Origin: Hemileia vastatrix
Taxonomy: Eukaryota; Basidiomycota; Pucciniomycetes; Pucciniales; Zaghouaniaceae
Direction: 5' to 3'
Length of the DNA: 64,000 bases
Assembly: GCA_030280995.1 (NCBI GenBank)
Contig: JASXTE010000001.1
Span: forward strand, 14,727,001 to 14,791,000
In this document: piece after piece, positions 1 to 64,000 of the stretch
Numbering within the stretch: the first letter of the stretch is position 1
Layout of the letters: every line of letters starts with the position of its first letter
Notes under the pieces: generated by a model
What the model saw: the letters and a program-made list of their open reading frames with translations, nothing else
What the model was told of the DNA's origin: nothing
The model's database searches: none
Program-made: the position numbers and the translations under genes

Positions 1-187
1 CATCTTGCTCCAGTAACAGTTTTTCCTGGAGGAAGGGGCACAATATCCCACACATCCATGTTAGACATATTTTCCAATTCTTGTGCACAGGCAACTTTCC
101 ACTGATCAGCGTTTGGATGAGCTAATGCTTGTTTATGCGTGTGGGGTAGATAATCTGATAGACTGATAGCATTGTTGTTAATATACT
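1..187 (-). pseudogene. Copia reverse transcriptase, N-terminal fragment
   Basis: The minus-strand translation begins at the usual start of the copia RVT_2 domain: a W-K-x-A-C-x-x-E-L-E-N-M segment, then a D-V-W-D-I-V stretch and V-T-G-A-R-W at the window edge. In the family this block precedes the polymerase palm and reads as the junction between the integrase tail and RT. The catalytic YVDD region lies outside the window. The link to the upstream integrase tail is broken by frame changes. Confidence 0.75.
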
Positions 188-218
188 CTACCAAAGTGTC
201 TTGTGCTGAAATAGTATT

Positions 219-1073
219 TTAAGCAGTGAAATCCCCAAAACGTACGGTATTAACAATAAATGACAGGTTGACATTTGATAGAGGCTTTGGTGGTGAGAAT
301 TGTTTTGTGAGGCAATGGTCAGTAGCACAATCACTGTCTGTAAAAAAATTTTCCATTGCAGACTGCACAAAAAGTTTAGTTTCCAGATGCCAATAAACCC
401 AACCCTCATCATCATCCAGAAAACCAATCACCCTGAAATGCATTACTCTTGGCTCTATTTGTGTGTGTTTTTTAGTAGTTATGTGTATGTATGCCCATTT
501 TCCAAAGACTTTAATCAAGGACAAATACACTTTCTTTCCTGTGACTAGTTAATAGGATGTACTATCTGTCATTCTCACATTTGGAAAGCAGTTGTGTACG
601 TATGACACCCAACAATGAGCCATTGTCCAAAAGGTTGGTGGTAGATCTGAGGCAAGGAGAATTGTGTGGAAAATCTCCCCAATTGTTTCATTTAACTTTT
701 CAGCCATCCCATTTTGTTCATGGTGGTAAGGCATAGAATTTTCATGAAGTATGCCATTTGCTGATAGAAAATTGGAAAAACACTTATTCATGTACTCTTT
801 ACCATTATCAGTTCTCAAAATTATCAGTTTTTTATTAGTTAAGTTTTCAAGAAAATTTTTGAAATTAATGAATGCATCAAAAACATCAGATTTCCTTTTT
901 AGAATGAAGACTTCACCAAAAGTTGTGTAAGACTCCCAAAAAGTAGAAACGTAGACTTCACCAGTGCTTGTAACATCAATCATTGGCCTGACTATATTTG
1001 AAACAACAAGGTCCATTAAAGGGTGGTCTCTTTTAGTGGCAATACATGTGTTACAGTGTTTTCTTTTAGCCAT
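219..1073 (-). pseudogene. Copia integrase (core and C-terminal part)
   Basis: Two minus-strand frames (1073-549 and 530-219) together give the integrase. The first contains an H-C-N-T-C zinc-type pair, a core Asp in a V-S-N-I-V-R-P context where most copia integrases have D-x-x-G-P, then R-T-D-N-G-K-E-Y carrying the second Asp and N-G-M-A-E-K-L-N-E carrying the catalytic Glu. The second carries the copia tail block F-G-K-W-A-Y-I-H-I followed by G-F-L-D-D-D-E-G-W-V-Y-W. A stop and frame change separate them near 540. The protein would insert the cDNA copy into the genome, but this copy is not functional. Confidence 0.85.
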
Positions 1074-1277
1074 AATGCAAATATTTCAATGTAGTCTACA
1101 GTTTGGTATGAACTCAGGTGCATTATTACATAGAACAAACTTAGCTATTCTGTTGAGAGTCCTTAAACTGGTATGGCCAAGGTGTCTATTCTAGTCTATT
1201 ATAGAGTTAGGTGTGGCTTTCAGATATGGGATGTTTGAATGGGAGGAAGGCACAAAAGGGGCAGGTATGGCAACCAA

Positions 1278-1739
1278 TTACAAATGGTTAAAATAATCCA
1301 TTTCAAAATAATTTATATCTAGCGTAAAGGGGTAAAATAGTGTAAAATTCCATCTCCTCTCAGATGGAAAGATGGTAGCAATAAAAAGTTCATTTTTATC
1401 TTTTGAAAAAATATAATTATTTTGATTGTTCAAACTAAAAGATATGCCATATTGGTGTAGTTCAAAAAGGGAGATTGAGGTGGATTTCTCTTTGTCACAG
1501 AAGAAAATGCCTTTGATTTTTATAAATTTTTCATTGCATCCTTTGATTAAGATATTTCCAAAACCAGTGATAAATGCAGCAGATAAATTAGGGGCCATTT
1601 TGAAAGGGATGGGTCTTTTGTAATTCTTAAAAGTTAGACAATAGATGTACATTGCCTGTGACATGATGGGTTGCACCTGAATCATAAACACCTTTTGCAC
1701 CATCAGAATCAAATTCTTCAAGCCAGTTTTCATTACCAA
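1278..1739 (-). pseudogene. Copia aspartic protease and pre-integrase region
   Basis: A neighbouring frame to the longest ORF reads V-Y-D-S-G-A-T-H-H-V-T-G at about 1695-1655. This is the copia retropepsin motif, with the D-S-G-A active site and the family-typical H-H. The frame then shifts near 1625, after which hydrophobic strands of the protease and pre-integrase region follow (N-L-S-A-A-F-I-T-G-F-G). The enzyme would cut the Gag-Pol polyprotein. One frameshift and no usable continuous ORF make it a pseudogene. Confidence 0.7.
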
Positions 1740-1751
1740 GGTTGATTTTAT

Positions 1752-3050
1752 TCAATATGGTAGTTGGAACATCAATGGTTTCAAATCAATTTTGTGTAAT
1801 TTAGCTTTTGATGTATTTTGGTGTGCTTTGCCTTTACAATCAGTCAGAGAACATTTTATATGTTTAACTTCAGTCCTGGCTTGTTGTAATTTTGCTTCCT
1901 GTTGTCCCCAGACTTGGACATTAAATGCTTTTCCATTAGAATTGTAGGGAAATGTGTCTGTGAAGTGTTTGGTTGATTTGAAATAAAAACAAGATAATTC
2001 CTGTTTGCCTTCTGGATGGTAGGAATCCATCCTGCATTTAACAAAAGCTCGCAACAAAATATTATTCTCAGAAGGGCTGAAATTTAAAGTGGTAGATAAA
2101 GATGTAGATTAAGAGGAGGTTTTATCACAAGCATTATGAAGAGCCTTAGTCATATCATCAAAGCTTGGTTGTTTGATGTCTTTCTGTAGTTCAAAATGTT
2201 TATTTATGTCAGTGTATACCAATGAAGAGCTTGCAGGAAGTAACAGTTGGACTAAGATTGCACTTATTTCATCCCATCCAAGGATGAAACCTGATTGTTT
2301 AATATTGTCTAGTATTGATTTAACATTATCAGCATGGGATAGAAAATTGACAAAAGGGGAAGTTTTAATTTTCAATAAGTTGTCAAAAAGAACCATTCTA
2401 GATGTGTGCCTGGCTTTTTAAGCTTAAAAGATAGAATATTAAAGGCTGTACAACACGTGGTGCCTTCATCAATAAAGTTTTGGAGCTTTTCATCAATGGT
2501 GAATAAGATGATGTTACAGAAAATTTCATCTTCAAAAATTCTGGTGTCATTCCAGTTAATATCAGGATTGGTAGCATATTTATTGCTTCCAACACAGCGT
2601 CGCATGAAAAGATTGATATTTTTTAACCAAACTACCCAATTTAAGCCCTCAGCTTTGAGCTTTGGGGTGTGCTTCATCTGAGAGAGTATCTCATCAAGAA
2701 CAATACCACAGTCCTTTCCCTTATAATCCTGAATAGGATCTTGGAGGTCAAGCCTAGTAGTCATTCTTGATAAGAGGAGAGGAGGCAAAGCGTAAGGAAT
2801 AGGATTTGATGTATTTTGTAGAAGAGGTGTGGACAAGAATGAGTTAGGAGATGGGTGACTAGACAAGTCAAATAAAGGAATAGTAGTATCATCACTGCTG
2901 GAAGAAACAGGAGAGATAGTTCCTGAGAGTGATCGGGAACATCATTGTTGACAGGAGGTAACAGTAGAAAGATGAGGGGGAATATCTAGATTTTGAATTT
3001 CTCTGGTGAGAGTTTGTTGGTCACGGGTTATTTTGGGTCATGACTGAAAA
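1752..3050 (-). pseudogene. Copia Gag-like region
   Basis: Minus-strand frames 2866-2372, 2396-2109 and 2057-1752 line up as one broken Gag. The N-terminal part is Ser/Pro-rich and reads upstream to about 3050 through an in-frame TGA. It is followed by an L-N-W-V-V-W-L-K-N-I-N block and a helical L-x-L-L-P-x-S-W/Y-type core that resembles UBN2/copia Gag. I assign Gag from position before the protease and from this core. Frameshifts lie near 2400 and 2080. No clear CCHC knuckle was found. Confidence 0.6.
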
Positions 3051-3154
3051 GGATTTGAGTTATTTAAGTTGACCAACATGAATTAAATGAGGGGAGGAGT
3101 TAAGAGGGGAGTGCAAGTGCCAAGAATTAATTGATGAACTGGTAGGAGGCACAT

Positions 3155-4236
3155 TGTGGTCTTCCAACATTGGCAGAGGCCTTCATTGGGATGTTTGGCG
3201 CTGTTTTGGTATGTCTTAATCAACATTGGTTGAATAATTGGGTGTTTTCTGGTTTTATTCAGTGAATATTGGGACTATAGGTATGTGGATACTACCAATG
3301 TATAGCCACGGTTTTTATCTGTATTTTATGTCTTGTTGACATTTTTCATATTCTAAGTTTTAAGGGGTCATTTGCTCATTTTTCATTTCTAAAAGATAGC
3401 TGTTTAATTTTGTTTTTTGTGTTTTACAGGCTAACCTTAGGTCTTAGGGTTAAGTGCTTAGTACCATTAAGTAGAGCTAATTTGGCTCTATATTTTATGT
3501 CTCAATGTTGTCATAGCTTAATTTTGTGTTTTAAGGGTTTTAGTAGTCATGGTGGATTTTTCTAAGTATTTTGGGATTTATTGGAGGTTTTTGGTGGTTT
3601 TCTGGCTTCAGGGAGGTGTGGCCGCTTCTAGGCGGGCCATCTGCCTTGGTTATAGAAGGCTGGGGAGCACTTCTAGAGGGTTTATATTCAATTTGGCTGC
3701 CAAAAGTGCCAAATTTGTTGCTGTGCATGGATTTTCTAGATGGTGGTCTGTGTTTACATACTGAATAAGACAGTTTGGGGCAACTTTAACTATCATACAA
3801 CCATCCAGAAGTGATATCATTGTTTCTCACTCAGTTTTCACTGTTTTTTGGCCACAATTGGCTGTGTTTGTTTTAAGGTTAGTTCTTCATTTAACTCAAA
3901 TTTGGAAACTGGTTTCTCTGGTGTAGCTTTGCAACCTGCATCAAGTATTATTTCTGTTTTCTGTGCATTAAGTGCACAGTGTTTTGTTTTTCTGGTGTGG
4001 ATATTTCTGCATTTCAGGTTTCTGGTTCTTTGGTTCTCAGTGGTCTACTATTGGCTACTGTCTTGACTTGTTAAGCAGTCAAGAGGTGTTTTGGAAGGGG
4101 TATAGTAACAGTCTCTAATTTGCTGTAGCAAATAAATCTCACCTGGTATTACTTAAAGGGACAAGGGTTTTTCTCTCCAGTTTTATTCCAACTCCCTTGG
4201 TCAAGGCCTATAGCTAGTACTATAGGATTGTCTACA
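3155..4236 (+). repeat. 5' LTR of G1-1
   Basis: It begins TGTGGTCTTCCAACATTGG and ends GATTGTCTACA, the expected TG...CA. Its first 160 bases recur at 15285, and its last 80 bases (with TAAAGGGACA and GCCTATAGCTAGTA) recur at the end of the LTR at 18112-18985. A primer site lies 4 nt downstream. Open frames inside it (for example 3549-3764) are not credible genes. Confidence 0.85.
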
Positions 4237-4240
4237 TTTC

Positions 4241-4258
4241 TGGCACCCAACATGGGGT
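4241..4258 (+). other. Primer binding site of G1-1
   Basis: TGGCACCCAACATGGGG lies 4 nt after the LTR end. It starts with TGG, as expected for pairing to a tRNA CCA end, and resembles the TGGCGCCCAAC type sites of many LTR elements. The exact tRNA cannot be named without the tRNA set. Confidence 0.7.
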
Positions 4259-4307
4259 GAGGATTTGTTAGATTTTTGGACTTTCTGTTACTTTTTGACT
4301 CTCTTCT

Positions 4308-6119
4308 GTGGTTGGAAATTGGTTTTCTGGAATCTATTGGACCATAGCTTCTGGACCCTCTTTCTCTAGTGGTGGTAGTGGCACTGTTGGTGCTGCTGAG
4401 GATGGTAATCCTGCTGTTTATGTTTGGCCTTCTGCAAGGATCAAGTCCTGGAAGGGGCCTATGTTTATGGGGGAGGATGTGAAGTTGTTTTTGGAGCTGT
4501 TTGAGGCTGCTGCAAATGTGGATGGTGCTTCTCACTGGGATATGGTGAAGCAAGTCATCTTCTACATTGGTGACAGGGCTCTGGTGAAGGAAGTGGCTGC
4601 AATGGAGAGTTATAGGAGGAAAGATTGGAAAAAATTGTGTCTGCAGATGACAGACAGGTGGGGATCCAGGTACTCAATGGTGGATCTCAATATGATTGCA
4701 CGTGAATGGGAATCTTATGGAGGTGTGGACAACCTCCATACTTATAGGAAGTTTCTGGTTCAGTTGGAGCCAGTGGTTGAATATTTGGTGGATATGCAGG
4801 AGTTGGAGATTACTGAATCTGCAAGGAATATTTAATGATCTGCTTTGGCCAGGAATGTTAGGATTGATGTTTTAAAAGAGTTGGCAAGGAAGGATAAGAT
4901 GAAGATTCTTCCTACTGGCAATCAAAAATTGCCTGCTCTTTCTGTGGTGAAGGAGTTTGTAGAGGGACATCTGAAACTGTTGGCAGTGGATTCTTGCCAG
5001 GAAGCTAGCACCAAATATGTTAGCAAGGTCACTGAAGCATTTGCTGAAGATGTGGAGGAGTCCAGAAAGAAGGAAGTGGTGAAAAAGGGGAAGGCTCCTG
5101 AGAAGCCTAAAGAGGTTGATCCTGTAGTGGAGCAGTTGGCTGATCTGACAAAACAGCTACATATTTTTGTTCAGGAGGCTCAGAAGGTCAATAAGGCTCC
5201 TTCTCAGCCTAGAGATTTTGATAGGAGGGTTGGTAGGAGTGATCCTTGGGTCTGATCTTATTGCAGAAGGAAGGGCCACAAGTCCAATGATTGTTGGGCA
5301 CTGAATAGAGATGTGTCTGAAGGGAAGGCAAAATTTGATGGAAAAATGTTAAAGCTCCCAGATGATTCTTCTGTGAAGCCTAATTATGGTCAGGCTACAG
5401 TGGAATTGGTGAAGAGGAGACATAATGTCAACTCAAGGAGGCCAATATTTGAAGAGTTGCCTAATGAGGCTTCTTCTTCTGGAAAAGGTGGAGATGATGG
5501 CAAGGGAAAGGGAAAGGAGGCTAATAGAGTCTCATTTACATCTTCCTTTGGTGGCTTGGAGTTGTATTCTTGTGGTGGAAAGTCAAGTGGTGAATGCTTG
5601 GCTGGTGTTTATGATGTGGAAGCAGGAAAGGTGGGTAGGCCTAAGAGCAGTTGTCAGGCTTAGCCGAAGCCTAAGTTTTCAAAGGTGGATCCTAATCTGA
5701 GTGCAGCTAGGAAAAAGTACAGCAAAGAGGAGCTTTATATGATGCAGAAGGGTATGGAAGTAATGGGCCCCCCTATTTTTGGAGCATTAGACATGAATGG
5801 TGAGCCAATGCCTATGGATGTTGATTCTGACTCTGAGGAGGATGTCCCTTTGGCTTCATTGTCAAAGCCTGCTGGAGTTAGAGGTTCTGGTGAGGGATCT
5901 GGTTTAATTCCTGTTGATGGTAAATCTGTTGGTGGTTCTGGTCCTCAAGAATCTTCCAGGACCAAGGTAGTGAAGTAAAGAGCTCAATTTGAGAGGCTGG
6001 TGGTTTCTGGAAAAGTTAATTTTATGGACTCTGTCCTGGAAAGGATGAATCAGGGTCAGGTTTCCCTTACTTATGGGGAGTTGTATGCTATCAGTCCTGG
6101 GTGAGCTGATAGGCAGAAA
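4308..6119 (+). pseudogene. G1-1 Gag
   Basis: A single frame from the ATG at 4308 runs into the protease with in-frame stops at 4833 (TAA TGA), 5253, 5661, 5976 and about 6099 and no frameshift. Visible parts are a Gly/Ser-rich N-terminus, a capsid-like helical block (F-x-E-D-V-K-L-F-L-E-L-F-E, W-K-K-L-C-L-Q-M, W-E-S-Y), a Lys-rich charged segment, a zinc knuckle at about 5253-5295, and acidic Ser/Gly-rich tails. In the knuckle the first Cys codon position is TGA (stop-S-Y-C-x4-H-x4-C), so the stop removed a metal ligand. The product would form the virus-like particle. Confidence 0.8.
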
Positions 6120-6122
6120 AAG

Positions 6123-6662
6123 TTGTTGACCAGCAGAAGGGTATCTTCTGGGGAGGTAGAATACATTTGTGATTTTGCTGAAAAATTTGGTGAGGGTTTG
6201 GAAACTCATTATTCTGCACCTCTGGGTTATGTCAATGTCACCCTGAATGGCAGGGAGGCTAGTGAATTGGTGGATTCAGGTTCTCAGATTAACCTGATTT
6301 CTTTTCTTGAGGCTACTCATCTGGGCCTCCCCATCAAAACAGGTATTGGTGTAAATTTGAGAGCAATTGGTGGCAATTTCACTGAATTATTTGGAACATG
6401 TGAGTTTGTAAAGTTAGATGTTGGTGGAGCCTCAGGGGAGGTTCATTTTTACATTGCCAAAGGCACTGTAAAAGCTGTTTTGGGTGGGCCATTCTTGATG
6501 GATTTTCAAGCAAGAATTGGCTATCAATTTGATGTTGGAATTAGTTTGGAGTTGACTGGTGAAGATGAAAGGAGACTTCACATGAGGTTATCATCTACTG
6601 GAGAGGATGGTTGGGAAACCAGGTGTGGTTTGTCTTCAATGTGCCAGTGCATGGATTGTTGA
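6123..6662 (+). pseudogene. G1-1 aspartic protease
   Basis: It continues the Gag frame. The motif P-L-G-Y-V-N-V-T-L-N-G followed by E-L-V-D-S-G-S-Q-I-N-L-I-S is the retropepsin active site (D-S-G), and V-L-G-G-P-F-L-M-D-F is the flap/second hydrophobic-Gly region of this family. The same two motifs recur in the minus-strand remnant at 26940-27480, so the domain call is firm. The TGA at 6660 closes the frame. The enzyme would process Gag-Pol. Confidence 0.85.
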
Positions 6663-7337
6663 AGGAGAAGAAGAGAAGTGGGTGCTGCCTCTGGTTTTTT
6701 GGAGTGTGCCTCAGGCTCTAGTGGGAGTCTGTCTTTTTTAGAGTAATTAGGGCTGATCACCCAAGTGCTACAACCTCTCCCCAAGATGAGGAAATCCCAG
6801 GTTGTAGTAGGTCAGCTCACTTGGAGATATACCAAGTGGATTTTCAAATTTCTCTTTTTAATGTTTCTCTTCTCTGAAAGTATTCTTCAAGTTTTTTATC
6901 AAGTATCTGTTCTCACTCAAAATTTTCAATTATTTTTAATTCAACTTCAAACAAGAAGATTGGTTATATATCTTTATTGAAAGATATGCGGAAAAGCTGT
7001 GGAGTGGTGGGATTGGGGTCTAAAAGTAAGTCCTCCCAATTGTGCACCACTAGGGTTTATTCTACACCTTTCAAAAACATTACTTTGGAAACTTCTGTGA
7101 AAATTGGAGAAACCCCTAGTTATTTTTGTAGGATAGAAGAAAACTCAAGAAAAGAAAAGAAAAAATTCAAGATAACTGAAAAAAATCAAGAAAAAAATCT
7201 GAAGATAATCAAGAAAGAAGAAAAGAATTATTTTTGTGAAGATCATCAAGATCAATTTTTGTTCCTCCAGCATAAGGTTAAACTGCACAAACTTTTGAAG
7301 AAAGAGTATTAGCAAGATCAATTTTTAGGCCTCCAGC
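6663..7337 (+). other. G1-1 protease-RT linker with changed frames
   Basis: The reading frame drifts here (6765-6980, then 6977-7312 in another frame) and the composition becomes Lys/Phe-rich. A segment at about 6985-7130 is repeated at 7500-7650, and three 65-bp units sit between the copies (see the repeat entry). No domain is recognised. Confidence 0.5.
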
Positions 7338-7650
7338 ATGAGGTTAAACTGCACAAATTTGAAAAGAAAGAAGATAAGTAAGATCAATTTTTGGGCCTCC
7401 TGCATGAGGATAAACTGCACAATTTTACAAAGATGTGATTCAAAAGATGAATCTAGATTTGAAGGTTTAGAAGATGGAAGTGAGGATGAAGATGTGAAAT
7501 CACGGAAAAGTTTTGGAGTGGTGATATTGGGGAATAAAAGTAATTCCTCCCAATTGTGCACCACTAGGGTTTCTTCTACACCTTTCAAAAACATTACCTT
7601 GGCCACACATGTGAGCAATGGGGAAACCCTTGGTTTTTGTTCCAGGTCTG
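6985..7650 (+). repeat. Internal direct duplication and 65-bp tandem units
   Basis: A block of about 150 bases containing TCCCAATTGTGCACCACTAG and ACACCTTTCAAAAACATTAC occurs at about 6985-7130 and again at about 7500-7650, offset by about 516 bases. Between them, a unit starting AGATCAATTTTT and carrying CCTCCAGCATGAGGTTAAAC occurs three times, at about 7250, 7315 and 7381, a period of 65-66 bases. Confidence 0.8.
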
Positions 7651-8849
7651 GTGGTGAAGATGTCCTGAAGATCCCTCAAGTAGAAGCTGGAGCTGCAAAG
7701 TATAAGAAGTTAGCGCAAAAGATCAGGCCTTTCAATGGGCCTATGCCTGTAGGTTTGAATCCTCCTTTGAAGAGATCTCCATTGTCAAGTGATCTTTACT
7801 GTACTCCTCTGGTAAAAAATCCTCCTGATTTTGTGGAAACTGCTAGGGTGACTGTGGAAAGGTTGAAAGTTGTTAATTTTGGTCCTGATGGATGGTTGTC
7901 TGATGAGTAAAAGAAGTTGTTGTTGCATGTTATTGTGCTCAGGGAGAAATCTGTGGCATTTTTTGAGGAGGAAAGGGGTGTGTTGAAACACTCTTATGGG
8001 GAACCTTACTTGATTCCTGTGGTTTTTAACTAACCTTTACAAATCAAATGTATTCCAATTCCAGCTTCTATTATGGATGATGGTGTAGAGATTGTTAGGG
8101 AAAGAGTCAGGACTGGTTTATACAAACAGTAAATATCTAGCTACTCAAGTCCAGTTCTCTGTGTAAAGAAGCAGAATTGGAATCTGAGGGTGGTGCATGA
8201 TCTTAGATCCTTGAATAGAGTCACTATCAAGGATGCTGCGATGCCTCCAAGTGCAGAGGATTTTGTGGAAGATTTTGCTGGAAGAGTGTGTTATGGTTTG
8301 GGTGATATTATGGGTGGTTATGATGAAAGGGAATTCCACACAGATTCACAGCCACTTACAACGTTTGAGACTCCTCTGGGGAGTTTTCAGCTCACTAGGT
8401 TGCCTCAAGGAGAAACTAATTCAGTAGCAGTATATCATGCACAAATGGCTTGGATCTTACAGGATGAGGCTCCTACTCATACTGGAATTTTTATTGATGA
8501 TGGTTTAATCAAAGGACCATCCACTGATTATGGGAATGAGGTGCTGAAGGAGAATACTGGTGTAAGGAGGTTTGTTTGGAAGTATGCAATTACTCTAGAG
8601 AGAGTATTGTTTAGGATTGAAGAGGCTGGTCTGACCATTTCTGGGTCAAGATTTTGTTGTTGTGTTCCTGCTCTGAAAATACTGGGTCATGTGGTATGTA
8701 AAGAGGAAAGGATTATGGCAAAGAAAAAAGTTATAAAATTCAGTCATGGCCAAGGCCTAAAAATACTACTGAAGTCAGGGGATTTTTTGGGGTTTGTGTG
8801 TATGTCAGAATTTTTATTAAATATTTTTCTTTGCTGGCTATACCTTTGA
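7338..8849 (+). pseudogene. G1-1 reverse transcriptase
   Basis: Up to 8849 the frame matches Gag. The pre-RT part is 7338-7910 (TAA at 7908). The RT core includes V-V-H-D-L-R-S-L-N-R, then L-G-D-I-M-G-G-Y-D as the first catalytic Asp region, L-T-T-F-E-T-P-L-G, L-T-R-L-P-Q-G-E-T-N-S, and the active site G-I-F-I-D-D-G in place of the usual YIDDI. This wording is characteristic of a gypsy lineage abundant in basidiomycetes. Stops lie at 8032 and 8130, and a frameshift near 8735 moves the last part into the frame starting about 8798. Confidence 0.88.
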
Positions 8850-9709
8850 GGAAATTGACCAGGAAAGAAGCAGAGTGCGTATGGACTGAAGAGTGTGAAG
8901 AGGCTTTTCAGAAGTTGAAGAAGGTGGTAGGTAAGGATATTACTCTTCACAAGTTGTATTATGGAGTGGGCGCTGGAAAAATTTATCTGGAAGTGGACTG
9001 AAGTTATATTGCTGCTGGTGCTGTTTTGTCTCAAAAAGATAAAAATAGGAGGGTCAGGCCAGTAAGGTATGAGTCTGTGGTATTCAATGAGGTGGAATCT
9101 AGATATTCTAAACCTAAGTTTGAGTTGTGTGGTGTGGCAAAAATTTTGAAGAATCTGCAAACTGTTTTGTGGGGGCAGCATTTACAGCTGCAGGTGGATG
9201 AAAAATCTCTGGTTCAAATGATCAATACACCTAGTCTTCCAAATGCTCCAATGACTAGGTGGGTGGAATTTATTCAGCATTTCTCTTTTGACCTGGTACA
9301 CAAACCTGGAAAATTTTTTACAATTCCAGATGAATTATCAAGGAGACCACCTACAGATGAAGATTCAGACTCTGAAGAATTTGATGAAGATGTCCCAGTG
9401 GTTAGAGCCAGCACAAAGGATGCTGAAGATTTTTCTTTCCTCCCCCATGAGGATAAACTAGAAAATTGTTCTCTCCTCCCCCAAGAGGTTAAACTGGCTG
9501 GTTCTGATCTTGATTCTGGTTATCAGGATGTTTTTTCTGATGAAGATGGGGCTGTTGTTTGGGATGGCTCAAAATTAGATAATGGTATTTTTGTTAGTGA
9601 ACTGAATTTTCTTAAGATTCAGTGGAAGGAAAAGGATGTACAGAAATTTAGGAAATTGGTGTCCTGGTTGGGCTGGTCGTGTTTCTCATGTGCACACAGA
9701 AGATTTTGA
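8798..9709 (+). pseudogene. G1-1 RT thumb and RNase H
   Basis: This frame resumes after the shift near 8735 with V-Y-V-R-I-F-I-K, P-L-R-K-L-T-R-K-E and W-T-E-E-C-E-E-A-F, the typical connection to RNase H. RNase H then has an E-V-D-(stop)-S-Y-I-A-A-G-A-V-L-S start (the first Asp is kept), R-Y-S-K-P-K-F-E-L-C-G around the Glu, L-Q-V-D-E-K-S-L as the second Asp region, and P-D-E-L-S-R-R at its end. It degrades the RNA of the RNA-DNA hybrid. The spacer after it carries two in-frame copies of the hairpin motif encoding L-P-H-E-D-K-L and L-P-Q-E-V-K-L. Confidence 0.85.
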
Positions 9710-11033
9710 TGACAGGGTTGTACCCTTGAATTTTGTTTTGTTGGATTTTGAAGATGAGACCTGGGGTCATACTGGGTTTTATTTTATTAAGGTTGAATAT
9801 CTGTTAACCTTGGAGCCACCAGATATTTTTGATAATGATACTTGGGTGGAAATCAAGAAGAAGAGTCCTGGCTTCAATGTGTCAGGAAGGAGGTTGATGA
9901 GGAGGAGACATCCAAATCCTCAAGTAGTGGTGACTCAGAAGAAGGGTCAAGAGTTGTTATTGAAGTCTTTGCATGAAGACCTTGGTCATAGAGGTGTTGG
10001 GGAGAATTATAGAAGATTAGCAGATAGATTTTGGAGGCCAGGTATGAAGTTGGCTGTGCATGGTTGGGTTCAATCTTGTGAAGAATGTCAAATAAGAAGT
10101 CACTTAAAACCTAAAGAGGTTGGCTGTGCTACTGGTGAAACAACTTTGTTTGGAAGAGTCTGTCTGGATGCTGTCCATATTAAAGAGGGTAGGTATAAAT
10201 ACTTAATTATTGCAAGGGATGATTTGTCTGGTTGGGTTGAGGCAATGCCTCTGGTTAATTTGACTGCCAAAAATGTGGCAGAATTTTTGAAGAAGGAATG
10301 GGTGTTTAGGTATGGGTTGATGAAGTTGGTGACTGTTGATGGTGGGCCAGAGTTTGGAGCTGAATTTTAAGAAGCTGTGGCAAGTATTGGTTCTAAAGTT
10401 GGAGTGGATACACCTTATTATCCTGAAGCTGAAGGCATGGTTGAAAGAGGCCATTAAGTAATCAAGAATGCTTTGGTGAAACTGTGTGGAGATAGTTCTG
10501 AAAAATGGAGGCATTATTTACCCTTGGTGTTATTTGCTGATAGGGTAACTATGAAAAGGACAACTGGCTATTCCCCTTATGAATTAATGTTTGGGCAGAA
10601 AGATGTTCTACCAGAGTTTTTTGAAGCTGTCTCTTATCTTGGAATTGATTGGGATGATGTGTGCTCAACAGAAGATTTGCTCTGTGCCAGGATGCAACAG
10701 TTGAAATTTAAAGAGGAATGTCAAGAGAAGGCATACTCTAGAATGATGAATATAAGAAATCAATCAGTTATATACTTGGACAAGAAGTTGGCTAATAGAC
10801 TCAGGAGTCCCTTGAAGCCTGGTTGTTTGGTTTTGGTGTATAACAGAAGCTTGGAGAGTCAGTGGGGAAAAATGTTTGAAGACAGATGGAATGGACCTTA
10901 CAGAGTCAGATCTCAGGTGTCTGGAGGTTCTTATGTTTTGGAGGAGTTAGATGGTGCAGTCTTAAAGAAGAGAGTGGCTTCTGATCAGGTGAAGAGATTT
11001 TACCCAAGAGGCACTAGAATTGAAGAAGATTAA
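9636..11033 (+). pseudogene. G1-1 integrase
   Basis: The frame returns to the Gag frame. The HHCC zinc domain is visible as L-H-E-D-L-G-H-R-G-V and S-C-E-E-C. The core shows L-D-A-V-H-I (first Asp), V-T-V-D-G-G-P-E-F (second Asp) and G-M-V-E-R-G-H (Glu), so all catalytic residues are present. Stops at about 10369 and 10456 fall beside the catalytic Glu region. The C-terminus (W-N-G-P-Y-R-V-R, V-K-R-F-Y-P-R-G-T-R) is the usual SH3-like tail, with no chromodomain. Stop TAA at 11031. Confidence 0.88.
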
Positions 11034-12130
11034 CTCCACAATGAGGATAAACTATGGACCATTCTTTAATTTTGGATTTTTGGTGATGCTCGGCATCTGT
11101 TTTGTTGGAAACTTTTTTTGTTAGAATGTACCCATGGGTGGGGCTTCTAGATTTGATCTTGGCAAGTGTGAGGGTAACTGATGAGCTGACTGCTCTGTAG
11201 AACAGTTACCTCAGATTGTCTGTTTCAAACCCCTTCTCTTAATTTGGTTGAATCCTAGTATTGATTTTTCTTCACAGGTTTTGTCCTCTATGACTTTAAA
11301 CTTGAAATTCTTTTGGTCTTCAAGTGCTGGACTCTTCACACTTATTGGTTTTGGTTCATTGTGTTGGATGTTGTGTATTTGTTAGAGGGTACCCAGGGGG
11401 GGGGGCTTCAGGATTTTATTTTGGCAAGTGTGGGGGTAACTGATGAGTTGGCTGCTCTGTAGAACAGTTACCCCATAATTTCTGTTTCAAGTTTCTGTTT
11501 GTCCTAGTTGAATCCTAGTTCTTGTTTTTTTATTCAGATTTCAAATCCACTATGACTTTATACTGGCTTACTGGCTTGGGATGGGCTTCTTTGGTTTATT
11601 TGGATTGGTGGTGGATCACTGGTGGTCGCCCATTATTTTTACTTATTAGAGGGAGCCCACCCAGTGATCATTTCCTTGGACTGGAATTTCTATGGAGCTG
11701 GATTTTTTTTCTTTCTTTTATTTTTGTGTCTATGGTTGTGTTAGATAGAAGTTTTAGATTATTTTCTTTTTTATCTTTTTTTCTTTTAATTTTTTATGGG
11801 GGTTATTAGGATATAAAGAGGAGAAAAATCACAAAATTATATTATATGGTTTCACCAAATCAGGGTCACCTGGATGTGAGCAAGAATTGGTGAGGAAAGG
11901 CTCATCAATTGACTTGGTAATGCTATTTTCTTTTTATCTTTATTTCATGATTATTATTTACTTTAATTTCTACTCATTTCATCTTATCTTTATTGATATT
12001 AAGTTTCTTAATTTATTTTTATCTCAGTTAATTTAAAATTATTTTATGGTGTATCCACATCAAGGTGCACTTGGATGTGGGTAAGGTATCAGGGGATCAG
12101 CTCATCAATTGGCTGGGGGATACCATTTGT
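11034..12130 (+). repeat. G1-1 3' noncoding hairpin array
   Basis: No ORF is credible here. In order it holds: the hairpin-tail motif (11034-11055); two copies of a hairpin with arms GGGGTAACTG and CAGTTACCCC (11170-11212 and 11433-11474); GTCC-type hairpin-tail motifs (11283-11304 and 11541-11564); a hairpin with arms GATCACTGGTGG (11614) and CCACCCAGTGATC (11657); a degenerate module at about 11850-11930; and a hairpin with arms GGTATC (12085) and GATACC (12119). The same order recurs at 15818-16970 and 21961-22735. Confidence 0.8.
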
Positions 12131-12583
12131 AATTATTAATTTTTTCATCTTACTATTATTCATTTAATTTTAATCTCTCAGCTCTCATATTTTGTTGGGC
12201 AATTTTGTTTAATTATGTTCAAGTTTTTTTTAGTATGTTAGTAGTTTAGGTAATAAAAATATAAAAAATAAAAAATAAAATAAAAGAAAAAACAAAAATA
12301 AAAATAAAAATAAAATAAATTTATATATATATATATCTGCTATTTATTATTTTTCTCTCTATTTAGTGAATTAATAATTTATTTATTTATTTAATGTCTG
12401 GAAGAAGAAGCCTCTGGTGGGTGGTCTGGATTATGGTGGTGTTTTTGCTTTTTTTTTGGAATTGGAGGAAGAACTGTGTTCTTTGTGGTTTAGGCTTCTG
12501 GAAAGAGTATATGGATTGTAATGGTCAGGAACCGGATTAGAAGGTAATTTTTGTGAATAAGTGGAAGAAGAGGGGATAGAGTT
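12131..12583. repeat. AT-rich stretch with simple repeats
   Basis: The stretch 12259-12340 is a run of A-rich AAAATA units followed by (TA)n. The remainder is AT-rich with no ORF I can support on either strand until the antisense ORF-b stop at 12584. Confidence 0.7.
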
Positions 12584-13952
12584 TTAAAAGGTGTGCTTGA
12601 TTATTCTAGATATCTTCCAGTGGTCATAAAGGAGCTGTTTTCTCAGATTCTTTTCAAATATATTCAAAGGACCATGAAGAGCAAAGGCCTTAAGCATGTT
12701 TGAACACATCATGCTTAGGTGTTGTTTTATGTTGGCGTAATCCAGTGTTAAGGGAGTTTCTAGAGGTTGGCCAATCCAAATTTCAGTTTCAGGAGGCCGG
12801 GTTCCAAATAAACAGAAGAATTGGATCAGTAATTGTTTTCTTTTGAAGAAATTGGATTAATTAATTTGGTACTTACAGATTCAAAGCTCATCAAATTTGT
12901 AAGAGGCTGGGATTTGGGCTTCTGAAGAATTTTGAATTGATAATGTAGGAGGATCAACCATATGGAGGTATGAATTCTCATGAAAATTCTCTAAAGGGTG
13001 TTCAGAAGATGAAAAAGAAGGAGGACGTTCCTGTGGCCTGGATGTAGCAGCAGGGCTGCTGTTGTTGTTGATATTGTATTTTGGCCAAGTTGGGTCAGAT
13101 ACTGGTGGTGGGGTACCAGGTTGGTTGTAGGATGGACCAGGAGAAGGTGACCTGGAAGCTGATTGGGATCTTCTGGATGAAGATCTGGAAGAAATTGAAC
13201 TGTCAGAGGAGTAATTGGCTGGCAGAAGAGAGGTGTAGTTGGCTCTTCTTGTTTGAGATGAAGATTTTTGTCTGGGAGCAGTGTTGAGTGCTCTGGTGTC
13301 TTCTTGAGGTCCTCTGGCAGGTCTTCTAGTATTTTGGAATTTTTGGAATTTTTTGATGAAGAAGTTATTGTGCGCATTGCTCTGGGAGCATTAGGAGGCT
13401 TTTGTGTGGAGTTTTTGGTGTTTAATAGTGGATTTTAGCTGTTTTCTGGCTGAATTTGGAGGTTTTGAGCCTAATTACCGCTTCATAGCAAGGTGGGCGG
13501 ACCACCTGGATGTGGTATAGCAGCCTGGGAGCTGATTTTGAAGCTGTTTTAGCTGAATATTCTGAGATAAATTCTGTTTCTTGAGAGGATAAAGCAGGTC
13601 TTTTGGAGATAGTTCTGGGGACAGAGCGGCATGATCTTCTGGATGGAGCTGAAGATAGAGAAGAGGAAGAAGGACCTAGTTCTGGGGATCTGGTATGAGA
13701 TCTAGAGATGTATTTGTGTGAAGGTGAAGGTGGTGGTATAGGATAATTGGGGTCTCTGTCACATTTTTTCCTTTTGGAGTTGCAAGAATTACAGGCTCTG
13801 TTGTAGAGTTTTGCTTCAAGAGTTGGAAGAGTGAAAGTGAAAGGTCTGCACATGTGGATGCAATGTTTGCAAGCATAGTACTTGGGAGAAGTGAAACAAG
13901 GAAGGTCTGATGGGTCAAAATCTGGGAATCTGGCCATGATCTGTGATGGCAC
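12584..13952 (-). pseudogene. Antisense ORF-b, cysteine-cluster protein (G1-1)
   Basis: Read on the minus strand from the ATG at 13952 (or M-A-R-F at 13937). The N-terminus has C-K-H-C-x3-C, then N-R-A-C-N-S-C-x6-C with K-R-K-K between the last two Cys, like the basic half of a fungal Zn2Cys6 cluster. A Ser/Arg/Pro-rich tract follows. After a frame change near 13400 an open frame runs to 12881 with another Arg/Ser-rich tract (R-S-S-S-R-R-S-Q-S). A GTAAGT (12876-12871) could be a splice donor; beyond it a helical basic block ends at 12584. A copy at 23004-24060 keeps N-R-A-C-F-N-C and a similar C-terminus. A nuclear DNA-binding role is inference. Confidence 0.5.
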
Positions 13953-14092
13953 AACAATGAAAAGAAAAGAGATAAAAGAAAATTTTTATCAGTGATGGGT
14001 AGATGATGAAGAGAAAGTTGAAGCTCAGTAGGGTGGTTCCGGAGTATTGTGCATGGAATTGGCTCTGTTCTTTTATGCAAAGTGTGTAAAGT

Positions 14093-14522
14093 ACGTCAAG
14101 ACTTTAAACTGAACACTGTGGTCAGTATTTCAAGACTTTAAACTGAAAAATGGTATAGTCCCCCAAGACTATAAACTGAGGATTGTTTGATGGTTGAGTC
14201 CTTCAGGACTATAAACTGATAATGTGATGTTGGTGTAATTCTGGAAGAGGGCATCCAAAGGGGGAGTCTCTGAATTTAGTTAAGGCAAGTGTGGGGGTAA
14301 CTGACAAGCTGGCTGCTCTGTAGAGCAGTTATCCCAGAATGTTAGTTTCCTTTCTTTGGTCTTTAATGGTTTGATCTCTGGTTTTGTCTTTATGATTTAG
14401 ATTTTGGGTCCCCCAAAACTATAAACTGAGGGTTTTTGAGTCCCCCAAGACTATAAAATGAGGGCTGTTAGTCCCCCTAGACTTAAAACTGAGGATGAGT
14501 CCCCCAAGACTATATACTGAGG
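14093..14522 (+). repeat. Cluster of AGTC-loop-GACT hairpin-tail motifs
   Basis: Eight copies (about 14093, 14123, 14156, 14195, 14406, 14438, 14469 and 14498) of the form AGTC-N6-GACT-ATAAACTG. The 14195 copy has a perfect 5-bp stem, AGTCC/GGACT. A GGGGTAACTG/CAGTTATCCC hairpin (14294-14335) lies inside the cluster. The cluster sits between antisense ORF-b and ORF-a. Confidence 0.8.
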
Positions 14523-14611
14523 AAATTTTTTATGGTTTGCTACATTTAGAAAGTCTGGAAAGTTTTCAATTTTTTTTTATTTCTAAGTCAAGAATTTCAG
14601 GCAAGAATTAA

Positions 14612-15236
14612 TTACATAAGAGAATCAAGAGATGAAACAAAGTATTCAGCATTAGTCTTGAACTGGTGGATGAGGTGTCTTCTTTTCTCAATTTCCTGTG
14701 GATCTTTGGCAGGAGTGGATTGAAAGTAGTTTAGAATGAGATGTTTTTGTTGAGAAGAGTGTTTTTGGAAATTGTCCTTTATGGTGGGTAATTGATTGAC
14801 TGGTGGTGTTTCAATGGTTCCCACATTGTCATCATCACTGTCTGGATGGGAATCAACTGGAAATTCATCAGCTTAAATTTTAGTATAGAGAAGCATTGGT
14901 TTTGCCATCAGAAGGACAAGGTATGATAGAGCTAGTGGTTTTAGTGGTGTTGGCACTCTTTTTTGAAGGGTGTAACTTGTTGATTAATTTGGGTATCAAG
15001 ATGGAAGGCCTAGATCTTTTGGTTTTGCTGGAAGAAGGACCAGGTTGAGAGGAAGGTGAATCTGTTGCAGATGATAATGGACCAGGTCTGAAGCAATATT
15101 TCTTTCTGGAATAGTAAGCATCACAAGAAGATATGTATAGATGAATTGGGGGTGTTATGTTACAGATGAGGTTACAGTCAATACAGTATTGACATGGACC
15201 TCTTTCAGAGATTGATTTTGAAAAATGTGTGAACAT
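14612..15236 (-). pseudogene. Antisense ORF-a, cysteine-cluster protein (G1-1)
   Basis: It starts at ACCATG (15236; an in-frame ATG also exists at 15266), 48 bases from the 3' LTR. N-terminus M-F-T-H-F, then C-Q-Y-C-x6-C, 12 residues, and C-D-A-Y-Y-S-R-K-K-Y-C, a second Cys group whose middle Cys is Tyr. A Ser/Pro-rich linker holds K-R-S-R-P-S-I, which could act as a nuclear signal. The first frame stops at 14880. The conserved second part (D-D-D-N-V-G-T-I-E-T-P-P, Y-F-Q-S-T-P-A-K, K-R-R-H-L-I) ends at 14612 in another frame. A 34-bp gap (14905-14872) with a GC donor and AAG acceptor would join them in phase. Function unknown. Confidence 0.6.
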
Positions 15237-15284
15237 GGTGGTTTTGGTGAAGGAGAATGCAGACATTCTTAATTGGAGGGAGGA

Positions 15285-15445
15285 TGTGGTCTTCCAACAT
15301 TGGAAGAGGCCTTTTTTGGGCTGTTTGGTGCTGTTTTGGTGTGTCTTAATTGATATTGGTTGAATAATTGGGTGTTTTTCTGGTATTATTCAGTGAATAT
15401 TGGGACTATGGGTATGTGGGTACTGCCAATGTATAGCCACGGTTT
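15285..15445 (+). repeat. 3' LTR of G1-1, truncated
   Basis: It matches the first 160 bases of the 5' LTR from TGTGGTCTTCCAACATTGG to GTATAGCCACGG, then diverges abruptly. A purine-rich tract GGAGGGAGGA just before it is the likely polypurine tract and also serves as antisense leader for ORF-a. Confidence 0.8.
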
Positions 15446-15456
15446 AGGACAATTTT

Positions 15457-15815
15457 ATGATGGATGATTTGGATTTAGAGTCAGTGGATTCTCAGCTGCT
15501 TCACTCAAATGGAGAAGGTTTTTGTAGGGTGGAGGGGAAATTATTGATAATTTGAATTTCCCTTACATGGAGGAGGTCATTTTAGATTCTCATTGTAGAG
15601 AAATTAAAGATGTAGTGACTGCTCCTTCAATCTCAAAGGATGCAGAGTTGTTTGAAACTGGGATTAAAATTGGTGGTAAAGTCAGTGTATGGAGAAGGAT
15701 GGGAGATTTTTTTGGAGGTCTGATTTTGGGATATCAGAATTGGAAGAGGGGAATAGGGGGTTCAGGCCCTAGGGGAAAACTTATTGGTTTCAACCTGGAG
15801 ACTTCAAGAATCTGA
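15457..15815 (+). pseudogene. Unrecognised short ORF upstream of the G1-2 hairpin array
   Basis: The ATG at 15457 starts an acidic frame (M-M-D-D-L-D-L-E-S-V-D-S) that breaks near 15548 and continues from 15552 in the next frame to a TGA at 15813. The latter part is 87 residues with W-R-R-M-G-D-F-F-G-G-L-I-L-G-Y. It does not resemble the G1-1 integrase tail, yet it lies exactly where that tail should be, directly before a CCTCC...GAGG hairpin motif. I do not recognise it. Confidence 0.35.
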
Positions 15816-15817
15816 TT

Positions 15818-16970
15818 CCTCCAAAATGAGGATAAACTACTTAATTTATTTTGGTTTTGTTTAATTTGGGCAGGATTTTTTTTGTTTTGTCCAATTCTTA
15901 TCAGTCTCTCTGGTTCAAGTATCTATATATAAATATAAAAAAGATCTTAGTATAATGAAGATGGAAGAAAAGAAAAATTCAAGTGAAGATGGAAACTTTA
16001 TTTAAAAGAAAATGAAGATAAAAATGAAGTTTATTGATTTTATTGTACCTCCAGCATGAGGTTAAACTGCAATTTCAAGAATTTTAACTGTTTTGGTTTT
16101 TTATGGGAGAAGATTTGTGTTGGAAAATTCTTTTTTTAGATGGTACTCAAGGGTGGGGCTTCTAGATTTGATTTTTTCAAGTGTGGGGGTAAGTGATGGG
16201 CTGGCTGCTCTATAAACAGTCACCCCAGATTGTCTGTTTCCAACCCCTTTTCTTAATTTGGTTTAACCCTAGTATTGGTTTCTTTTTTCAGGTTTTGGTC
16301 CTCTATGGATTTAAACTGGGTTTCTTTGGTCTTCATGTTCTGGTCTTTTAATGGTGGTTTTTGTGTTGATTGGTTGAATTTTGAGGTGTATTCTTGGTTA
16401 GAAGGTACCCAGGGGGGATTCTAGATTTTGCATAGGCAAGTGTGGGGTAACTGATGAGCTGGCTGTTCTGTCTAACAGTTACCCCAGAATGTCTGTCTCA
16501 AATTATTGGCTTTATATGGTTGAATTCTAGTTCTGTGTTTGTGATACAGGATTTTAGTCCTCTATGACTTAAAACTGGATTGGACTGGTTCCTTTGCTTT
16601 GGATGTCTTTTGGTGCTTTTGGATTGATTGTGGATCACTGGTGGTCTCCCATCATTTTTACTTATTGGAGGGATCCCACCCAGTGATCTTTTCTGTGGAC
16701 ATGGATCTGGCTCTTTTATGTGGCTTTAAGGTGTTGGCTGTAAAATTGGTGGATTCAAGATTATTTTCTTTTTTCTCTTTTTTTCTTTTAATCTTTTTAT
16801 GGAGGCTATGAATGTTCAAAGGGTCAAGATAGGGTTCTGGAAATGTTTTTGGTGGAAGAGGAGGAGTACAAATAAAAATAATTTATTTAAGGTGTTACCA
16901 CATTAAGGTGCACTTGGATGTGAATAAGGTATCAGGGGATCAGCTCATTAATTGGCTGTGGGATACCATT
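15818..16970 (+). repeat. G1-2 3' noncoding hairpin array
   Basis: Same order as in G1-1. Hairpin-tail motifs lie at 15818 and 16048. The GGGGTAA-type hairpin lies at 16186-16226 (two arm mismatches) and 16444-16485 (perfect). GTCC-type motifs are at 16297 and 16555. The GATCACTGGTGG/CCACCCAGTGATC hairpin is at 16633-16688, and GGTATC/GATACC at 16928-16967. Confidence 0.8.
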
Positions 16971-17052
16971 TTAATTTATTTTGTTAAGTGATTTGGATTT
17001 GATGGTTTTTTGTTGGAATCTTTATGTGTTATATCTTCAATTTTTTTCTGGA

Positions 17053-17366
17053 CAGTCCTTCAATAATTTAAACTGAAAACTGGTTATACAGTCCCCCAAG
17101 ACTATAAACTTAGGAGTAGGTGTTGTTTTTGGTATTGGTTTTTTGAAGATTGGCAGAGGGCATCCACAGGGGGAGTCTCTGAATTTAGCAAAGGCAATTT
17201 TGGGGTTAATTGATGGGCGGGAAGCTCTATTAAAAATTATCCCAGAATTTTAGTTTTTTTCTCTGTGTCTTAATGTGGTTTATCTCTGGTTCTGGGACTA
17301 TGATTTGGGTTTTGAGTCCCCCAAGACTTTTAAGTGAGGATAGTCCTCCAAGACTTTAAACTGAGG
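17053..17366 (+). repeat. Hairpin-tail motif cluster of G1-2
   Basis: GTCC-type motifs lie at about 17053, 17090, 17314 and 17342. Between them is a variant long hairpin with arms GGGGTTAATT (17202) and AATTATCCC (17235). Confidence 0.75.
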
Positions 17367-17441
17367 GTTGTTTTGTGATGAAATCCTATAGAGGATGTGA
17401 TCATATTTTCTTTTCTAAGTCAAACTCAAGATCTAGTGTAA

Positions 17442-18064
17442 TTACAGAAGGGTATCAAGGGAGGAAGAAAAATGTTCTGAATTGGCATTGAACTGTTTAA
17501 TGAGGTTCCTTCTCTTATCAATGTTTTGTTGGTCCTTGGAAGGAGTTGATTGGAAGTAGAAAAGGAGGAGCTGTTTTTTTTGTTGGTGATGTTGAAATTT
17601 TTCTTTGGAAAGAGGAATTGAGTTTGGGGGTGGTGTTTCAATGGTTCCTAAATTTTCATCATCATCAATAACTGGTGGAAGGGAGGCTGAGAAAATGGTC
17701 AGTCTAGTTTAGCAGAGAGAAAAGGAATCTTACCTTTTGGGGACTCAGGGTGATAAGAGGAAGAACAGGCTGAAGGAGTTACAGGCATTCTTCTGGAGGA
17801 ATGGAGTCTGTTGATTATTTTTGGAAAGGTGATAGAGGGTCTGGACCTTTTGGTAGAAGAGGATGGACTAGGCTGAGCAGAGGAGGAAGCTGAAGAAGAG
17901 GATAGTGGGCCAGTTCTTTGGAATTGTTTCTTCCTGGGTTGGTAAGCATCAAAAGATGTTCTGTAGATGTGTAGTGGTCCAGTCATTGAACACAGGAGAT
18001 TTTTTTCAATGCAGTATTGGCAAGGGCCAAGGCCAGAGGCTTGTCTGGAGAGGTGTGTGAGCAT
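17442..18064 (-). pseudogene. Antisense ORF-a, cysteine-cluster protein (G1-2)
   Basis: It starts at ACCATG (18064), matching the G1-1 start: M-L-T-H-L here, M-F-T-H-F there. C-Q-Y-C-x6-C is kept, but all three Cys of the second group are replaced (F-D-A-Y-Q-P-R-K-K-Q-F). The Ser/Pro linker with K-R-S-R-P-S-I is kept. A GTAAGA donor and TTTTCTCAG acceptor define a possible 47-bp phase-1 intron (17733-17687). Joined across it, the frame runs A-S-L-P-P-V-I-D-D-D-E and on through G-T-I-E-T-P-P, Y-F-Q-S-T-P-S-K and K-R-R-N-L-I to a TAA at 17442, without a stop. Only the cysteine loss argues against function. Confidence 0.6.
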
Positions 18065-18111
18065 GGTGGATAGAGGATGAAGAATGGGGACATTATGGAT
18101 TGGAGGAAGGA

Positions 18112-18985
18112 TGTGGTGTTCCAAAGATGCATAGGACTTTGAATGTGTACTTGGGGGTAGTTGATATGTAGGGTTTAGTTGGGGTAATGGTGCTTAGTAT
18201 TGGTGTTTTGCTATTATTTAGGTGCTTAGTTGTGTATTTGTAGGCTTAAGTTAGGGTCACTTATTATGTCTCAGCTTATTGTACTTTCTTTTCTCATCAT
18301 TTTTCTGTGTGTTATGTGTGATTAGCTGTTTTCTAGGAGTAGTTGGGTTGTTTTGTAGTTTTAGAGGTTGTTTAATTGGTTTTGGGAGTTTCCAGGCCTA
18401 GAAGCGGCTTCCTGCCTATGGGTGGCCCGTCTGCCTGCAAGTGGGAAAGTCTCTAGAGACTACTTTATGCATGTAGATATCTGGGAGAGCTGGATCAAGC
18501 TGGGGATCTGGTTAGGGTGTCTGTGTGAGAGGGAGTTTAATTAAGTTTGAAGAGATCTCTAATATCTGGGATATCTGGATCTCTGGCTTCACTCTTTGTG
18601 TTTGTTTGGCTGGTTTGTGAAAAGTTTAGTTCTTACTTGACCTCAACTCTTGTCACTGTTTCTCTGGTATAGTTTTTCAAGCTATATCAAGTATTATTTC
18701 TGTCTCTGGTGTGGATTTGAAACCTACATCAAATATCATTTCTTTTTATAGTGTGGTCATTGGTCTACATTTCAGTTCTTTTGTCTGGTATGCTGTCTGG
18801 GGACTCCTTTCTTGGCTCATCAAGCAGTCAAGTGTGTTTGGAAGAAGCTTTATCAAACAAGACTCAATTTTCTGAAACAGGTAAATCTCACTTGTTTTTT
18901 TCCTAAAGGGACAGGATTTTTCTCTCTGGGTTTTCTCAAGCTCTCTTGGTCAAGGCCTATAGCTAGTAATATAGGATTTTATACA
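18112..18985 (+). repeat. LTR between G1-2 and G1-3
   Basis: It begins TGTGGTGTTCC and ends ATTTTATACA. Its last part shares AAAGGGACAGG and GGCCTATAGCTAGTA with the G1-1 5' LTR. It serves as 3' LTR of G1-2 and as the left end of G1-3. Confidence 0.75.
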
Positions 18986-19007
18986 CTGCCTAGTTTTTAG
19001 TAATCTG

Positions 19008-20298
19008 TAGAAAATTTTTCAGGGAGAGTGTGTTATGGTTTGGGAGATAAAATTGGGGGATATGACAAAAGAGATTTGCATCTGGATTCTATACCACTTA
19101 CAACTTTTGATACAAAACTTGGACAATTACAACTTACAAGATTACCTCAAGGAAAAACAAATTTAGTTTCCATATATCAAGCTCAGATGGCTTGGATTCT
19201 ACAAGACGAAGTTCCTCAATGCGCTGGTGTATTTATTGATGATGGTGGGATTAAAGGACCTTCAACTGATTATGGTAATGAAGTATTGAAGGAGAATGAA
19301 AGGATACAAAAATTTATCTGGGAATATGCATTTATTTTAGAGAGGATTTTGTTTAGGATAGAAGAGGCTGGTTTTACGATTTGAGGTTCCAAATTTTCTT
19401 GCTGTGTGCTAGCTTTGGAAATCTTAGGTCATGTGGAATGTAGAGAGGATAGGATTATGTCAAAGAAGAAAGTAAATAAAATTCAGTCCTGTCCAAGACC
19501 CAAGAATATGACAAAGGTTGAATGGTTTTTAGGCATTTGTGTTTATGTTAGAATTTTTATCAAGGAATTTTCTTTATTGGCTGCTCCTTTGAGATGTTTG
19601 ACTAGGAAGGATTCTGGCTGGGAGTGGGATGAAGAGTGTGAAGAGGCTTTTTTCAGAATAAAGAAAGTATTTGTGGAAGATATAATCCTGCACAAGTTAG
19701 ATCATGGGAAAGGTGCAGGCTGGATTTTTTAAGAAGTTGATTCAAGTCAAATTGCTTCTGGGGAAGTCCTGTCTCAAGTGAATAAAGCTGGTTATATTAG
19801 ACCTGTCAGGTATGAATTTGAAGTATTTACTGTTGTGGAATCAAGATAGTCTCAACCTAAATTGGAACTCTGTGGTGTGGAAAAAATCTTTAAGAAACTT
19901 CAAATTATTTTATGGGGACAACACATTGAATTACAAGTCTATGCTAAATCTTTAATACAAATGATCAATTCCCCAAGTTTACCGAATGCACCCATAAATA
20001 GATGGGTAGCTTTTATTCAGTATTTTATTTTGATTAATTTCACAACCCTGGTAAGATGTTTACTATGCCTGATGGATTATCAAGAAGACCACCTACTGAA
20101 GAGGATTATGACTCAGAGGAATTTGATGAAGATATACCTGTGACTAAGGCCAGTAAAAAAGGTGCTGAAGACTTTTCTTCCCTCCCTCATGAGGTTAAAC
20201 TTGCTGGATTAATATCTGTGGACAGAGATGATGAATACCTCCACCATGAGGATAAACTGGAAAATAATAAAAATATGATAGATTATGTGCTTGGGTAG
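19008..20298 (+). pseudogene. G1-3 RT (partial) and RNase H
   Basis: The frame from 19008 shows Y-G-L-G-D-K-I-G-G-Y-D, L-T-T-F-D-T-K-L-G, L-P-Q-G-K-T-N and the active site G-V-F-I-D-D-G, matching G1-1. A TGA at 19382 interrupts it. Then come the C-C-x-L-A-L-E-I-L-G-H block, R-K-D-S-G-W-E-W-D-E-E-C-E-E-A-F and RNase H (E-V-D-S-S, Q-P-K-L-E-L-C-G). Stops lie at 19730 and 19846. A frameshift near 20040 moves the tail to the frame starting at 20056 (D-G-L-S-R-R), which carries two in-frame hairpin motifs (L-P-H-E-V-K-L and H-H-E-D-K-L). Confidence 0.83.
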
Positions 20299-21960
20299 TT
20301 TGATGACGGTGTAGATAAATTTGGTAAAAAAGAGGTTGGAGATATTTTGTATATGGATGAGGATGGTGAAATAGTGTGGGATAGTAAAAATTTTGTGAAT
20401 AATGTATATGTTGGAGTTTTAGGAAATTCCATTAAAGAGAGGTTGGGTGTTTATAAAAATTTGGTTAAAAGGAGGTTGGATGAAGATGATGATGCTGAAA
20501 AGGGTAAAAGGGAAAAAGAAGAAAAATGTGGTTGATAAAAGGTTAAAGGTTTAAAAATGAAAAATTCAAAATCTTTAATGATAAAAAGGCAAAGTGTTGG
20601 ATTAAAATTTTTGGCTCACTCATGTGCAGGTGATCTAGGAGATAGGGAAGTTCCTGTAGATATAATATTAATGGATTTTCAAGATGATTTCTGGTGACAG
20701 ACAGGATCTTATTTTGAAATGTTTAAATACTTATTAGCATTAGAAAGGCCAGATAGTTGTGATAATGATGAATAGGTGGCTATCAAAAGGAAGTCACATT
20801 AATTTTATCTATCTGGAAGAAGATTGATGAGGAAGGGTTTCCAAATCCTCAAGTAGTTATTACTTAAAAGAAAGGGCAAGAATTAGTTATGAGATCACTG
20901 CATGAAGATCTTGGGCATAGAGGAGTTGGTGAAACTTATAGACGAGTTTCTGATAGATATTGGTGGCTTGGTATGAAGTTTAATGTTAAAAATTTGGTTC
21001 AGTCATGTGAAGAATTTCAAATGAGAAGTTATTTAAGGCCAAAGGAACCTAGAAATGCAACTGGTTAAAAAACTCTTTTTGGTAGGGTTAATTTGGATGC
21101 TGTTCATATTAAGGAGTGGGATATAAATATTTGATTGTAGCCAGAGAAGATTTATCTGGTTGGGTAGAGGCGGTGTCTCTTATTTATTTGAATTCCAGGA
21201 ATGTGGCAAATTTTTTGATTAAAAATTGGGTATATATGTATGGAGTGATGAAGTTGGTAATGGTTGATGGAGGTCCTGAATTTGGGAAAGAGTTTAGAGG
21301 GGCTATATCAAAATTTAGATCAAAGGTTAGGGTAGCAACCCCTTATTATCCCAAAGAAGATGGAATGGTAGAAAGATAGAATCAAGTTATCAAGGATGCT
21401 TTAGTGAAAATGTGTGGAGCACGTGCTGAAATGTGGAGACACTATTTACCATTAGTTTTATTTGCTGACAGAGTTACTGCCATAAGGACAACTGGATATT
21501 CACCAAAAAAACTAATTTTAGGACAAAAAGAAGTTTTACAAGTTGAATTAGAGGCAGAATCATATCTTGGAGTAAACTGGGACACTGTCAAAACTACTGA
21601 AGAATTGTTATGTGCAAGAATGTTTCTGCTAGAAAAGAAAGAAGAAGTTTTGGAAAAGGCATATTCAAAAATGATGAATATTAGGAATCAATCAGTTAGA
21701 TATTGGGATAAGAGGTTGGCTCATATGTTAAGAAATCCTTTTAAAATTGGAGATATGGTCTTGATGTATAAAAGTAGTTTGGAAAGTCAGCGGGGAAAAA
21801 TGTTTGTGGATAGGTGAAATGGAATATAAAGAGTTAATGAATAGGCATCTGGGGGTTCATATGAATTAGAAGAGTTAGATGGAGTTATTTTGAAGAAGAG
21901 GGAAGCTGCTGATCAGGTCAAGCAGTTCTATCCTAGGGGCACTAGGTGTGCCAAAGTCTA
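20299..21960 (+). pseudogene. G1-3 spacer and integrase
   Basis: After a Lys/Asp-rich spacer (20347-20535) the integrase shows L-H-E-D-L-G-H-R-G-V and S-C-E-E-F: the last zinc ligand is Phe where G1-1 has Cys. The core has L-D-A-V-H-I, M-V-D-G-G-P-E-F and G-M-V-E-R, then stop TAG at 21377, and continues from 21404 to W-D-K-R-L-A-H-M-L-R. A further stop at 21815 precedes the tail F-Y-P-R-G-T-R. Stops and a frameshift near 21110 make it inactive. Confidence 0.82.
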
Positions 21961-22735
21961 ACTCCCAAATGAGGATAAACTACCAACTATTGCTAAGAAG
22001 AATAACTCCAAAATGATAATAAACTACCTACCATTTTTAAAAATATTTCCTCCAAAATTAGGATAAAATACTTTTCTATTGCTTAAAAGAAGATTCACAC
22101 TGCAAGAGAGTATCAACCTAAATATTGTTAAAATTATCAATCATTAAACTTGAACGTTTAACGTTTTTGGTGAAGAATTATGATTAAATGTAATTATTTT
22201 TTGGTGGAAGTGTTCACAGGGGAACCTTATAAATTTAATTTTGGCAATTTTGGGGGTAATTAATGGGCTGGCTGCTCTATACAAAATTACCCCACAATTT
22301 TTGTTATTATAGTTTCCCTTTTTCAAGTTTAATCCTGGCTTTTTTTTGTCATATAAGAAGTCCACTAAGACTATAAACTGGATCAACATGACATCAATCA
22401 ATTATGCTCATTTGAAGCTGGATTCAAAGATCTTTTTTATGTTTTAATTTTTGATTTATGAAATTTTATTTTTTTTATTTAATTTTCATTTTAAAATTAT
22501 CAAAAATTAATTTTTTTGGTGATAATAATCACTGGTGGTCTCTAATCATTTTTAAAAATTGGAGGGAGCCCACTCAGTTATAATTTCTATTTTTGTTTAT
22601 TATGACTTTCAAATTTTTTTAATGATTTATCTATATTTTTAATTTCTTTTCTTATGTATTCCACATGAAGGTACACTTTGATATGGGTATGATGTCAGGG
22701 GTATGGCTCATCAAAAGGCTGGGGGACATCTTATA
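21961..22735 (+). repeat. G1-3 3' noncoding hairpin array
   Basis: Three hairpin-tail motifs (21961, 22004, 22049) are followed by the long hairpin with arms GGGGTAATT (22253) and AATTACCCC (22285), a GTCC-type motif (22358), AATCACTGGTGG/CCCACTCAGTTAT (22527 and 22569) and GATGTC/GACATC (22691 and 22725). The last pair replaces GGTATC/GATACC of the other copies on both arms. Confidence 0.8.
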
Positions 22736-22870
22736 TATATATATATATATTAATTTTAATTTATAAATTTCATGAATTTTTAAAAAAAAAAAAATAATAA
22801 TAATAATAAAAAAATATGTGAAAAATAAATAAGTAAATAAATAATAATAATAAATAATAAAATAGAAGTA
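22730..22870. repeat. AT-rich simple repeats
   Basis: (TA)n at 22735-22752, then A-runs and AAT/AATA repeats to 22862. No gene is visible between here and the antisense ORF-b stop at 23004. Confidence 0.8.
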
Positions 22871-23003
22871 TGGTTTTTTAGTATTTATATATATATAGTT
22901 TTTTTAGTTTCTTTAAAACATATAGCAGGAGCCTAAAGAATTAAGGAAGTTTCCCTTTCAATGAGGATGTCACAGTAAGGGTTTCAGGAGAGGCTCCATT
23001 AAA

Positions 23004-24060
23004 TCATTTAACTTCTTTAAATTGATGAGGTTGTTTATGTTCAAGCCAAGTGTCCAATTTAAAGTGACATTTCAAAACTTTCTCTTTTGCAAATACTTCT
23101 GCACAATCTTTTAGTGGATAATCTTCATAATGGGGCAGTTTAGCATTGTAAATAGAATATAATTGTTTAAAAACATCATAACATTTTACCATAGCTGAAG
23201 TGGGTTCTGGATCAGGGATAAAATAAGCAACCAGAGAATAATAGGATCCACAAGAATCTAAATCAGGTCATCAATAAAAATCAAGGGATAAACTTAAAAG
23301 AAGAATGAAAATCTTAATTGCTTACTAGAGTCAACTGTGTCAATCTCAAGATTTTAGGGCAGGTTTTGCAGAAATTTTTCTTCAAGAAGGGAAGGGTATT
23401 AACTCTCAATGTTGTGATATAAAGGTGGTTTTAGGAAAGTTAGGATGTCTCTGGAAGGAGCAGGGATTGGAGATCCATTAACTGTTAGCATATTTCTTTT
23501 CTTATTTAAAATTATTGGAGGAATAGGAGAGCTGGGTCTTTTTGATGAAGAAGAAGGACAATGAGGGCTTCTAAATTTAGTTTGAGAAGTAATAGGTTTT
23601 GTTATAGGAGGTGGAGAGAAAGTAGAAGGAGAAAAATCCAGAATTGATTTATGTGGATTAAATATTGCTTTTTGGAGCAGTTTCAGTTCCAGGGATTACA
23701 GAAGAGAGTCTTTATTGAAGAGAAGGAGCAGCACAAAGAGAAAAAGGAGGTGCACCCAGAGATTTATAGTCAGAAGGAAGATTCAAAAAGGCTGATGGTG
23801 TGAAACAAGTAGAAATTTTAGAGGTGGAATATTTTTGAGAAGGAGTAGAAGGCTTCCATTGGGAGGCAAAGCTGGTATCAGGAAGGGGGAATGAGCCATA
23901 TTTAAGGCCAGAGAATTTTCTCTTCTAGTAAAAGCAGTTGAAACAGGCCCTGTTGTAGGTATATGTTTTCTGGTTATAAGTGTAGGTGCACTCTTGATGG
24001 GTAAAGGAGCAGTATTCATAGGCTTGGTCACTAGAAGAAGTGAATTTGGAAGGAGTCATC
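23004..24060 (-). pseudogene. Antisense ORF-b, cysteine-cluster protein (G1-3)
   Basis: It starts at the ATG at 24058 on the minus strand. The N-terminus has Y-E-Y-C and, 13 residues after a Q-E-C, N-R-A-C-F-N-C-F-Y-stop-K-R-K, which aligns with N-R-A-C-N-S-C-N-S-K-R-K-K-C of G1-1 ORF-b. A Ser/Pro-rich middle with many stops follows. A 62-residue C-terminal frame (23192-23004) contains M-V-K-C-Y-D-V-F-K-Q-L-Y and V-F-A-K-E-K-V-L-K-C-H-F. The aligned parts support a shared antisense gene; the middle is too decayed to read. Confidence 0.45.
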
Positions 24061-24180
24061 TTCAAAATTTGAATATTAGGATGGAAAGGATACCCTGGAT
24101 AGGGAAATAGGAAAAGGAGAAAAATGTGGTGAAAATGGGCTCAAGGAAAGTAGTAAGTAGTTGGATTCAACACAATATTT

Positions 24181-24333
24181 GGTCCACTATGACCTAAAAC
24201 TTGAAATGAACAATAGGTATTTGGTCCTCTAAGACCTTAAGCTGGAAAAAATGTCAAAATTTCAATCATTGGTCCCTTATGATTTTATTTTAGCAAATAA
24301 ATTTCACTTTGGTCCACTAAGACTAAAAACTGG
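24181..24333 (+). repeat. GGTC-loop-GACC hairpin-tail motifs (G1-3)
   Basis: Copies at 24181 (GGTC-CACTAT-GACC), 24222 (GGTC-CTCTAA-GACC), about 24271 and 24310. The first two have GGTC/GACC stems where G1-1 and G1-2 have AGTC/GACT. The surrounding 24334-25059 has no supportable gene. Confidence 0.75.
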
Positions 24334-25059
24334 AAATCAATTAAAATATTGGATTTCATTGATTTTATGAGGAAATGTTAATCAAGTGGGATATTAAATT
24401 CAGTCATTTTTAATTTATTACTGGTTCATTATTACTCAAACTGGCACTCACTCATTTGGACAACTCAGTCATTAGTGAAAATAGTGCAACTCACTTTAGG
24501 AAATGGAGATGACATTAAATGGAGGATTAAAAAAGATGGATATTTTAAAGGTTATTGATGAAGATTATTAAAAATCAAAAATATAGATGCTAAGAATGTC
24601 TGGAAAATTATGATTTATGATAAAAATTAGGAGTTATTTTAAAGTGTTGGAAAGTTATTTGAATGTTGTGATGCTGAATCATTGAAGAAGGATAGGGTTT
24701 GGATTTAGTGGGTCTCTTTGGCGGACTATTTAGGTGGAAGCTTTGAGGACCTTATGGTGAGAATGTAGTCATATTATTTGGCTCAGGAGGAAGCCAAATG
24801 GGAATTGAATAAAAAGAATTGGTCTCATCAGGGAGGTCCTCTCTCTCATGCTGTGAAAACCATGGAGACTGGTAGAGGATAGTCTGAAGGTATTTAAACC
24901 TTACTCTCAGTAGTTGAATCATCACAAGGAAAATATGGTTGATTAAAAGTTTATTTCAAATTTTTTCAATTATATGATGATTTAAAAGAATTAAAATCAA
25001 CCAGACAATAACAGTTATCAGTGCTAAAAAGAATTAAATTTTTAAAGAAGAGAAGACAA

Positions 25060-25735
25060 TCAAAATAAATATTCCCTTTGGAATCTTTCAACATCATTAT
25101 CAAATCTTTTCATCAAAATTCTTCTTTTCATTAAATCTTCAGTATTATTAGCAGGAGTTTCCTGAAAATAAGTTAAAAATTTATGTTTCATATCATCTCA
25201 AAAGTTAAGAAAGAGATATCTATGAAACTTAGTATAATGATTAAGGTAATCATTCTTCACCTTTCCAACATCATTTGTATTGGTGATTTTAATAGCTTAG
25301 GAGTTGGAAGAGATAGTAGATGGATTTGGAACTAGTAAGAGAATTTTTAAATTAAAATTAAAAGATTAACCTTTTGATCCAGGAAATAATGTTTCAGAAA
25401 AACTGAATGGGGAAACTGGCATAATAGGATTAGGGTCTTGAGATGGAGGAGGAAGCTCAGGATTAGGATTTTTAGAAGAAAAAGCTGCTTTGGCCTTTAT
25501 ATAACAAAAAAAGGTGGTTATTTTTGATAATCTCTTTTTAGTAACAGTGGGATCAGGAAGAGTGGCTGGTCAAGTATAGAAGTTAGTTCTGGAAGGTATA
25601 ATTGGATGATTACACTTGATTCTCTTAAGCCTGCAAAGATCACAGGCAGCTCTTCCAGGAAGACCAGGGTTAAAAATCAGACAAGGAACCTAGTATTTGG
25701 CACAAAGTTCACATGGGACAGTAAGGTCTTTTTAT
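25060..25735 (-). pseudogene. Antisense ORF-a, cysteine-cluster protein (G1-3)
   Basis: This copy keeps the best cysteine pattern: C-E-L-C-x6-C (one x is a stop), 12 residues, then C-D-L-C-R-L-K-R-I-K-C, closely resembling the basic half of Gal4-type Zn2Cys6 domains. A Ser/Pro-rich linker follows. A GTTAAT donor and CTTACTAG acceptor bound a 39-bp gap (25370-25332) at the same place and phase as in G1-2. After it comes one frame with two stops to K-H-K-F-L-T-Y-F-Q-E-T-P-A and K-R-R-I-L-M-K-R-F, ending at the TGA at 25060. No ATG is preserved. DNA binding is inference from the cysteine pattern. Confidence 0.55.
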
Positions 25736-25899
25736 GAAATATTGATGATGATAGTTATTAAAAATAATAATAATAATGAATGTGGAAATATGCAGGACTA
25801 GTTAAGGTGATTGGTTGAAGAGGATGAAAAGAGGATGAATATATGAACAATTAATTATGCAAATTTAAAGAATGAGTAAATTCTTCATTGGAGGGATGA

Positions 25900-26935
25900 T
25901 GTGACAGTCTAAAGTCTTGTAGGGCACTAAAATTTATTAAAATAGAATCTTTGGGGGATTATTATTGACATTGTAAAATCCAATCTAATCTTAAAATGGT
26001 TATATTTAAAAGAATGAGTATTAAAAGTGGTTAAAAGGGGTTAATTTTATGAGTAAAGATTTAAAAAATAATTAATTGTCAGGAAATGTAGGTATAAGAT
26101 CAAAAGTGCATGGAAATTAAATTCAGGAGTCTCAAGAACCTTTGGAAATTTTTGTTAAATTTTTACTATTTTTCTACATTTTTTAAGAATTTTATAAAGT
26201 ATTTTTGGTTATTTTTGATATTTCATAATTTACCTATATTTGATAATTATTTACTATATTAATAGAGCTGTGCAGATAGCAAAAATTAGAATGGATAATA
26301 AATGAGGAGTAGCTCTATCATTGATTATTTTTCTAGATTTTTTATTAGTATTTTAAAGGTTCTAATTGAGTCCAGAGATCCATACAAGCTCTGGAATGCT
26401 CTGGTTAGGGAAATTAGGGCACATGAAATACTTTGCATATAAAGCCTGTACACTCAAAATTATATGTAAAAAGAATCAATCAACAAAAAATTTAATTTCC
26501 AAACACAACAGTGCATATTAGTAACAAATATTATTATTTTAATAACAAATTATAAAATTGTAATACCCTTATAAATATACCACTTTTACATAAAATTTTA
26601 TTAATTTCACTTATCATCACAAAGATTAACTTACAGGGTACCATTTTAAAGGTCTCATCATCAGGGATCTGATTTTAACAACTAAATCATAATGAAATAA
26701 AAGTTTCATAAAAACATATTATTCAACCATTCATATAACTTTTCTAAATACAGCTTCACTTTTGTGTTTCTCACTCTCATTAAAAAGAACACTGATTCTA
26801 CATCTCAACACTGTTAATAACAAGTAGTTTATTGGTCATTTAATATCAAGTGGAGGTTTTAGCTTAGTTAATTGTGAACGCTTTATTTACTTAAAGGGAC
26901 AGGGTTTTCTTTGGTTCATCCAACTCCCTTGGATT
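25900..26935 (+). repeat. 3' LTR of G1-3, end truncated
   Basis: It starts TGTGACAGTC after a GGAGGGATGA tract, as the other G1 LTRs do. It matches the G1 LTR end at TTAAAGGGACAGGG and CCAACTCCCTTGG, then stops about 30 bases before the expected terminus, where the minus-strand gag-protease remnant begins. Interior similarity is low. Confidence 0.6.
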
Positions 26936-26939
26936 CTTC

Positions 26940-29220
26940 TTACAGCACGGCTACTGTAAGAGTCTTTCTAAAATGCTCATTCTTGTCCTCCTCATAAAAC
27001 TCTCTTTTTTTCTCTAAAATCACAGATCCAACATACTTAGTTTCCCAGCCAGCATCCTTGGGCACTACTAAGACCTCTATCACTGGAATAAAATCATCAC
27101 TGATAATCCTAATTACTATAGTTTCATTCAAAAAAGAATCTATTGTTGCTGAATAATCTATTAAAAACAGCTTTCCTAAAACTGGTTTTACTATACCCAT
27201 AGAAACATATAATTGCAAATCTCTTGAGGCTCCTGAAACCCATGCCTTAAAATATTCATCTACACCTATAATTGATAACATACCACCACCAATTCATGTA
27301 ACAGTCCCATCACCATCTTTAACTGGAAAACCTTAATCCACTGCATCTTCTGATGAAACAAAATTGATCTGATAACCAGTATCTACCATTTATCTGATCT
27401 GTTTTCCATTAATTGTAATCATTAAATACCCTAATGGTCCTGAATAATGTGGTACCCTTGGTAATCCCACAACTGGTTTAAATGAATGTTCTGCCATATT
27501 ATACTTGATGCAATTAACAACTCTTTTCTTCCTAATTTTATCAAATATTCCATTTTCTACATCTGGCACTACCACTTTTAGCACCCCTAATTGAACTGAA
27601 ACTGTTGTTTGTAAACATAGTGCCATCAAATCTTCAGCTACCTTTAGAAATTCAGATTGGACAGGGTGCTTTATCATCCATTTTGGATAATTCCTTCTTG
27701 CACCAGCTTTTGCCCTAGCAGGTGGATTCTTTGGAGTATTATGCCTGGCTCCTGACATTTCTACTGCCAGTATTTCTCTCGTCTGAACTAATTCTAGCTA
27801 ATCTAATGGTTGGTCTTTCACCAGCTGATCAACATAATAATCAATTTTATTCCCAGTTTTGTCTTCCATCTCCAAATCCTCAAGTGGTTTGGGTTTTTTT
27901 TCCCTTTTAGTATATTGTACCTCTTCAGTATCTTCGGGACTTGCATACTTAGCACCAGTCCTCCTTGGCATGCTAATGGTTGGTGGATCAATCTACTTGT
28001 GCTTTTCAGAAAACATTTCTAACCATGCTGCATTAAGCGGTGCTGCAACCATTCCCTCTTAAACCATAAAATCCAATACCACACAAGTTACTGTAAATTT
28101 AACTGATTTTTCACTCTTGTCTTTTGATTCAGGCCCCATTCCCTTCCTTAAATTACCTTCCATGAATTTCTTGTTAGTATGATCAATGAAATTTACTTTC
28201 ATCCCTTAATCCTTATCCATGAAAATATTAGTACTGTCCTTCAGCATTAGCATTGTCACATCTTCAGAACCACCCTTTCTTCTTTATCTTTTTGAAGCAC
28301 GTTACATCTCATCCTAGTATATCCCTCTTTATTACAATAATATCATACCATAGAAGAAAAATGTGACAGTTGAAGAGTAAATCTAGGATTAGGCTTAGCT
28401 GTGTCACTCAGTTTCTTCTCCAACTCATTAATTTCAGTCATCACTAAGTCTGTATCTTGTGCCTACATTTTCACCTTTGGAGTTGAAGCTAAAGATGGTG
28501 ATCCTTCTTTTGGTGAAACCTCTATTACCTCTACATCCACAAAAGAAACCCTAGCTGCTCAGCACCCTAATCAAAACAACTTCATATCAGCTTCTAAAGC
28601 TGGCTCTACTGCCTCTAATCCTGGGTACTTTTAATATCCATCTTTCTTCCTGACTAGCTTTCCCTAGTTGTCAAGGTGCCTCTTTGCCCAATCTTCAAAC
28701 TCAGGCCCTATAACCTCACAGATTCAAGGTAGAAGCATGCTAGTGTCACTAAAGTCCTTATTACTGACCAAATAAGCTACTACTTTATTAAACTCTTGCC
28801 TAAGATTTTTGAAATATTTAGGGTCTCTAATACCCCTATTAGCTTTTGTCTTATTTACCAAGATATCTAGATCCTTGCTTGTGTATCTTTTTTCTTCAGT
28901 AACATTTGGCCACCTTTTTAACATCTGCACTTTTTGTGCCATCCACTTGTGTTTATTGTGACCATCCAGCTCTTATAGATCCCTCTTACATTCATTTGAG
29001 ACAAAGAATAATACTTGACACACCATATCATAATTGAAGGTTCCATGAAACTCTGCAGCTTGTTCAAACCTCCTAAAAAGCTTTTGATTATTAATTCCAG
29101 TAAATAAAAAGCTTTCATCCTTCCACCTAATAATTTTCAATACCTTTGCTGGTAAAAATTCTGTGGAATTAGGAAATTGTCCCATTCCTGTGTATCTTTA
29201 AAGATAGTATCTGTAGGATC
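26940..29220 (-). pseudogene. Gag-protease remnant of a G1-like element
   Basis: On the minus strand, Gag begins near 29185 (M-G-Q-F-P-N-S-T-E-F, R-W-K-D-E-S-F-L-F-T, F-E-Q-A-A-E-F-H-G), where H-G-T-F-N-Y-D-M-V-C-Q parallels the G1-1 stretch A-S-H-W-D-M-V-K-Q. A degenerate knuckle (Y-C-N-K-E-G-Y-T-R-M-R-C) lies near 28330-28290. Protease motifs are Y-S-G-P-L-G-Y-L-M-I-T-I-N-G-K (about 27440), V-D-T-G-Y-Q-I-N-F-V-S and V-L-G-K-L-F-L-I-D-Y. About ten stops are present. RT is absent: the remnant ends where it abuts the G1-3 LTR. Confidence 0.75.
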
Positions 29221-29820
29221 CATACTACAATTTCTAAACTTTTACAATATTTTATAAGCAAACAAGAAATAAATAACTATATCAACTATATTTTTTCAAT
29301 AAATCCCTATTTTATCCTATGATAATGGCTTGATACACTCACTTTAGACCCTAAAACTCTTCCTTGAAGCTCTGGATTGATTACATCCTCTTGAAAAAAC
29401 CCTGAAAATTAACAAAAATAACGGCACTTACAATCAGGTTTCCACTGTTGGGACAGCAATTGTAGAAAGAAAGTTCTATAATACTAAGCTATAGAAAAAA
29501 TCAGAGATGGGTTGGTTCTACTTTATAAAAATTAATTTAAAAAGAATCACCTTCCAATCAATTTTAAAAGACAGTGATAACACGTATTGTAAGTGTGGTA
29601 TATATAAAAATGAAAAGAGTAGAAACAATTAAGAAATCTTTTAAAGAAAGAATTAATGTATTTTAATATAAGTAATATATCTGCTGGCTAGATCTATTCT
29701 CATTAAGTGCTAGTACTCTCAGTTACTCCCACATTGAAGTGCTGTATCTAATACTATCCTTACTCTAGCAATAAAATAACCCTACAGCACTACTTCTGGT
29801 ATGAACACCAATTGTAGAAA
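29221..29820. other. No gene seen; two copies of a CAATTGTAGAAA junction
   Basis: AT-rich sequence without a credible ORF. CAATTGTAGAAA occurs at about 29469 and 29809. Read on the minus strand both look like an LTR end (TTTCTACA) followed five bases on by TG-rich primer-site-like sequence, as expected upstream of the minus-strand gag remnant. The second copy ends exactly at the D LTR. Confidence 0.4.
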
Positions 29821-30549
29821 TGTTTCAGCCAGGATACCATACTTACACAGTAAATTATTAATTATTTACTAGAGTAGAGATACACCTTTATCTCTCATTT
29901 AATTAGCTATACTTACTTTATAAATTACTTGTACAATTTTAACTAATTAATGAGTAAAAATAAGTAGAGATATAATTCTATTATTTCCTCATATTTATTT
30001 ATTCTTTGACAGCATCCAAATGACAGCTAAAAAGAAAAAGAAAAATAATATACATTAAATCAAAAAAATTTATTTTTACTTTGAAATTTACAGAAATTTA
30101 AAATAAATCAAATAAAATGGACATATACAGATAAATACTGTATATGGGTACATTCTTTATATAACAACTTTAAATATTTGAAATGCCTATCTGTGGAATT
30201 TTTCTTTCTCTGATACTCATGTATATAGAATTTTGGTTCTGTAGTTTCTCTCCTTTTTGTCTATATAAGGCCACTCAATCTGGCTGTTTTCTTTCATTCC
30301 ATTCTTACTTACTTTACAAACTTATTATATATACACCAATCAAATCTATTACTACTATAACTACCTTTGTATTTACATCTTCATCCTTCTAAGCTTTTAA
30401 ATTAATAATAATAATAATCTCTTACCTTTTCATTGAGTATTAAAATATAAATAAAAATACCTACCTTTTTTTGAAATCTTGAGTTTTCCTCACCTTCCAT
30501 TGACATTGGACAGCTGTAAAATCTTATAGACCAAAAGCACACCTTGACA
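29821..30549 (+). repeat. 5' LTR of D
   Basis: It starts TGTTTCAGCCAGGATACC and ends CACACCTTGACA. The 3' LTR at 46379-47118 shares the ends (TGTCAGCCAGGC, CCCCTTGACA) and most of the interior. CTATATAAGG at 30260-30269 is a likely TATA box, with the counterpart CTATACAAGG in the 3' LTR. Confidence 0.82.
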
Positions 30550-30551
30550 AC

Positions 30552-30563
30552 TGGGGGCCTTCC
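30552..30563 (+). other. Primer binding site of D
   Basis: TGGGGGCCTTCC begins 2 nt after the LTR end and starts with TGG, as needed for pairing to a tRNA CCA end. In the nested element A the matching sequence is deleted. Confidence 0.55.
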
Positions 30564-30994
30564 AAATAGTCATCAACCCATAATAAATTGAAGCCGGAGA
30601 TCAAGGGACCATTGACTCCAAAACCTATAGCAATTTTTTGGATGAACAACAAATGTCAAACATCAAAGGCACATGACTAACGTTTTTTTCTGCAACTGGG
30701 ACTTGAACCTTGCCCCAAATTTAAGGTTTATATAAGCATAATTGTCCTATATATTTGTAGTGACTATATCTGTTATTGTCTGTAGGTCTCACTCTGCATA
30801 TTTTATTATATATGTATATCTTTTTACTCAGAAGTCTGTAGTTAGCATTAAATTGCTCAAATTACAGGGGGGGGGGGTGTCAGGTATATAATATTTTTTT
30901 CCTATTCGATCAAGATAGAGCAACATTGCTCTTGGTTCTAGAAGTAATATAATTCAATTTATTTAATTATAAAAATATATTATTTAATTATTTC

Positions 30995-31500
30995 AGTTAA
31001 CAAATTGTCCTGATAATTAAAATATTATTTTATTATTTCAGTTGAAAAATAGTCCTTGTAATTAAAATAGGAACAATATATAAATTAAATATTTAATTAA
31101 AAAATTGTATAACTAAATTATTTTGTTTGAAATTTAGTCCTAGTAATTAAGAAATATACAATATAATATTGGTTATTTGGTTAATAATTTTTAATAATTT
31201 TTTCAGTTGATTCTTTGCCCTGATAATTAATATATTATTTTATTATTTAAGTTGATTTTTTAAAAAACCTGGTAATAAATAATATCAATGTCTTAGTAAA
31301 TTAATTGATTAAAAATTGCATTAATTAATTTTTTCAGTTAATTTTTAGTCCTGATAATTGATATATTTTCATTATTTCAGTTGAATAGTAGTCATGGTAA
31401 TTGATAATAAATTAATTATTTCATTTATTTCTAGTCCTGATAATTGATATGTTTTCACTATTTAAGTTGATTAGTAGTCCTGGAAATTGATAATAGACTT
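30995..31500 (+). repeat. Tandem leader repeats of D
   Basis: About nine diverged units of TTTCAGTTGA-N4-TAGTCCTGATAATTRATA, spaced 42-85 bases, fill the leader between LTR and gag. The leader also has an 11-G run (30867-30877). The tract ends at a pyrimidine run, TTTCTTTCTCTCAG, just before the gag ATG, which looks like a splice acceptor. Confidence 0.75.
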
Positions 31501-31602
31501 TAAATATTTTTATTTTATCTCTTAATTTTTTTTTAAAAAAAGAATAATAACTGACAAAATATTAATTTTTTTTTCTTTCTCTCAGCTCAAGTTATACAAA
31601 CT

Positions 31603-33465
31603 ATGGCTGAATTAAATATTTCTACCATCCATGATGAGGAATTGGATCTTATTGATTATGATGCAAATTCTGTAAGTTCTCCTTTGAATACAAAATTTTC
31701 TCAAATTAATCAATTAGTAAACCAAACAGGATGTAGAAATTCAGGAGGTTGAAATCAATAAGGAACATCTTCCCATGGACTCCAAGTCCCAGATACCCCC
31801 TCCTATTAGAGCTTCCAAAATTCTTCAAAATAAAAAAGGTTCCAGTTCAACAACAGATAAACAACCTGTTAACTTAAATCAAGTAGTTGAAGTCAGAGAA
31901 CCTCAAAATAAGGGAAAGGGTAGAGTACTTAGAAGAAAGAATAAGAAGCATGGAAACTTTTCTTCAAGAGAAGAAACATCCACAGGGAGCAAAACCCCTT
32001 CCACAGTGGGCTACTCAACAAAAAGAAAAAGTGGAAGTGTCAAAATGGAAATGGCAATGGCTGAACAACCAATTGGAATCCCTTCAGGCTCAACAAATGC
32101 AGCAGGCTCCTCAAGCAGGACCCTCCAGGCACCAAAAATTCAATACCACCCCTCATCACCCTTACCAAGGAGGCAGAAGAAAGAAAAAAAATCATCTTCA
32201 AATTATTCCAAAACCATGGTAAGGCCTTCCATTTAATCTCAAGTTCTTTTCCTTGTTACTGATTCAGTTCCTTCAGGTAACTCTGGGATGGTAGATAAAA
32301 CCTTGAGATCAGTTTAAGCTGGTTCTAGCAAGAAAAGTGATCTATGTTCTAGTCTTGTAAATACTCCTTTAGTGTTAATTTATACTTCAATGATAAATAT
32401 AGAGATGGCTATTATAGATGAATCAGTTGATCCTGAAGTTCATGAGACTCTTGAAATTCACTCTATATCTCTTTTGAGAAATGCTCCCCATGTAGTAACT
32501 ATTAATGATCAATATTTGAGAGACATCATCACAAAAAAACTATATAATGAATAACTTACAATTGACCCAAAAATTTAATAGCTTGTTAACTGAAAAAGGT
32601 TACCAATCATTGAGAGGAGAGTTGAATAGGGTATCTGATGAATTTTTTAGGTACAAAGTAAATTATGAAATAAAATTAGCTTTGTGAATAAGTATTAGGA
32701 ATGATCTATCCAAAGTACAAGAGACTATGTCTATCTGTTTCCAAGAGTTAGAAGGTCAGAAATTAAATTTGAAAAAATTAAATGACCATTATTCATCTCT
32801 AAAAAATAAGAATCAATAATCTATTGAAACCATCAATGAAACATTAACAAGTATTCCAAGGGTGAAAACTAGGTTAACAAAAATTGAGGAACAATTGAAT
32901 TCATTATTATTTGACCAAAAATACTCTTTCACTTCAGAGAAGGAAACTTTTTCACAGGCTACTCCACATGTACCTGAGCCAAGCTCCTCTAGAGAAGAAT
33001 TAGTACAAGAGGAAGCTGTAGATAGTTCTGAGTTTACATAAAAAATTGATGATGCACCCTGTTCATCTTCAAATGTGTTAAATAATGAGATTACTGCTCA
33101 ATTAGAGAAATTGAAACTTCTTCTTACACAGAGAAAAGTAAGCCACTAGGAAATTACCTCAAATTAGAAAAATTGGCCCAAACTTGACCAATATCCAACA
33201 TTTGATTGTGATTCTTCATCTGATTGGAAACAATTCATATGCAGAATTGATAATCTAAAAAAATCTTATAAACTACCTGATGAAGAAATTGTGTCTAAAC
33301 TTATTTCTTTTTTTTCAAATTTTGCCCTCATGTGGTATGAATCTGTCCTTTTGCATAATAATAATTACTCTTTGGAGGATTGGAAAAAATTAATTAAACC
33401 TCAATTTGGTCGTTCAAAGTTTAGGTTAGCTCAACAAAGGAAGTATGAGGAGTCTAGATATAGCT
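31603..33465 (+). pseudogene. D Gag, 5' part (cut by element A)
   Basis: The ATG at 31603 opens an acidic frame (M-A-E-L-N-I-S, D-E-E-L-D-L-I-D-Y-D). It shifts at CCAAACAGGATG (about 31728), then once more before 31887-32222 (S-E-N-L-K-I-R-E-R-V, F-L-Q-E-K-K, ending F/P-K-P-W at ATGGTAAG). A further frame from 32217 carries coiled-coil sequence and a retrotransposon Gag block (33180-33465, with F-A-L-M-W-Y-E-S-V-L-L). The first and third breaks are shared with element A. It ends where the A LTR begins. Confidence 0.75.
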
Positions 33466-34275
33466 TGTCAAAAGGTCCTGATGGTCTAGAAGATTTTTAA
33501 CAGAGTTCCAAGGGTGGTGATAAGTAGATTTTGGGGTTGCAAAGTCAAAGGTATGTATGAATTATCTTTTCTTTTATTTACTCAATAAAAAGAGGTAATA
33601 TATTTTAAAATTATTATTTATAATTTATTATTTAGAATTACTTTTGTTGTAAGTACTAAAAAACTAAAATTAATAAGTAATTGATTTAATAAATGGTTTG
33701 GTAAAGTAATAAGTAAATAAATGATGATCAAAACAACCAGAAAAGGGGAGGCCTTATATAGGCAAAAGAGAGACAAAGCATGGAGTTAAAATCCTATATA
33801 AAGGAGTATGAAAGAAGAAAAAGAATATTCCAGAAAAAAAAATTCAAATAATAAGGTTGTTCTATAAAGAATTTATTAAAAATGTGTATTTACTGTATAT
33901 GTCAGAAATAAATTGGTTTATTTAAAAATTACTGTAATTTTCATTTTTAAATAAGTAACCTGAATTTCTTGTATCTATTTATTTTTATTTTAATATTAAT
34001 TTTTATTTCAATATTAAATTTTATTTTAATATTAATATTTATTTCTCTTAACCTGCAATTGAGCATGGTGTTAGGAAATAAAAATATAAGAGACATTTAA
34101 TTTTAATTTTAATTATTTACTATTTTTACTTTTTTGTAACTAGTTAATTTATTACAAGTAAATTTAGAGTAAATATATTATAATTAATAATAATATATAA
34201 GAATTAGAAAGGTGTGGCTTCATCCCAGTAAATAATTAATTATTTTACTGGGAAAGTCTAGCAGCCTGGCTGACA
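33466..34275 (-). repeat. 3' LTR of A
   Basis: On the minus strand it starts TGTCAGCCAGGCTGCTAGAC after a GAGTGAGGGAG polypurine tract and ends GGACCTTTTGACA. It cuts the D gag frame; the D ORF reads 11 codons into it before stopping. Confidence 0.85.
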
Positions 34276-34299
34276 CTCCCTCACTCTAAAAAAACAATA

Positions 34300-36045
34300 A
34301 AAAAATTGCTATGATTTTTTCTTTTTATATTTCTTTAGCAGAGTAGGAAGATTAGATATCTCTTTCCCAGGTATCCAAGAATCATATTCTGAAGATTTAT
34401 TCTTTAATATCAATAAGTATTCAGAACCTTTTTCAGAAGTAGCTATTCTGTCATTTAGAATCTTATCGATTTCTGCTGTCTCAGTGATTTTATTAGGGGT
34501 CTTTTTGGTCTTCCCCTCCTTTGGTGAAATAAATCACTATTGGATGTGTAAGGCTTCAAAAGAGATATTGGAAAAACAGGATGTTTTCTGTCATATGGAG
34601 AATACAAAATAACTTCAACTGCATTATCACCAAAAATTTTTCTGAAAACAAATGGACCTACAAATGGGTCTTTTAATTTGTTATTAACTTGTAAATTGAA
34701 GTAGACTGTAGAAATCAGTACCTCATCAACCTTTTTAAAAGTGTATTCTTTATAGAATTTTTCCCATCTCTTCTTCTCATATTTAAAGGATTTTTCAATA
34801 CATTTTTGAGCATGACTTCTGCAAAGCTGTTGCATTTGAAGAAAAAAATTTACATTAGGATGTAAATCCAATTTAGTTAGTTATATTATTATTGGGAATT
34901 TGGGCAGGAGTATTTGGAACATATCCAAGCCAGAGCTCAAGAGGCTTTTTCTGAGTAACGGAATGAACAGTGCTATTATAAGCAAATTCCAAACCAGGAA
35001 GTAAGGTAACCCAATCATGAGTAAATCTGTCATTGTCTTTTTACTCAAGGCCAAAGGTACAATACCTTCTTATCATGTCCTGTAAGGTCTGAATCATTCT
35101 TTCAGCTAATCCATCAGTTTGGGGGTGATTGGCAGTAGATAGTTTCATATCACAACTACAAACATCCATCAGAGACATTCAAAATTCAGAAGTAAATTTA
35201 GGGTCTCTGTCAGAGATTATGGCCTTAGGAAAAACAGCAGATTTAAACATATGAGAACACCACATGAAATCTAATTCTAAAGTGGAAACATCCTTGTGGG
35301 TAGGGATAAATTTACACATTTTTGTGAATCTTTCCACAATAACCCAACAAGAGCTATAACTGTCTTTCCCAGCAATGGGTAATCCTGTTACAAATTCCCT
35401 TTTTATTATCTGCCATGGTGCATCAGCAGTTTCAATATGTTGCATTAATCCAGCTCTTTTACCATTCAATATTTTTGATTTTTGGCAAGAATCAAAAGAT
35501 TCAACATATAGTTTGGTGTCTACAGACATATTAACCCACCAAGCAGTGTTTTTGATTCTGCTCATTGTTTTTTTAAGGTCAAAATGTCCAGCCAATATGT
35601 CATCATGACAAATTTTCAAGATTATCTCTTTCATAGAAGGAGGAATAACAATAACATTACTCAACTTTCTTCTATAATATAGATATCCTTCATCAATTGA
35701 AAATTTACCATTCTCCAAAGCCTTCTGGTACTTTGGTGGAAGGTTTTTAATTATTGCTTGTATTGAAGCATTCTTTGGATCATTTAATATGGTAAATAAC
35801 TTTTTTAAGTCATTGTCCTTATCATATGAATCCAGAATAAGATTTAATAGCTCTTCCTCCATATCAACCACATATATCCCATGAATATGAATAATTTCAT
35901 CTTCAGGAACATATGCAGGATTTAAGTCACCCTTTGGTAAAGGTAACCTTGATAACATATCCACATTTGAGGGAACAATACCATCCCTATGAATTATTTT
36001 CATTCTCCCTCTGTATTCTTGAACAGCCAGCTTCCATCTGAACAT
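34300..36045 (-). pseudogene. A integrase with C-terminal chromodomain
   Basis: Frame 36045-35179 carries H-x3-H of the zinc domain (C-H-D-D-I-L-A-G-H-F), S-F-D-S-C (first zinc Cys now Phe), F-V-T-G-L-P where the first core Asp should be (the preceding residue is E), and I-S-D-R-D-P-K-F with the second Asp. A stop at 35179 and frame changes follow; the Glu region lies at about 35110. The tail 34871-34455 has D-P-F-V-G-P-F-V and V-F-P-I-S-L-L-K-P-Y. A chromodomain follows in another frame (34455-34310: K-G-S-E-Y-L-L, Y-D-S-W-I-P-G), which in chromoviruses targets integration to marked chromatin. Confidence 0.83.
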
Positions 36046-36090
36046 ATGTCTTTAAGGTGTTTTCAAGTTTAAGAGGGATTTAACTGCACT

Positions 36091-36642
36091 TTAGTCAGTG
36101 ACAAGTTCAAATATCTGGTCATCCAGGTAATAATGTAGCTTCTCTAGATCCCCCACTACTGCTAAACACTCTAGTTGAGTGGCACCATATTTTAATTCAC
36201 TATTTCTCAAGGTTCTTGAAATATTACAAATTACTACTTCTGATACTTTATTATTCATCACTTGTTTTTGATGGAGGGTAGCGCCAGGGCCAATAAAACT
36301 GGCATAAGTGTATAAAACAAATGATTGATTAAATTCAGGTAAAGCAAGAATTGGTGCTGACATTAAACAATGTTTCATAGTGTCAAAAGCTCTTTGTCTT
36401 TCACTATTCCAGACAAAAGCAACATCTTTCCTAGTCAATTGGGTAAGGTGTAATGCTATGACTTGATAATTTTTAATATACTGTCTATAGTATCCACACA
36501 TTCCCAAAAAACTCTGGAGCTCTCTAACTGTGGTATGAGCTTTAACCTGTTGTATGGCTGCCACTTTTTTTTGGTAAACACATATCTGTAAACCTGAGAC
36601 AACATGACCAAGCACTCTTAAGGAATGAAACCAAATTTTCAT
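36091..36642 (-). pseudogene. A RNase H
   Basis: The RT-to-RNase H link has V-L-G-H-V-V-S-G-L-Q, F-L-G-M-C-G-Y-Y-R-Q-Y-I and L-T-R-K-D-V-A-F-V-W. RNase H reads L-Y-T-Y-A-S-F-I-G where C has L-Y-T-D-A-S-F-I-G, so the first catalytic Asp is lost. Y-G-A-T-Q-L-E-C-L-A-V carries the Glu and F-E-L-V-T-D the next Asp. It is shifted relative to RT by a frameshift near 36640. Confidence 0.83.
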
Positions 36643-37703
36643 TTCTTCAAAATAAGTGTCATATTTATCACATCCATCTTATGGAACACTTTACAAATGT
36701 GGTTAAGATGGTCCTCAAGTGTTTTTGAGAATATGATGATATCATCAATATAAACCATCAGCCATCCTTCAATTATTTCTTGATGGAATTTGTTATCCAT
36801 AACTTTTTGAAAAACTGAAGGGGAATTTTTAGGGTCAAATGGCATCCTAATATACTTATAAATACCAATATGAGTAGAAATCATCAGAAAATTCTGGGAA
36901 TTCTTCTCAACAGGTACCTGATGATATCCCTTGTTACCATCCAAACAGATGATATATTTAGCACCTTGTAGGGTAGCATGTATAGAGTTAATTCTGGGTA
37001 AAGGATAGATATCATCAACAGTATAAGTTTTCAATGCTCTATAGTCACCACATAGCCTGGCTTTATCTTTCTCATAAGAAATTAGGACAGGTGAGATAAC
37101 ACAATTTTTAGGTGTTTCAACTACCTTTTCAATAATATTTATTTGTAAAAGGGTAGAGATATTGTCTTCAATATATTTTCTATTTGTGGGAGAAGCAGGA
37201 TAAGGCTTCTTCTTTAAACTAGTTGGTGTTTCAGATAATGGGAAAGATAATGAAAGTTTCATTTCTTCTTTTACCAATCCTAATTCATGTGACCCATGAG
37301 CAAAGGCCATAAGAAAAGTTTTTATCAATTGGATGATGGAATCTTTTTCCTCACCAGAAATTTGTTCTCCAAAAGAAGCATTTTCAATTTCAGACACAAG
37401 GGCAGGCATTTCTTTTGTAGATCTTCCTTGATATTGAACTACAGGATGACATGTGTTTACCCCTGGTTTTAATAATTTTTTGAGGGAGGAAATTTTAAAT
37501 TTTCTCTTCCCATTCATCCCCATTGTGAAGCATTTGTTTGAAGGATCCAATTTTATGCCATTCTTGGTTAAAATATTGTTTCCCACAATGAGCCAACTGC
37601 TCAGGTTATCATTTTTTATGACAACAGAATCACATATAGCTCTTACAAAACCATGGTTATATTTGAAAAATACTGTGGCTTTGTATTTACCAATGGGGAG
37701 CAA
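36639..37703 (-). pseudogene. A reverse transcriptase
   Basis: The open frame continues the gag-protease frame after one TAA (37713). Visible RT motifs are I-I-E-K-V-V-E-T-P, R-L-C-G-D-Y-R-A-L, P-L-P-R-I, C-L-D-G-N-K-G-Y-H-Q-V (first Asp), P-F-D-P-K-N-S-P-S-V-F-Q and V-Y-I-D-D-I-I-I-F-S-K-T (catalytic YIDD intact). At 354 residues it is the best preserved RT in the window. It ends with the I-L-K-K stop where RNase H shifts frame. Confidence 0.88.
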
Positions 37704-37712
37704 AACAGAGAC

Positions 37713-39734
37713 TTAACCTCTCCAATTCTCAGAAATGATAGGCATAAGTTTTAATTTATAATATTTTTCCACTGAAGCAAGTGCTTTTTCAGATACTACA
37801 CTTCCTCCAGCTCCAGAATCTAGGACAACCTCAATGTTGTTTCCATTTATCAAGACTGGTGCCTTGAGAGGGGTAATAATAATTGAGCTGTCCTCAAGGT
37901 TTTTTATGATCTCAGAATCCTCTACTGTAGATAAATCATTATTCTCAATATTAATATTATTTAAATAATGAATATCCTCTTCCTGCATAAAATTTTCTTG
38001 GTGAGATTCATATGAAATATTTCTGACACAATCACTTGAAGTATCATTCAGTGCTATTGTGTCATCAGCATGTTCCTCTGTCTGTTCAACAAGATTTATC
38101 TTCTTTTCACAAAAATGGCTTTTCTTCCAAGGCTTGCTGCATTTTAAGCAAGTGTTTGTTGCATACTTTTTGGGTGCAACATGGGCAGAAGGTTTACTAA
38201 CCTTTTCCAGAGGGTTTTTTTGGTGATTGGAGGTTTTATCCAATGAAGTTCTAGGAATGAATCTTCTAGTATCATACTTTTTTTTCAAAAGGATTTCATT
38301 ACAAGTATTAATGAAAAAAGTAGGTTCTCTTGAGAACTCAGTCCTAGCAACTATTAAGTCTCTCAAAGACATAGGTAATTTATATAGGATCATGTCCTTC
38401 CATAACTCAAACTCCATCTTTGGGTCCATCGCCCTCAAGATTTTCACAAGTTTCATCAGAAACTCAATAGGTTTTTCAGTAGAAGAGCTATATCTTGTTT
38501 CTTCTTACTGCCTTTGTTGAGCTATCCTAAACTTGGAACCACCAAATTGTGCTTCAATTAATATCTTCCAATCTTCCCATGAGTAGTCATTTTTATGCAA
38601 GAGAACAGATTCATACCACATTAGGGCTACATTGGTAAATAAAGAAATTAATATTGACACAATTTCCTCATCTGGGAGTTTGTAAGAATTTTTTAGATTA
38701 TTTATCCTTCAAATGAACTTCTGCCAATCAGAGAAAGAGTCACCATCAAATGTTGGATACTGGTCAAGTTTTGGCCAATTCTTTTGATTTGAATTAGTTT
38801 ACTTATTATAAGCTTGTTTCTGAGTGAGAAGGAGCTGTAACTTCTTTAATTGGGCAGTAATCTCATTTTTTAATCCTTCTGTGGATGATCCAGGTACAAC
38901 ATCTAGTTTTGATGGAAACTCAGCGGTATAAACAGGCATTTCTTGCACTAATTTTACTTTGGATGAACTAGGAACAGATACAATTGGGGTATCCTGCTCA
39001 ACAGATTATTTCAAAGAAATTTCAGAAAACTTTTGATCATGTAACAATGAATTCAATTTTTCTTCAATGGTTCTTAACCTAGTTTTCACTCTTGGTATAC
39101 TAGATAAACTCTCATTGATGGTTAAAAAAGATAACTGGTTCTTATTTTTTAAGGATGAATAATGGTTACTCAATCTCTCCAAGTTCATCTTATGTCCCTC
39201 TAGCTCCTGGAAACAGATGGACGCAGTATCTTTTAATTTAGACAAATCATTCTTGACATTTTGCCATAAAGCAACTTTTTTTTCATGAGTTACTTTGTAA
39301 TAAAACAAATCATCAGAAACTATCTGTAACTCACTCTTCAATGCTTGATAACCCTGTTCAGTTAACAAACTATTATATTTCTGAGTCAATTGAATTTTTT
39401 TCATTATATTATTTTGTTTAGAAATAATATCCCTCAAATATTCATCATTAATGTTAGCTACATCTGGAGTATTTCTCAATAGGGAGACAGAATAACTTTC
39501 CAGATTCTCATAAAACTTAGGATCAAGTGTCTCATCAATAATAGCCATATCCCAATTTATCATTGAAGTAGAAATCAAAACCAAAGGATTAGATACATTA
39601 GAATATTGAGCAATTTGTCTTCTACTCTCAGCCTCCACTGGTCTCACAGTCTCATCTCCTCTTCCAGAATTTCCTGAAGGAACTGAATCAGTAACAAGAA
39701 ATGGTACTTGAGATTCAATAGAGGGGCTTACCAT
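37713..39734 (-). pseudogene. A Gag ORF2 and protease
   Basis: One frame from the ATG at 39734 (overlapping the ORF1 stop as ATGGTAA) through RT, with stops at 39006, about 38800 and about 38507. Segments: coiled-coil (39480-39010, heptads such as L-E-R-L-S-N-H-Y-S-S-L-K-N-K), a retrotransposon Gag block (Y-P-T-F-D-G-D-S-F-S-D-W, L-M-W-Y-E-S-V-L-L), a Cys-rich knuckle-like C-L-K-C-x7-H-F-C, an acidic stretch, then the protease site V-L-D-S-G-A-G-G-S-V-V-S near 37800. Confidence 0.8.
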
Positions 39735-40331
39735 GGCTTGGGAAAGAATTTAATGTTATTGTTTTTTCTCTTTCTTCCTCCTTGATAGGGACAAGGAGGT
39801 GTGGGGCTGAAATGATTGGTTCTTGAAGGACCTGCCTGAGGTACTTGTTGCTGTTGTTGTGGTGACAGATAATCCCACTGCCACTTTGAGACTTCCATCT
39901 TTTCTTGTTGCTGGGGGGCCATTTGTTGGAGGGCTCTTGAAGAAGGAGCAGGTTTTCTCTTCTCTTGAAGGAAGAAGTCTATTTTTCTTACCTTGTCTTC
40001 TAGAGAGTCTGTTTTTGACCTCATCTTGAGGTTTTCTGACCTCAACTCCTTGATGTGAGTGGAGAAATTTTTGACTTGCTGATTCAAGGGCATCTTTTTT
40101 ATTTTGAAGCCTTTGGGAAGCTCTTCTGGGGGTTTGATAGAAGGCTTTTGATCTTTAGCAGTTGTCTCCACTAATATTTCCATCTCCTGCATTTCCACAT
40201 CCTGATTGGTCCAGTAATTGATTGATTTGAGCCAGTTTTGTAGTCAAAGGAAAACATATAGAAGAAGCTTCATCATAATCAATTAAACCTAGTTCCTCAT
40301 CACTGCCAGCAGAAGCATCTTGATCAGTCAT
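39728..40331 (-). pseudogene. A Gag ORF0/ORF1
   Basis: The ATG at 40331 opens M-T-D-Q-D-A-S-A-G-S-D-E-E-L, which lines up with the D start. The frame moves +1 at CCAATCAGGATG (about 40205) into the 40198-39728 frame (M-E-M-Q-E-M-E-I, S-E-N-L-K-M-R-S-K, F-L-Q-E-K-R-K), which ends F-F-P-K-P-W followed by TAA. A Gln-rich stretch and a Lys/Arg-rich end precede the stop. A pyrimidine tract with CAG lies just upstream of the ATG. The function is presumably the Gag N-terminal region. Confidence 0.7.
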
Positions 40332-40439
40332 AGTTGTAATTAACCTGAACTGAGAGAAAGAAATAATAAAATTTGATTAGTTATTATTTTTACTTTATTT
40401 AAAGAAAAAAAAGGAAATTTTTTTTCTATAATATAAGTA

Positions 40440-40930
40440 ATTATCAGGATTTTGTAATCAACTGGAATAATTAAAATATAATGTTTTCCAGGACAAAAAA
40501 TCAACTGAAATAATAATCAAAAATATTTTATTAATTAATTTAAGATAATTTTATAACCAGGATTAAAATAAATCAGCTGAAAAAATAAAATAATTTAATA
40601 ATTAGTAATGTAAATTTTGATAATTATCAGGACTAGAATTCAACTGGAGAGTTTAATTACCAGGATTTAATTTCAACTGAAAATAATTTGATTACCAGGA
40701 CTTAATTTCAACTGAAATAATTGAATAACCAGGACTTAATGTAAACTGAAAATAATTTTAATTACCAGGACTTAATGTCAACTGAAATTATTAAATTATC
40801 AGGTCTTGTTGTCAACTGAAATAATTTTATTATAATTAATTCAATTAATTTTAAATATTAATAATTTACTGTCGGGACAATTTTTCAACTGAAACAATAA
40901 TATAAAATTTTAATTTTCAGGACAGAGGTC
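40440..40930 (-). repeat. Tandem leader repeats of A
   Basis: About ten units, read on the plus strand as ACCAGGACTTAATTTCAACT followed by GAAATAAT, spaced 35-60 bases. They are the reverse complement of the D leader unit and occupy the same place between 5' LTR and gag. Confidence 0.78.
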
Positions 40931-41372
40931 AACTAAAATAATTTAAAAAAATAATATAAAATAATTAATTTAAATTTTAATATTACTTATAGGACTAAGA
41001 CCAATATAGTTCTATCTTGGTCAACTAGGGAAAAAAAAACATTTTATTTAACAGGCACCTCCACCTGTGAAATGAGCAAGTTAATGTCACTTACAGAGTG
41101 CTGAGTAAAAAAGATATATGTGGACAATGAAGTATGTAAAATGATCCACAAATAGTAATCAATATAATTACCAAGAATATATATGACTATTACCAATATA
41201 TGAACCTAAATTTTGGAGTGCAGTTTGATTCCCAGTTTCAGCAAAAAAACAAGTCACCTGGTTGATGACGTTTGTTATCTTCTTCATCTACTTGTCTTAT
41301 TGGTACCTTTTTGTTGATGGTCCCTCAGTCACTGGCTTCAAGATATCAATGTGCCGTCAACAATTTGGAAAG

Positions 41373-42174
41373 GGTCCTGATGGTCTAGAAGATTTTTAAC
41401 AGAGATCCAATGGTGGTGATAGGTGGATTTTGGGTTTGCAAAGTCAAAGGTATGTATGAATTATCTTTTCTTTTATTTACTCAATAAAAAGAGGTAATAT
41501 ATTTTATAATTATTATTTATAATTGATTATTTAGAATTACTTTTGTTGTAAGTACTAAAAAACAAAAATTAATAAGTAATTGATTTAAAAAATGGTTTGA
41601 GAAATTAATAAGTAAATAAATGATGATCAAAACAACCAGAAAAGGGGAGGCCTTATATAGGCAAAAGAGAGACAAAGCATGGAGTTAAAATCCTATATAC
41701 AGGAGTATGAAAGAAGAAAAAGAATATTTCAGAAAAATAATTTCAAATAATAAGGTTTTTCTATAAAGAATGTATTAAAGATGTGTATTTACTGTATATG
41801 TCAGAAATAAATTGTTTTATTTAAAAATTACTGTAATTGTCATTTTTAAATAAGTAATTTGAATTTCTTGTATCTATTTATTTTTATTTTAATATTAATT
41901 TTTATTTAAATATTAAATTTTATTTTAATATTAATATTTATTTCTCTTAACCTGTCATTGAGCACAGTGTTAGGAAATAAAAATATAAGGGACATTTGAT
42001 ATTAATTTTAATTATTTACTAATTTCACTGTTTTTTAAATAGTTAATTTATTACAAGTAAATTTAGAGTAAATATATTATTATTAATAATAATATATAAG
42101 AATTAAAAAGGTGTGGCTTCATCTCAGTAAATAATTAATTATCTTACTGGGTAAGTCTAGCAGCCTGGCTGACA
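41373..42174 (-). repeat. 5' LTR of A, missing its last 8 bases
   Basis: It matches the A 3' LTR from TGTCAGCC (42174) down to CATCAGGACC (41373), but the terminal TTTTGACA and the first bases of the primer site are absent. The leader then resumes at TTTCCAAATTG, homologous to CTTCCAAATAG downstream of the D primer site. Confidence 0.82.
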
Positions 42175-42915
42175 TGTCTCATCCTCTACAGAAAAAACTA
42201 TTGAGCTCCTTATGAAACTAGAAAAAATCCTGAGAGCAATGGATCCAAGGATGGATTATGAACTATGGAATGAAACAATCCTTCATAAATTGCAAATGTC
42301 CTTAAGAAACAGAATTTTTGGAAGAACTGAATTCTCAAGGGAGCATTCTTCTTTATTTATACTTTTAATGAAGTCCTTTTGAATAACAGGTATGACTCTA
42401 GGAATTTCATCCCTAGAACTTCAATGGAGAAAACCTCCAATTACCAACAAAAACTTCCTGAAAAAGTTGGTAAACCTTCTTCCCCTGTTGCACTTAAAAA
42501 ATATGCAACAAAAACTTGCTTTAAATGCAGAAAGCCTTTGCAGAAAGGCCATGTTTTTAAAAAGAAAATAAACCATGTTGAACAAACAGAGGAGCCTTCT
42601 GATGACACAGTTTCACTGGATGATACTTCAAGAGATTGTGCCAGAAACATTTCTTATGAATCACACAAGGAAATCTTGATGCTGGAGGAAGATATTCAAT
42701 ATTTGAATAGTATTGACATTGATAACAATGATTTTTCCACAGTTGAAGATACTGAAATCATAAGAGATATTGAGGACACCTCAATAATTATTACCCCTCT
42801 CAAGGCACCATTCTTGATTAATGGTAAAAACATTGAGTCTGTTTTATATTCTGGAGCTGGAGGAAGTGTTGTATCTGAAAAAGCACTTGCTTTAGTTTTT
42901 CAGGATTATAAATAA
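42175..42915 (+). pseudogene. D Gag 3' part and protease
   Basis: It resumes the D gag after element A (M-K-L-E-K-I-L-R-A-M-D-P-R) and continues in 42379-42915 with C-F-K-C-R-K-P-x4-H, the acidic block, and the protease site. There V-L-Y-S-G-A-G-G-S-V-V-S has Tyr for the catalytic Asp seen in A (V-L-D-S-G-A). Frame changes lie near 42340. The stop is at 42913. Confidence 0.78.
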
Positions 42916-42921
42916 AAACTT

Positions 42922-44736
42922 ATGCCTTTCCCTTCTGAAAATTATAGAGGGTATGGGTCTGTTTTGTCCCCGATTGGTAAATACAAAGCTACAGTATTTC
43001 TCAAATATAGCCATGACTTTGTAAGAGCCATGTGTGACTTTGTAGTTATGAAAAATTATAACTTAAGCAATTGTTTCATTTTGGGAAATAATATATTTAC
43101 CAAATTTGGCATTAAACTTGATCCTTCAAACCAATGCTTCACAATGGGATTGAATTGGAAGTGAAAATTCAAAATTTCCTCCCCCAGAAAAGTAATACCA
43201 CCAGTATTGAACACATGTAATTCTGTGTTTAAATAGAAAGGAAGATTTAAAAAAGAAATTTCTGCCCTCCTGTCTGAAGTTGACACAGCTTCTTTTGGAG
43301 AATAACTTTCTGGCAAGAAAAAGATTCCATCATTTATTTGGTAAAATTTTTACTATGGCCTTTGCTCGTGGGTCACATGAATTAGGATTGGTAAAAGAAA
43401 ATATGAAGCTTTCATTATATTTCCCGTTAACTGAAATACCACCTTGTTTAAAGAAGAAGCCTTATCCTTCTTCTCCCACAAAGACAAAAGATATTGAAGA
43501 CAATATCTCTACCCTTTTAAAAATGAATATTATTGAAAAAGTAGTTGAAACACCTAAAAATTGTGTTTTCTCACCTGTCCAAATTTAATATGAGAAAGAC
43601 AAAGCCAGGTTATGTGGTTATTATAGAGCATTAAGTACTTATACTGTAGATGATATCTATCCTTTACCCAGAAAAAGTTCTATCCATGCTACCTTACAAT
43701 GTGCTAAATATATCAGCTGTTGAGATGGTAATAAGGGATATCAACAGGTACCTGTTGAGAAGAATTCCCAAAATTTTCTAATTATTTCTACTCGTATGGG
43801 TGTATATAGGTATATTAGGATGTCATTTGGCCCCAAAAATGCCCCTTCAGTTTTTCAGAAAGTTATGGATAACACATTCCATCAAGAAATAATTGAAGGA
43901 TGGCTAATGTTTTATATTTATGATATCATTGTATTCTCTAAGACATTTGAGGATCACCTTAACCACCTGTGCAAAGTGTTCCATAAGATGGATGAGATAA
44001 ATATGATACTTACTTTGAAAAAATGCAAATTTGGTTTTCATTCTTTAAAATTGCTGGGTCATGTTGTCTCAGGATTACAAATATGTGTTGAAGAGAACAA
44101 AATGTCAGCCATACAACAGGTAAAAGCTCCCACTACAGTCAGAGATCTCCAAAGTCTTTTTGGGAATGAGTGGATACCATAGACAATATATTGAAATTAT
44201 CAAGTCATAGAATAACCCCTTACCCAATTAACTAGGAAAGATGTTTCTTTTGTCTGGAACAGTGAAAGACAAAGAGCTTTTGACACTATGAAACATTTTT
44301 TGATGTCAGAACCAATTCTCTCCTTGCCTGACTTTACTGAAACATTTGTCTTGTACACTGGTTCCAGTTTTATTGGCCTTGGTGCTGCTCTCCACCAAAA
44401 AAAAATTATGAATGATAAAGTATCAGAAGTATTAATTTGTTAAATTCCAAGAACCCTATGAAATAGTGAATTGAAATATGGTGCCACTCAACTTGAGTGT
44501 TTGGCAGTTTTGTGGGCTCTGAAAAATTACATTATTATCTGGATGACCAGAAATTTGAACATGTCACTAACTGCAGTGCAGTAAAGTCCCTATTAAACTT
44601 AAAAACACCTTATAGACGCATGTTCAGATGGAAGTTGGATGTTCAGGAATACAGAGGAAGGATGACAATAATTCATAGGGCTGGTATTGTTCATTCAAAT
44701 GTGGATATTTTATCAAGGTTACCTTTTTCCAAATGA
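42922..44736 (+). pseudogene. D reverse transcriptase and RNase H
   Basis: Fragments 42922-43164, 43280-43588, 43796-44182 and 44497-44736 align with A RT and RNase H. The YIDD site is altered: M-F-Y-I-Y-D-I-I-V-F-S-K-T, where the first Asp is Tyr. RNase H shows L-Y-T-G-S-S-F-I-G-L-G-A, with the first catalytic Asp replaced by Gly. At least five stops or frameshifts. This copy could not have reverse transcribed itself in its present state. Confidence 0.82.
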
Positions 44737-46343
44737 TGAATCTAATCCTGCATATTTTCCTGAGGATGAAATAGTTCACTTTCATAGGATATATGTGGTT
44801 GATATGGAGGAAGATCTATTACAGCTTATTCTGAATTCATATGATAAATACACTGACTTGAAAAAGCTGTGTAATATATTAAATGATCCAAAAAATTCTT
44901 CAATACAAGTATTAATTAAAACCCTTCCCCCAAATTACCAAAATGCTTTGGAAAAAGGTAAATTTTCAATTGATGAAGGCTATCTTTATTATAGAATAAA
45001 GTTGAGTAATGTTCTTGTCATTCCTCCTTCTATGAGAAAAATCATCTTGAAAATTTGTCATGATGACATATTGGCAGAACATTTTGATCTTGAAAAAACA
45101 TTGAATAGAATTAAGAACACTTCTTGGTGGGCTAATATGTCTGAAGACACCAAACTTTATGTTGAATCCTGCAATTCTTGCTAGAAATCAAAGTGATTAA
45201 CTGGGAAAAGAGCTGTATTAATGCAACATATTGAATCTCCTGATGCACCATGGCAAATTATAAACATGAATTTCATAACAAGACTACCCATCTCTGTGAA
45301 AGACAGTTGTAACTCTTGCTGGGTTATTATGGACAGATTTTCAAAAATGTGTAACTTCATTCCAACTCACAAAGATGTTTCCACTAAGGAATTAGCCTTC
45401 TTGAGGTGGTCTCATATGTTTAATACTTCTGGTCCATAATCTCTGACAGAGAACCTAGATTTACTTCTGAATTTTGGATTTTTCTGATGGATGTTTGTGG
45501 TTGTGATCTGAAGCTTTCTACTTCCCATCACCCTCAAACTGATGGATTATCTGAATGGATGATTCAGACTTTATAGGATATGATAAGAAGGTATTGTGCC
45601 TTTGGCCTTGAGTATAAAGACAATGACAGGTTCACTCTTGATTGGGTCACCTTAATTTATGGTCTGGAATTTTATTATAATAGCACTGTTCACTCTTTTA
45701 CTTAAAGAAAGCCTTTTGAGCTCTGGCTTGGATATGTCCTAATACTCCTTCCCAAGTTCTCAATAATAAAATACCTAAATTTGATTTACATTCAGGTGTA
45801 AAATCTTTTCTTCAAATGCAACAAATTTTCAGAAGTCATGCTCAAAAATGTATTGAAAAATCTTTTGAATATGAGATGCAGTGTTGGGACAAATACCATA
45901 AAAAATGCACCTTTAAGAAGGGTGATGAAATAATTACTTCTAAATTCCACTTCAATTCACAAGGTAATAACAAATTAAAAGACCCATTTGTAGGTCCATT
46001 TGTTGTCAGAAGAATGGTTGGTAATAATGCAGTTGAAGTTATCCTGTATTCTTCATATGACAGGAAGCATCCTATTTTTCCAATATCTCTTTTGAAACCT
46101 TACACATTCAATAGTTCCTTATTCCCAAAAAGGAGGGGAAGACCAAAGAAGACTCCTAAAGAAATCACTGGGACAGCAGAAATTGATAAAATTCTAAATG
46201 ACACAATTATCACTGTTGAAAAGGGTACTGAATACTTATTGGTATTCAAGAATAAATCTTTTGAATATGATTCCTGGATACCTGGTAAAAAGATATCTAA
46301 CCTTCTTGCTCTACTAAAGAAATACAACAAGAAAAAATTATAG
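44687..46343 (+). pseudogene. D integrase with chromodomain
   Basis: The zinc domain (C-H-D-D-I-L-A-E-H-F, S-C-N-S-C) is in 44687-45184. The core is split: 45221-45439 has M-N-F-I-T-R-L-P where the first Asp should be, and I-S-D-R-E-P-R-F follows in another frame near 45435. The tail and chromodomain are open in 45816-46343 (D-P-F-V-G-P-F-V, then K-G-T-E-Y-L-L-V-F-K-N-K-S-F-E-Y-D-S-W-I-P-G), ending Y-N-K-K-K-L at a TAG 38 bases before the 3' LTR. Confidence 0.82.
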
Positions 46344-46378
46344 CATTTTTTTATTGTTTTTTTTTTGGAGTGAGGGAG

Positions 46379-47118
46379 TGTCAGCCAGGCTACTAGACTT
46401 ACCCAGTAAATAATTAATTATTTACTAGAGTAGAGCTATGCCTTTACCTCTCATTTTATTAGTTACACTTACTTTATAAATTACTTATAATATCTTAACT
46501 AATTAATTTGTAAAATTAAGTAAATACATAATTATAATGTTCCCTAATTTTTTATTCCTTAACAGTGTCCTCATGACAGCTGAAAAGTAGACTAAATAAT
46601 ATTAATACTTAAATATTAAAATCAAATTAATTTATTTACATTGACATATACAGAAAAACCTAAGTAAATCAAATACTTTTAATTAACTTGACATATACAT
46701 ATAAATACTGTATATAAGAACATTCTTTTTAGAACAATTTTATATTTGAAATTTCTATTGTGGGATTTTTCTCCCTATGATACTCATGTATTTAAACATT
46801 TGGTTCTATATTTTCTCTCTCTTTTGCCTATACAAGGCCCCTCAATCTGGCCATTTTATTTCATCCCATTCTTACTTTACAATCAATTATTATATACACA
46901 ATAAATCTATTACTAATATTACCACTCTTAGTATTTACAATTTAGTATCTCTAGGATTCCAATGTAATAATAATAATAATAACTATTTAACTTTTTATTT
47001 GAGTAATAAATCATAGAGAATTAAATACATAGTACACTCTTGAATTCTTGAGTAACCTTTACCTTCAACGCTGTTGGACTGCTGGAAAAATCTTCTAGAC
47101 CAAAAGTGCCCCTTGACA
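46379..47118 (+). repeat. 3' LTR of D
   Basis: TGTCAGCCAGGC...CCCCTTGACA, 740 bases, preceded by the polypurine tract GGAGTGAGGGAG (46367-46378). It shares ends and interior with 29821-30549. Confidence 0.85.
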
Positions 47119-47637
47119 GTGTGTTTGTTGCTTGTTCCTTATTTGAAACCATTCACAATTTAGTGACATGCTTAAGTTTGTCCCAAGCATCCAAGCTTTT
47201 AAAAGGTGATTTGACTTGTTCTTGATAAAAGATAGTGCAAGCCTTATCCAGTTGCTAGGTGAGGTACCACTAGGTGGGTTTCTTTCAATCAAATTATAGA
47301 TAGCACTGAGCTTCAGGGTGGATGTGTTAAGGGCTTGTCATCTAAGGTTGATTGAAAAATATAAGACAAAATTTTTAATAAAAATTTAAGTCTAAAAATT
47401 AAACACAACTTACTGTATTCTTATCTGTTCATGATCTCTATATTGTGCCTTACTGAACTGATTAAAATGTTTTTCAATTTTTTTATAAAATGTCTCACCA
47501 GATTGATATGTTGAAAATTCAGGTTGTTTGCTAATGAAGATCCAAGAGATAGCAAGTTGTTCCTCCTCAAGTTGAGACCAATTGGGTGCCCATTTTCTCT
47601 TATTTTTGTTTGTGCTAGAGTTTTGAGGTGTGGACAT
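47119..47637 (-). pseudogene. SANT/Myb-like ORF1 (PIF/Harbinger type), cut by D
   Basis: The ATG at 47637 on the minus strand gives K-R-K-W-A-P-N-W-S-Q-L-E-E-E-Q-L-A-I-S-W, then G-E-T-F-Y-K-K-I-E-K-H-F. This is the trihelix/SANT pattern of the no-apical-meristem-associated proteins that accompany PIF/Harbinger transposons in plants and rusts. A GTAAGT donor (about 47412) and CCTTAG acceptor (about 47345) bound an intron of about 68 bases; after it comes one TGA, then N-L-I-E-R-N-P-P-S-G-T-S-P-S-N-W-I. The frame runs into the D LTR at 47118, so D truncated it. The partner transposase is not in the window. Confidence 0.65.
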
Positions 47638-48081
47638 TGTTTAGGAAGTATTATAGTATAATAAAATGTTAATTTTAGGTGTTGCGTGATGATGAGAAGT
47701 GAGAAAAGTAAAATTTGGTAAGTGTGAAGTCTTAATGAAATGGAGATATTGAGTTGTTGCAAGTGTGGTCTGTAAAGAAGAATTACTGAAAAAATGGTGG
47801 GGCAGAAAATGAGTTACCCAAATGGTTCAATAATTCATGGATCTTTCCACAAATTACTGAAAAAATTAGTGATTTGACCCTTTACCAAATGAATAAAACA
47901 TGATGAGTGTGGAATATTAGGTGCTATTTTCAGTAAAATATGCATACCAAAGCAAATTTGACCTGGGAGTGTGGATGCTCTTAGCGGTACATGAAGCTAT
48001 ACTGTCAAACCTGTAATTATTGAGAAACAGTTAAGTCATAAAACCTTGCAGAATTTTTGATGAAAAAATAAAAGTTGTTCT
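47638..48081. other. No gene seen
   Basis: AT-rich flank between the SANT ORF and copia R. The last five bases (GTTCT, 48077-48081) are the left target-site duplicate of copia R. Confidence 0.6.
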
Positions 48082-48203
48082 TGTTAGGTTCCAACTACGC
48101 TGCAGCCTAGTATATAGTTTGTGTCATCACAACAGCAATTGATTGACCTCCTTTTTTCATTTTTCAAATTAATTAAAACTAAAAAATTACTGTTGTGCTA
48201 ATA
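48082..48203 (+). repeat. 5' LTR of copia R
   Basis: 122 bases, starting TGTTAGGTTCCAACTACG and ending TTGTGCTAATA. The two ends are near inverted repeats (TGTTAG/TATTAG). It differs from the 3' LTR at only a handful of positions, several of them CG in the 3' copy against TG or CA here. Confidence 0.9.
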
Positions 48204-48215
48204 GGTTATGGGCTC
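48204..48215 (+). other. Primer site for an internal initiator-tRNA fragment
   Basis: GGTTATGGGCTC starts at the first base after the LTR. Drosophila copia is primed by a half-molecule of initiator tRNA-Met at a GGTTATGGGC-type site matching the anticodon stem-loop; the shared first ten bases suggest the same mechanism here. Confidence 0.7.
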
Positions 48216-48754
48216 TTGTGCCTACTATTTTCCCCTTTAAATAAATTTCCTTTTTATTGACTAAAAACGGTCTCCTCAACCATCCTCCTCTCCTTTTTTC
48301 TCTTTTTTCATTAGAATTAAATTGATCTCGTCAATCACCAAATTCTAACCCTTTTTTTCCATTTACTCGTGGTTTATCCTTTTTTCTCAATCTTTTTTCT
48401 CATTTTTTTTCTCTTCTCGTTTTTTTCCCCTTTCTTCTCTTCATCCTTTATAACCAAAAAAATTAATAAGTGATTAGGTTGTTGCTCTTGCCAAGCATCA
48501 AAGCAAGATAGTGGCTCTATCTCTCCAAAAGCATTAAAAAGAATATAAATAAATATATATACATTTTCTTTTACCTGTCTCCATTTCTTTCTCTATCTTT
48601 TCTTCTTTCATCTTCATCTCTACTTTATTTTTTTCTTCCTTTTTTTCCCTTTCATTTCCTTTTATTTTATTTCTTTTTTTTTCCTTTTCCTTTTTTTCTT
48701 TCTTTCTCTTTCTCTTTATTTTTTTCTTTTCTCTCTTCTCTCTTTACCACTTCA
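48216..48754 (+). other. Copia R leader, pyrimidine-rich
   Basis: No ORF. 48300-48750 is dominated by C/T runs on the plus strand, ending at the gag ATG (48755). This could be a splice-acceptor-like or promoter CT tract; nothing more is supported. Confidence 0.5.
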
Positions 48755-49681
48755 ATGATGCCATCCAATCAACAACCAAATCCTCAATACTACAATACAC
48801 CAACCTTCCGTCCAATACCTAATTATCCACAACGACCACCTCAGGACAATACCCTAAACAAAAATGAAGCCCACATTTATGATGAAGATTCAACTTCTGA
48901 CATGGAAGATGCACCTAATCTGTGTGTCCTACTCAGAATACAAGAAGACTCTTATATTAGGGACAGCATTGTCAAGGAAAGGATGCTACTAAAAGACTGG
49001 TGACATACCTTAAAAGACACAGGATCAAATTTCCACGAGTGGCATAGAGAAATCTGAGGCGTTATCAGTGATTTCACTGGTGAAACCAACTTCCTAGAGC
49101 AAAAAGGGGCCTCAAAAACCTTCATCAAAGAGCGGATAGGTAGAGCGATACTGATCAATTCTGTCGGGCCGGAAATGAAATCTCAAATCATTGATGTCGC
49201 ACTGAGAACAACTGCTTTTTGACATATTAAAAGTGTGTTCAACACCGTTTCTAGAGCAGCTCAACTAAATTCTATAGAAAGACTGATTGATCTTTGCTCT
49301 GAAGAATGCAATAATCCTATAGAATTGATGAATGAGTTTTGAGATGTGTGTGCTTGCTTATGGGCTCAAGGACTCAGTGAAAAGGATATCTTAGGCTGTC
49401 TTTGCCAAAATATAAATCAAGACAACCCACAATTCAGTACAGAAGTCCTCAAAGAAACAGAACAGCTATGCAAGTCAGACAAGTCAATTACTGTTTCAGT
49501 TCTCAACAAAATCTTCTGTACTACTTGGGAAAGACTTAAACATGATGATAAACTTCTAAATGCTACTACTACTAATACTACTGTCACTGCAAATGATTCT
49601 TCTGCTTCTGTTTCTGCTAAACTACCTCTCTCTGACTCTGGTTCTGTGAATGTCTATGAATCTAATGCTGCTACTCAATGA
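48755..49681 (+). pseudogene. Copia R Gag
   Basis: The ATG at 48755 begins a Pro/Asn/Gln-rich N-terminus, then D-I-x-D-M-E-D-A-P-type acidic sequence and a helical Gag core. One frame runs from 48755 to the protease with TGA stops at 49001, about 49220, about 49339 and 49679 but no frameshift. C-L-C-Q-N-I-N-Q-D-N-P-Q and L-N-K-I-F resemble the copia Gag core. A Thr/Ser-rich region precedes the knuckle. All the stops seen are TGA, consistent with single-base decay of Trp or Arg codons. Confidence 0.75.
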
Positions 49682-50401
49682 TCTCCAGGCAACTGCTATA
49701 TCTGCAACTCATTGGGTCATCTAAAAGCCAACTGTCCTAAAAGAACTTTCAACAACCGCACAAACTACAATCCTTTTTTCCAAAACAGGCAAGCCGGCTA
49801 TAGCACACACTACCCAATGGTAGTACCACCCTCTATAATACAACCAACAATTGTTCCTAACAACAATTTTCCACCCAAACCAAATCTACCCACCCATCAG
49901 AAGCCAACACAACAGAAAATGGATTCTTATTGTCCAATTTATCTTCAACAACAAACAAACCATCATGACACCTCACAAACACCTCAAGCAAAATCTGTTT
50001 CAGCACAGATAGTCGAACTCACTGATGACTCCCCAGTAGCATCTGCAGCAGCATTTGCTAGAATGCAACTCTCAGATAATGAAGCGTACTTGGAGAACCC
50101 TATTTTTGACACAGGTGCAACTCATCATCTTTCTGGTAATCTAAATGAGTTGGTTGATTTTCTTCCCCTGAAAAACCCCATAGCTTTGAAAGAGGCTACT
50201 AATGGTTCCTCTCCCCTCATTACAGGCAAAGGGACAATACACTTCCATGGTCTCAATGGGGAAATCATCAATATTAGACCGGTATACTACTTTGAAGATG
50301 CTAGAGATATGCTAATCTCTCTGGCATCCTTAATCAAGAGTGGTGCTAACTGTCATGCGCCATGTGATACTCGAGGCAAAAACATCTCATTAAATCAATA
50401 A
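49682..50401 (+). pseudogene. Copia R zinc knuckle and protease
   Basis: It continues the Gag frame: C-Y-I-C-N-S-L-G-H-L-K-A-N-C (a perfect CCHC knuckle at about 49696-49735), a Pro/Gln-rich linker, then P-I-F-D-T-G-A-T-H-H-L-S-G (retropepsin site, near 50105) and V-Y-Y-F-E-D-A-R-D-M-L-I-S-L-A-S-L-I-K-S-G-A, the copia strand before the pre-integrase domain. The TAA at 50399 ends it where an inserted segment begins. Confidence 0.85.
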
Positions 50402-51110
50402 TACAGAGGTCTAAATCCATACTCGAAGCGCAGAAAGCAATTCTACATAGCAACTGCAACTTTCCTTTGTGTACTCACTATTCAACCCCGCTAGTCTAAA
50501 CTCTAAATCTAAATTATTCAATCTCTCAATAGTGTGTCTCAGTCTTTTACTCAATAAGCAACGCACAGCGCAATAGTCAATGTAATAGTACACTAAAAGG
50601 TTTATTAAATGTCTGTGAATTATTAAAAGGGGTAGTGAGCATGGACGGAATGGATAGTGGAGGATTAAAGGGTTGACAGATGTTAGTGAGGAGGGTCCAG
50701 GTGTAACAGGTGTATTTTTTAATTGTCTGTGGTGTGCGGAATAGAGGATGGGTATGAGGTCAATGTGAGGAGGAGTAAAGGATATAAAAGGGGTTGGGTT
50801 TTTGGTTCAACATTCTTTAGAATTAAATTATAAAATGTATATATAGTTAATAGTGGTAAAGCTTTAGGTTAAATCATTATTATTGTATCTTTCCTTATTT
50901 TCTCAGTAATCATTTCTAAATCCTAAATCTTTGATTATTGAGTTTCCAACCCTTTTTGAGATCTTAAGAATTTTAATATTACCTTTAAATTATATTAGAG
51001 TTCTTCTCAAACATATCTCGAAGCAGTAGCTCTTCCTTTGAGTCATCTTCAAATCACTTCCTCAAACATTTCCTCTGTGCATCAAAGAAGTTTCTAAACT
51101 CCTCCCTCCA
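50402..51110. other. Probable insertion inside copia R
   Basis: Copia coding stops at 50401 and is recognisable again from about 51110 (L-I-S-Y-H-G-L-P-I-L-S-A, near 51200). CTCGAAGC occurs at 50422-50429 and 51017-51024 and could be an 8-bp target duplication. GATATAAAAGG (50769-50779) is a TATA-like box. Ends are neither TG/CA nor an obvious inverted repeat, so the class is unknown. Confidence 0.4.
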
Positions 51111-52563
51111 TCTCACTTCCAGGAACACCCTTGACCTTGTGCGCAGGTTGTCCGGTGACACTAACTTTTCATGTGTTAACTTCAATGATTTTCTCATCAG
51201 CTATCACGGCCTTCCAATTCTGTCAGCCATGTTTATAAATAGGAAATGAACATTTAATAGTCCAATTCATCATGATAATTCAAATATATCTTCTAATTTA
51301 ACCACTAAATTATCACATGTTGATAAAACAAGAAATGAATTAAAAGTTTTACTTATACAACCATTAGTATTTAGTCTTGAGATCCCAACTAAGTATCCTG
51401 AATTAAGAAAAAGAAACAAAGATGAAGAAATCCTCTACACTTGGCACTGCCTACTTGGCCATGCAAGTCTGAGACAAATACAAAGGATGTGCAAAGAGAA
51501 AATGGTTTAAGGATTACCTGATAAACTGCCTAACGGGAATATTATATGTGACTCTTGCCAAATGTGCAAAAGTAGAAGACAATGTTTTCTTGAATCAACT
51601 GGTAGAAATGTTAACAAGCTTGAAATAGTAACTATGGACTTAATTGGCCCAATTGAAGAAGAATCAGTTGATGGCGGTTTATATGCTTTAACCTTCAGAG
51701 ATTTAGCTACAACGTACAGTGAGTGTCACATCATTAAAAACAAATCTGAATCAACACATACTGTCATTAACATCATAACAAGATTGGAAAAACAGACAAA
51801 TCAGAAGGTTAAAATAATTAGATCAGACAATGGAGGAGAATTCAACAATAAACTAATGGACATGTTCACAACAAAAAATGTGATAATACATGAAAAATAA
51901 TTACCATATTTTCATCAACAAAATGGAAATATTGAAAGATTTAATTGTACTCTTAAAGAAATGGGAAGAACAATACTATTTGACAGTCGTCTTGGAAAAA
52001 CCTTCTGGTCATTTGCATTCAAATGAGCATCATATCTCTTAAACAGAATACCCAACACTATATGCAACTTAACTATGCCCTATGAAGCACTCTTCAACAC
52101 TAAACCGCAAGTAGATATTCTTAGGAAATTCGGCAAAGTGGCTTATGTACACATACCTGAAGAGAAAAGAAAAAAGCTAGATTCCCGAGCAAGAAGATGT
52201 TACACTGTCGGTTTTCCAGCTGTTATGAAAGGCTGGATTTTTTGGGACCTAATAGAAAAGAAAATCTTAACATCTGCCTGGGCCAGCTTCAAAGAATGCA
52301 AAACTAAAAGTGAAAATAAAATGTCCCTTGATTTTGTAATGAACAGTGCAAACACTCTGACCAACAGCAATCTCATACTAGGAAACTTTGATCTGGAAGG
52401 GCAAATGATTGAACAAGATTGTTTGTTAGAAGACATCCAACTGAATTGTGAATACTTTGCAACTCAGCTACCTAAAACATTTAAAGAAGCCTTACAATCT
52501 GAGAAGGGTTATGAATGGAAAAAAGCCTGTCAACAAGAAATAGATAACTTAACAAACATGTAG
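51111..52563 (+). pseudogene. Copia R pre-integrase and integrase
   Basis: Pre-integrase domain: T-W-H-C-L-L-G-H-A-S-L-R-Q-I and C-D-S-C-Q-M-C (zinc ligands). Core: V-T-M-D-L-I-G-P (first Asp), I-R-S-D-N-G-G-E-F (second Asp) and Q-N-G-N-I-E-R-F-N (Glu). The tail has the copia block F-G-K-V-A-Y-V-H-I-P, then G-W-I-F-W-D and E-W-K-K-A-C at the start of RT. One frame is kept throughout, with stops at about 51245 (TGA), 51508 (TAA), 51898 (TAA), 52024 (TGA) and 52561 (TAG). Confidence 0.88.
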
Positions 52564-53439
52564 GTCTGGGAGAGAAAAGAACCACCTGAAGGAGCCAGAA
52601 TACTGGATGCTAGATGGGTTTTTGCAGAAAAGAAAGGTGCATCAACAGGAAACACAAAACTGAAGGCTCGATACGTGGCAAAAGGTTTTAAACAAGTAAA
52701 AGGCATAGATTACTCCTCCACCTTTGCTCCAACAGCTTCCTTTACAGCTCAAAGAATCATTCTCACAATTGCAGCAATGTATAACTGGCCAGTCCATGCT
52801 TTTGATGTCACAGAAGCATACCTACACAGTCCCATAGACAAAGAAGTATGGGTAAAGGACCCACCCGGCTTTGAAAGAAAAGATGGAAAAGTCTTCAAAT
52901 TACTCAAAGCTCTTTACGGCACATGTCAAGCAGCACGTCGTTGGTGGCAACATTTGGGACAGCAACTCAAAAACCTGGGTTATGAAATGTCATCCTATGA
53001 CAATAGTGTTTATTTTTTGAAGAACAGTAACACAAAGGCAATGCTTTGGGTTCATGTCGACAATGGAATTGTAACTGGCAACAACAATGAAGTTCTGAAG
53101 CAACTTGAAAAAGATTTAAGCCAAACTCTCATCATCAAATGGCAAGATAGACTGGATGCAATAGTGGGTATTAAAATAGAAAGGAATGAACGAGGATTCC
53201 AACTAAGTCAAGAAAATTTGATTGATAGAATTCTAACAACTCATCATATAACAGGAATATGCCATCATCAACCACTGCCAACCAATATAGACCTTTCCAC
53301 AGCCCCACCAAACCACCCAGCTATTAATCCAGGAGATTACCTGTCAATTATTGGTTCCTTGACTTACCTAACCAGAGCAACTTGTCCTGATCTCAGTTTC
53401 TCTGTAAATCAAATGGGTAGACACTCAAAATGCCACTGA
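52564..53439 (+). pseudogene. Copia R reverse transcriptase
   Basis: RVT_2 motifs in order: A-R-W-V-F-A-E-K-K, K-A-R-Y-V-A-K-G-F-K-Q, D-Y-S-S-T-F-A-P-T-A, F-D-V-T-E-A-Y-L-H-S-P (first Asp), P-P-G-F-E, L-K-A-L-Y-G and W-V-H-V-D-N-G-I-V-T-G, where the YVDD second Asp is Asn (D-N). V-G-I-K-I-E and Y-L-S-I-I-G-S-L-T-Y-L follow. After the initial TAG the frame is open for about 290 codons to a TGA at 53437. Confidence 0.88.
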
Positions 53440-53455
53440 CAAACACTGGAGGGCT

Positions 53456-53992
53456 TTGAGACACTTACTCGGTTATTTACAATATACATCCAAAAAAAAA
53501 CTACACTTATATCCACTATCAACCTCACATTCCATCAGTCTCAATGTCTACTCAGATGCAAACTGGGGCGGGGAATTTTCAAGATCAACTGGAGGCATGA
53601 TAATTAACATGCAAGGTTCCCTAATATTCTGGTCCTCAAAACATATGCCATCTGTTGCTTCCTCCACATGCCACGCAGAATACATGGCTCTTGGAGGCGC
53701 AACTAGAATGGGCTTATGGATTCAAAATTTGCTCAATGATTTGATTAATTTCACAGGCCCATTCCATTTAAAATGTGATAATCAAGCTTCAATAAATGTA
53801 TCAAATGACAAAAGTTCAAACAAAAGGACGAGACACAGCGACAGGGAATTCTTTTTTGTCAATGAACAGCTACACAAAAGAAAAGCTACAATATCATGGG
53901 TACCCACATCAGAACAACTAGCAGATATAATGACAAAACAACTAAACAAACAGCTACATGACAGGGGATGCGAAAACCTAGGTATCAAATAA
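53456..53992 (+). pseudogene. Copia R RNase H
   Basis: One base out of frame with RT. Motifs: R-H-L-L-G-Y-L-Q-Y-T, V-Y-S-D-A-N-W-G-G (first Asp), S-T-G-G-M-I, V-A-S-S-T-C-H-A-E-Y-M-A-L (Glu), C-D-N-Q-A-S-I (Asp), T-R-H-S-D-R-E-F and A-D-I-M-T-K-Q-L. All catalytic residues of copia RNase H are present, and the frame is open to its natural TAA (53990). Confidence 0.9.
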
Positions 53993-54116
53993 AAATAATA
54001 AAAATAAAAATAATTTTATTATTATTACATATTTTTTTTCTATTCCTAATAATTATTATAGCAACATTATAACAAATTGTAAATAGCTTTATATATACTG
54101 GAGTGAGCGTCTTGTC

Positions 54117-54127
54117 AAAGGGGTGGG
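54117..54127 (+). other. Polypurine tract of copia R
   Basis: AAAGGGGTGGG directly abuts the 3' LTR; it is the expected plus-strand primer. Confidence 0.7.
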
Positions 54128-54249
54128 TGTTAGGTTCCGACTACGCCGCAGCCTAGTATATAGTTTGCGTCATCACAACAGCAATTGATTGACCTCCTTT
54201 TTTCCTTTTTCAAATTAATTAAAACTAAAACATTACCGTTGCGCTAATA
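54128..54249 (+). repeat. 3' LTR of copia R
   Basis: 122 bases, the same length as the 5' LTR and nearly identical, followed by the GTTCT target duplicate at 54250-54254. Confidence 0.92.
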
Positions 54250-54309
54250 GTTCTCACCAAAAAATGATTTGCCTATTCAAAAGGGCTGGGAGAAGTGCGG
54301 GGGTACTTA

Positions 54310-54343
54310 CTTTCACTACAATAAATATTTATTGTAGTGAAAG
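54310..54343. repeat. Perfect 34-bp palindrome
   Basis: Half-site CTTTCACTACAATAAAT is followed directly by its reverse complement. It lies 56 bases after copia R and 0.7 kb upstream of the transporter start. Confidence 0.95.
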
Positions 54344-54384
54344 CAACAAAAAAGTAAAAGCTTCACAAGATTCTGTGACTTGGC

Positions 54385-54726
54385 TGTACAAATGAAATTT
54401 TTTGAAAATTTATTGACAGCCCAAAAGTTATGCTGCTGTATTTTTTTTACAATGAGATTTATTTCACTTTCAATTCAGATGATGAAGCGCGGTGAAACAA
54501 CAAAGAAGTCGACGCGATTGCCACAAAATGAATAGTGGATGTCAAAAAAATATCGCAGCTCTGTTGACGCGGCATCAGCTAGACTCCGGATAGAACCGGA
54601 GAAACCAGGTGATGGCGTGTCCACAGGTAGATATAGTTGACAGCTAAGTACATAAATATGCTAGGTCATAACAAGCTCAACTTTTGGGCTGTCAATAATT
54701 TTTAGAAAATTTTCATTTTCGTCACA
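54385..54726. mobile_element. Inverted-repeat (MITE-like) element
   Basis: The left end 54385-54429 and the right end 54679-54726 are imperfect inverted repeats of about 45 bases sharing ATTGACAGCCCAAAAGTT. The interior is CpG-rich for this window and includes a 6-bp perfect hairpin CTCCGG-N6-CCGGAG (54585-54602). No ORF. No clear target duplication was found. Confidence 0.65.
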
Positions 54727-54884
54727 ATGTTTACGAGTTTGACTTTATCCGAAAAAGTTGGTGCACTTTTGGAACCAATCTTGAAACTTTGAGTCAGAAC
54801 AATCGAGATTTGACTGCAAAATTAGAATAATATGTAATAATTTTGCTTCATGAAGGCAATTTTTGTTGTCAAATGTCACTCTCT

Positions 54885-54994
54885 TTATCTTGATATTTCG
54901 AAATCTTTTGACTTGCATCAGCTTTAACAGTTTAAGGCCGATAGTTTCACTTCACCGGATTTTACTTGGAAGATCAATTATTTGAATGAGATAA
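54885..54994 (+). promoter_or_regulatory. Candidate GATA-factor sites upstream of the transporter
   Basis: TTATCT (54885-54890, reverse of AGATAA), CGATAG (54939-54944) and AGATAA (54989-54994) match HGATAR. Fungal iron repressors of the Urbs1/SreA GATA family bind such sites at siderophore genes. Short motifs like these also occur by chance in AT-rich DNA. Confidence 0.35.
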
Positions 54995-55066
54995 GGAGAA
55001 GCCTGCGACATGAGCAATTATGTACTACTGAGTTGGTCTCACTGTGCCTTATTTTTTTGTTGCAGC

Positions 55067-57438
55067 ATGACCTCTAAAATTCTAACTATTTCGCCACCAG
55101 ACAGTGATTTGCCTAATGATGAGGATGCCCTGAATAATGTTCTCGTTCCTCCTGGTGTTAAGAAAATCGAAGCCATCAAAAACATCCTTGACCGTCCCAA
55201 AGTTTCTGTCTTGTATGGCTTCTTTGCTCTTTTGGCCTTTTCATTATCGCTTGGTGAGCTGGCTTGTGTTCTTCTGCAAGGATATGCTGCCTCTTTCGTC
55301 TTCTGAAGATAATACTGTTCTGCCCCCCCAATAGACCAATATACCTCTTCTGCTTATATTGCCGAAGCTACCGCTACTTCCTTCCATGCACACAGTCTTC
55401 TTGCAACGGTCAATACCGTCAAAGCTGTCGCCCAAGCAGTGTCCCAGCCGCCTATTGCGAAGCTGAGCGATCACATTGGACGTGTCGAAACTTATGTGAT
55501 TACAATCTGTTTATATGCTTTTGGTGAGCCCAAATCCAGACATTCGGCAAATATGACTTAGGGTTTAATATTGAATTTCGTGTTTTTTTCTCTAATGTTG
55601 TACTAGGATATATCCTGGTTGCTACTTCATCTAATATTGTAGCTTTCACCGCTGGAACAGGAATTAACATTCTCGGAACAACAAGCTTGTATCTTCTACA
55701 GGAAATCGTAATAGGAGACATTTCATCTCTCCGAAACCGACTTTTCTGGAGCATTTTCCCCTCAGTTCCTGGCGGCATCAACATTTGGATAAGTGGAAAT
55801 GTTACACAATCAATGATTGGTCATGGCGGCTGGCGATGGGGATTTGGCATGTTTGCAATCATGGGCCCATTACTCTCTATTCCTATCATTGGTTCGTTGG
55901 GATATGCTCAATTTATTACTCGACATTCCATCCCACGTTCCAAACCTTCAACTCCTTTTAGTTTAGGATCATTTGGATCAGCCATAAAATCATGGTCATC
56001 TCGCCTTGACATAGTTGGTTTAATGCTTCTAACTTTGGGTATAGGCTGTGTGTTAGTAACTGTGACAATCGCTAAGGCTTATGGATCATCCTGGAGTGAT
56101 GGAAAGTTTCATTTCAATTCATTCCTGGAATCCACTATCAAAAATCTCATTCCAATTTATAAATCATTTCTCCATCTGCAGCTCATTGCATCGCACTTCT
56201 TATCATTGGTGGAGCTTTATTAATTGTTTTTCCTGTATGGGAAATATATATGGCTCAGAATCCAATTGTACCATTCAACCTGTTTAATAATAAAACGATC
56301 ATCATAGGAATGCTAATGGCCATCTCACATCCCGCGGCTGGAAGTATGGCCAATGACTACTTTTACACCTTTTTGGTTGTGGCAGCAGAGTGTGCTAACC
56401 TAAAAATTACTTTCTCGCAATAAAATTCGAAATTTACTTACTATGACATATCGTTTGTTTCACTTTTTTAACATGTTAAATACATATACTAAAAGTCAAA
56501 CAATATTGAGCGCCACACGGATAACTGGGCTTGCCACATTTATATCTATATATTCTTGCTTATTTGCGGGTGCCGTTGCCAGCCGCTATCGACGACTTAA
56601 ATGGATTATAATTGTAGGCTTCGAAATTTCACTTCTCATCATTTTTAATGGCATAAAAGACAATTTTATAGATGTGGGGAAACTTGGCAGGTCGGAGTGA
56701 TTTGTGACACTCTGGGGTTAGGATTGATGATGCGATACCGTACTAATCACAACTCTATGGCCAAGATAGTTTTTCCTCAACTACTACGAGGATTGGCAGA
56801 AGGTTTCATTGGCTTTCCAGTTCAAGCAGCTGTCCAAGTTTGTGTTTATTCATTGTTTCCTCCAAAGAGTAGTCCCATCATGAATTTTAAAGAAAACTGC
56901 TAATACTTCTTAACATAATAATCTCACTGATCTTATTTTTATTGGAGAACCATTCGTGAACCTAGTCTATGGTCGCACATGAATATCTTGCATCGATTAC
57001 TGCTATCTATCTAACAGTCTTTTATTTATCTGGTGCCATCGGAGCAGCCATTGGTGGAGGGATCTGGGTTAATAAGATTCCTGGGAGACTTGAGCAATTG
57101 ATCTCCAATAGCACTGTAGCAATCTCTGCCTATAAAGATCCATTTACATTTGCCAAAGAGTATTCAATCGGTACCTCTGAGCGAAACGCTGTTGGTAAGG
57201 CTTACAGCGAGACACAGGTATTGCTCATAAAGTTTCATAATTATTCATATTATCTATAAAAATTAAAGTTTACTTTTTTATGTCTCTCTAGCATGACATT
57301 CTTGTAGTAGCGACTATCATATCTGCGAGTGGCCTTATCCTTGCTGCTCTTCTTGATGATCCTAAATTACCAGATACACAAAGTCGTATGCAACTTGGAG
57401 AGCTGAGGAAGCCGGTCGAACTCCAACCCAGTAGATAG
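55067..57438 (+). CDS. Siderophore-iron transporter, MFS (SIT family), 8 exons
   Basis: Proposed exons: 55067-55253, 55335-55523, 55607-56095, 56182-56389, 56496-56613, 56691-56837, 56966-57217 and 57292-57438. Every intron is GT-AG, and the exons sum to 1737 bases (578 residues plus stop) with no internal stop, close to the usual 550-620 residues. Diagnostic SIT sequence: Y-I-A-E-A-T-A-T-S-F near residue 68, L-L-Q-E-I-V-I-G-D-I-S-S-L-R-N-R near 153-170, W-R-W-G-F-G-M-F-A-I near 201, L-S-A-T-R-I-T-G in exon 5, and multiple membrane helices. It would import ferric-siderophore by proton symport at the plasma or a vesicle membrane. TTTTTTTGTTGCAG just before the start suggests a 5' UTR intron. 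The exon 4 and exon 6 donors are the least certain. Confidence 0.88.
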
Positions 57439-58377
57439 CACTTGCTACAAGGCCATTCGATATTTTTGTGTCTCCAAAATTCAACGATAAAGAATATGAT
57501 TAAAGCGGAAATTTTTCTTTCTTTTTTCTTTCTTTTTTGTACCCGAATATCTAATATAAATGAATGTCAAATAGTAAACTTTTTAAATACTTCACTCTCT
57601 GTAAGAAATATTAGAAGAAACATAATTTTTCTAGTTAATTCTCAGGTTGAAGAGCAGAACAATATATCTATGATGGGGAACAGAGTTAATTAGAGCGGCG
57701 TGAAAACATATTGGAAGGAAAAAGTGAAATGAGGTATATCTTGTGGATATGCAACATCTCATACATACTACAAAGAGTCTTGGCATAAATTGTTAGAAAT
57801 ATTTAATAGGTGCAATTTATGGTCAAAACAACTTTTAGAAATAGAGAATAATTGAGGAGCATGTAGCATATCAAATTTCAACAGTTCAATTTGGCATAGA
57901 CTAGCACCAGGAAAAAAATGTTGGCACCTGCTAGCAGGTCCCAGGTTTTTTTTCTGGTGAAGGATAATATAAAATGAGAATTTGAGTGGAAGTGATATTG
58001 TAAAAAGAAAACTATATTTATGAGAAAAATATACATTATAAAAACTTTTTGAGCCCAGTCCAAACCCAGTTGGAAAAAGCATTGGATGATGAGCAGAGAA
58101 TGGTTTTTACCTTTATGTGTCCTGGTAAAGTGCGTGGAAAATATTACGTTTCGCGGTAAACAAGACCGATGTTAAAATGAATTAAGATCACCGGCCTTGT
58201 TCACTTGATGACCAGTCTTGAACCAGTTGATTATTTGTCGTGAATTTTAATTGAACCTGTTCCCTCATTATATATTGTCAGACCGGACATCAATTCAAGC
58301 AGTCAATGCATATTTTTGTTGTAATTAATTCCCCTGGAAAGTCATACAATCACATTTTATATTTACTTAAGCCATTG
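57439..58377. other. Intergenic; one 55-bp imperfect palindrome, no gene
   Basis: Transporter 3' flank. Short antisense frames (for example 57768-58082) have no recognisable domain and odd composition. 57905-57959 is a near-palindrome centred on ACCTGCTAGCAGGT with CACCAGGAAAAAAA at its outer arm. Nothing else is supported. Confidence 0.6.
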
Positions 58378-59001
58378 TGATATTGCTTCTGAAGCTGCTC
58401 AACAAATTTCCCAAGAAGCAGATAGTATTGAAAAAGAAATTAACACATTGTTAAAGGCTGTACAAGACAAGTGTACCAAATTAAGGAAGAAAAAAGAATC
58501 AAGTTCATGGATTAGAGACTTTAGTGAAAATAGATTTGAAGGACCTTCTAACCCAGCTAAAAAAAAAAAAAGCCAGCCAGTTAGTGAATATGGCAAACAA
58601 TTGGTTTTAAACAACCTCTTGGAAAGAGGTTCAACACAAAATATCCTTTGTACAGCATTAAATATCTCTGAGTGCACTTTTGCTGTATACTCCATCATTA
58701 CAATCAAAAGAATGCAGATTCTAAGAGCCACCAAGGAGATCAAACAAAATTGACTGCTTATATACTTTGCATCTTGTTATTTTACATTGAAGAAAAGTAT
58801 ACTATTACTCTAAAAGAAATATCACAATATATCTAAGAAAGCTTTGGTATTTTTATCTCTCCTCAATCAATATCTAATGTTCTAAAAGACACTAATATTA
58901 TGTGGAAGACCACAATAACAATCCCTGCTAAGTGGAACAATATTGCTGTAATCAACAAACATCATGGTTACATTTTCTGCCAAGCCATTCACTACGCAAT
59001 A

Positions 59002-59238
59002 TAGGGGGTGGACTTGCTAGCAAGTCCTCAACCTGAACTGAGATGGAACTCAGATGGAACTCAGACTGAACTCATACTGAACCCAAACTGAACTCTACTT
59101 GAACACCCACCTAAAACTGTTCTGCTGAATGGTGTTCATTCCTGATTGTATGGTTCCTTTATCAATAGCTCAATGTGTGTTCAATCTGTGGTGAGTTTGG
59201 GTCCAGGGTTGCGGACTCGCTAGCAAGTCCGCCCCCCA
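59002..59238. mobile_element. 237-bp MITE inside the transposase remnant
   Basis: Terminal inverted repeats of about 30 bases: left TAGGGGGTGGACTTGCTAGC, right (reverse) TGGGGGGCGGACTTGCTAGC. TA duplicates flank it (59000-59001 and 59239-59240), as for Tc1/mariner MITEs. Each terminus also contains its own palindrome, GGACTTGCTAGCAAGTCC on the left and GGACTCGCTAGCAAGTCC on the right. Confidence 0.82.
59033..59109 (+). repeat. Seven tandem 11-bp units inside the MITE
   Basis: Exact 11-base period with consensus CTGAACTCAGA: CTGAACTGAGA, TGGAACTCAGA twice, CTGAACTCATA, CTGAACCCAAA, CTGAACTCTAC, TTGAACACCCA. No indels. Confidence 0.9.
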
Positions 59239-59330
59239 TATTGTGTGGTGATTGATCTTGATTTTCAAGTCATCTGAATAGATGAAAATGCTTTTGATCC
59301 TCATACATAGCATTCTCATGACTATTCAAC

Positions 59331-59886
59331 TGTTTGTAATTCATCAGCATTATTATTAAAACTTTGACATCTTTTTTATTAATGAACTTGCTTTTATTTT
59401 GATAGGGGAACCAGAGCCAGCATAATAAAATAATTGGTAAGTATCATTTTCATTTTCATATCTCTCTTTATCAATTTTTAGTGTTTCTTTATTTGAATTT
59501 TGTTACATAACCTCATTTCATTTTTTTCTATTTCCTAGATGACTCAAATTAACATGCTTTGAAATTATCTGCAAGACTATCAGCCAGTGAGCTAGCGAAA
59601 GGCTGATGAATTAGTTGTGAAATAAATTTAGCAATTATTAATCACCACAGAAAATTCAGGAGGGTATTGCTATAAATACCATTTAGTTGAACTCCAATGT
59701 GTCAATTTTTTATAGCTGAGTTAGTTAGTCACACTCTATAAACATCTAGAAAACCAGATGAAAAAAGTTGATCAATCATCCATATAGCATGCCATATTGA
59801 ATATGCATATTCTTTATTCATGTCACCAGACAGCCTATGCACAAGGTCATGGGTGTTCCTGAGTAAGTGAGATTGGAGAGGAGAGT
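59331..59886. other. No gene seen
   Basis: AT-rich flank between the transposase remnant and the LTR of element C; no credible ORF. Confidence 0.6.
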
Positions 59887-61382
59887 TGTCAGGCTGAGGT
59901 CAAGTACAGAGACGTGAACTAGCTTGAATGGTTAGTTTTCTAGAAGATTTTAATGGTCCTATATGAATACTGTAGTATAAATCCAATAAGTATTAAAATA
60001 TAACTCAATATAAGGGTCCCAGTAATTCTAATCTCACTAATTATATATGGCTTAAAATCTTTATAGTTGGTAGAAAAATAGATTTAATAATTCAGATACT
60101 ATTCAAAGACTTTATAAGTACTATTGATATGTATTGTAATTGTATTGGTTATATGTTTTAATTGTAACAATAAAGAATGAAGAAAATAAGACCAAAAAAC
60201 TCCTCCTTTTATACACAATTACTTCCCCAATGACCCCTATGATTTCCCAGCTCAATAAACAGTTAATGACATCTCATTCTAGCCAATAGACATGTTAAGA
60301 ACCAAAAAGAGTGACTAGTAACCAATTTAGAATGATATCACCCGCCAAAATCCTGTAGTAATAGGGATAATCCATCAAAAACAAAGAACAAGCAAAAAAG
60401 AGAGTATATGCGTATTATACATTAATATAAAAGGCCAAAAAGGGAAAATTAAGACTAATTAATACTTAAAAATAAGGGGGATTAACAGTAGAAATGTTGG
60501 GGTTAATCATGACATTATACTAGGTGAAATCCCCATTCAAAAATAACCAAAATTGACTGAGAAACCACCAAAAAACCCAAAAAAGGGCGTGAGATGTGGG
60601 GTTACTACATGCAGTCCTTGGCAGGTGCTTTCACGGGTAAATCCTTGACTAATTTAGGCGAATTTAAGCTTGGTAGTGAATTAAAGTGCCAAGAATGAGG
60701 TTATTAATGAAATTAGTGCATATAAAGAGGGTCAATGCATTTATAATTAAGCTAGGACACTAAACAAGGGCCTGTTGCCTATTTTAGAGTGTTTCCCCAC
60801 AGTGGGCGTAGAATGTGGTGTAATTATAGTGTGAAAAAGCTAACTTTGCTAAAAATGAAGCTATTCACATGGGAAAAATGCAGGCAGTATGTGGCCAGTA
60901 CACAGAAGCCATTTCTGGCATAAAAAACACCAAATTTGAAAAGTGATACTTTTATGCATTTGAGTAGCCAAATAAATAGTCCTAATTAAGTTAAATTGAT
61001 CTGTCAAAGCACATTTTTAATATTATTAAATTTATAGTGCATATAATCAACTTTTAAGTGATTTAAAGCACATTTCTTGTTTTTTACATAAAACAATGAA
61101 AATAACAGCCTTAAGTGTACTTAAAAATTATGTAGCCTTATATTTAAGGTTCTTAAGATTAACCTAACATATTTCAAATTAATATTAAGTACATAACACT
61201 TATAAAAGGTCGATATATGCATATATATAAGGTGTTATAATGGCATATTTTGTATATTATCATAATTTTACTTATGTATACTATTTGTGTACTCTGATTT
61301 ATTGCTCCCATGTATAGTCCATGTGTTTAACATAGCTTATAAGTAATTTTTACTCAGTCCTGGGAATATCCAGGCTGAAACT
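59887..61382 (-). repeat. 3' LTR of C
   Basis: On the minus strand the start GTTTCAGCCTGGATATTCCC parallels the D LTR start (TGTTTCAGCCAGGATACC), and the end GCCTGACA parallels TTGACA. GTGTATAAAAGGAGG at about 60205-60220 is a TATA-like promoter. At about 1.5 kb it is twice the A and D LTR length, so it may contain an insertion. Confidence 0.6.
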
Positions 61383-61499
61383 TGCCCACCAAAAAAAAAT
61401 AAAAAAAATGATAAGTTATACACTTTTTTTTATTTTATATTATTTTTCAGGTATTCAGAAAATTCTGTAGCATTAAATATTAATTCTTTAAAGAAATAA

Positions 61500-63306
61500 A
61501 ACATAATCAAATATTATGAGTACTGGTTTTTGAACCCCTCAGCTGGTTTAACAGTAGTTTATTTCTGTTTAACTTTTTTAAGAAGGGAGGATAGATTTGA
61601 AATTTCTTTTTCAGGTATCCATTTATCAAATTCATTTGATTTCCCCTTAAATCTTAATAAATACTCAGTTCCTTTCTCTTTAGTAAGAATTTTTTTCTTG
61701 ATTATTTTTTAAATCTCTGCCTTTTCCAAAATTTCTTCAGGTTTCTTTTTAGGCCTTTCTCTTCTTTTTGGAAATAAGTCAGGATCATTTGCATGGTAAG
61801 GTTTTAATAATGAGATAGGGAAAACTGGATGTTTCCTATAATATGAGGCATATAATATGACTTAAAAAGCATTATTACCAACCATTTTGCGTACTAAAAA
61901 AGGTCCTACAAAGGGATCCTTCAATTTAACATTACCTTGTAAGTTAAAATGAAGTGTTGAAATTAGGACTTCATCTCCTTTTTTGATTTCAAATTATTTA
62001 TGAGATTTATCCCACCTTTTTTTTAATATTCAAATGCTTTTTGGATGCATTCCTCTGCATGCTTTCTACACATTTGTTGCATATGAATAAAGGATTTAGT
62101 AACAGGGTGTATATCTAACCTTGGTAATTTATTTAAATGATTTACTGGGGTATTTGGTACATATCCCAGCCAGAGTTCAAATGGTTTTTTCTCTGTTAAA
62201 GAATGAGTTGTGCTATTATAAGAAAATTCAAGGCCAGGAATTAATGTTACCCAGTCATGTGTGAATTTCTTATTGTCTTTGTATTCTAATCCAAAGGCAC
62301 AATATCTTCTGATAATATCTTCTAGAGTCTGTATCATTCTCTCATGCAGCCCATCAGTTTGTGGATGGTGTGTTATAGACAATTTCAATTGACAACCTGA
62401 TACTTCCATCAATGATGTCCAGAGCTCTGAAGTAAATTTAGGGTCTCTGTCAGAGATTATGGCTTTAGGGAACCCAGCAGTATTCATCATTTGAGTCCAC
62501 CATAGTAATTCCAAGTCTTTTTCAGATACCTCTTTATGGGTAGGGATAAATTTACACATTTTTGTTAATCTATCCACAATTACCTTGAAAGAATTGAAAC
62601 TTTCTTTTCTTGCTAATGGCAAGCCAGTGACAAAATCCATGTTTATAATTTCCCATGGAGCTTTTGGCTGCTCTATTTGTTGTAACAACCCAGCTCTCTT
62701 CCCAGTTAATCTTTTAGATTTCTGACAAGAGTCACATGTTTCAATGTATTTTTGTACATCTTCTTTCATTTTTATCCACCAGGCTGTATTTTTAACTCTG
62801 GTTAATGTTTTGTTAAAATCAAAATGACCAGCTAAGATGTCATCATGACAAGTACTCAACATTAACTCTTTCATAAAAGGTGGTATAAATATTACATTAC
62901 TTAGCTTTTTTCTGTAATATATATATCCATCTTCAATTGACATTTTACCTTTTTCCAGCGCATTTTTATACTTTGGAGGCAAGGTTTTAGTTAATGCACT
63001 CATGGAGGCATTAGTTAGATCATTTAAAATGGTAGATAATTTAGCCAAATCTTTATCAGATGAATAATTTTCCAATATAGTTTGCATAAACTCTTCCTCT
63101 AAATCCAATATATAAATCCCATATATATGTATAACCTCATTTTCAGGTACATAAGCTGGGTTTTCAGAATCATTTGGCAAAGAGCTTCTGGATAATAAAT
63201 CCACATTAGAATGCAATGCTCCTGCTCTATGAGTGATTGTAATTCTTCCTCTGTACTCTTGTACAGCTAGTTGCCATCTAAACATGTTACTATTAGGTGT
63301 TTTCAT
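61500..63306 (-). pseudogene. C integrase with chromodomain
   Basis: A 427-residue open frame (63306-62023). Zinc domain C-H-D-D-I-L-A-G-H-F and C-D-S-C-Q-K-S-K; core N-M-D-F-V-T-G-L-P, I-S-D-R-D-P-K-F-T-S-E and T-D-G-L-H-E-R-M-I-Q-T-L-E-D, so D, D and E are all present. The TGA/frame break at 62023 separates the tail, read in another frame to about 61500 (D-P-F-V-G-P-F, P-V-F-P-I-S-L-L-K-P-Y), and a chromodomain, E-K-G-T-E-Y-L-L-R-F-K-G-K with D-K-W-I-P-E. The chromodomain likely reads histone marks to steer insertion. Confidence 0.87.
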
Positions 63307-63320
63307 GTTTAGTAATGATT

Positions 63321-64000
63321 TTATTCACTGCAATCTGTTATTAATTCAAACTTCTGGTCTTCCAGATAGTAATGAAGTTTCTCCAAGGCCCACACATTGG
63401 CTAAACATTCCATTTGGGTGGCACCATACCTTAATTCTGTCTTCCTTAAGGCTCTGGATATATAACAGATAACTACTTCAGATAATTTTCCATTTATTAT
63501 CTGTTTTTGCTGTAAGGCAGCACCTAACCCTATGAAGCTTGCATCAGTGTACAAGATAAAAGGTAGGTTAACATCTGAAAGACCCAATATTGGAGCTGAC
63601 ATTAAACACTCCTTCAATTTATTAAAGGCGCATCGTCTTTCATTATTCCAAATGAAAGCTTCATTTTTCCTGATTAATGTTGTTAAAGAGGCTGCAATTA
63701 ATTGGTAGTTTTCTATATACTGCCTATAATATCCACACATACCTAAATAGCTTTGAAAATCTTTCACATTATTAGGTATACTAATGTTTTTTATTGCTGC
63801 CACTTTGTTCTGGTCAACACAAATTTGTAATCCAGATACAGCATGTCCAAGTACTTTCAAGGATTGAAACCCAAACTTACACTTTTTCAATGCAATTGTC
63901 ATATTAATTTCATCCATCTTTTGAAATACTCTTTTCAGGTGAATTAAATTTCATCATATGTTTTTGAGAACACTATGATGTCATCAATATAAACTAAAAG
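63321..64000 (-). pseudogene. C reverse transcriptase end and RNase H
   Basis: At the right edge the minus strand reads L-V-Y-I-D-D-I-I-V-F-S-K-T, the intact catalytic YIDD. A one-base frameshift and an apparent stop lie at about 63945. Frame 63917-63321 continues with L-K-K-C-K-F-G-F, Y-L-G-M-C-G-Y-Y-R-Q-Y-I and RNase H L-Y-T-D-A-S-F-I-G-L-G-A (Asp intact, unlike A and D), T-Q-M-E-C-L-A (Glu) and F-E-L-I-T-D (Asp). It stops 15 bases before the integrase frame. Confidence 0.88.

What the first reader, a model, noticed from the sequence alone, without database searches (positions are those of the whole stretch)
12584..15266. Two antisense genes encoding cysteine-cluster proteins in the 3' region of a Ty3/gypsy family
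Between integrase and 3' LTR of the G1 family the minus strand carries ORF-a (next to the LTR) and ORF-b. ORF-a recurs at 17442-18064 and 25060-25735 and ORF-b at 23004-24060, in the same place. Conservation is at protein level (C-Q-Y-C-x6-C; Y-F-Q-x-T-P; K-R-R-x-L; N-R-A-C-x-x-C), while the DNA differs widely. Antisense ORFs are known in some plant LTR elements such as Grande and RIRE2, but I know of none encoding zinc-cluster proteins in a fungal gypsy element. A self-encoded regulator of the LTR is a reasonable hypothesis.
Basis: partly seen in the sequence, partly recalled or inferred. Interest (0 to 1): 0.88.

Follow-up and report, generated by a model that had tools for sequence, protein, structure and literature searches.

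The report
Antisense zinc-cluster genes in a retrotransposon
A very abundant jumping gene in a large (probably fungal) genome carries, on its opposite strand beside its right end, one or two small genes that selection has kept as proteins; they resemble half of the Gal4 DNA-binding zinc cluster, which suggests the element makes its own nuclear regulator.

Summary
The window element has a 5' LTR at 3155-4236, pol, a 4.2-kb pol-to-3'LTR region and a 3' LTR from 15285. Two genes lie antisense in that region. ORF-a starts about 50 bp from the 3' LTR and has two exons, with an intron at the same place and phase in two element families. ORF-b is one long frame in related copies but is split in window-type copies by a shared 19-nt deletion. 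Variants shared by at least 5 of 27 copies avoid amino-acid changes in exactly the minus-strand frames (N/S 0.23; singletons 1.03; p about 1e-12, CpG columns excluded). dN/dS between subfamilies is mostly 0.06-0.3. Both proteins carry C-x2-C-x6-C twice. One family's ORF-a passes the Pfam Zn_clus cut-off, but with the Gal4-like basic half second. Antisense genes in this position are known in plants and in fungal Boty, so this is a new variant of a known kind. No transcript, DNA-binding or regulatory evidence exists; self-regulation of the LTR is inference.

The parts
3155..4236 (+). 5' LTR (TG...CA), followed by a putative primer-binding site at 4241-4257
   Evidence: matches the LTR found downstream of ORF-a in six of six wide-flank copies; ends read
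6105..11033 (+). pol: protease, reverse transcriptase, integrase (decayed, several ORFs)
   Evidence: Pfam Asp_protease_2, RVT_1, Integrase_H2C2; rve and other protease models below their cut-offs; ORFs
12391..13937 (-). ORF-b: Zn-cluster N-terminus, Ser-rich middle, conserved C-terminus; split here by a shared 19-nt frame-shifting deletion and stops
   Evidence: the lower end is by homology (sequence)
13641..13937 (-). ORF-b Zn-cluster part, C-x2-C-x6-C-x15-C-x2-C-x6-C
   Evidence: shared-variant N/S 0.14 against 0.86 for singletons; dN/dS 0.06-0.18 between subfamilies
12590..13000 (-). ORF-b conserved C-terminal part
   Evidence: shared-variant N/S 0.14 against 0.99 for singletons, p 1.2e-6
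14906..15236 (-). ORF-a exon 1 with the zinc-cluster motif (upstream in-frame ATG at 15266)
   Evidence: shared-variant N/S 0.30 against 1.34 for singletons, p 2.9e-5; six Cys columns kept in 18-23 of 26 copies
14857..14905 (-). ORF-a intron, 49 nt, phase 1 (donor GC in the window, GT in most copies)
   Evidence: GT 24 of 26, AG 24 of 26; length varies between subfamilies with exon phase kept; homologous introns of 82, 86 and 90 nt in G2 copies L031, L041, L042
14612..14856 (-). ORF-a exon 2 (YFQ.TPA...KRR.L motif)
   Evidence: shared-variant N/S 0.30 against 1.02 for singletons, p 0.0052; found in G2 by profile, E 1e-8
15275..15284 (+). polypurine tract abutting the 3' LTR, between ORF-a and the LTR
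   Evidence: sequence; the 15-base PPT+LTR string occurs exactly in 13 of 42 loci, including both families
15285..15445 (+). start of the 3' LTR, truncated
17469..18061 (-). second ORF-a (exon 1 18061-17789, exon 2 17663-17469) in a related element
   Evidence: tblastn 56% and 61% identity; profile E 3.6e-34 and 2e-30
25060..25740 (-). third ORF-a (G2 family), decayed
   Evidence: profile hits; dN/dS against L041 0.21 and 0.10, dS near saturation
23910..24047 (-). ORF-b-like Zn part in the G2-family element
   Evidence: profile hit E 3e-4, the only place found

Best explanation
The element is a Ty3/gypsy retrotransposon that carries one or two antisense accessory genes between pol and the 3' LTR. 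Shown: both have been kept by selection on the protein while the element multiplied, ORF-a in at least two element families, and ORF-a has the anatomy of a spliced gene. Inferred: an antisense RNA starting in the 3' LTR (ORF-a's start codon is about 50 bp from it in G1 and 124 bp in G2) is spliced to give ORF-a, and a second antisense RNA or read-through gives ORF-b. Inferred: the proteins enter the nucleus and bind DNA through a Gal4-type zinc cluster whose halves are in swapped order, with the C-terminal parts pairing the proteins or binding partners. Most likely use: tuning transcription of the element's own LTR, or of the repeated palindromes between pol and LTR, much as the antisense HBZ protein does for HTLV-1 (HBZ role recalled). 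Rough odds: coding and selected 0.97; zinc-dependent DNA binding 0.65; regulator of its own element 0.45.
For: N/S contrast of shared against singleton variants in 27 copies, pooled over four exon parts 65 N/72 S against 598 N/170 S, p 1.9e-12. Without CpG columns: 51/63 against 519/142, p 9.9e-13, singletons neutral at 1.03. Pairwise dN/dS among win and L043-L046, without the close L045-L046 pair: ORF-a exons 0.18-0.43, ORF-b Zn 0.06-0.18, ORF-b C-term 0.10-0.48; a between-gene stretch read in an arbitrary frame gives 0.65-1.34. G2 ORF-a 0.10-0.27, pol 0.16-0.21. Intron at the same site and phase in G1 and G2; in G2 its length is 82, 86 and 90 nt (three different remainders mod 3) with the exons open on both sides each time. 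Stop-free hits in the aligned part, my counts from the tables: 90 of 150 for ORF-a exon 1 G1, 126 of 150 for ORF-a exon 1 G2, of which 36 share one score, identity and aligned length, 122 of 150 for the ORF-b Zn part; each table holds only the 150 scored of 8639, 8581 and 7858 candidates. L041 has an open 1397-aa frame over the RT-integrase region and open ORF-a exons. Zn_clus 22.0 and 25.8 bits, cut-off 21; PPR1 E 0.0023 and GAL4 E 0.07 on the basic half. ORF-a and ORF-b domains align by profiles, probability 94%.
Against: No RNA, protein, DNA-binding or phenotype data. Zn_clus's best stretch matches less than half its profile, and ORF-b and the G1-type L043 ORF-a fall below the cut-off (9.6-14.6 bits); window ORF-a and ORF-b gave no Zn_clus hit. 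The half order differs from Gal4. ORF-b was not found by profile in the G2 copies L031, L041 and L042, so it is not always needed; the window subfamily multiplied with ORF-b split, and no wholly intact ORF-b was seen. One plus-strand frame shows a weaker echo (pooled 0.53, p 0.0035; 0.26 for the ORF-b C-term, p 1.5e-4). Copies share ancestry, so p values are too small. Close pairs give higher ratios: L045-L046 ORF-a 1.39 and 2.36 on dS 0.05 and 0.03; win-L026 ORF-b Zn 0.46 on dS 0.14.
Confidence: 0.6

Rival explanations
1. The antisense proteins serve the retrotransposition cycle directly (nucleic-acid chaperone, nuclear import of the pre-integration complex, integration targeting) and not transcription. 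The Cys/basic motif binds nucleic acid without sequence preference.
For: Selection on ORF-a is about as strong as on pol. Plant antisense aORF proteins have been suggested to help nuclear steps (PMC7264820, first two of three parts read). ORF-b has a basic KKQK tail in L043-L046.
Against: The basic half resembles sequence-specific Gal4 and PPR1. The gag/nucleocapsid role normally lies on the plus strand (general knowledge).
Confidence: 0.25
2. The genes act against the host: antisense factors that repress host genes or silencing.
For: Retroviral accessory and antisense factors act on host pathways (passages in PMC11963269).
Against: Nothing in the sequence points to a host target.
Confidence: 0.12
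3. Only the antisense RNA matters (dsRNA trigger) and the proteins are incidental.
For: Antisense transcription alone can regulate elements (PMC7264820).
Against: N/S and dN/dS show selection on the amino acids in the minus frames, and the between-gene region shows none.
Confidence: 0.02
4. Chance ORFs mirrored from a plus-strand coding constraint.
For: One plus frame shows a weaker N/S deficit (0.26 for the ORF-b C-term, p 1.5e-4; 0.42 for ORF-a exon 2).
Against: Plus frames hold a median of 3-8 stops per copy; the minus frames 1-2 in these decayed copies. Splice sites and cysteines are conserved on the minus strand.
Confidence: 0.01

Closest known systems
Plant Retand/Grande/RIRE2 antisense aORFs (gypsy, pol-3'LTR)
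   Same: long pol-3'LTR region, antisense gene(s) kept in most copies, tandem repeats in the same region; Retand TRP28 predicted to bind DNA (PMC11963269, abstract and passages); Grande GENE23 nuclear (PMC7264820)
   Different: no TRP28 (PF04195) match here; here there is a Gal4-type zinc cluster, two probably paralogous genes and a conserved intron
Boty (Botrytis cinerea) antisense gene brtn
   Same: fungal gypsy element with an extra antisense gene between pol and 3' LTR (PMC7264820 Figure 1 legend and text; PMC8365987 passages)
   Different: one gene; I saw no sequence or domain for brtn, so homology is untested; the primary paper (Zhao 2011) was not seen
HTLV-1 HBZ
   Same: antisense gene driven from the 3' LTR coding for a nuclear regulator (antisense 3' LTR promoter and nuclear localisation seen as passages; splicing and bZIP nature recalled)
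   Different: HBZ is a bZIP protein of a retrovirus (recalled); no homology claimed
Gal4/PPR1 Zn(II)2Cys6 domain (PF00172)
   Same: C-x2-C-x6-C twice, basic half CDLCRVKKLKC like Gal4 CDICRLKKLKC
   Different: the basic half comes second; the best Pfam stretch covers profile positions 1-15 of 39 (a second stretch in L041 is counted but not shown); spacing 12 (ORF-a) or 15 (ORF-b)

Membership tests
Ty3/gypsy LTR retrotransposon | LTRs with TG...CA, PBS, PPT, PR-RT-IN order | tested here: met
   RNase H not separately tested; no RT tree built
Antisense aORF-3R elements (Grande/RIRE2/Retand/Boty type) | gene antisense to pol between pol and 3' LTR, present in most copies and conserved as protein | tested here: met
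   six of six wide-flank copies have the LTR beside ORF-a, four of six have pol matches upstream; L041 has both; selection. Share of all copies in the genome not measured
Retand | antisense protein with TRP28 (PF04195) | tested here: not met
   no such hit in Pfam scans of ORF-a and ORF-b pieces
Zn(II)2Cys6 (PF00172) | score above Pfam gathering cut-off | tested here: inconclusive
   met for G2 ORF-a (22.0 and 25.8 bits, cut-off 21); not met for L043 ORF-a (14.6) or ORF-b (9.6, 9.9, 11.8); no hit for the window's own ORFs
Zn(II)2Cys6 (PF00172) | six Cys, C-x2-C-x6-C-x5-12-C-x2-C-x6-8-C (pattern recalled) | tested here: met
   met for ORF-a (spacer 12), each Cys kept in 18-23 of 26 G1 copies; ORF-b spacer is 15, outside the recalled range
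Zn(II)2Cys6 (PF00172) | basic half first, as in Gal4 | tested here: not met
   basic half at query residues 39-53 (L031) or 31-46 (L041) aligns to GAL4 9-24; the other C-x2-C-x6-C lies before it
Zn(II)2Cys6 transcription factor | zinc-dependent DNA binding and transcription control | not testable with these tools
   -
HBZ-like antisense regulator | antisense transcript from the 3' LTR | not testable with these tools
   no RNA data available here

The most novel reading that the evidence does not exclude
A gypsy retrotransposon lineage encodes on its antisense strand a pair of duplicated, swapped-half Gal4-type regulators that recognise palindromic repeats in its own pol-3'LTR region and LTR. 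This would be a self-encoded feedback circuit, an independent counterpart of HTLV-1 HBZ outside retroviruses.
Probability: 0.3. Interest if true: 0.85.

Novelty: new variant of a known kind. Interest (0 to 1): 0.72.

Why it matters
The function of antisense genes of LTR elements is an open question in plants and in Boty (PMC7264820). Here is a very abundant family with copies whose ORF-a is open, selection on the protein comparable to pol, a conserved intron and a recognisable DNA-binding signature, so transcription and binding become directly testable. If the proteins regulate the element, Gal4-type regulators would also be genes of transposons and not only of hosts, and the many copies of such DNA-binding genes could spill over onto host promoters.

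Tried and rejected
An intron joining the two halves of ORF-b was sought. The scan printed no pair of sites that passed its filters. The idea was dropped once searches showed a frame that runs on through the join in other copies, and a 19-nt deletion in window-type copies. A canonical-looking intron at about 12876 was set aside because the frame is open straight through it in L043, though several window-type copies share a stop inside it.

Homologue searches: ORF-a (L031) 0 of 29 candidates at E 1; ORF-b (L043) 0 of 6082 candidates at E 0.1; integrase 11 hits of 294 candidates, ten without an informative name and one named a Xanthomonas transposase family protein. That collection may hold few eukaryotes, so absence there means little. 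No structure prediction was run: the tool's listed sources do not name genome-fetch loci, and the window copy has lost a cysteine. An NCBIfam scan of L041 ORF-a gave nothing above a cut-off.

Literature searches whose listings showed nothing on zinc-cluster antisense genes of retrotransposons. In some searches only 10 of 64, 8 of 10 and 5 of 158 matching papers were listed. A repeated inverted repeat was folded as RNA, z-score -0.2.

Full report
What is there. The window lies in a 747.6-Mb genome in 791 contigs, organism unnamed. It then has a putative primer-binding site, protease, reverse transcriptase and integrase on the plus strand, 4.2 kb without plus-strand pol, a purine tract and a 3' LTR that starts at 15285 and is cut off at about 15445. 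The region 12584-15266 has 42 further matching places in the genome at 75-90% identity, some of them pieces of one copy; 40 of 7,553 first-look candidates were scored. I fetched 27 further copies and wide flanks of six. Six of six wide-flank copies have the same LTR next to ORF-a; four of six have pol matches on the other side, while the C121 and C260 copies do not in what was fetched.

ORF-a. Copies agree on a minus-strand gene that starts at 15236, with a second in-frame ATG at 15266. Exon 1 ends at 14906, a 49-nt intron follows, and exon 2 runs to about 14612. Of 26 copies with the region, 24 have GT and 24 have AG at the two ends; the window itself reads GC at the donor. In L025-L028 and in L045 and L046 the intron length differs. 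A second element family, G2, has both ORF-a exons open in L031, L041 and L042. There the intron is 82, 86 and 90 nt, starts GTAAGA, ends TTCTAG, and sits at the homologous site in the same phase; the three lengths leave three different remainders on division by three, so the two open exons fit only if the intron is removed. Pol DNA of L041 is about 75% identical to the window's G1 pol. Profiles from G1 exons find the G2 exons (best E 2.7e-7 for exon 1 and 1e-8 for exon 2). The G2 start codon is 124 bp from the LTR in all three.

ORF-b. The Zn-cluster part (13937-13641) and a C-terminal part (13000-12590) are conserved; the Ser-rich middle shows no constraint. In the seven window-type copies that I translated the two parts are in different frames. 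In the genome-wide list some copies have longer open frames, up to 453 aa. I fetched the five longest. In L043-L046 one frame runs on through the join. L047, the window and two window-type copies aligned with them lack the same 19 nt, and by length all 28 window-type rows lack it. This frame-shifting deletion probably arose more than once. None of the five fetched copies is wholly intact: L043 and L046 have in-frame stops before or in the C-terminal part, and in L044 and L045 the frame shifts.

Selection. Variants seen in one copy only reflect decay after insertion; variants shared by many copies reflect change in the multiplying lineages. Of 28 rows I dropped L013, a 99% duplicate of L011. 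With CpG columns removed, singletons in the four exon parts give N/S = 1.03 relative to opportunity and variants in at least 5 copies give 0.23 (51 N/63 S against 519 N/142 S, Fisher p 9.9e-13). Four of the five other frames give 1.16-1.45 and one plus frame 0.53 (p 0.0035). Each part is significant alone (p 0.0076 to 1.2e-6). At a threshold of 8 copies the pooled result holds (p 1.9e-5), but ORF-a has too few variants to say anything (3/1 and 0/0). Variants in exactly two copies did not follow the pattern (ORF-a exon 1 ratio 2.42). Shared ancestry makes these p values optimistic. Plus-strand frames have median 3-8 stops per copy, the minus frames 1-2. Pairwise between subfamilies (win, L043-L046) the ratio is 0.18-0.43 for ORF-a, 0.06-0.18 for the ORF-b Zn part and 0.10-0.48 for the ORF-b C-term, leaving out the close L045-L046 pair. 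That pair gives 1.39 and 2.36 for ORF-a on dS 0.05 and 0.03, and 0.14 and 0.39 for ORF-b. The stretch between the genes, read in an arbitrary frame, gives 0.65-1.34. With L047 and L026 added, the Zn part gives 0.07-0.20, except win-L026 at 0.46 on dS 0.14. In G2, ORF-a gives 0.27 and 0.17 (L041-L031) and 0.21 and 0.10 (against the window G2, dS near saturation); pol gives 0.16 and 0.21.

Intact and young copies. By my own count of the tables, 90 of 150 ORF-a exon 1 G1 matches, 126 of 150 ORF-a exon 1 G2 matches and 122 of 150 ORF-b Zn matches have no stop in the aligned part; only exon pieces were searched. In one search, 36 rows share one score, identity and aligned length, as expected of a recent burst; I did not check that they are identical. 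L041 has an open 1397-aa frame over the RT-integrase region and open ORF-a exons. One G1 copy (L033/L034) has LTRs 92.7% identical, so that G1 insertion is old.

What the proteins are. ORF-a has C-x2-C-x6-C-x12-C-x2-C-x6-C; ORF-b has the same with a spacer of 15. G2 ORF-a passes the Pfam Zn_clus cut-off (22.0 bits in L031; 25.8 in L041; cut-off 21). L043 ORF-a (14.6) and ORF-b (9.6, 9.9, 11.8) do not, and the window's own ORFs gave no Zn_clus hit. The matched part is the basic half: profile positions 1-15 match residues 31-45 of L041, and the best solved-structure matches are PPR1 (E 0.0023) and GAL4 (E 0.07) with L031, weaker with L041 (E 0.004 and 0.36). In Gal4 this half comes first; here it is second, after a non-basic C-x2-C-x6-C. 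Since the two halves of the Gal4 cluster are alike (recalled), a swapped order could still bind two zincs, but this is inference. ORF-a and ORF-b domains align to each other (hhalign 94% for G1 ORF-a, 44% for G2 ORF-a; few rows, E values uncalibrated), so they probably arose by duplication.

How it may work. Shown: two antisense, selected protein genes, one with a conserved intron, beside the 3' LTR. Inferred: transcription from an antisense promoter in the 3' LTR, nuclear entry, zinc-dependent DNA binding and control of the element's own expression. [quoted passage not shown]

What is known. [quoted passage not shown] Retand antisense genes encode TRP28, predicted to bind DNA (PMC11963269, abstract and passages). 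Boty's gene is brtn (PMC8365987, passages; the primary paper not seen). None of the passages that I saw names a zinc-cluster protein, and the listings showed none; that library lacks most subscription papers. I therefore rate this a new variant of a known kind.

Noticed in passing
window 11434-11473, 16445-16484 (degenerate copies near 11171, 14294, 16179, 22253); [quoted passage not shown] the pattern is exact in 25 of 42 loci, some of which overlap, and 0 of 100 shuffles of the window reached its 2 matches.
   Followed up: partly
window 14090-14520: Short direct repeats of the type CCCCCAAGACTATAAACTGAGG between ORF-a and ORF-b, like the tandem arrays of Retand.
   Followed up: no
window 7242-7439: Three 66-bp tandem units with CTCCAGCATGAGGTTAAACTGCA before the RT domain (D20); LQQEVKLQ-type repeats in the N-terminal part of L041's open frame look like the same units.
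   Followed up: no
window 14000-14570 compared with L043-L046: The stretch between the genes diverges less (about 0.1-0.4) than synonymous sites of the exons (mostly 0.4-1.3) in the same pairs, as if it were constrained or exchanged between subfamilies.
   Followed up: no
L047, window-type copies: The same 19-nt deletion in ORF-b appears in two subfamilies, flanked by short repeats; possibly recurrent slippage in reverse transcription.
   Followed up: partly
window 31517-46839: A large inverted arrangement with arms up to 974 nt, 70-90% complementary, looks like two related elements in opposite orientation.
   Followed up: no
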